DNA from: a virus
Virus record (IMG/VR): IMGVR_UViG_3300035034_002936
Location: 1 to 27,321 of that record
Length of the DNA stretch: 27,321 nt
Direction: 5' to 3' (one strand)
Shown here: positions 1-27,321 of the stretch, one piece after another
Layout of the letters: every line of letters begins with the position of its first letter
Position numbering within the stretch: position 1 is the stretch's first letter
Made by a program: the position numbers and the translations under genes
The notes under the pieces: generated by a model
What the model saw: only the letters and a program-made list of their open reading frames with translations
What the model was told of the DNA's origin: nothing
Database searches by the model: none

Positions 1-26
1 ATGGATGTTTTAGATACGAGGTGTAA
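1..26 (+). CDS. possible 3' end of an upstream gene (partial)
   Basis: The third frame stays open from the left edge to a TAA at 24-26 and ends in residues GCFRYEV. The Shine-Dalgarno GAGG of the next gene (18-21) lies inside this tail, as elsewhere in this compact genome. Only seven codons are visible. A frame-1 reading to a TAG at 40-42 is equally open, so this is only a plausible remnant of a gene lying mostly outside the window. Confidence 0.22.
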
Positions 27-29
27 AAA

Positions 30-386
30 ATGGAACACATAGAAAGCTGGATGATGTCATTGCTTATTTCCGTTGTAGGTTTAATAGCAATGCTTGCTGT
101 GGGGAAATATAAAACAGAAGCAAATGAGAGAGCTATTGAAGTTGAATCAAATGCTAGAAAAGTGCTAGGTTTAAAATTAGACAAGTCATTTGAAGAACTC
201 ATAGACCATAAGTCAAGGCTGGCAAATGCAACTACCATGGAAGATGTTAGAAGAGAGTTTGTATCTAAAGAAATGTTTAGACAGATGGAAAAGCATATAG
301 ATAGTAAGTTTGATGATATGGGAAAGGTGTTAAATAAGTTTTCACAAGGGCAAGAAGAGATTTTAAAAGAGATTAGGAGGAAGTAA
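30..386 (+). CDS. membrane-anchored coiled-coil protein in the lysis cassette
   Basis: This 118-residue protein has one hydrophobic segment near the N terminus (about residues 7-25), then a charged helical stretch rich in E, K and R to the end, which looks like a coiled coil. GAGG at 18-21 sits eight bases before the ATG. The gene is first in a lysis cassette and its stop abuts the next start (386/387). A single-TM protein with a helical soluble part could be a pinholin-like or antiholin-like factor, or a structural membrane protein. No family is recognised, so the lysis role is inferred only from position. Confidence 0.6.
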   Translation: MEHIESWMMSLLISVVGLIAMLAVGKYKTEANERAIEVESNARKVLGLKLDKSFEELIDHKSRLANATTMEDVRREFVSKEMFRQMEKHIDSKFDDMGKVLNKFSQGQEEILKEIRRK

Positions 387-599
387 ATGTTTCAAGAAAA
401 TCCTATTACTAAAATAGCTTTTATATTAGTAACTCTTTTATTATTAGCAGGTGCATACACTTTAAAAATAGATTATTTTGAAGAGATTACATTTGTTTGG
501 CTTTTTGCTTTTTTTGGAATGCTTCTAAGATCTAAACTAAATGCAGATATTTTAAAATCTTTAGCAGAAGCACTTAAAGAAAAGTGGAGCAGAAGATGA
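387..599 (+). CDS. holin-like small membrane protein
   Basis: This 70-residue protein has two hydrophobic segments (about residues 9-26 and 34-48) separated by a short acidic turn, and a basic C-terminal tail ending KEKWSRR. That is the shape of a class II holin, which permeabilises the inner membrane so that endolysin can reach the wall. AGGAGG at the end of the previous gene lies about six bases before the ATG. The stop overlaps the next start as ATGA (596-599). Its place before spanins and endolysin supports the call. No sequence family was identified, so holin rests on topology and context. Confidence 0.6.
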   Translation: MFQENPITKIAFILVTLLLLAGAYTLKIDYFEEITFVWLFAFFGMLLRSKLNADILKSLAEALKEKWSRR

Positions 600-934
600 T
601 AACTAAATATTTAAGCTTTATAAAAATAGGTTTTGTAATAACTACTTTATTGCTTATCTCTTATTTGTATATATCTAAACAAAATATCATACAAGAAAAT
701 AAAATATTACAAGAAACTGTTTTAAAAGAAGAACTAAGATATTCAATTGTTCAAGAAGATTTAGAAGTCTTAAATGCAGAAATTGAAAAACAAGAAGAAA
801 TATATGAAACATGGAAAAATCAAAAACCAAAAGTGAAATATAAAATAGTTTATAAGTATAAAGAAATCATTAAAGGAGGAACTTGTGAAGAAAAAGTTAA
901 GTCTCTTGGCGATATTGATTTTAATAGTCTTTAG
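596..934 (+). CDS. inner-membrane spanin (Rz-like)
   Basis: The product of 112 residues has an N-terminal transmembrane helix (about residues 8-26), then a long periplasmic coiled coil (about 30-85) rich in E, K and Q. This is the layout of an i-spanin, which works with an outer-membrane lipoprotein to fuse the two membranes in the last step of lysis. The ATG at 596 is preferred over an in-frame start at 584 because it forms an ATGA overlap with the holin-like gene and has GGAG just upstream. The o-spanin gene begins inside this gene in another frame, the classic Rz/Rz1 arrangement. The Cys in KGGTCEE near the C terminus could take part in disulphide linkage. Confidence 0.8.
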   Translation: MITKYLSFIKIGFVITTLLLISYLYISKQNIIQENKILQETVLKEELRYSIVQEDLEVLNAEIEKQEEIYETWKNQKPKVKYKIVYKYKEIIKGGTCEEKVKSLGDIDFNSL

Positions 935-1097
935 TGGATGTTCGCAAAAACAAGAACTAGAGATAATAAGAGTTAAAGCAGCTTGCAAAACTCCTGATGT
1001 AAATTGTGATTTTAGAGCTGAAACTATTGATGAGATTTTAGGTAAATATTTAGAGTGCATTATTAAATTAAAAAGGAGTAACGAAGTATGCAAATGA
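885..1097 (+). CDS. outer-membrane spanin lipoprotein (Rz1-like)
   Basis: This 70-residue protein starts with KKK, then a hydrophobic signal and a lipobox, VFSGC, with the lipidated Cys at residue 19. Ser follows at +2, as expected for outer-membrane sorting. The start is GTG, with a near-perfect AGGAGG (875-880) a few bases upstream. The gene overlaps the i-spanin by 50 bases in another frame. The mature part is about 52 residues with further cysteines. As the lipoprotein half of a two-component spanin it should span the periplasm by pairing with the i-spanin. Its end overlaps the endolysin start. Confidence 0.82.
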   Translation: MKKKLSLLAILILIVFSGCSQKQELEIIRVKAACKTPDVNCDFRAETIDEILGKYLECIIKLKRSNEVCK

Positions 1098-1756
1098 CAA
1101 AGCAAATGTATACATTAATGGAATACTTAGCAGATGCAGAAGGAACTGAAATTCACTATAACAGCATGGAGCATGATATTACTTCTATGTATGGAATATA
1201 TAGACACGCACATCCAAGCGCAGCTATTTTTAAAGAGATAGATTATCTAACTTTCAAACTTGGAATCAAAGAAGAATCTTGCAATTGGCAAGAAAAAGAT
1301 TTAGATTTTATAAATAATTATATAAATAAAGATGAAAAGCTAAATGATAAATTTCTTGGGTTAGCAATAGATTTTTATAAAGATTATCTAAGACTTGCAA
1401 GACTAGAAATGTTTCATAAAGATTGTGTAATAGCTATGTTTTCTATGTACACAAACAGTCCAAAATTAGCATGGAAATCTGTTCAGTATGCGATAAACAC
1501 AATGAATAGAAATGGTTTTGTTGATTACAAGAGAACAACAGAAGATGGAATCTTTGGTTCAAATACTCAAAAAGGTTTAGATAAATGCTTGTATGCTTGT
1601 AACACTAGAGAAAATGTAGGCTTACTTTTTGAATCATATATGCTCCTAGGAATGTGTGCTGAATACTCTTTACTTATAAAATCAAATCCAGAAAAATATA
1701 TGATTTACAGTATTGGGTGGGATAATAGAATGAAAGAATTGCAGGGGAGAAGGTAA
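1088..1756 (+). CDS. endolysin, GH108-type N-acetylmuramidase
   Basis: This 222-residue protein resembles glycoside hydrolase family 108 endolysins, which cut the MurNAc-GlcNAc bond of peptidoglycan. The N terminus has an AEG motif with the likely catalytic Glu at residue 18, followed by D30 and YGIYR (35-39), matching the family's Glu-Gly and Asp...YGI pattern. The C-terminal half carries the usual small peptidoglycan-binding module, with DGIFGSNT at 153-160 and GWDNRM near 210-215. No signal peptide is seen, so release should depend on the holin-like protein. GGAG lies about ten bases before the ATG, inside the o-spanin gene. The E18 assignment rests on motif recall without an alignment. 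Confidence 0.8.
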   Translation: MQMTKQMYTLMEYLADAEGTEIHYNSMEHDITSMYGIYRHAHPSAAIFKEIDYLTFKLGIKEESCNWQEKDLDFINNYINKDEKLNDKFLGLAIDFYKDYLRLARLEMFHKDCVIAMFSMYTNSPKLAWKSVQYAINTMNRNGFVDYKRTTEDGIFGSNTQKGLDKCLYACNTRENVGLLFESYMLLGMCAEYSLLIKSNPEKYMIYSIGWDNRMKELQGRR

Positions 1757-1757
1757 T

Positions 1758-2015
1758 ATGTCAAGAGAAAATAGGGATAAAATAGCAAGAATAGAAAATC
1801 AAAAACTAAAAAAAAGAGTTGAATATATAAGTAGCTCAACTATAGGTGACTTAGCAAATGATATTTTAAGCTTAAAAAGTAAAATCACTGCTTTAGAAAA
1901 TAATCTCACTCTAGCAAACGGCAAAATCACTGCTTTAGAAAATGCTCTAGACACTCAAAATCAAGTAAACACTGACCTTGCAAATAGAATCACTGCTTTA
2001 GAATCAACTCCTTAA
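1758..2015 (+). CDS. small heptad-repeat coiled-coil protein
   Basis: This 85-residue protein has a basic N terminus followed by three copies of a KITALEN/RITALES unit in its second half. At DNA level the copies start at 1881, 1923 and 1986, giving spacings of 42 and 63 bases, or 14 and 21 residues. These are whole numbers of heptads, so the repeats continue one coiled-coil register, typical of trimeric phage fibre stalks and oligomerisation helices. It follows the endolysin by one base and precedes a terminator, so it is the last gene of the lysis transcript. Function unknown; a virion or fibre-associated stalk protein is possible. Confidence 0.65.
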   Translation: MSRENRDKIARIENQKLKKRVEYISSSTIGDLANDILSLKSKITALENNLTLANGKITALENALDTQNQVNTDLANRITALESTP

Positions 2016-2041
2016 ATACTTAATTTCACAAACTTTTTCTT

Positions 2042-2078
2042 AAATCTTGTGGTGTCTAACACTGCGAGATTTTTTTTT
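2042..2078 (+). terminator. intrinsic terminator after the lysis cassette
   Basis: AAATCTTG (2042-2049) pairs with CGAGATTT (2065-2072, one G-U). An inner GTGT/ACAC stem extends it through two further wobble pairs around a CTA loop. A run of T follows to 2078. It lies 26 bases after the stop of the heptad-repeat gene and before the capsid gene. Confidence 0.75.
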
Positions 2079-2094
2079 GGTTTTATTACAAGAT

Positions 2095-2109
2095 GAGAAC
2101 TTGGTTCTC
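2095..2109 (+). promoter_or_regulatory. short hairpin in the major capsid leader
   Basis: GAGAAC (2095-2100) and GTTCTC (2104-2109) form a perfect six-pair stem with a TTG loop, 40 bases before the capsid ATG and downstream of the terminator. There is no T tract, so it is not a terminator. It could be a 5' stabilising stem on the capsid mRNA or a dyad operator. No convincing -10/-35 pair was identified beside it. Confidence 0.35.
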
Positions 2110-2149
2110 CTATTTGAAAATAAAAATTAAAAAATGATAAGGAAAAAAA

Positions 2150-3268
2150 ATGCCATTATTTGAACTAACTGAATTAGGTGTAAAGCAAAGATTAGAAAAA
2201 GAAGTTACTACTGCAGTTGTAGAAGACTCTATTTTTAATCAGTTTATTGGAACTGGTGCTAATGCACCCATTAAAGCTCAAGATGAGACTGGAAATATTG
2301 AGGGTATGTCTACTATTAGATTACGAGGTAATTTAAGAAGTGGTGGAGTACAAGGAAACGCTGACTTTGATACAAATAGAGGAAAGCTTATTAATCTTTA
2401 TCAAAAAGTTGTATTAGATACTTTTGGTAACTCTGTTGAATCTGGTGAAAACATCAAGATTTTAAATCAAGCTAAGTTTATCAACTTTAGAGATGATGCG
2501 AAAGATGGTTTACAAGAAGGTGAAACTGACAAGTTTGACAGAATCGTGCTATCAAGAGCTAGTGATGACTGTACTTGTATTGTACCTGCTGGTCATGTTG
2601 GACAAGTTGATACTTCTTCTGTTTTAGCTACTGATTATGCAACTGTTGCTGATGTGCAAAGAGCTATCTCTATTGCTAAATCTTCTAAAAATGCTGATGG
2701 AAGTGCTAAGCCAAAAATCACTCCATACAAAACTATTCTTACAAAAGATACTCATGGTGTGTCTGTAAAAAGAAAGATTTATATCATGTTTGTAGGTGAA
2801 GCTACTGCTTTTAACTTAAAGCAAGACCCAGTTTGGGAAGAGAAGCAAAAATCTGCATCTGATGTAGGACTTAGCTCACCAATCTTTACTGGTCAATTAG
2901 GAATAATTGATGATTGTATTTTACTTGATATTGGAACTGTTTCTGCTGAGTATGCTGGTATTTATACTTCTGCTGATGAGGGATTTGATGGTCAAGACTT
3001 TTCTGCTTATGCTGGTGCTGCTGGTATTGCTACTGAAATCAATCTATTAATGGGTGCTACTGCTATGCTTTTACCTATGGATGACGGATATACATATTAT
3101 GAAGAAATGTATGACATGGATAGAAAAGCTAGAGTTGGGGTTGATAGAAACATGGCTATTTCTAAAGCTAAATTTGTTGGTAAAAAAGCAGAAGAAGTAG
3201 CTTCTCCATATCACCAAAAAGACTTTGGTGTTGTTGCTTTTGTAGCTTCTGCTTCTAAAAATCAGTAA
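2150..3268 (+). CDS. major capsid protein, N4-gp56 family
   Basis: The 372-residue protein resembles the N4-gp56/DUF4043 class of HK97-fold major capsid proteins: an N-terminal helical arm with a VVEDSIFNQFIGTG-type segment, the STIRLRGNLRSGGVQGN region, and a final segment KKAEEVASPYHQKDFGVVAF that reads as the closing P-domain strand. It should form the icosahedral head. Codon use is more T-rich and regular than in its neighbours (GCT, ACT, TCT), as often seen for highly expressed genes. AAGGA lies about seven bases before the ATG. Terminators flank it on both sides, so it is probably the dominant product of its own transcript. The family call is from recognition, without a search. Confidence 0.83.
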   Translation: MPLFELTELGVKQRLEKEVTTAVVEDSIFNQFIGTGANAPIKAQDETGNIEGMSTIRLRGNLRSGGVQGNADFDTNRGKLINLYQKVVLDTFGNSVESGENIKILNQAKFINFRDDAKDGLQEGETDKFDRIVLSRASDDCTCIVPAGHVGQVDTSSVLATDYATVADVQRAISIAKSSKNADGSAKPKITPYKTILTKDTHGVSVKRKIYIMFVGEATAFNLKQDPVWEEKQKSASDVGLSSPIFTGQLGIIDDCILLDIGTVSAEYAGIYTSADEGFDGQDFSAYAGAAGIATEINLLMGATAMLLPMDDGYTYYEEMYDMDRKARVGVDRNMAISKAKFVGKKAEEVASPYHQKDFGVVAFVASASKNQ

Positions 3269-3278
3269 CAAGTAATCC

Positions 3279-3310
3279 AAAAAGGGTAAGGCTTTTGTTT
3301 TACCCTTTTT
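3279..3310 (+). terminator. intrinsic terminator after the major capsid gene
   Basis: AAAAAGGGTAA (3279-3289) pairs perfectly with TTACCCTTTTT (ending at 3310) around a short loop, with T residues at the 3' end. It begins 10 bases after the capsid stop. Downstream head and portal genes lie close by on the same strand, so it probably acts as a partial terminator that lowers downstream expression relative to capsid. Confidence 0.82.
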
Positions 3311-3330
3311 TATAAAACAAAGGTAAATAA

Positions 3331-3801
3331 ATGACTACACATTATCATAGAGACATATCTTCTATCACTTATACGGGTGAGGATGTAATCCTTTCAAGAG
3401 ATTTAAAACTTTTAAAAACTCCAGAAGTAAAAAAAGGTGATGTTTTGATTCTTCCTTTAAAAAGTGCTAAGTTTTTAACTAGAAAAGGAAATCCGTATGA
3501 GCTTGTAAATATTGATTTGCTTGATGGTATTGAAACTAGCGTTATAGAACAAATATCAGATGATGCAAAGAAAAGTATTGATGAGCAAAAAGTTTTAAAT
3601 GCTGAACTTTCTTTGCAATTAGAAACTCTAAAGCAAGAACTTGAAGCATATGAAACTAGAGAGCATGATGAGGTTAATGAGTTAAAAGCTTTAAATGCTG
3701 AACTAAATGAAAAACTTGAAAATAAAACTCCAGTAAAAAAAGCTACAACTAAAAAAGCTACAACTAAAAAAGAAGAAACTACATCTCAAGAGGAATCTTG
3801 A
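3331..3801 (+). CDS. unknown virion-region protein with coiled coil and Lys/Thr tail
   Basis: The protein has 156 residues. The first about 70 look beta-rich and globular, residues about 85-130 form a Leu/Glu-rich coiled coil with two NAEL repeats, and the tail is a low-complexity Lys/Thr then Glu/Ser segment. The tail contains a perfect 15-base tandem duplication (3736-3750 and 3751-3765) encoding KKATT twice, beside A runs prone to slippage. It lies directly after the capsid gene, where head decoration or assembly proteins are often found. No family is recognised. AAAGG upstream is a weak ribosome site. Confidence 0.6.
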   Translation: MTTHYHRDISSITYTGEDVILSRDLKLLKTPEVKKGDVLILPLKSAKFLTRKGNPYELVNIDLLDGIETSVIEQISDDAKKSIDEQKVLNAELSLQLETLKQELEAYETREHDEVNELKALNAELNEKLENKTPVKKATTKKATTKKEETTSQEES

Positions 3802-3802
3802 G

Positions 3803-4408
3803 ATGGTAGCTAAAGATTTTATAGAAGAACAATATGAAATTTTAGATGTAGGTGATGATAATGAAAACTACAAAGAGTTGGAGTTGTTTACATATTTGAA
3901 AAGTGCATATATTCAACTACAAAAAGATAGACCTATTTTTAAAGAAAAAATAACACTTCTTACTGTAGCAGATGAAAATGAATATTTTATCAAAGATGAT
4001 GTTATTGATGTGGATGTTGTGGTTATAAATAATATTCCATATAAAAAAAGAATCATAAATAGATTTAATGAAGAGTGCTTTTCTCAAAGATGTGAAAAAA
4101 TCTTTAGCTTTGATGCTGATAAGTTATATATTTATCCAGCTTTGAAAAAAGATGATATGGAAATAAAAATATCATTTTCAAAAGCTAAAAGGCTAGATAG
4201 TGAAGATGCAGATTTGAATATACCAATCTTTTTAGAAGAGAGTTTAAGACTAAACTTTTTATCTAGAGCTTGTGAAAAGCTTCCTGATAGAGACAATAGA
4301 AACTTATCTACTCACTACTTAAAAAGATATAAGCAAGAGATATATGAAGCCAAAAAAGCTTCAAAGACTAGACACAGAAGTGTGACTTCTGATTTTCAAA
4401 TTATATAA
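3803..4408 (+). CDS. putative head-tail adaptor (connector) protein
   Basis: This 201-residue protein has the layout of small podovirus adaptor proteins that dock under the portal ring. An N-terminal helix bears YLKSAYIQLQKDRP, a central beta region follows (about 50-125), and a C-terminal helical part has LEESLRLNFLSRACEKLPD and then RYKQEIYEAKKA. A conserved helix with Leu and Arg-Ala-Cys/Tyr at that place is typical of SU10-type adaptor families. It starts one base after the previous stop and precedes the small protein and portal gene. The assignment is by overall pattern and position. Confidence 0.55.
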   Translation: MVAKDFIEEQYEILDVGDDNENYKELELFTYLKSAYIQLQKDRPIFKEKITLLTVADENEYFIKDDVIDVDVVVINNIPYKKRIINRFNEECFSQRCEKIFSFDADKLYIYPALKKDDMEIKISFSKAKRLDSEDADLNIPIFLEESLRLNFLSRACEKLPDRDNRNLSTHYLKRYKQEIYEAKKASKTRHRSVTSDFQII

Positions 4409-4423
4409 AAAAAGGATTTAGAT

Positions 4424-4705
4424 ATGTGGGATTGGCTAATAAAATCAGCTGGAAATGTGTGGGATAGTGTTTCTGGATGGGCTGATAAAGCGACTACTGG
4501 AGCAAACTTTGCAGAAACCTTGAAAGGTGCTGGAGCTATAGCAGATGCTTTTATGGCATATGATTCAAATAAAACAAATCAAGAAACCCTAGAACTTCAA
4601 AAGAAGCAATATGCAGATGCACAAGCATATCAAGAAAGCGAAATAAAAAGAAGAGCTAATGCACAAGCAGAATTAGACAATGCTGTTGCGTCTGTTTGGG
4701 GATAA
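4424..4705 (+). CDS. small helical protein upstream of portal (possible virion component)
   Basis: The 93-residue product begins with a Trp- and Gly-rich amphipathic segment (MWDWLIKSAGNVWDSVSGW). An Ala/Gly-rich middle and a polar Gln/Ala/Glu helix (about 50-88) follow. Short proteins like this beside portal genes of podoviruses are often minor virion or ejected proteins. AAAGGA lies about eight bases upstream. The next gene starts just after its stop. No family is recognised. Confidence 0.55.
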   Translation: MWDWLIKSAGNVWDSVSGWADKATTGANFAETLKGAGAIADAFMAYDSNKTNQETLELQKKQYADAQAYQESEIKRRANAQAELDNAVASVWG

Positions 4706-4713
4706 GGAAAAAT

Positions 4714-6567
4714 ATGTATAAAGATACTATTCAGTTTCAGTCTTGGTTAGATGAGAGTTTAGATATTCTAGACTCATCTAGAAAACTAGCAAGAAAAACT
4801 TTGGAATACAAAGAGGGTGAGCAGTTAGCGGATAGTATCAAATTTACTTTATCTTCTAGAGGACAACCTGAGCAGTGGGAAAACAATATCCAAAAGTTTG
4901 ACACTAAAATGGTAGGTTTTCAAGAGACTAGAAAAGTTCAAATAGGTATACATGGTGGTCAAAATCAAGACGACTTATCTGCTAGAATTTTAAGAGAAAC
5001 AATAAGAGCTAATCAACATGAAACTGAGTTTGATGAAGAAAAAGAGTGTTCTGATGAAGACTTAAGAATTGCTGGTTTTGCAGTTCAAGAAATAAAAGTA
5101 CAACAAAGTGATGAGCTAGACCAGTTTGGAAGAAGCCTAAAAGATGCAAAGATTATAAATATTCCATCTTCTGAGAGTTTTTTAGATCCTCATAGTAAAA
5201 AAGAAGATTACTCTGATGCAAGATTTTTCACTCAAGCTTTTTTTACAAACAAAGATGAGCTTTTAGCTTTGGGTTTTAGTGAAGAGCTTATAGGAAAACT
5301 TCATACAAATAACTATATAGATAAATCTTTGGATGAAAATACTTATCTTTATGGAGCTACAGAAGATAGATATTTACTTTGTTATACTTGGTATAAAAAG
5401 TTTGATATAAAAGAGAAAAAATATAAATATTTTTATAGCTATTGGAGTGATAGTATCATTTTAAAGCAAGAAGAATCTCCATTTAAAGACTTAATAGAAG
5501 GCTTCCCTATAATAGTACAGTTTTTAAGAAAAAAGAAAAATCGTACAAAAAATATAAAAGGTCATGCTGGAATCTACAAAGATATTATGCCTTTACAAGA
5601 TGCTATAAATAATGCAAAGTTAAGACTATATAATATGCTAGGAAATGTAAAAGTTCTAGTACAAACTGATAGTGTGGATGATATAGAGATATTCAAAAAT
5701 GAGTTTTCTTTAGATAACGCTATAGTTGAAGTGGAAAATATAGGCGGTATAAAAGAAGTAAAACAACATACTGAATATCAACAAATCATAAATATCATAA
5801 TAGATACAAGAAATCAGATGAAAGAAATCTTAGGATTTAATGATGAGCTTTTAGCTGTTGCTAATAATAGACTAAGTGGTGAAGCTATAGAGAAAAGACT
5901 TTCCACTGGTACTTTTGGCTTATCTGAGTATTTTAAAGCAAGTTCAAGACTTCAAATGAGAACTATCAAAAAGCTTATACCTATTCTTATATACTATTAT
6001 GATGCAACTAGACTTGTAAAAATAATAGAGCCTGATGATACTTTATCTTACTTCACTATGAATGAGCCTGATTTAGATGAAAATGGTTTTGTGAACTATG
6101 AAGATATAGGTGATGGTTTTGTAGAGCCTAAAATGAAAAACAAAATCACTGTAGGAAAATATGACTTAATCTATACAGAAGAAGCAAAAGAGACTACAAG
6201 TGCAAATGAAAGATTTAGATTAAATATAGAAATGCTAAAACAAATAGAAAGAAGTAATCCAGAACTAGCACTTGCTTTGACTCCTGAAATCTATGCCGAT
6301 GCAAATGCACCAATAGCTGAGAAGCTTAAAGGTTTAATTTCTCAACAACAACAAAGAAGTCCAGAAGCACAAGCAAATCCAGAAGAGCAACTAAAACTTG
6401 CAAAATTAGCAAGTGATATTAAGCTAAATGAAGCAAAAGCTTCATATCAAGGCAATAAAAACGCTGTAGATATGGTAAGAATAAATCAAGCAAATAGTGC
6501 AAATGTAAACAACAATAAAGCAAAAGAAGCTCAACTTTTAGTAAATGCAATGAAAGGAATAAGATAA
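4714..6567 (+). CDS. portal protein (podovirus, P22/SU10-like type)
   Basis: The portal forms the dodecameric ring at one capsid vertex for DNA entry and exit. The 617-residue protein shows the usual order: an N-terminal clip/wing region, the segment GIYKDIMPLQDAINNAKLRL in the middle, RLSGEAIEKRLSTGTFGLSE about two thirds along, then YDLIYTEEAKETTSANERFR. A Gln/Ala/Asn-rich helical C-terminal extension (from about residue 545) recalls the barrel of P22-type portals. The ATG at 4714 is chosen over a TTG at 4696 because AAGGA lies at a good distance and the longer form would overlap the previous gene. The capsid, adaptor and internal proteins around it support the call. Confidence 0.82.
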   Translation: MYKDTIQFQSWLDESLDILDSSRKLARKTLEYKEGEQLADSIKFTLSSRGQPEQWENNIQKFDTKMVGFQETRKVQIGIHGGQNQDDLSARILRETIRANQHETEFDEEKECSDEDLRIAGFAVQEIKVQQSDELDQFGRSLKDAKIINIPSSESFLDPHSKKEDYSDARFFTQAFFTNKDELLALGFSEELIGKLHTNNYIDKSLDENTYLYGATEDRYLLCYTWYKKFDIKEKKYKYFYSYWSDSIILKQEESPFKDLIEGFPIIVQFLRKKKNRTKNIKGHAGIYKDIMPLQDAINNAKLRLYNMLGNVKVLVQTDSVDDIEIFKNEFSLDNAIVEVENIGGIKEVKQHTEYQQIINIIIDTRNQMKEILGFNDELLAVANNRLSGEAIEKRLSTGTFGLSEYFKASSRLQMRTIKKLIPILIYYYDATRLVKIIEPDDTLSYFTMNEPDLDENGFVNYEDIGDGFVEPKMKNKITVGKYDLIYTEEAKETTSANERFRLNIEMLKQIERSNPELALALTPEIYADANAPIAEKLKGLISQQQQRSPEAQANPEEQLKLAKLASDIKLNEAKASYQGNKNAVDMVRINQANSANVNNNKAKEAQLLVNAMKGIR

Positions 6568-6568
6568 A

Positions 6569-8191
6569 ATGGCAAGATATAACACACAAGCACCAAAAAT
6601 AGATTTTTCTGGCTTTTTAAATAGAGGAATAAACAGTAATAGTGGAGCTGTTGCTGGAGCTTTATCTAAAGCCTTTGATGGTATTGCTAATATGGTAGAT
6701 GCACATGGAGCAAACGCAGATGAACAGGAACTTGCAAAGTATGTAGATGCTACTGAAACTAAAGATATAAATGAGAGTAATTTTTACAATCCTTTAAACG
6801 CTTTAAATGCTAAAAATATAGTAGAAAAAAATGTAAGTAAAAAAAGAGTAAACGAACAGTTTGCTAGAGATGATGCAAAATACTATATAGACCAATACAC
6901 AGATGAAGCTAAAGCAGATGCTTTAAGTATGGATAAAAAAGATTATGAAACTAAATATGAGAATATGGGTGGAATAAATCAAGAAGCTGTAAGTTCTGTA
7001 TGGGATAAAAAAGAAGATAGAACATATCTTTTAGGGCAAAGAGAAGAAGCAGAAGTAGATAGAAGAAATAATCTAGCTCAAGATTTTGAACAAAATAGAA
7101 GAAATAAAATCATTTTTGATAGACAAAATGAAGCTTATGGTGAGAATCAAGATTTAAAAACAAAAAGAAATGCTGGAGCTAAACTTTTAAATGATATTTA
7201 TACTGGAACTATCACTAGCAAAGATGGACTTGCCCTTTATGCAGATAGTATAGACCAAGCTTCATATAAGGAAGCCATAAAAGTTTTAGATACTGAAACT
7301 AATAGAAAAACTAGAAATAATCTTGTAGGAAAATACCAAAACTTTTCTGAGTTTAAAAAGAGTGATGACTGGAAAGAAACTCCTTTTGCTGTAAGGGAAT
7401 CACTTGCTGGTTCTAAGTCTTGGAAAAAAGACAATACGGAATTAAGCTATGATGAACAATCAAAAGAAAAACTAAAACTAGCTAGAGAAGTAGACTTTGA
7501 AAATATGAACAAACAATACTTTGATAAAACTGGTAAGAAAATGAGTGTAACTCAAAAATATACTTTTATAGAAAAAGGTGATGTACCTAAAGAAATAGAG
7601 TATAAAAAGCCTCAAGATATTAAGCCTTTAACTACAAAAGAATCTGAGGACTTAGATGGACTTGTTAAGTATGCTGAGACTTTAGATAAGTTAAGTAAAG
7701 CATATGATAGCTCTTATGTTGGTGGTTTAGATTCTAGTTTAAGTAGTATATCTCCAGCTTGGGCGGAGAGTGATAGACATAGACTTTTTAACTCTTTAAT
7801 GAATGATGTTACTTTAGGTAAGACTTCTGCTTTAGCTGGAACTTTATCTGATAAAGATATGGCTTTACTTCAAGGTTCTGGCTTATCTGATAAACTAGGA
7901 GAAGATGACTATGTGAAGTCTTTAAATGGAGTAAAATCAAAGGTTCAACAACTAATAAAAGAAAGATACAATTTACTTGATGCTCAATATGAAATGCCTG
8001 AACATTACTCTTATATGAAAGATATAAAGCTAGGGACAAAAGAAGAACCTCAAGTGAAAGTAAAAACAATAAAAACTAAAGTAGAAAATAATACAAATCC
8101 TGCAACTACGGACAATACTAGAAGACAAAATGTTGATATAAACGGAGTTAAATTACTATCACCAGATGATATTTTAAACGGGAAGTATTAA
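6569..8191 (+). CDS. internal virion / ejection protein (smaller)
   Basis: This 540-residue protein is mostly polar and helical, with long Lys/Glu/Asn-rich stretches and no membrane segment. The segment GKTSALAGTLSDKDMALLQG (about 417-436), with SYVGGLDSSLSSISPAWA before it, matches a motif common in phage internal virion (DNA ejection) proteins: a small-residue helix followed by LSDKD and LL. Its place, one base after the portal and before a giant helical protein, is the normal position of ejection proteins in podoviruses. It probably leaves the capsid with the DNA to help build a channel. Family recognition is partial. Confidence 0.65.
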   Translation: MARYNTQAPKIDFSGFLNRGINSNSGAVAGALSKAFDGIANMVDAHGANADEQELAKYVDATETKDINESNFYNPLNALNAKNIVEKNVSKKRVNEQFARDDAKYYIDQYTDEAKADALSMDKKDYETKYENMGGINQEAVSSVWDKKEDRTYLLGQREEAEVDRRNNLAQDFEQNRRNKIIFDRQNEAYGENQDLKTKRNAGAKLLNDIYTGTITSKDGLALYADSIDQASYKEAIKVLDTETNRKTRNNLVGKYQNFSEFKKSDDWKETPFAVRESLAGSKSWKKDNTELSYDEQSKEKLKLAREVDFENMNKQYFDKTGKKMSVTQKYTFIEKGDVPKEIEYKKPQDIKPLTTKESEDLDGLVKYAETLDKLSKAYDSSYVGGLDSSLSSISPAWAESDRHRLFNSLMNDVTLGKTSALAGTLSDKDMALLQGSGLSDKLGEDDYVKSLNGVKSKVQQLIKERYNLLDAQYEMPEHYSYMKDIKLGTKEEPQVKVKTIKTKVENNTNPATTDNTRRQNVDINGVKLLSPDDILNGKY

Positions 8192-8192
8192 T

Positions 8193-11100
8193 ATGAAAAT
8201 GCAAGTAACTAGAAGCACACTTGATTCTTTAAATGATGAACAAAGAATCAAGTTTGCAAATGATGTAAAAGAAAAAGGTTTAGAAATTGAGTTAATAGAA
8301 GAAGAAATTTCGCATGAGAAATCAACTCCTTCTGTAGAACTTCCATATAATGAACAAGTTCACTCTATGCCAATGGATGAGATAAACAAGTCTTTAGAAA
8401 CTCCAAAAGAAGAACCAAAATCTTGGCTAAATAATGCAGTAGATAAAACTCTAGGTTTTTTGATGGATAGAAGCTCGGATGCAAAAGAAATAGCTGACAA
8501 TGTAGCTCTTCCTATAAATTCTGCTTTCCAAAAATCACAAGATACTTTTATCAAGCCTTTAGTGGAAAATGATTATACAAGACCATACATAAAAGCTGTA
8601 GAAGATACTGCTAATACCTTTACTCCTTTAGGTGAGTTTGATTTTGCTAGTCAATATACTCCTGATGAACAAAGCATCATACAAAGAGCTATAGAAGCAA
8701 ATGACTTACCAATGGAAGCATATAATAAAGCAAACAAAATAGCTAAGACTGGCAATAGTTTACTTGCTGATGATGAAAAAGGAAAAGAGACTTATATAGA
8801 TAATCTTGCAAATCTTTTTATAGATGATTATGGTTTTGATAGCTTTGGTCAAGGTGACGATGGTAAGTTTTATGTAAGTAAAGATGGAAAACAAATACAA
8901 GTAAACAAAGACTTTACTAAGGAATTAATATCTGATTTATATGGTGATAAAATGGAAATTGGTGGAGCTATGCGAGCTGCATATTTAGGAAGTGAAGCTA
9001 CAAAAGGTATGGGTAAAAGAGTGCAAATCCCAGCTACTTTAATCTCTGGTGCTTTTGGAGCTATGTTTGGAAATGCTTTAGATATACTTGATTCTGCTGT
9101 TGAAACTGGAGAAAAACTAAGTGCCACTCAAATAGCTGATGAAATGCTGAAATCTGGAGTTCTAGATGTAACTGGTGGTGCTATTGGTGGTGCTGTTGTT
9201 GAAGGTGGAATCAAAGGTGTAAAAGCTTTAAAAGATGTTCCTATAGGAATAGAAAAAAGAGCTAATGCTTATAAAGAAGATATTTTAAAAGTAAATGATG
9301 CAGATGTAGCTGCTAAAGCTAGTACAGTAGATAATATATCTAAAGAGTTTGGGGCTAGTGATACTGAGCTTACCACCCTAGCTAGTTTTGACGAAACTCA
9401 AAAAACTTTATCTGATATGTTTGAAAACTCTATTGAAGCCAGAAGAGCTGTAACAGAAGATAGTGAAGTATTGACAAACAATCTTTATAATAATCTTAAT
9501 ATAAAAGAAACAAATACTGATACTATAGCTAGTAATATAGAAAAAAATGCTGGAATTATAGAAAGTGAAGTTTCTGGAATAGAAAAATACTGGAATGACT
9601 TACACGGAAATACTAGAAAAGATATAGTAGAAATAGCTGGAAATGAAAATATAAATTTAAAACCTAGTGTAGTAAATAAAATAAATCAAAATATAAACTC
9701 TTTGAAAACTGTAGAAAATGTACAAGGTAGAAACATAAGCAAAGATGCTTTAAATGAGTTTGAAAAAGACTATGACTCTATGCTTGATTTAATACAAATA
9801 AATCTAAAACAAGAAGTAGAACAAGCTGATGGAACTATAATAAAACAAGATGTAAATACATATACTCTAACTGGTATGATGGACTTACAAAAAAAGTTTA
9901 ATGACTTCTTCTATAAACATAATGATAAACTTACAAAAACTCAAAAGACTAAACTAAGTGAAATAAAAACTTCCATCTATGATGATATAGAAAATTATAT
10001 ATATAAAAAGTTTGATAAGGATTCAGTTAAAGCAAAAGAAATAACTAATAAGTGGAAAAGTGTAAATGAAGACTTTGGTACTTGGAAAAAGACTAAGGGT
10101 AGATTTAAAATCATAGATGATATTTTACAAAGTAAAGTTGATATAAATGAAGTAACTAAAGGCTTTATCTCTAAAAATGGAGATATAGATAAAGATGGTT
10201 TATCCATGCTTGGAAAAGTTGCTTATCAACTAGGGAAATCAAACCCTGATAAGCTAGATGAGTTTTATGGGTCTATTGTAAATAATATGTTAGATACTGT
10301 AAAAGTAAAAGATTTGCAGTTTGGTAAGGATGTTAGCTATATCGACTTTGAAGAGTTTAATAAAATGTATGACAAGCTAAAAGGTCAATCTTTAAATAGG
10401 ACTTTAGGAACTACAAAAAGAGGTAGAGAGATTTTAGATACTCTTGATAGTTTTAGAACACTTTCTAAAAATGAAGAGAAAATCCAAAATGCAGTAATCA
10501 AAAAACAAACTCCTTTAAGTGAAGCTGGAAGAACATCTAAAGATTCAACTAGAGACTTCTTATTTGGCATTGGATATGCTATAAGACACAGAATGTTAGG
10601 TTACTTTTCTAAAAGATTGTTTAGAGCTGATGCTTTTCATCAAGTAGTAACTGATATGTCTAAAAAAAGAAGATACACAAGCACTGACTTTTCAAATAGC
10701 ATAGATAGATTAAAGCTAAAAAATGAAAAGCTTCCAGTAAATAAAAGATATGCAAAAGAAGAGATAGACGAACTTGTGAAGATACGAACTGATATAGAAG
10801 AGTTAAAAGCTGATAGGCAAGCTGAATATAATCAAATAGAAAAAACACTTAAAAATATCAAAGATACAAAAAAGAAAGAACAAATAAAAAAAGAGTTTAT
10901 AGAAGAATCAAAAAGAAAAGCAGAAGCTTTAGCTGTAAGAGCTGAATATGAAACTCAAAGAAGTGCTGATATGGCTATGGATTATCAACTTCCTAGAACT
11001 CCTGAATCTAAACCTATAGAGCAAATAGAGTATGAAAATATCAAAGTTCAAGAGCCAGCTAAACAAAGAGTACAAAATCTATCTAATCAATTAGATAAGG

Positions 11101-12716
11101 CAAATGTAAGCCCTCAAAATTTAGAAACACAAAGACTTCAACAAAGTCCTTATTATAATGATGTGATAGAAAATGCTAGAACAACATACGCAAAAGATAC
11201 TAGATATGCAAATACTAAAGATGGAAGTGATAAATATACTCAAGAAGAATTTTTTGGTCAAGGCAACTCAAATGCTAACGGATATGTAAAGACTCCAGCT
11301 TCATATACTACTAATCCTAAGTATGGTGCTGTTTTAACTGTAAAAGATGTAGCAGACCTTGAGAATGGAAAAGTATCAGAAGATTTAATAAACAAAATAA
11401 AGCTTCAAATAGAAGAAATGCAGCAAGGTGATATCCCTCAAGCTGTAACTCAAACTCAAACGAAAATCGACATAGAACCTACTACTACAAAAGAAGCTGT
11501 AGATAGTGGTATGTCTTGGGAAGAAATGGATAAAAGAGGTATAGCACCTTTTGCTAATGGTGAAATCTTAGGGTCTGGTTTTGTAGGTGGTGCTGGAACT
11601 GGTGCTACTGGAACTGATATAAACAATGATGGTAAAGTAGATGAGCTTGATATTGCTATTGGTGCTGTTATTGGAGTAGTTGGATTAAAAGCTGCTAAGA
11701 AACTATTTCCTCAAGCTTTTAAGGATGAGAATCTAAGTGGTGAAGTTGCAGGTATGTTTGTTGGTGCTAAACCAAAAGAGTTTAATATTCCTGCTTCTGC
11801 TTATAGTAAAATAAAAGCATCTGATAAGAAATCATACTTTCCTTTAAAAAGAAAAATGCATATTGGTAATGGAAATTATATAAATGGAGTAGATAAAGAA
11901 AATCCTAATTTTTTAGTAGGGGTTGATAGGAGTGGAGCGGATTTTACTATAAACAAAAAATATCTTGAACAGTATGATGGGAGTGCCTTTAGTGATGTAG
12001 CAACTAAGAAAGTTATGAAAGAGATTGACGATAGAGAATTTGGCTTATATGCTTCATTTAGTAAAAAATTTGCAAAAAATAGCCAGAGATTTGATGATGA
12101 GTGGTATTCGGAGTCATATAAGTTGGGAGATATAGCAAAACATAGAGAGTTGTTCAATAGGTATCCAAATTTAAAAGATATGGATATTTATTTTAGAAAC
12201 TATGGTGATAGTCAAGCATCATTAAGAATAAGTGAGGGGGGTATGGATATTAGTATTAATCCTAAAAAAGCTAAAGATATAGAATCTGTTTTGCTCCACG
12301 AAATCCAGCACGCAATTCAAAGCAAAGAGGGTTGGGCAAGGGGTGGAAGTGTAGATGAATTTGAGCTTAAAGGAAGTGACAAACTAAATCAAAGCTTTAT
12401 TGCTGATGCAAACGCTCAAAGAAAACCCAAAGTAGAAGCTTTAATCAAAGAGCTTCAAGACAATAAAATAACTAAAGAAGATTTTAAAAGACTATATAGT
12501 GAAATGCCTGAAACAAAAACTATAAAAGAATGGGAAGAAAATATAGCTAATGGTAAAAACCCTTACGAAGCCTATCAAAGACTTTACGGAGAACAACAAG
12601 CAAGAGCCACAGAAGCAAGAATAAATATGACTCCTGAACAAAGGGCAAGTGAAGACTGGACTAAAACTCTTGAAAAAATAGAAGGACAATATAATAATCC
12701 TATTATTAAATATTAA
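8193..12716 (+). CDS. giant internal virion protein with C-terminal HEIQH polyvalent domain
   Basis: The 1507-residue protein combines several parts. A polar N-terminal region is followed by a Gly/Ala-rich, weakly hydrophobic segment (about 255-350, including GGAIGGAVVEGGIKG) that could insert into a membrane. A long helical body comes next (about 350-1000). An EF-hand or dockerin-like loop, DINNDGKVDELD, spans 1142-1153. The C terminus has LGDIAKHRELFNRYPNLKD and then the zincin-like motif HEIQH at 1369-1373 with EGWARGG after it, a combination known from large polyvalent protein-associated domains (LPD23-like). It should be a capsid-internal protein ejected with DNA, carrying an effector or peptidase-like domain. 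Peptidase activity is unproven. Confidence 0.75.
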   Translation: MKMQVTRSTLDSLNDEQRIKFANDVKEKGLEIELIEEEISHEKSTPSVELPYNEQVHSMPMDEINKSLETPKEEPKSWLNNAVDKTLGFLMDRSSDAKEIADNVALPINSAFQKSQDTFIKPLVENDYTRPYIKAVEDTANTFTPLGEFDFASQYTPDEQSIIQRAIEANDLPMEAYNKANKIAKTGNSLLADDEKGKETYIDNLANLFIDDYGFDSFGQGDDGKFYVSKDGKQIQVNKDFTKELISDLYGDKMEIGGAMRAAYLGSEATKGMGKRVQIPATLISGAFGAMFGNALDILDSAVETGEKLSATQIADEMLKSGVLDVTGGAIGGAVVEGGIKGVKALKDVPIGIEKRANAYKEDILKVNDADVAAKASTVDNISKEFGASDTELTTLASFDETQKTLSDMFENSIEARRAVTEDSEVLTNNLYNNLNIKETNTDTIASNIEKNAGIIESEVSGIEKYWNDLHGNTRKDIVEIAGNENINLKPSVVNKINQNINSLKTVENVQGRNISKDALNEFEKDYDSMLDLIQINLKQEVEQADGTIIKQDVNTYTLTGMMDLQKKFNDFFYKHNDKLTKTQKTKLSEIKTSIYDDIENYIYKKFDKDSVKAKEITNKWKSVNEDFGTWKKTKGRFKIIDDILQSKVDINEVTKGFISKNGDIDKDGLSMLGKVAYQLGKSNPDKLDEFYGSIVNNMLDTVKVKDLQFGKDVSYIDFEEFNKMYDKLKGQSLNRTLGTTKRGREILDTLDSFRTLSKNEEKIQNAVIKKQTPLSEAGRTSKDSTRDFLFGIGYAIRHRMLGYFSKRLFRADAFHQVVTDMSKKRRYTSTDFSNSIDRLKLKNEKLPVNKRYAKEEIDELVKIRTDIEELKADRQAEYNQIEKTLKNIKDTKKKEQIKKEFIEESKRKAEALAVRAEYETQRSADMAMDYQLPRTPESKPIEQIEYENIKVQEPAKQRVQNLSNQLDKANVSPQNLETQRLQQSPYYNDVIENARTTYAKDTRYANTKDGSDKYTQEEFFGQGNSNANGYVKTPASYTTNPKYGAVLTVKDVADLENGKVSEDLINKIKLQIEEMQQGDIPQAVTQTQTKIDIEPTTTKEAVDSGMSWEEMDKRGIAPFANGEILGSGFVGGAGTGATGTDINNDGKVDELDIAIGAVIGVVGLKAAKKLFPQAFKDENLSGEVAGMFVGAKPKEFNIPASAYSKIKASDKKSYFPLKRKMHIGNGNYINGVDKENPNFLVGVDRSGADFTINKKYLEQYDGSAFSDVATKKVMKEIDDREFGLYASFSKKFAKNSQRFDDEWYSESYKLGDIAKHRELFNRYPNLKDMDIYFRNYGDSQASLRISEGGMDISINPKKAKDIESVLLHEIQHAIQSKEGWARGGSVDEFELKGSDKLNQSFIADANAQRKPKVEALIKELQDNKITKEDFKRLYSEMPETKTIKEWEENIANGKNPYEAYQRLYGEQQARATEARINMTPEQRASEDWTKTLEKIEGQYNNPIIKY

Positions 12717-12730
12717 AGGTAAAATAAACT

Positions 12731-13396
12731 ATGGCAAAACTTTATAATGATGAAATAAAGCAAAGAGCAAAAGACTATGTACAAATACATGCCTATACTT
12801 TTGAAAAAACTAGTGAAGCTGTAAATGTACCTTTAAAAACTATAAATGGCTGGAGCAATAGAGACCCTCAAGGTAAATGGCTTAAAGGAAAATACAAAGA
12901 TAAAATAGATGATATAGCAGAAGAAATGAGAAATCAAATGCATGACCATCCTATTTGGCAAACTGTAAAAGAGAAGATGTTAGCAGAAGTTTTAACTGAG
13001 AGTAAAAACCAGACTATGCTAAGTGTTGAAGAAAAGGTCATAGCAAATAATAGAGCAGAAGCTTTAATCATGGAAGCTATGAGTATAGAAAACTTTGATT
13101 TGATGGCTTTACAAGGTGTACAACTAGCTAATAAAAAACTTATGGTTATGAACTTAGAAACTGATATGAGAAAAGTATCTATGGGTGAAATAAAAACATA
13201 CAATGAAATAGTAGAAAAAGTTAAAAATCAAATACACGGGAAAGCACCTGATACTATAATTCAAATAGCAAATCAGAATAATATGAATAATCAACTAGAC
13301 TATAGTAAACTATCTTCTGATGAACTTATGCTAGAGTTTCAAAAAATAGAACAAAAAGAAAATCTTGCAAAAGTATCAGATAATAGTATAGTCTAA
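12731..13396 (+). CDS. putative terminase small subunit
   Basis: The 221-residue protein has an N-terminal helix-turn-helix (about residues 23-44, KTSEAVNVPLKTINGWSNRD) of the kind found in many small terminase subunits, a helical middle, and the end segment LSSDELMLEFQKIEQ, also common near the C terminus of such proteins. The small subunit binds the packaging site and hands DNA to the large subunit. It is the last gene of the plus-strand operon, whereas the large terminase is on the opposite strand 4 kb away, an unusual separation. Its stop overlaps the stop of the convergent gene (13393-13396). A different DNA-binding regulator is possible. Confidence 0.55.
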   Translation: MAKLYNDEIKQRAKDYVQIHAYTFEKTSEAVNVPLKTINGWSNRDPQGKWLKGKYKDKIDDIAEEMRNQMHDHPIWQTVKEKMLAEVLTESKNQTMLSVEEKVIANNRAEALIMEAMSIENFDLMALQGVQLANKKLMVMNLETDMRKVSMGEIKTYNEIVEKVKNQIHGKAPDTIIQIANQNNMNNQLDYSKLSSDELMLEFQKIEQKENLAKVSDNSIV

Positions 13397-14715
13397 GAGT
13401 AAAACTTTCCACCAGCAAGGGCTTCATATGGACTATGAATCTCTTTTGCAAAGTTTGAAAGTGTATAGTTTGAACCTATTTGAAAGTTTATATTTGGAAC
13501 TATAGATGCATCAAAAATAGCACCACCTGCAAAGTATTCGTTGTAAATCGTACCACCAGCTAGTCTTTCGTAAATTTCTAAATTTATCATGTTGTCTATT
13601 TGTCTTGAGTAGTCTGAGATGAAGCTCATAGTCTCACTTCCTATAGCAAATTCATCTTCACCAGTTTTTATATAATTATCTAAAGAACTACCACCTCTAG
13701 ACGTATCATAGCCACCTAAACCCAGAGAGTTGTTGTTTCCTATAGAATTATTGTTTGTGTCTGGACTAACAAGCCCTAATCCTTGTGCAGTTTTTGATAT
13801 ATTATCTAGTTGATTATATGCACTTGAAAAGTTAGCAGCTACTGATACTAGCCCTGCTACTTGGAAAGTACCACTTAATTTACTTATGTTTGACAATATA
13901 GACATAGATGTAGGCACTGACATTAAAGAGTAGCCTAAAGACAAGATAGATATTCCTAAGTCAAGTTGGGATATAGTTGTTTTATTTGTAATTTCTAGAC
14001 CTATAGTATCTAAGGCATCAAGTGCTAGCTCTGTTAATAATCCTACTTCTTGGTTATTTACTCCATAATGAGTATCTGATTTCATACCTAGTGAGTTTAC
14101 ACTTGTGTGAGAGGTTAAATCACCTACAGAATTTGTAGTATAAGAATCTTTTGTGTTTCCAAACAGTCCTTTTCCTAGAACATCTGTTTGAACTCCACCA
14201 AATACATCTGCTGGACTTGTTGTTGTTAGAGTTTTATTCTCTTTATCATAGGAAGAAGTTGTGCCACCACCTTTGCTTTGAGTATCTGCAAAACTTGTTG
14301 AGGGTGATGATAGTCCTAGTCCTTTATCTGTGTAGCTAGGAGTAGTAGTTTTTGGTGTGTCAAAATATGAATCTGAAAGAGGAGTATCTACTAATCCTGA
14401 AAAATCAGAAGAAGAGTTCCCACCACCACCACCACCAATACTATTATTACCACTGTTGTGGTCTTGATTTGTTGTTCCACCATAGTTGTTTTCTGGTGAG
14501 TTGTTTTCCATCCCACCACCTCCACCACCATCACCACCACCAGTACTATTATTGGCACTATTGTGGTCTTGATTTGTTGTTCCACCGTAGTTGTTTTCTG
14601 GTGAGTTGTTTTCCATCCCACCACTACTATTGTTATCGCTCCCACCGCCACCATCACCACTTTTTAAAGTAGCAAGTGAGATAATCAAGTTCCAAAGTAA
14701 AAAGAAATCTTTCAT
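13393..14715 (-). CDS. Gly/Asn-rich repeat protein, probable virion or host-contact protein
   Basis: The protein has 440 residues. The first 17 are hydrophobic (FFLLWNLIISLATL), resembling a signal or anchor. Residues about 20-105 are a low-complexity Gly/Asn/Ser region with two copies of a 35-residue unit containing ENNSPENNYGGTTNQDHNS. A Thr/Ser-rich middle follows, then a hydrophobic helical part (about 255-310). The last 60 residues contain three AGG-aromatic units (LAGGTIY, FAGGAIF, LAGGKFY). It is last in the minus-strand late operon. Low-complexity glycine regions and signal-like ends occur in tail tip, needle and ejected proteins, but no family is recognised. Only weak ribosome binding is seen before its ATG. 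Confidence 0.6.
   Translation of the reverse strand: MKDFFLLWNLIISLATLKSGDGGGGSDNNSSGGMENNSPENNYGGTTNQDHNSANNSTGGGDGGGGGGMENNSPENNYGGTTNQDHNSGNNSIGGGGGGNSSSDFSGLVDTPLSDSYFDTPKTTTPSYTDKGLGLSSPSTSFADTQSKGGGTTSSYDKENKTLTTTSPADVFGGVQTDVLGKGLFGNTKDSYTTNSVGDLTSHTSVNSLGMKSDTHYGVNNQEVGLLTELALDALDTIGLEITNKTTISQLDLGISILSLGYSLMSVPTSMSILSNISKLSGTFQVAGLVSVAANFSSAYNQLDNISKTAQGLGLVSPDTNNNSIGNNNSLGLGGYDTSRGGSSLDNYIKTGEDEFAIGSETMSFISDYSRQIDNMINLEIYERLAGGTIYNEYFAGGAIFDASIVPNINFQIGSNYTLSNFAKEIHSPYEALAGGKFYS
14438..14624 (-). repeat. two-copy 105-base repeat inside the Gly/Asn-rich gene
   Basis: An 82-base block at 14438-14519 recurs at 14543-14624 with few mismatches, giving a period of 105 bases or 35 codons. 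The spacer between copies is made of GGT/GGA-type triplets (CCACCA on the plus strand). The repeat keeps frame and encodes the duplicated NNSPENNYGGTTNQDHNS unit. Confidence 0.85.
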
Positions 14716-14716
14716 T

Positions 14717-15049
14717 TTATAACCACTTGTATTTTTTGAAGTTTGGATTTAGAGGGTTTATAGGGTCTATTAGTTGGCAAGTTTTTTTAAAAGTAGATAT
14801 ATCTTCTGAGAAAAAATACCTTCCTTTCATATGAAGGTAACAATCATCATAAAATCTTCTAAACTCTTTGGTTCTTCTTTTATCTGTATCAATTATAAAA
14901 TAAAAGATAGTCTCTTTATCTGCTATAAAAAGCATACCTTTTTTATATTTGATAATAGATGCTTTATTGATGCATCTATTTATCTCTTCTAGAGGAGCTA
15001 TAGGAAGGCTTAGTTTGATAAATGTTTTTATCAGCTTGATATCTAGCAT
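14717..15049 (-). CDS. hypothetical protein in the late minus operon
   Basis: The 110-residue protein is basic, with alternating hydrophobic strands (KGMLFIADKETIFYFIID) and a charged RRTKEFRRFYDDCYLHMKGRY region, suggesting a small alpha/beta fold. No signal peptide or membrane segment is seen. It starts 8 bases after the preceding stop without a clear Shine-Dalgarno, so translation may depend on coupling. Only one base separates it from the next ATG. No family is recognised; its place between virion-type genes suggests a chaperone or minor structural role, which is guesswork. Confidence 0.55.
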   Translation of the reverse strand: MLDIKLIKTFIKLSLPIAPLEEINRCINKASIIKYKKGMLFIADKETIFYFIIDTDKRRTKEFRRFYDDCYLHMKGRYFFSEDISTFKKTCQLIDPINPLNPNFKKYKWL

Positions 15050-15057
15050 TTATTTTA

Positions 15058-15915
15058 CTAAGCTTGAACTGTTGGAGCAGGAGCTGTATCCCAGTCGCCT
15101 ATCTCTACATCTATATCATTTATTTTAAAGAATACTTTTCCATCTGTAAAGGTAAAGCCATTTTTAAGAAGTAGTGCTTTTTGTTGAACTAAGAAATTTG
15201 TATGAAAAGTTGCATTTGCTTGTAGGTCATTTGACCCTAGTGCTGTTACATATTCTGCTAGTTCACTCATGTTTTTAATAATACGGTTATCTTCTACTTG
15301 TTCAACTAAAGAAGAAGCTTGCACTTCTTTTAATCTTATTTCTTTTTTCATATTATCAATTCTTTGATGGTGTGTAACATAGGCTAATTCCTCTTCATCT
15401 GTTGTGTATGAGATTGTTCCATTATCTTCAAGTTTTGCACCATAGTTTCGCCATTTATCAATCTTTTTCATAGCTATATCTTCTTTGAAAGCTTGTAACT
15501 TCAGTTCAATTTCTGACTTTCCATCTGCTAAATAAGTAATTATTCCAGCTTCACTTAAAGTAATTCCTAGCATCCTTTTATTTTGAGCTGCTTTTGAAGC
15601 ATTATCTAGCTTTTTATTTTTTAACTCTTCATTTAAAATATCTGTTTGAATTTTGTTTCTAATATCTAGCTCTGCTATTTTTATAGAAGCATTTAATGCA
15701 TTTTGATTTGTTGCATTTACTATTGAGGCTAAAAATTGACTAATAAGATTTGCATAAGTGTCTTTATCAAAAGTTCTGCTTTTTCTTTCCTTTTCAATAA
15801 AAGCAAGAGCTTTATCAAAAGGTGTATCAGATAAGGTAAGAGCAGTAAATAAGTCTGGAAGTATTTCTTCCACCTTTTCCTTGAATTGTATTTCTTCTGT
15901 AGGCAAGTTTGGCAT
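15058..15915 (-). CDS. unknown late protein downstream of terminase
   Basis: The 285-residue protein is largely helical (about residues 1-230, many Lys/Glu/Ala), with a short beta-like C terminus (VFFKINDIDVEIGDWD) and an Ala/Pro tail. Internal segments ALNASIKIAELDIRNKI and KKEIRLKEVQASSLVEQ suggest long bundled helices. AGGA lies seven bases before the ATG. It follows the large terminase after a 66-base spacer that holds hairpins. A tail-hub, chaperone or ejection component would fit a helical late protein, but no family is recognised. Confidence 0.6.
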   Translation of the reverse strand: MPNLPTEEIQFKEKVEEILPDLFTALTLSDTPFDKALAFIEKERKSRTFDKDTYANLISQFLASIVNATNQNALNASIKIAELDIRNKIQTDILNEELKNKKLDNASKAAQNKRMLGITLSEAGIITYLADGKSEIELKLQAFKEDIAMKKIDKWRNYGAKLEDNGTISYTTDEEELAYVTHHQRIDNMKKEIRLKEVQASSLVEQVEDNRIIKNMSELAEYVTALGSNDLQANATFHTNFLVQQKALLLKNGFTFTDGKVFFKINDIDVEIGDWDTAPAPTVQA

Positions 15916-15918
15916 TTT

Positions 15919-15980
15919 TTTTCCTAAATTTTTGTATTTAGCTTAGTGTTTTTTATTCTTCTAGTCTTTACCACTAGAAG
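15919..15980 (-). promoter_or_regulatory. hairpins in the spacer between large terminase and next gene
   Basis: CTTCTAGT (15958-15965) and ACTAGAAG (15973-15980) form a perfect eight-pair stem right after the terminase stop, followed on the minus strand by an A-rich tract rather than T. A second short dyad, CTAAAT/ATTTAG, lies just before the ribosome site of the 285-residue gene. They could be an mRNA processing or stability element, or a weak terminator without a U tract. Confidence 0.4.
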
Positions 15981-15981
15981 C

Positions 15982-17508
15982 TTACAATCTCCAGTTTGAT
16001 GATGAGTGTTGTTGTCTTCCTCTTGGTTTGATTTTTTTCTTTTTTTCTTTTGCTTTTTTTCCAGCTTTTATATCTGGATTTGTAACTGCTATTGCTAGAC
16101 ACTCCATACAGTCATCTTTTGCTGAGTCTTTGTTTGGGTCAAAGGATTTTAGTTCTCGTTTTAGTTGCTCTAAGCCTTTTGCACTTTTTTTAAATTTGAT
16201 TTGACTTGATATAAAGTAGGGTTCACAAGCTTCTATTATCTGGTTTTTTGTACTTCCGTTTTTTTTAGCTGATAGTTCGTAGATTCTATTTTTTAAAGGC
16301 TGTTCACCTTGGGATTTTAGTTTTGTGTTAAATCTAATAATTGCTTTTTTAAGTTCTTGTACAACTATATGACCACCACCTGCCATCTCTATATAAACTG
16401 CTGCATCTTTGTATCTATACATAGTATCAATAATATTATCTATAAACTCTTCAAACTTCCATAAGCCATAAAGCACATCATGCACTACAAATAATTCTAG
16501 GTCATCATCAGTTTTTGAAATACCAATAGGAAGTATGGCTCTATTGTCTGCTGTTTTTTTTGTACTCATGGCTGGGTCTACTATGATAGAAACTCTTTCA
16601 TCTTTTGGAATATCAACTTCTCCTATGTATGAAAAGTGTTCTTCTTTATAAAAGTCACCATCTATAGTTTCTGGCTCTTGCTGATATTGAGCTGATGCTG
16701 ATGAACCTAAAGATTTCATCTTTTTTTGAACTGCTGCATAGTCTTCATACTCTTCATATAAGACTTCGTTTGCTGCTCTTTCATATCTGAAACTTCCTAG
16801 CTCATAGATGACTGGTCTTTTTTCTAGAGCTTTTAAATTTAGGTGATAAAAGTCTTCTTCTTCTAGTAAGTACCCTGCTAGGTCATTTGGATTTAGCCTT
16901 TGCATAATGCAGCCTATAAAGTCTTTTCGTCTTGATACTAAAGAATCTGTATAGAAGTCTATGGCACTTTGTAAGGATGCGTATGAGTTTCTTTCACTAG
17001 CTTTTGTGGGGTCATCAATAAATACTCCACCATAAGGAGCGTGTTTCCCCGTAACAACTCCACCAGTACCAGTTGCAAATACTCCACCGCCTTTTACTGT
17101 TTCCCACTCACCTTTTGCATCTTGGTCTCTTGAGATTTGAATATTTGGAAAGAGTAGTTTGTAAGCTGGATGTGTCACTATAAATCTAGCTTCTTTTGAT
17201 ACTGCTGTTGATAAATCTCCACCATAAGAAGTGTAAATATTTTTTGACCTTTGTTCATGACCTATATGCCATGCTATAGCACAAGTAGTCATCATAGTTT
17301 TACCATATGAGGGTGGTATGGTAATTAGAAACTCTTTTATGTTTCCTTGATAAACTTGATGGAATAATTCTGCTATATATCCATGAAACCATGCTTCAAC
17401 AAAAGGTTTTTCATATATATTTTCTATAACATATCTTGTAAAATGGAGAATCGACTTTTTAGCCAATTCTCTTTTTATCATCTCTTTTTGAAGCTCTAGT
17501 TTCTTCAT
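15982..17508 (-). CDS. terL: terminase large subunit (ATPase and nuclease)
   Basis: The 508-residue motor packages DNA into the procapsid and cuts the concatemer. The ATPase part has a Walker A motif PPSYGKT (65-71) and Walker B VFIDDP (162-167). A later FIGCIMQRLNPNDLAG block matches the coupling region of phage terminases. The RNase H-like nuclease part has its acidic residues in order: D311 in VDPAMS, E374 in VYIEMAGGG, and D466/D467 in KDDCMEC. The C terminus is a Lys-rich tail ending in a Ser/Asn stretch. The ATG has no good Shine-Dalgarno and lies three bases after the 72-residue gene, suggesting translational coupling. Confidence 0.93.
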   Translation of the reverse strand: MKKLELQKEMIKRELAKKSILHFTRYVIENIYEKPFVEAWFHGYIAELFHQVYQGNIKEFLITIPPSYGKTMMTTCAIAWHIGHEQRSKNIYTSYGGDLSTAVSKEARFIVTHPAYKLLFPNIQISRDQDAKGEWETVKGGGVFATGTGGVVTGKHAPYGGVFIDDPTKASERNSYASLQSAIDFYTDSLVSRRKDFIGCIMQRLNPNDLAGYLLEEEDFYHLNLKALEKRPVIYELGSFRYERAANEVLYEEYEDYAAVQKKMKSLGSSASAQYQQEPETIDGDFYKEEHFSYIGEVDIPKDERVSIIVDPAMSTKKTADNRAILPIGISKTDDDLELFVVHDVLYGLWKFEEFIDNIIDTMYRYKDAAVYIEMAGGGHIVVQELKKAIIRFNTKLKSQGEQPLKNRIYELSAKKNGSTKNQIIEACEPYFISSQIKFKKSAKGLEQLKRELKSFDPNKDSAKDDCMECLAIAVTNPDIKAGKKAKEKKKKIKPRGRQQHSSSNWRL

Positions 17509-17511
17509 AAA

Positions 17512-17730
17512 TTATTTTTTCTTGAAGCCTATACTTTCTTTATATGCTGTTGTTTCTTTCACTGCTTCTACAATAGCTGACTCTTCTTTTTCTAACTCTT
17601 TGATAGCTTTAGCAAATCTATCAATATCTTTTTTGAGTTCAAAAAACTCTTTGATGCTTCTTGCATCACTTTCTATTTGCCATCTATCTTCTTGGTCTTT
17701 ATCTGTTTCAATAAGTGTCTCTTTTGCCAT
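17512..17730 (-). CDS. 72-residue helical protein sharing a C-terminal peptide with the scaffold-like protein
   Basis: The protein is short, acidic and helical (Glu/Lys/Ile-rich, likely one coiled coil at about 27-60) and ends YKESIGFKKK. The upstream gene product ends YKDSIGFKKL, so both carry the same terminal peptide although their DNA differs at many codon positions (the Ser is AGT in one and TCT in the other). AAGGA lies upstream at a normal distance, and the large terminase starts three bases after its stop. A minor scaffold or capsid-interior cargo using the same docking peptide is an attractive reading. A very small terminase partner is an alternative. No family is recognised. Confidence 0.6.
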   Translation of the reverse strand: MAKETLIETDKDQEDRWQIESDARSIKEFFELKKDIDRFAKAIKELEKEESAIVEAVKETTAYKESIGFKKK

Positions 17731-17739
17731 ACTTTTTCC

Positions 17740-18525
17740 TTATAGTTTTTTGAAGCCAATAGAGTCTTTGTACTTCTTGTCTTCTGCTTCTTTTTTAATC
17801 TCTGATTTGTCATCAATAGATGTTTTACTTGTATTTGATGTATCTGGAATACCTGAGCCTTGTACTTGTTTTATCTTTCTTGGATTTCTTTTTAGAAATT
17901 CATCATGTACTTTCTTTAAATATTCTGGAAGATTTTCTAAAGTTGAACCTTCGTCTAAAGCTCTTTTTTCTTTTGTGTTCAATTCTTCGTTATAAAACTC
18001 AAATGCTTTTTGAAAATTGAAGTCTTTGTATTTTGCATCTTTTAAAACTATTTCAATAGCTTTTGCTGTATGAAGATTTTTTCTTGCATTATCAAGTTTG
18101 ATTTCATCTTCACTCATATCTTTTGTATTCTCTTTTAGATACTTAGCTTTTGCTTCTTCTACTTTTTCAAAGTATGCTGTTTTGTCATCTTCAAACTGTA
18201 GTTCTAAATCATCTTCTGAAAGATATTTGTTTATCTCTCTATAAAACATCTTTACATCAGGAATCTGACCTTTTGTCGTTTCTATAGTAGCTTCTAGTTT
18301 TGCTACTTCTTGAACTAGAGTATCAGTATCAAGCTTCCCGCCAGTGGATTCTTTTGCAGAAGTAAACTCTTCATCGACAATAGAATTTTCATCTTTTGTT
18401 TCATCTGTTTTTTTTACTTCTGTTTCTAGATTAGATTCTTTTGAATCAACAATACTTTTGTTTTCTTCTTCTGCTAGAGGATTTACATTCTCTTGACTTA
18501 CTGTAGTATCAGTATCTTTAGACAA
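17740..18525 (-). CDS. acidic helical protein, candidate scaffolding protein
   Basis: The 261-residue protein is strongly acidic and Ser/Thr-rich in the first 70 residues, helical through the middle (about 70-215), and has basic patches near the C terminus (FLKRNPRKIKQ and the end YKDSIGFKKL). An acidic, helical, Glu/Lys-rich body with a basic C-terminal capsid-binding element is the general shape of phage scaffolding proteins. No other scaffold candidate was found in the capsid operon. The start codon is TTG, with AAGGA about six bases upstream; the first internal Met is far inside. It is the first gene of the minus-strand late operon. The scaffold call is inference from composition. Confidence 0.5.
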   Translation of the reverse strand: MSKDTDTTVSQENVNPLAEEENKSIVDSKESNLETEVKKTDETKDENSIVDEEFTSAKESTGGKLDTDTLVQEVAKLEATIETTKGQIPDVKMFYREINKYLSEDDLELQFEDDKTAYFEKVEEAKAKYLKENTKDMSEDEIKLDNARKNLHTAKAIEIVLKDAKYKDFNFQKAFEFYNEELNTKEKRALDEGSTLENLPEYLKKVHDEFLKRNPRKIKQVQGSGIPDTSNTSKTSIDDKSEIKKEAEDKKYKDSIGFKKL

Positions 18526-18601
18526 ATTTTTTCCTTATATTAGTTTATTGATTTTGAATCTTAAGATAGAAAATTCTTTAAGGGTAAGACAAAGGGATTA
18601 G

Positions 18602-18624
18602 TCTAAAAGAACTTTAGATATAAT
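18602..18624 (+). promoter_or_regulatory. candidate integrase promoter with overlapping dyad
   Basis: A consensus TATAAT at 18619-18624 is preceded immediately by the dyad TCTAAA-agaac-TTTAGA (18602-18618). The integrase ATG lies at 18630, only five bases after the -10 hexamer, so transcription would begin at about the A of the start codon. No clear -35 is seen, which is common for the housekeeping sigma factor of Campylobacterota. The dyad could be an operator. Confidence 0.5.
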
Positions 18625-18629
18625 CTTTT

Positions 18630-19838
18630 ATGAATTGGAAAGCAAGCATATATAAACATCCTACATCTTCAAAAATTTACTTGGATTTGGAGTATGGTGG
18701 TGTAAGGAAACGACCATCTACTAAACTAGAAAATAATAGTGTAAATATGAAGTTTGTAGAAAAAGAACTATTGCCTACAATTAGAAAAGATATGATGGAT
18801 GGTTCTTTTGAGTTTGGGGTTAAAAAAAATACTTCTGGAATACTTGAAGTGTTTGCCAAAGAATTTTTTGAATTATATAAATCAAGACTTAGACAAAATA
18901 CAGTAAAAACAAATATTGATAACTTTTATAAAAAAGTCCTGCCTTATTTTAAAAATAAAAGGATGGAAAGTATAAAGCCCATAGAGTTAGAAACATGGCA
19001 AAATACACTTTTGAAGAAGCATAAAGAAACATCAGTCTTAAAATATAGATATATTTTTAATCAAGTTTTAGATAGTGCTTTTAAAAATGACATTATAAAA
19101 GATAATCCTTTTACAAAAGTTTCATCTCCAAAAGACAAAGACAAAGATATGAGTCTTCTTCAAATGGAAGAAACAGAAGAGGAAATAAATCCTTTTAATA
19201 AAACAGAAATAAATATTATCATGAGTGAATTCAAAGGGAAACTAAAATATTTTGTTTGCTTAATGCTTTTAACTGGCATGCGACCCTCTGAAATAATAGC
19301 CTTACAGTGGGATGATATAGATTTTACAAAAGATAGAATATCTGTTTATAAAGCTATTGTAAACGGAATTCTAGGAAAACCAAAAACTAAAACAAGCAAA
19401 AGATATGTAGATATTTTACCTACTTTAAAAATAATACTTTTAGAGTGGAAAGAAATTGCTCCTAAAAATAAAGAGAACTATGTATTTGTAAATCAAAAGA
19501 AAAAAAGATATTATGGAGTACAAGTTATAAATGAAAGTTTTCAAAACAGACTAGAAAAATATGGTATAAAAAAAAGATATTTATACCAACTAAGGCACAC
19601 TTTTGCTAGTACCTTTATTTCTAAAATGTATAAAGGTGTTAATCCTTTATGGGTAAGTAAAATGTTAGGTCATAAAGACTTGTCTATTACGCTTCAAGTC
19701 TATACAAAATTTATAAAAGAAGATGAAAATACAAGGATGGAAAATCTTATGAAAATGGCACAAATTTGGCACAGTGAAGAAGATGAATCTCTAGAGATAC
19801 CTAGTAATGGTAGCTCTAGAGTGAGGCTTTTATCATAA
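18630..19838 (+). CDS. int: tyrosine integrase (phage type)
   Basis: The 402-residue recombinase has three parts: an N-terminal arm-binding-like region (about 1-65), a SAM-like core-binding domain (about 70-165), and a catalytic domain. Catalytic residues are R218 in TGMRPSE, the beta-hairpin Lys at about 257 (TKTSKR), Y319-x-x-R322 in YQLRHTFAS (Tyr replaces the usual box II His, a known variant), H348 in LGHKD and the nucleophile Tyr358. It should integrate and excise the phage at attP/attB. The 3' end of the gene contains a TGGCACA pair matching those downstream. No Shine-Dalgarno precedes the ATG, and a promoter -10 sits five bases upstream, so the mRNA is probably leaderless. Confidence 0.92.
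   Translation: MNWKASIYKHPTSSKIYLDLEYGGVRKRPSTKLENNSVNMKFVEKELLPTIRKDMMDGSFEFGVKKNTSGILEVFAKEFFELYKSRLRQNTVKTNIDNFYKKVLPYFKNKRMESIKPIELETWQNTLLKKHKETSVLKYRYIFNQVLDSAFKNDIIKDNPFTKVSSPKDKDKDMSLLQMEETEEEINPFNKTEINIIMSEFKGKLKYFVCLMLLTGMRPSEIIALQWDDIDFTKDRISVYKAIVNGILGKPKTKTSKRYVDILPTLKIILLEWKEIAPKNKENYVFVNQKKKRYYGVQVINESFQNRLEKYGIKKRYLYQLRHTFASTFISKMYKGVNPLWVSKMLGHKDLSITLQVYTKFIKEDENTRMENLMKMAQIWHSEEDESLEIPSNGSSRVRLLS
19756..19773 (+). repeat. TGGCACA pair in the 3' end of int (candidate arm site)
   Basis: TGGCACA occurs at 19756-19762 and 19767-19773, in direct orientation, starts 11 bases apart. It is read in the int frame as the segment MAQIWHS. The same paired layout recurs twice downstream of int, so this is probably an integrase arm-type binding site embedded in the coding sequence. 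Confidence 0.6.
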
Positions 19839-19844
19839 TAATTG

Positions 19845-19880
19845 ATACGCATTAGACTTTTTATAGTCTAATTAGTGTAT
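19845..19880 (+). terminator. inverted repeat downstream of int (terminator or att core)
   Basis: ATTAGACT (19851-19858) and AGTCTAAT (19865-19872) form a perfect eight-pair stem with a TTTTAT loop. ATAC/GTAT extends it across a small internal loop. There is no long T tract downstream. It may slow transcription after int, or provide inverted core sites for recombination. Confidence 0.4.
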
Positions 19881-19885
19881 AAAAC

Positions 19886-19909
19886 CAAACTATATTAATA
19901 TAAAGTTTG
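19886..19909 (+). repeat. second inverted repeat in the int downstream region
   Basis: CAAACT (19886-19891) pairs with AGTTTG (19904-19909), enclosing the self-complementary TATTAATA. The A/T-rich centre would favour bending or melting. It lies between the first hairpin and the downstream TGGCACA pairs. Confidence 0.4.
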
Positions 19910-19938
19910 ATTAATGTGTTAAATATGTGTTCTTTTTA

Positions 19939-19986
19939 TGGCACATATCTGGCACATATGATTTTATTTGGCACATATCTGGCACA
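19939..19986 (+). repeat. two paired TGGCACA repeats (candidate arm sites)
   Basis: The 18-base unit TGGCACATATCTGGCACA is present twice, at 19939-19956 and 19969-19986, exactly 30 bases apart. Each holds two TGGCACA copies whose starts are 11 bases apart. With the pair in int this makes six copies, all in one direction and phased near one helical turn, as expected for cooperative protein binding. Confidence 0.75.
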
Positions 19987-19988
19987 GT

Positions 19989-20093
19989 CTATCTGTTGTA
20001 ATCGTGAAAAAGTTCTAGCCCTTCCATTATTTGAACTGGAGTACATCCTGACAAAAGTATTACTACTATACTTAATAAAATTAAAGTTTTCAT
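19989..20093 (-). CDS. 34-residue lipoprotein, last gene of the early operon
   Basis: The ORF encodes a basic start (MKT), a hydrophobic signal and the lipobox LLSGC with Cys at residue 17. A mature peptide of 18 residues follows, with Thr-Pro right after the Cys. AGGAG lies about nine bases upstream, and the start overlaps the previous stop as ATGA, the coupling used throughout this operon. Tiny phage lipoproteins can block superinfection at a receptor (as described for phages T5 and N15/phi80), so exclusion or lysogenic conversion is a reasonable hypothesis. Its stop lies just three bases from the last TGGCACA repeat, linking the operon end to attP. Confidence 0.7.
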   Translation of the reverse strand: MKTLILLSIVVILLSGCTPVQIMEGLELFHDYNR

Positions 20094-20362
20094 TTCTCGC
20101 TTCTCCTAATTTTTCTTTTTATTTTTATTGCTAATTCTGAACAATTTGGACTACAATATATAGCTCTAGTTCTGGGCGTAAATTCCTTGGTACATACTTT
20201 ACATAAAATAGAAGCTATTTTCTTTTTAGCTTGTTTATCATACCAATATTTAAATTGTTCTTTTCTTTCTTCTCTATGACATATCTTGCAAAGTCTTATT
20301 TTTCTATAGCTTACTTCTAGAAAAGTTCCTATTCCTATTCCACAGTTTTTACATATTTTCAT
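20090..20362 (-). CDS. small two-zinc-site protein
   Basis: The 90-residue basic protein has four paired-Cys motifs: C4-x-x-C7, C25-x-x-C28, C54-x-x-C57 and C70-x-x-x-C74. They fit two zinc ribbons or treble clefs joined by a Lys-rich helical linker, with a Lys/Arg tail suggesting nucleic acid binding. The ATG at 20362 is preferred over an in-frame TTG at 20368; neither has a strong Shine-Dalgarno, and the gene overlaps the upstream one by 14 bases. An HNH-like endonuclease was considered, but no His-Asn-His residues are evident. Function unknown. Confidence 0.6.
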   Translation of the reverse strand: MKICKNCGIGIGTFLEVSYRKIRLCKICHREERKEQFKYWYDKQAKKKIASILCKVCTKEFTPRTRAIYCSPNCSELAIKIKRKIRRSEK

Positions 20363-20783
20363 CTTCAAAAACTTTGTGAATAATATCTATTAATATAACT
20401 TGTTGAGCTAGTGTGTATTTGTGTCTCATTTCTGTAGAAAATAGATTTGCTAATTCTCTTATTAGCTGTTCTTTTTTTGTTTCTATTATCCTATACTCTT
20501 TTGGTATTCCATAAAAGTTTTGTGATTCTAGTCTCTTCCAAATATTTGGATATTCGCAACTTGAGTTACCAAAGTTGTATTCTACTTTTTGTCCTTGAGC
20601 TAATGCTTTTCTGAACTTGACAAAATCATCATCTATCACTATTTGAATTGATTGATACTGTTTGCACCAGTCTTTACTTTCAAAAGGAAACCAATTTAAT
20701 TTATCTTCTGTAAATTGTAAGTTTCCCCCTATTAGCATATATTCAAATTCTTGTTCGAATTTTTTAATTAATTGTATATTCAT
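20349..20783 (-). CDS. hypothetical early-operon protein
   Basis: The protein has 144 residues, mixed alpha/beta in appearance, with aromatic-rich segments (KLNWFPFESKDWCKQ, YGIPKEYRII) and a C-terminal helix after KKEQLIRELANLF. Phage early proteins with a similar aromatic pattern are common, but no named family is recognised. The start is TAATG-coupled to a 13-residue ORF upstream. It overlaps the zinc protein gene at its 3' end. Confidence 0.55.
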   Translation of the reverse strand: MNIQLIKKFEQEFEYMLIGGNLQFTEDKLNWFPFESKDWCKQYQSIQIVIDDDFVKFRKALAQGQKVEYNFGNSSCEYPNIWKRLESQNFYGIPKEYRIIETKKEQLIRELANLFSTEMRHKYTLAQQVILIDIIHKVFEDENM

Positions 20784-20824
20784 TATTTTGCCTTTTTATT
20801 TTCTTCCATCCATCTCAAATACAT
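20783..20824 (-). CDS. 13-residue micro-ORF coupled to the next gene
   Basis: An ATG at 20824 has a strong ribosome site (AAGGAAG, about six bases upstream) and encodes MYLRWMEENKKAK. Its TAA shares a base with the next ATG (TAATG). It may be a leader peptide that sets translation of the 144-residue gene, or a real microprotein. The strong ribosome site and exact coupling are the only evidence. Confidence 0.4.
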   Translation of the reverse strand: MYLRWMEENKKAK

Positions 20825-20850
20825 TTATCTTCCTTTTTGTTATTTTCTAA

Positions 20851-21045
20851 TTATCTATAAACTTCCACTTCTCTTAATCCTTCAATGAAACCAATAATTA
20901 CAGTTCTTTTTTTTGGTTTAATTCTTCTTGTTTTATAACAATAAGTTCCGTTATAAATTGCAGGGGCTATCTTTTTATAATAATAGCTTCGAGGTTCATT
21001 TTCAAAAGCTTTTTTAGCATTTACTATCCCATACTTCCAACTCAT
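20851..21045 (-). CDS. hypothetical basic protein
   Basis: The 64-residue protein is very basic and Tyr-rich (SYYYKKIAPAIYNGTYCYKTRRIKP), ending in a likely beta hairpin (TVIIGFIEGLREVEVYR). It overlaps the upstream gene by ATGA at 21042-21045. Charge and size would suit a nucleic-acid-binding or host-takeover protein. No family is recognised. Confidence 0.55.
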   Translation of the reverse strand: MSWKYGIVNAKKAFENEPRSYYYKKIAPAIYNGTYCYKTRRIKPKKRTVIIGFIEGLREVEVYR

Positions 21046-21542
21046 CTTAATCTCTCTATAAACTTTTTACACATTGCTCTTGAGTTTGTTACTACTTTGA
21101 TATTTGAGTTTTCAAAGTCTGAGTAGATTTCTTCTGCTAATTTATAATCTAGATTCAAAAATCTATTTTCTAGGTTTCTATGTTCTAATATTAAAGCTGA
21201 TGCGAAAAGTAAACTGTTCACTACTACATCTCCATCTTTATCTAGTCTTACTTTTGTTTCAAATTTTCTCAAGGGTTTAGTCCCTTTTGCTTCTAATTCT
21301 ATTTGTTCAAATAGTTCTGCTGCTTTTCTAAGTGTTGTATCTACTTTTTTAGAAAATAGTTTCGCTATTTTTGTTTGTTTTAATAATAGTTTAAATACTG
21401 GTTCGTGCTTAGGAAAATCATCTTTGCTTTTTATTACATCAGATAAATATTCCTTTAAGAAGAAAGTAGATAAAAAAACTACACTTAATTCTTTTTCTGT
21501 TTTACTCATTTCTTGGATTGTTAAAGCAGGGTTTCTACTCAT
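21042..21542 (-). CDS. hypothetical helical early-operon protein
   Basis: The protein has 166 residues, predominantly helical, with a KTKIAKLFSKKVDTTLRKAA region and a later amphipathic helix LAEEIYSDFENSNIK. No Cys cluster, nucleotide-binding motif or membrane segment is seen. GGAG lies about six bases before the ATG, inside the preceding 20-residue ORF. It overlaps the next gene by four bases. Function unknown. Confidence 0.55.
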   Translation of the reverse strand: MSRNPALTIQEMSKTEKELSVVFLSTFFLKEYLSDVIKSKDDFPKHEPVFKLLLKQTKIAKLFSKKVDTTLRKAAELFEQIELEAKGTKPLRKFETKVRLDKDGDVVVNSLLFASALILEHRNLENRFLNLDYKLAEEIYSDFENSNIKVVTNSRAMCKKFIERLR

Positions 21543-21597
21543 TGTTTACTCCTATTAATCGTACTTCATCTTTATATAGTTCTACTTCTTCATTCAT
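21535..21597 (-). CDS. 20-residue micro-ORF
   Basis: The ORF encodes MNEEVELYKDEVRLIGVNNE. GGAG, formed by the last codons of the upstream zinc-ribbon gene, lies six bases before the ATG, and the stop overlaps the first codons of the 166-residue gene. This fills an otherwise unexplained 56-base gap in a tightly packed operon. It may be a microprotein or only a coupling device. Confidence 0.4.
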   Translation of the reverse strand: MNEEVELYKDEVRLIGVNNE

Positions 21598-21598
21598 C

Positions 21599-21931
21599 TC
21601 ATGCTCCTTCAATATCTCTGTTGTAATATAAATCCCACTCAGCTTGTGTAGCTTTTTCATCTTTAACTGTATGTTCTGCACTACAGTCTTTACAACGATA
21701 TTTTCCTTTGAAGCGTATAAATGGAGACCTTATAATCCGTTCCCATTTATGTTCTCCACCATTTAAACAGTCAGCCATACCACAAGATGAGTAGCTAATA
21801 TGAGTTTCTGCTAAAACTTCAAAGTTCTTTTCACATTCAGGACACTCATATGCTTGTATTTTTTTATAGTGTTCATCAGGGTTTATCTCTACATACACTT
21901 TGCAATATGGACACTCTACTTCTTCATACAT
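21599..21931 (-). CDS. zinc-ribbon protein (110 residues)
   Basis: The protein has CPYC (7-10) and CPEC (30-33) as one zinc ribbon, then CGMADC and CKDC (about 81-84) as a likely second site. Between them are aromatic and basic residues (HKWERIIRSPFIRFKGKYR). The architecture suggests a small nucleic-acid-binding or adaptor protein. Its ATG directly follows the stop of a 29-residue ORF whose end provides a G-rich ribosome site (GGGGGGA). One of three zinc-site proteins in this operon; function unknown. Confidence 0.6.
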   Translation of the reverse strand: MYEEVECPYCKVYVEINPDEHYKKIQAYECPECEKNFEVLAETHISYSSCGMADCLNGGEHKWERIIRSPFIRFKGKYRCKDCSAEHTVKDEKATQAEWDLYYNRDIEGA

Positions 21932-22021
21932 CTATCCCCCCATCTTAATTTTTATAGCTTCATCAATATCTTTACAAGATACAACTTCTCCATTTTCATA
22001 AACGACTACATAATTTTTCAC
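21932..22021 (-). CDS. 29-residue micro-protein with GTG start
   Basis: A GTG at 22021 opens an ORF encoding MKNYVVVYENGEVVSCKDID and nine more residues (EAIKIKMGG), a plausible beta-hairpin plus helix. AAGGA lies about eight bases upstream, the start overlaps the previous stop as GTGA, and the stop directly abuts the next ATG. It exactly fills the gap between the two zinc-ribbon genes and reads like protein rather than spacer, so it is likely a real gene. Confidence 0.6.
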   Translation of the reverse strand: MKNYVVVYENGEVVSCKDIDEAIKIKMGG

Positions 22022-22596
22022 GATGTCATCCTTTTCCCGACAACGGCAGTTGAATAATTTATTCTATAACTAACATCAACCGTCATCACCCCTTTACATA
22101 CATCACATTCCATTTCGTGATTTTCATATATATCATCACAGCCTTGACCACTTCCACAATGAGGGCATACAACTTCATCCATACAAATTGTTCTTGGTTC
22201 TTTGCCATCAAGTTTGTCAAAGGCTTGTTTTCTTGTAATTGATTCTAATATCTCCATACATGGTACACAGCACCATCCATTTTTAACACCGTACACACTA
22301 CCTTTTATTTGTTTTCTTGGAGTAGAGCACTCGCTACATACATCATGCTTCTCACACACAACATAGGAATATTTATTTTCTACTCCATTGCATTTACTAC
22401 AATCGTTTACCCAGTACCATTTTTCATCTATAAGTTCAGCATACATTTCAGGTCTTTCATGCTTTAAAATAACATCTGCATTATTTTTATCTGTGAATTT
22501 GTTGTCCCCATAATCTCTTCTAAACATTTGAGTGCTGCCATTTCGTGTCCTGGTCATATCTATTGTTAATCTTGCTTCTTCTATTAATTCATTCAT
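22018..22596 (-). CDS. zinc-ribbon phage protein (192 residues)
   Basis: Cys motifs include CSKC, then CEKHDVCSEC, CCVPC and, near the C terminus, CPHCGSGQGC with CDVCKG, giving at least two zinc sites. The middle segment WYWVNDCSKCNGVENKYSYV recalls a phage early-protein group with a Trp-rich lead into a Cys cluster. The ATG at 22596 is chosen because GGAG lies eight bases upstream and it overlaps the previous gene by eight bases. A longer in-frame start at 22635 has no ribosome site. Function is unknown; binding to nucleic acid or a host protein is possible. Confidence 0.6.
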   Translation of the reverse strand: MNELIEEARLTIDMTRTRNGSTQMFRRDYGDNKFTDKNNADVILKHERPEMYAELIDEKWYWVNDCSKCNGVENKYSYVVCEKHDVCSECSTPRKQIKGSVYGVKNGWCCVPCMEILESITRKQAFDKLDGKEPRTICMDEVVCPHCGSGQGCDDIYENHEMECDVCKGVMTVDVSYRINYSTAVVGKRMTS

Positions 22597-23239
22597 AATG
22601 CTTCTCCACTCTTTTAAACTCATAAACGAATACATAGGGATTATCTTCCCACTTGTAGCCTTTTGGTGCTGTTTTGTTCCAAGTGTCTATCCACCACTTA
22701 ACTACTTGTTCCTTTGTTCCAGTGCGACCGTTCCAAAATTTTTCAGGACAACCCTCATTTTTAATGTCAGTTATGCTTATATCCTGCAACTTCTCAACTC
22801 TTACACTAGCAACTTCTAAGAAGATACGAGCCATTTCTTTTATACAGCCGCCTGGGACTTTACCTCTTTTTTTCGTCCAGCTTTTATCAATATGTTTATG
22901 TGGCAAGAAAAAAGAAACTAATTTGTTATCTGCCATATATTTAATATCAAATTTTTGCTCAGAAATTTCAAACCCTGAAATTTTTACGCTTTCTCTAACC
23001 CATATAACTTCATCTTTTTGGTATTTAGAATAGTAAAAATTATGACAAGGACTTTCACTATCAAGCCAGTGCTTTTTATGCCGTTTAATAAATAAACAAA
23101 ATTTTCCATTCTTTTTATTAATACCCGATACTATAGCGTGGTCGCCCTCTTCTGTTTTCACAACTCTACGACTCTGCACCTTGCGACCATCAAGTATTGC
23201 TTTTGTCATTAGTATGCTTTTCATTGGTATGCTTTTCAT
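22589..23239 (-). CDS. ASCH/PUA-like phage protein
   Basis: The 216-residue protein follows the pattern of ASCH-type phage proteins: an N-terminal KAILDGRKVQSRRVV (about 13-27), then DEVIWVRES (76-84), GGCIKEMARIFLEVASVRVE (centred near 140), LQDISITDIKNEG, and a closing NPYVFVYEFKRV (about 200-212). ASCH domains have a PUA-like fold and are expected to bind RNA; the role in phages is not settled. The first 30 bases are a near-perfect 15-base duplication of the start (MKSIPMKSILM), giving two possible initiation codons at 23239 and 23224. The first overlaps the upstream stop as ATGA. Confidence 0.75.
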   Translation of the reverse strand: MKSIPMKSILMTKAILDGRKVQSRRVVKTEEGDHAIVSGINKKNGKFCLFIKRHKKHWLDSESPCHNFYYSKYQKDEVIWVRESVKISGFEISEQKFDIKYMADNKLVSFFLPHKHIDKSWTKKRGKVPGGCIKEMARIFLEVASVRVEKLQDISITDIKNEGCPEKFWNGRTGTKEQVVKWWIDTWNKTAPKGYKWEDNPYVFVYEFKRVEKHYE

Positions 23240-23490
23240 TTTAGTTCCCTATTTAACCTTTTTAATTCTCTTTTTGCGTAGTGGATTATTTTATTTAAAT
23301 CTCTTTCGTATGTAGTTCCTTTGTGCCTGCCTATATTGAAAGTCCATGCTACTTTTCCTATATTGAACTGATTTCCGTTTAGCTTTCTCCATTCTGCAAA
23401 ATCATCAAAATCTTTGATTTTAAAGGGTGCTGATTTTAACAAATAGTAGTTGGTTTTTCCACCGTTGTTTTTTGATTTGTTTTTTTTCAT
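23236..23490 (-). CDS. DUF3310-like small protein
   Basis: The 84-residue protein has a basic N terminus and the core FNIGKVAWTFNIGRHKGT, then ERDLNKIIHYAKREL. This resembles the DUF3310 pattern in which a Gly-x-x-x-[KW]Y/F-x-x-Arg helix is followed by a DLxKAxxYL helix. DUF3310 proteins are common among phage early genes and have been proposed to be nucleotide-kinase-like; function is uncertain. The match here is partial, so this is a tentative family call. It is coupled by four-base overlaps on both sides. Confidence 0.5.
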   Translation of the reverse strand: MKKNKSKNNGGKTNYYLLKSAPFKIKDFDDFAEWRKLNGNQFNIGKVAWTFNIGRHKGTTYERDLNKIIHYAKRELKRLNRELK

Positions 23491-23765
23491 AATTTAACCA
23501 TTGCCATTTCGTCTGCCATTAAATTCAGTAAAAGAATCCTCTTATCTATACATATAGGTTTTTGATTCATCTCTTCTTTTTTTATTGCTAAATCAATAAG
23601 TTTTAAATATTTTAGATGTGTTTCATTTGGTATTGTTAAATTATTTTGTCCACATATAGTCATATACCTAGAAAAAGATTTTATGCTTTGAGCTAAAGAG
23701 TCTAGATTTTCTTCTGCTTCTGGAGCAAATTGATTTGTGAGCTTTAATCCACCATCGTGTTTCAT
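23487..23765 (-). CDS. hypothetical protein downstream of parB
   Basis: The 92-residue helical protein contains EAEENLDSLAQSIKSFSRYM and a C-terminal helix with KRILLLNLMADEMAMVKL. No motif identifies a function. It starts with an ATGA overlap at the end of the ParB gene, so it is translated with the partition genes, but no partition role can be shown. Confidence 0.55.
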   Translation of the reverse strand: MKHDGGLKLTNQFAPEAEENLDSLAQSIKSFSRYMTICGQNNLTIPNETHLKYLKLIDLAIKKEEMNQKPICIDKRILLLNLMADEMAMVKL

Positions 23766-24547
23766 TCTGCTACCTTATATTTTTCTAGAAGATTTTCTAG
23801 TTCTTGTTCAAACTCATCTTTTTGAGTTTCACCTAAGTGTTTTATATCAAAGTTTACTTTGACTTTATGACCTTTTATTTTGATAGGTTCGTAGTCTAAG
23901 ATACTGGGTCGTTTTAGAATAGAGTTTATTTTTTCTTTTATTTCTGCTCTATTTAATTTTCCATGAATATAATCTTCATACAATTTCTTCTGCCAGTGTT
24001 GGTCATCGAGTTTCAAAAGCAAGTTTAGTGTTTCGGGGGATACTTTTCTTTTATTTTCTGATATGTCGTTTTTGATTTCATCTGGTAGTTTTAAAAGGCT
24101 TTTGATTTTACAGATATGTGACGCACTTTTATTTAAACTTTCTGCTAGTTCTTTTGCATCTTTGAAGATGTTGTGTTCTAGTGCATAAGTATATGAAATT
24201 GCTAGTTCTATATCTGTGAGGTTTTCTCTTTCCTCATTTTCTACTAAAGCTAGTGTATAAAGCTCTTCTATTGTAGTTTCTATTCTTGTGTACTTAATCA
24301 TAGTTTTATTTAAGTGCTTATGAGCGTAAAATCTTCTATGACCACCTACTATAATATTTTTTTGGTTTATTATTATTGGTTGAAGTTGCCCATGCTGTAA
24401 AATGCTTTGAGCTAAATCATCTATATCTGTATCTCTTAGTCTTGGCTGGTATGGATTTGGACTAAGTAAGGATGTATCTATGGTCGTGGATTCTTCACTA
24501 CTTGGAATTTCTATATCTTCTACTGTGTCTAAGGAGTCGTAGTTCAT
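23762..24547 (-). CDS. parB: ParB-family partition protein
   Basis: The 261-residue protein has the ParB/Srx domain with the NPYQPR box (31-36), GGHRR (68-72, the CTP-binding arginine patch) and ENEERENL (103-110, matching the ENxQRxDL box). A helix-turn-helix follows at about 128-150 (KELAESLNKSASHICKI). The C-terminal part, rich in Lys/Glu, should dimerise. ParB loads on parS sites and works with ParA to segregate low-copy replicons. It lies two genes after parA, with four-base overlaps on both sides. A regulator of the Noc/KorB/RepB kind is a less likely alternative. No parS was identified. Confidence 0.87.
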   Translation of the reverse strand: MNYDSLDTVEDIEIPSSEESTTIDTSLLSPNPYQPRLRDTDIDDLAQSILQHGQLQPIIINQKNIIVGGHRRFYAHKHLNKTMIKYTRIETTIEELYTLALVENEERENLTDIELAISYTYALEHNIFKDAKELAESLNKSASHICKIKSLLKLPDEIKNDISENKRKVSPETLNLLLKLDDQHWQKKLYEDYIHGKLNRAEIKEKINSILKRPSILDYEPIKIKGHKVKVNFDIKHLGETQKDEFEQELENLLEKYKVAE

Positions 24548-24855
24548 TTTAGCCCCTTGGCTTGTTTTTTTTCCTCATCGTTTATTAGTATTTTTTGTTT
24601 TACTTGAAAACTCAACTCATTAAAATTATCCATTATTCTCTTTTTCATGTCTTCTATTATTACTTCTGTATCTTTGTCTTTCATATGGAGAAGAGGGTAT
24701 TTATCTGATCTACGAGATAAGCTTTCATATCTGTAATCATCCACTTTATTTACAGTATTATCAGCCATATGTAAAAAAGGATAATTTCCTATTTTAATTT
24801 GATTATTTTTTAATGCTTGAGTTAAAGACTCTATTTTTAAATCTTTGTTTTTCAT
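24544..24855 (-). CDS. ORF between parA and parB with repeated YPxLHMxD motif
   Basis: The 103-residue protein contains YPFLHMAD (25-32) and YPLLHMKD (53-60), two copies of one motif 28 residues apart encoded with different codons. A Lys/Glu-rich helix follows to the C terminus. It overlaps parA and parB by four bases each, so all three should be made together. A short linear motif present twice suggests a bivalent binder, perhaps a centromere or ParA adaptor. No family is recognised; the partition role is inferred from position. Confidence 0.6.
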   Translation of the reverse strand: MKNKDLKIESLTQALKNNQIKIGNYPFLHMADNTVNKVDDYRYESLSRRSDKYPLLHMKDKDTEVIIEDMKKRIMDNFNELSFQVKQKILINDEEKKQAKGLK

Positions 24856-25508
24856 TTTAATATCTCCTTTACAAAAGTTTCCAGCTCTTCTTGAGCTTTG
24901 ATTAAATTTTTGTTATACAGTTTGTTTTTTGTAGTTTTTAGTTCTGCTACACTTAGTCCTTTTTGTAAGCTTGTTTTATACAAGGCTCTGTTTCTTAATC
25001 CTGATTTCATAATCTTCATATTTGGATATTTTTGTAATTGCTTTGTCATAGTTGAAAAGTCTTTTGCTCTTGTGTGTATATTGCAAAAAGTAGCGTGAAC
25101 TTCTGGGTTACTCAGTTTCTTTAGAACTGATTTAAACCTTGTGAAACCTACTATTTCAGTAACTGCATCGTGAGATATGGGTGTTATGATTTTATCTGCT
25201 AATTTTATAGCTTCTTGAGTGATAATATCCATATTTCCACCCGTATCTATAATGATGTAGTCGTATTTTTCTTTTGCTTTTCTGATAAAATCTATTAAGA
25301 TTTGAAAAGATAGAATAAACTCTATGTTTAATTTATCTTCATTTCTTATGTGATTGTTGATAGTAGATATTGTTCTATTTGCAATATCTGTATCTATGAC
25401 TAGATAGTTGTAGCCTTTTTTGTGCAAATATCCTGCTGCCTGGTAGGTCGTTGTACTTTTTCCAACTCCGCCTTTAGAGTGTGTAATTACTATGCTTTTA
25501 GCTTTCAT
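24852..25508 (-). CDS. parA: ParA-family partition ATPase
   Basis: The 218-residue protein has the deviant Walker A motif SKGGVGKSTT (11-20, with both signature lysines at 12 and 17), the VIDTD motif (37-41) and Walker B YIIIDTGG (83-90). It lacks an N-terminal DNA-binding extension, so it is the short (type Ib-like) form. ParA binds DNA as an ATP dimer and is stimulated by ParB to move or position replicons. The ATG at 25508 is preferred to the in-frame ATG at 25529 because it forms an ATGA overlap with the upstream stop and has GAGG just before it, though spacing is short. Confidence 0.9.
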   Translation of the reverse strand: MKAKSIVITHSKGGVGKSTTTYQAAGYLHKKGYNYLVIDTDIANRTISTINNHIRNEDKLNIEFILSFQILIDFIRKAKEKYDYIIIDTGGNMDIITQEAIKLADKIITPISHDAVTEIVGFTRFKSVLKKLSNPEVHATFCNIHTRAKDFSTMTKQLQKYPNMKIMKSGLRNRALYKTSLQKGLSVAELKTTKNKLYNKNLIKAQEELETFVKEILK

Positions 25509-25852
25509 TTTGCCTCTTTTTTCTTCCATTTATCGCACCATTCTTTAGCTACTCTTAAAACTTCTTTTTTATTAGATAAATTTTCTAAGGCTTCTGTTTT
25601 CCCTACGATTTCATAATTTATAATCTTAAATAGTTCTTTAAACTTTACTTCTAAAGGTACGTCCAATTCGCTTAAAGAACTATCAACTACATACATCTGA
25701 ATAGGCTGAAGATGATACATAACTGTAAATTGTATATGTCCTATGGACTTAATTTGAAAATCATCTCTAGCTTTTATATATTTTTCAAAAGCTTTGTCTG
25801 CTAATTCTTCTAGTTTTTGCATCTTTGCCATTTTCTCTTGTATTAGTTTCAT
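25505..25852 (-). CDS. hypothetical protein upstream of parA
   Basis: The 115-residue protein begins with a Lys/Glu helix, has a beta-like middle (HIQFTVMYHLQPIQMYVV) and ends in a basic Trp-containing helix (VAKEWCDKWKKKEAK). AAAGGA lies five bases before the ATG. It is coupled by four-base overlap to a 25-residue ORF upstream and to parA downstream, so it is a fixed member of the partition cluster, but no family is recognised. Confidence 0.55.
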   Translation of the reverse strand: MKLIQEKMAKMQKLEELADKAFEKYIKARDDFQIKSIGHIQFTVMYHLQPIQMYVVDSSLSELDVPLEVKFKELFKIINYEIVGKTEALENLSNKKEVLRVAKEWCDKWKKKEAK

Positions 25853-25926
25853 CTTTTTCCTTTCATCATCTGTTCTAAAAATCTTACTAGTCGTTCTGCT
25901 ATTGTGTGTTTTTTTGTATTTGTCAT
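25849..25926 (-). CDS. 25-residue basic micro-protein
   Basis: The ORF encodes a basic amphipathic peptide (MTNTKKHTIAERLVRFLEQM, then MKGKR). GAGG lies seven bases before the ATG, formed at the 3' end of the recombinase gene, and the stop overlaps the next ATG as ATGA. Both junctions match the operon's translation logic and the ORF fills the whole gap, so expression is likely. Function unknown. Confidence 0.58.
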   Translation of the reverse strand: MTNTKKHTIAERLVRFLEQMMKGKR

Positions 25927-25930
25927 TTTC

Positions 25931-26518
25931 TTACCTCACTAAACTATTTTGAATATCTATATCTGTTGCTTCTACATACTTTGAGGTCGTTGCGTAATTT
26001 CTGTGACCTATGAATTTTTGCACTATTTCTGGATTTACTGATTCGTCTATTATCATTTCTGTTATAATTCCCCTTCTAAAAGAATGTGAACCATAGTCTT
26101 TGGAGTTTAAAGCTTTTTGCAAATATAAATTTATACTGGTCGTTAGTGATGTAGTATTCACTTCTTTCGTTTTGTCGTTCCATGCTCTTATACAAAAACC
26201 ATCTAAATGGACTAAAGAGTCTTGAAAAACTTTTTCTATATTTGCTGCTGCTTCTTTGCTAAAAAATACAGTTCTGAAGCCTTGACCTTTAAATCTTGCT
26301 GTTTTACTTGTTAAGACTTTTGTTTTTCTTGTAGTTATAATGTCGTGGATATTTTCGCCTTTTAACTTACACGCTTCGTTGATTCTAGCTCCTGTGTAGT
26401 AAAGAAAAGTGAATATTTTCTTATACTTATCTAAAGTTTGAGGTCTTGTCATTGTGTCGTTGCTTATATAATTTAATAGCTGCTTGTATTCACTTTGTTT
26501 TATTGCTCTTTTTGCCAT
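25931..26518 (-). CDS. catalytic-domain-only tyrosine recombinase (Xer/FimB-like)
   Basis: The 195-residue protein contains all expected active-site residues: R45 in TGARINE, Lys at about 72 (TSKTARFKG), H145-x-x-R148 in SHSFRRG, H172 in IGHRNYATT and the nucleophile Tyr181. It lacks the N-terminal core-binding domain, as in FimB/FimE-type recombinases of about 200 residues. Next to ParA/ParB it may resolve multimers of an extrachromosomal form or invert a segment. A role as integration partner of int is less likely. AAAGG lies upstream. Confidence 0.85.
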   Translation of the reverse strand: MAKRAIKQSEYKQLLNYISNDTMTRPQTLDKYKKIFTFLYYTGARINEACKLKGENIHDIITTRKTKVLTSKTARFKGQGFRTVFFSKEAAANIEKVFQDSLVHLDGFCIRAWNDKTKEVNTTSLTTSINLYLQKALNSKDYGSHSFRRGIITEMIIDESVNPEIVQKFIGHRNYATTSKYVEATDIDIQNSLVR

Positions 26519-26544
26519 TTTTAAACCTTTCTTGTATTGTGTTT

Positions 26545-26778
26545 TTAAATAAAAAGCTTTTGTCTCATGCCTTTGTTTCTTGCTATTTGTATTATTTCGT
26601 CTCTGTGGTCGTGTGAAATAGCTCCATAACTGTTGTTTATAATGCTTATATAGTCTTTGTCGATTTCATCTATTTTGATAAAATTTATTCTGAATAAATA
26701 AGCTAAGCTTTCACTTCCTTTTTCTTGAATTTCATCAAAAAACTCTTTTATATATGCTTGCTGTTGTCTTTGTGCCAT
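26545..26778 (-). CDS. hypothetical protein between regulator and recombinase
   Basis: The 77-residue protein is helical, with an N-terminal Gln-rich segment (MAQRQQQAYIKEFFDEIQEK), a middle that looks like LAYLFRINFIKIDEI, and a C-terminal basic end. It starts one base after the regulator's stop and is followed after 26 bases by the recombinase. It could be a cofactor or recombination directionality factor given its neighbours, but nothing in the sequence proves that. Confidence 0.52.
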   Translation of the reverse strand: MAQRQQQAYIKEFFDEIQEKGSESLAYLFRINFIKIDEIDKDYISIINNSYGAISHDHRDEIIQIARNKGMRQKLFI

Positions 26779-26779
26779 T

Positions 26780-27172
26780 TTATAATCCTATTCTATAGCC
26801 ATTATTTGAAAAGCTTTTGATAACTTCGTAATAGCTTTTGTCTCTAATTTGTTTTATCATATTTCTTAGCGTAAAAATAGATACTTTCTTCTTGTCACTC
26901 CATGCATGAGATATAATTTCATCTATTGATATAGTCTTGTTTTTGTTCTTTATTAATAGGTCTAGGATTTTTGTTTGAGTGCTTGTCAAATTTAAAGGTG
27001 TTTCATCTTCTCCAGCTCTTATAAATAAATTCTTTCTAAAGCTGCACCAGTAAATGTTATATTCAAAGTTGTATCTTTCACCTATTACTAATGTGTCGTG
27101 TTGTTTTAAAAGTTCTAAGACTTCATACTGTGTTAATCTTTGGTATTGTTCTTTTGTTATTGCTTTACTCAT
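26780..27172 (-). CDS. OmpR/PhoB-type winged-helix regulator without receiver domain
   Basis: The 130-residue protein has an N-terminal half of unknown fold and a C-terminal winged helix-turn-helix of the Trans_reg_C type. LTSTQTKILDLLIKNKNKTI is followed by DEIISHAWSDKKKVSIFTLR, then a recognition-helix-like segment and SFSNNGYRIGL, matching the family's closing GYR strand. No phospho-acceptor receiver is present, so it is unlikely to be a standard response regulator. As first gene of the early operon, it may control that operon. GGAG lies about eight bases before the ATG. Confidence 0.78.
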   Translation of the reverse strand: MSKAITKEQYQRLTQYEVLELLKQHDTLVIGERYNFEYNIYWCSFRKNLFIRAGEDETPLNLTSTQTKILDLLIKNKNKTISIDEIISHAWSDKKKVSIFTLRNMIKQIRDKSYYEVIKSFSNNGYRIGL

Positions 27173-27198
27173 TTTATTTGCTCCATTTTTTTGGCATA

Positions 27199-27234
27199 AA
27201 AAAAGGTTAGATAATTTAATATCTAACCTTTTTT
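27199..27234 (-). terminator. bidirectional intrinsic terminator
   Basis: AAAAAAGGTTAGATA (27199-27213) and TATCTAACCTTTTTT (27220-27234) form a perfect 15-pair stem around a six-base loop. T runs follow the stem on either strand. It ends the transcript of the gene entering from the right edge and separates it from the early operon that starts at 27172. Confidence 0.88.
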
Positions 27235-27247
27235 AGTTTATACAGAT

Positions 27248-27321
27248 TTAAAATAAAGAATAAATACAATAGTCTTTATCTTCTAAATCTTCTTTTTTAA
27301 ACTCGATTTGATAATCACTTA
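27248..27321 (-). CDS. C-terminal end of a gene running off the right edge (partial)
   Basis: The frame from the right edge to a TAA at 27248-27250 encodes the last 23 residues, ending KKEDLEDKDYCIYSLF. A strong terminator begins 14 bases after the stop, as expected for the end of a transcription unit. Too little is present to identify it. Confidence 0.5.
   Translation of the reverse strand, partial: SDYQIEFKKEDLEDKDYCIYSLF

Follow-up and report, generated by a model that had tools for sequence, protein, structure and literature searches.

A probable phage scaffold and the small protein encoded beside it end in the same peptide, a candidate docking tag for the capsid

To our knowledge, the way in which small internal proteins are chosen for entry into the phage head is understood in very few phages. 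In encapsulins, cargo is loaded by means of a C-terminal peptide that docks inside an HK97-type shell. The closest described precedent is that of phage 80alpha and the satellite SaPI1, where the scaffold of the phage and the 72-residue CpmB of the satellite both terminate in an amphipathic helix and, after it, a short hook, RIIK; the hook lies in a cleft of the capsid protein, and mutations in it abolish function (PMC5644958). Rcm of SaPIpT1028, a related satellite case, has also been proposed to compete with the scaffold of its helper (PMC12409344). In the titles, abstracts and passages of the open-access literature that were searched, no description was found of scaffold tails common to a phage's own virion proteins.

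The DNA analysed here, referred to as the window, is the whole of IMG/VR virus record IMGVR_UViG_3300035034_002936 (27,321 bases, 31% G+C). Three consecutive genes on its minus strand encode a 261-aa protein (17740..18525, read from 18525 to 17740), a 72-aa protein (17512..17730, read from 17730 to 17512) and, next in the operon, the large terminase subunit TerL (15982..17508; phrog_38, E 1e-70). On the plus strand are the genes of the major capsid protein, which is the putative docking partner (2150..3268; PF13252, Phage_capsid_3, and phrog_334), of a P22-like portal protein, the rival candidate for that role (4696..6567; PF16510, E 3e-73), and of a probable small terminase subunit (12731..13396; hhalign probability 98.5 to a family with Helicobacter prophage members annotated as terminase). 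The capsid protein also matches the KHP40 and KHP30 capsid structures 7f2p and 7dn2 (E 7e-24).

Some other features of the window are recorded here in their own right. A ParA-like ATPase (24852-25529), a ParB-like protein (23762-24547) and two tyrosine recombinases (25931-26518 and 18630-19838) are encoded in the one 27-kb record; the phage may be maintained as a plasmid, or may have the choice of a plasmid and an integrated state. A 440-aa protein (13393-14715) contains near-identical Gly/Asn-rich repeats (GGGMENNSPENNYGGTTNQDHNSGNNS) and has no family match. The 1507-aa protein at 8193-12716 has no convincing family; LLHEIQHAIQ, near its C-terminus, resembles a zinc metallopeptidase site and may be one.

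The preliminary description of this DNA reported that two neighbouring proteins end in the same peptide, and this is confirmed. The 261-aa protein ends in YKDSIGFKKL (codons 17772-17743) and the 72-aa protein in YKESIGFKKK (codons 17544-17515), in each case directly before the stop codon; the ends of the two minus-strand ORFs read KKYKDSIGFKKL and TAYKESIGFKKK. When the tails of all genes in the window were compared all against all (703 pairs), this pair scored 44 and the runner-up 24, and a score of 36 was reached by none of 100,000 shuffled tail pairs. With the tail of the 261-aa protein as query, 300 shufflings of the other window tails never equalled the score. No further ORF tail closely resembling the peptide was found in the window and two metagenomic relatives. 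In the control phages 80alpha, P22 and T7 the same comparison found the scaffold tail to be shared with no gene of the same phage, so such pairs are not a routine outcome of the method.

It had also been proposed that the peptide is conserved rather than the DNA. The serine codons are indeed TCT and AGT, but third positions differ in four of the nine shared codons, and not in most of them as was claimed. Over these codons 21 of 27 nucleotides are identical, the differences being the four third positions and two bases of the serine codon. The conclusion nevertheless stands, because relatives retain the peptide with quite different DNA, as in the Campylobacteria genome G396 (GAGTATCTTAAAGCGTTGGGAGTGCGC versus GAGTATCTAAAAACGCTCGGCGTTAAA). 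An hhalign comparison of the small-protein family with the 261-aa family matches just the last 17 residues (55-71 to 244-260 in window numbering, E 1e-4), and the small-protein family profile on its own finds the C-terminus of the larger protein in the record of one relative, L006 (E 0.001). Since the match is confined to the C-terminus, two otherwise unrelated proteins share one terminal element.

The 261-aa protein is very probably the scaffold, as judged by homology and position. Its family matches the Helicobacter phage proteins whose genes immediately precede that of the capsid protein (profile-profile hhalign probability 97.1, E 7e-11), which supports the earlier description of it as scaffold-like. 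In three Campylobacteria genomes (G396, G351 and G349), the genes of its homologues come immediately ahead of the capsid gene or have one gene in between; in the window its gene precedes those of the 72-aa protein and TerL. The protein has a pI of 4.8, no Cys or Trp and an acidic, disordered N-terminus, and its AF2 model consists of a helical core (57-213), a linker, a helix (237-255) and the C-terminal tail. A gene position and homology before the capsid gene, with a mostly alpha-helical, charged protein that is disordered at its ends, are what is expected of a scaffold. The tails of the other scaffolds of the group are related, with the core [YF]-x-x-x-[IVL]-G. Sequence searches of the PDB gave no match for this protein, and a single-sequence search found no close relatives of it in viral contigs or annotated phages.

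The 72-aa protein belongs to a family of five members, in which W17, E20, D22, R24, R38, K44 and, in the tail, G68 are invariant. Its AF2 model has two helices, 5-34 and 36-66, with a mean pLDDT of 80. Both window proteins are therefore modelled with a terminal helix (36-66 and 237-255, respectively) that is followed by a six-residue tail, for which the pLDDT is about 50 or less. The small protein gave sub-threshold matches only against Pfam and PHROGs, noise only in a sequence search of the PDB and no match among annotated phages, and Foldseek found no significant match in the PDB for the model of either protein. As a small terminase subunit it has no family match above noise, and since a TerS-like gene is found elsewhere in the window (12731-13396) it need not be one. 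Like CpmB, it is small and alpha-helical and has the C-terminal element of a scaffold. It is not regarded as a CpmB homologue, its tail being SIGFKK with no RIIK and its family profile retrieving no CpmB chain from the solved structures at E<=1. Nor is its gene regarded as satellite-encoded in the manner of cpmB, since it adjoins the phage's own scaffold gene in five phages.

These five phages are the window and four relatives that have both genes: L002 (TerL 71% identical), L006 (TerL 50%), L239 (capsid 56%) and the more remote G396; the first three relatives span about 50-73% in TerL or capsid identity. G396, together with G351 and G349, came from a search of 397 Campylobacteria genomes with the capsid profile. 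Alignment-based TerL searches of genome contigs and of the 397 genomes found distant TerLs only, and a single-sequence search of genome contigs with the window TerL found no match. In the order L002, L006, L239 and G396, the scaffold/small-protein tails are YRNSVGFRKL/HKESIGLAKK, YMESIGFRKL/YLENIGFKKA, YMESIGFRKM/YLEEIGFKKK and DEYLKALGVR/DEYLKTLGVK. The preliminary description would have been contradicted by homologues in which one protein alone keeps the peptide; all five phages with the two genes keep it in both. The tails also co-vary between the two genes, as that description had suggested checking (5/120 in an exact permutation over the five window-type phages, with relatedness uncorrected), and co-variation is not significant with the first three window-type phages alone (p=0.66).

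The small gene adjoins the scaffold gene in all five phages, except that one gene lies between them in L002. This is an unrelated DUF3307 gene (1168-1536), between the scaffold gene and that of a 70-aa protein, and both tails are kept; it is possibly an insertion into the head operon. In four of the five the small gene is between the scaffold and TerL genes. The order in G396 is scaffold, small protein, capsid, with TerL on another contig. In the same genome (L265, 9340-9600) a direct repeat of the junction between the scaffold end and the small-protein start (GVR, stop, MPEILIIDG) precedes the intact small gene. It looks as if the start of the small gene has been duplicated, and it could be an assembly artefact. 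In G349 and G351 a scaffold with a related tail is present and the 72-aa gene was not seen, so that not every phage with such a scaffold has the small protein. G351 has a 177-aa protein ending in DKYLATIGVK, compared with DYLKSIGIGR in the scaffold, a likeness matched by 2 of 300 shufflings.

A similar arrangement is found in Helicobacter phages, where the scaffold tail was set against the tails of all the other genes of its phage, with the H. pullorum and L008 records excluded because the wrong gene had been taken as scaffold there. Of all genes in the record, it is the scaffold whose tail has the best match to another tail in KHP30, KHP40, HPy1R, the H. acinonychis and H. himalayensis phages and two H. 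canis phages. The scaffold ranks third in the H. equorum phage. The phages of H. cetorum, H. heilmannii and H. ailurogastricus have a weak match or a loose pattern only, and no partner was found in the H. ganmani and MIT 11-5569 phages. Each lineage has its own letters, and within a phage the two tails agree (IMTRY/IMTRF, LPTERY/LPTERY, LPTNRF/LPTNRE). Examples are NENIMTRY/NADIMTRF in KHP40, LLPTERY/QLPTERY and DLPTQRY/ELPTQRM in the H. canis phages, ALPTNRF/ALPTNRE in the H. himalayensis phage, with ELPTQRM on a third protein, and NLPMTRQ/TLPMVRQ in the H. equorum phage, with TLPTMRV on a third. In ten phages the partner was chosen by type and position, as a Gly-rich/coiled-coil protein whose gene mostly lies close to that of the portal. 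All ten partners end in x[PVILM][MT]xR, that Arg and the first Met being the only invariant columns of the alignment. A scaffold tail resembles the partner tail of its own phage more than those of the other phages in this set (p=0.0037 by permutation, with relatedness uncorrected).

Published mass spectrometry of HPy1R particles detected both gp18, weakly, with 3 peptides, and gp21, with 6 peptides and 44% coverage (PMC9319048, Table 2). These two are the tail-sharing pair of that phage and gp18 is the homologue of the 261-aa scaffold. The detection of gp21 makes the partner a particle protein. A third HPy1R protein with a similar end, gp31 (ANPMFRL), is absent from the same table.

Proteins of a third Helicobacter kind, with tails of the PMxR type, are encoded at L213 26087-26620, L214 18812-19447, L220 14328-14912 and L229 26829-27392; many begin like MAYFESITAGRGGL, and the kind is absent from the published list of HPy1R particle proteins. 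In phiHP33 (L223, 18180-18638) the gene of the otherwise tag-bearing virion protein has a different end beside an insertion of a two-ORF transposase, so that the tag is missing. The H. cetorum phage (L213, 17931-20350) has short ORFs with near-identical ends, TCAYIFKGF, that are probably repeats. In the window the portal gene is preceded by that of a 93-aa protein (4424..4705, plus strand), which resembles the tag-bearing Helicobacter partner in position and make-up, with a weak profile match (probability 24), and which ends in SVWG without the tag. Window-type proteins encoded before the portal end at or near [SN]VWG in the window (4424-4705), L006 (9731-9979), L231 (13041-13367) and L239 (4370-4588), an end that is possibly a second C-terminal docking signal.

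The preliminary description took a shared terminus to suggest one docking partner, and the retention of the peptide in both proteins across five phages is consistent with this. We propose, with a probability of roughly 0.62, that the ending common to the two proteins acts as a docking tag: the scaffold would use it to bind the inner surface of the capsid, and the 72-aa protein would have copied it as a co-assembling mini-scaffold or core protein. The scaffold would end in a helix and a short hook, YKDS-IGFKKL, that holds it to its binding site during procapsid assembly, and this site would most likely be on the inward side of the major capsid protein. The two-helix hairpin of the 72-aa protein, with the same helix and hook, would bind the same site. 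It may co-assemble as a minor second scaffold, tuning or completing the shell, or it may stay inside as a core protein. In the Helicobacter phages the same device, in other letters, would be carried by a small virion protein, the gene of which is mostly close to that of the portal. The capsid as partner, the binding and the mini-scaffold role are inferred, with 80alpha and CpmB as the precedent.

A minor scaffold or a capsid-targeted cargo were the two roles first suggested for the 72-aa protein, and they are the right pair of alternatives. Cargo is the main rival: the protein would belong inside the head or be ejected from it, would borrow the scaffold tail for packaging and would act after leaving the virion. 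This seems likely for the Helicobacter partner, which would use the hook for entry. In favour of cargo, the tag-bearing Helicobacter protein is a Gly-rich/coiled-coil component of the virion with its gene mostly close to that of the portal, and gp21 is detected in HPy1R particles at 44% coverage. There are parallels in the ejection proteins of P22, which enter procapsids only with scaffold (PMC8402733), and in the internal proteins of T4, which have a common terminal capsid targeting sequence (PMC9026906). For the 72-aa protein we consider cargo unlikely, as its gene adjoins that of the scaffold in every one of the five phages (with one gene between them in L002), it has no Gly-rich or membrane-like stretch, and the window's own pre-portal protein of 93 aa has another conserved motif, SVWG, at its end in place of the tag.

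Docking of the tag to the portal, to the terminase or to the core of the scaffold itself, bringing for example packaging proteins to the portal vertex, would agree with the location of the small gene between the scaffold and TerL genes in four of the five phages; the gene order of G396, with TerL on another contig, and the known precedent of 80alpha and CpmB, which bind capsid, make it improbable. Scaffolds have to leave or be destroyed, and a short C-terminal signal for degradation or processing could clear scaffold-type proteins after assembly. This is very improbable, as the tail-sharing gp18 and gp21 of HPy1R are present in particles and the letters vary strongly by lineage (IMTRY, LPTERY, SIGFKK, ALGVR), which would not be expected of a signal for a host protease. 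Chance, or a recent DNA duplication that took in a gene end and the stretch leading up to the next start, is rejected even though each tail lies right up against the gene that follows and the two have the 8-nt stretch GGCTTCAA in common, since the score was unreached in 100,000 shuffled pairs and the relatives already refute it, with the peptide kept in both genes of five phages by divergent DNA and serine encoded as TCT and AGT.

If the tag is a docking signal for the capsid, it can be read from the end of the scaffold gene, so that internal or co-scaffolding proteins would become predictable from sequence alone, and it would offer an easy way to load phage shells with foreign proteins. A wider reading, tentative and with the odds somewhat against it, is that the Campylobacterota phages have a changing C-terminal 'zip code' that is set by the scaffold, that proteins bound for the head carry copies of its current version which follow its changes, and that the 72-aa protein is the phage's own counterpart of CpmB.

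Encapsulin cargo peptides, to which the tag was initially likened, are also C-terminal and the tag is likewise proposed to dock inside a shell, of HK97 type in their case. The analogy holds for the C-terminal peptide and is otherwise loose: the shell matches PF13252 and the KHP30 and KHP40 phage capsids, which argues against membership of that class, the tag is common to the scaffold, and CpmB with the 80alpha scaffold is a much closer precedent. In T4 a short terminal peptide of different head-interior proteins similarly directs entry into the prohead (PMC9026906), but that sequence is N-terminal and is cut off in maturation, whereas the window tag is C-terminal, is common to the scaffold itself and has no known cleavage; it is therefore not placed in the T4 class. 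P22 has a similar portal type, and its internal ejection proteins gp7, gp16 and gp20 enter the procapsid with the help of the scaffold gp8 (PMC8402733); the tail of gp8, however, is common to no other P22 protein, and N-terminal parts of gp7 and gp20 are held responsible.

KHP30, KHP40 and HPy1R have a homologous scaffold, a homologous capsid and a scaffold tail that recurs on an unrelated small protein. They differ in the letters, IMTR[YF] or LPTxR, and in the partner, a Gly-rich/coiled-coil virion protein encoded before the portal rather than a two-helix protein of 72 aa. In 80alpha, as in the window, a scaffold (gp46) and a small alpha-helical protein of 72 residues (CpmB), otherwise different in sequence, have a common C-terminal helix and hook. 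The hook is RIIK there and SIGFKK here; capsid binding and size switching are known there, whereas the window pair is known from sequences and models; and the cpmB gene belongs to a satellite that hijacks the phage, whereas the two genes in the window are neighbours and the phage's own. The tag pair thus offers a phage-encoded parallel to CpmB. If the zip-code reading is true, it suggests that satellite hijackers of the capsid could arise by copying an arrangement that phages already have.
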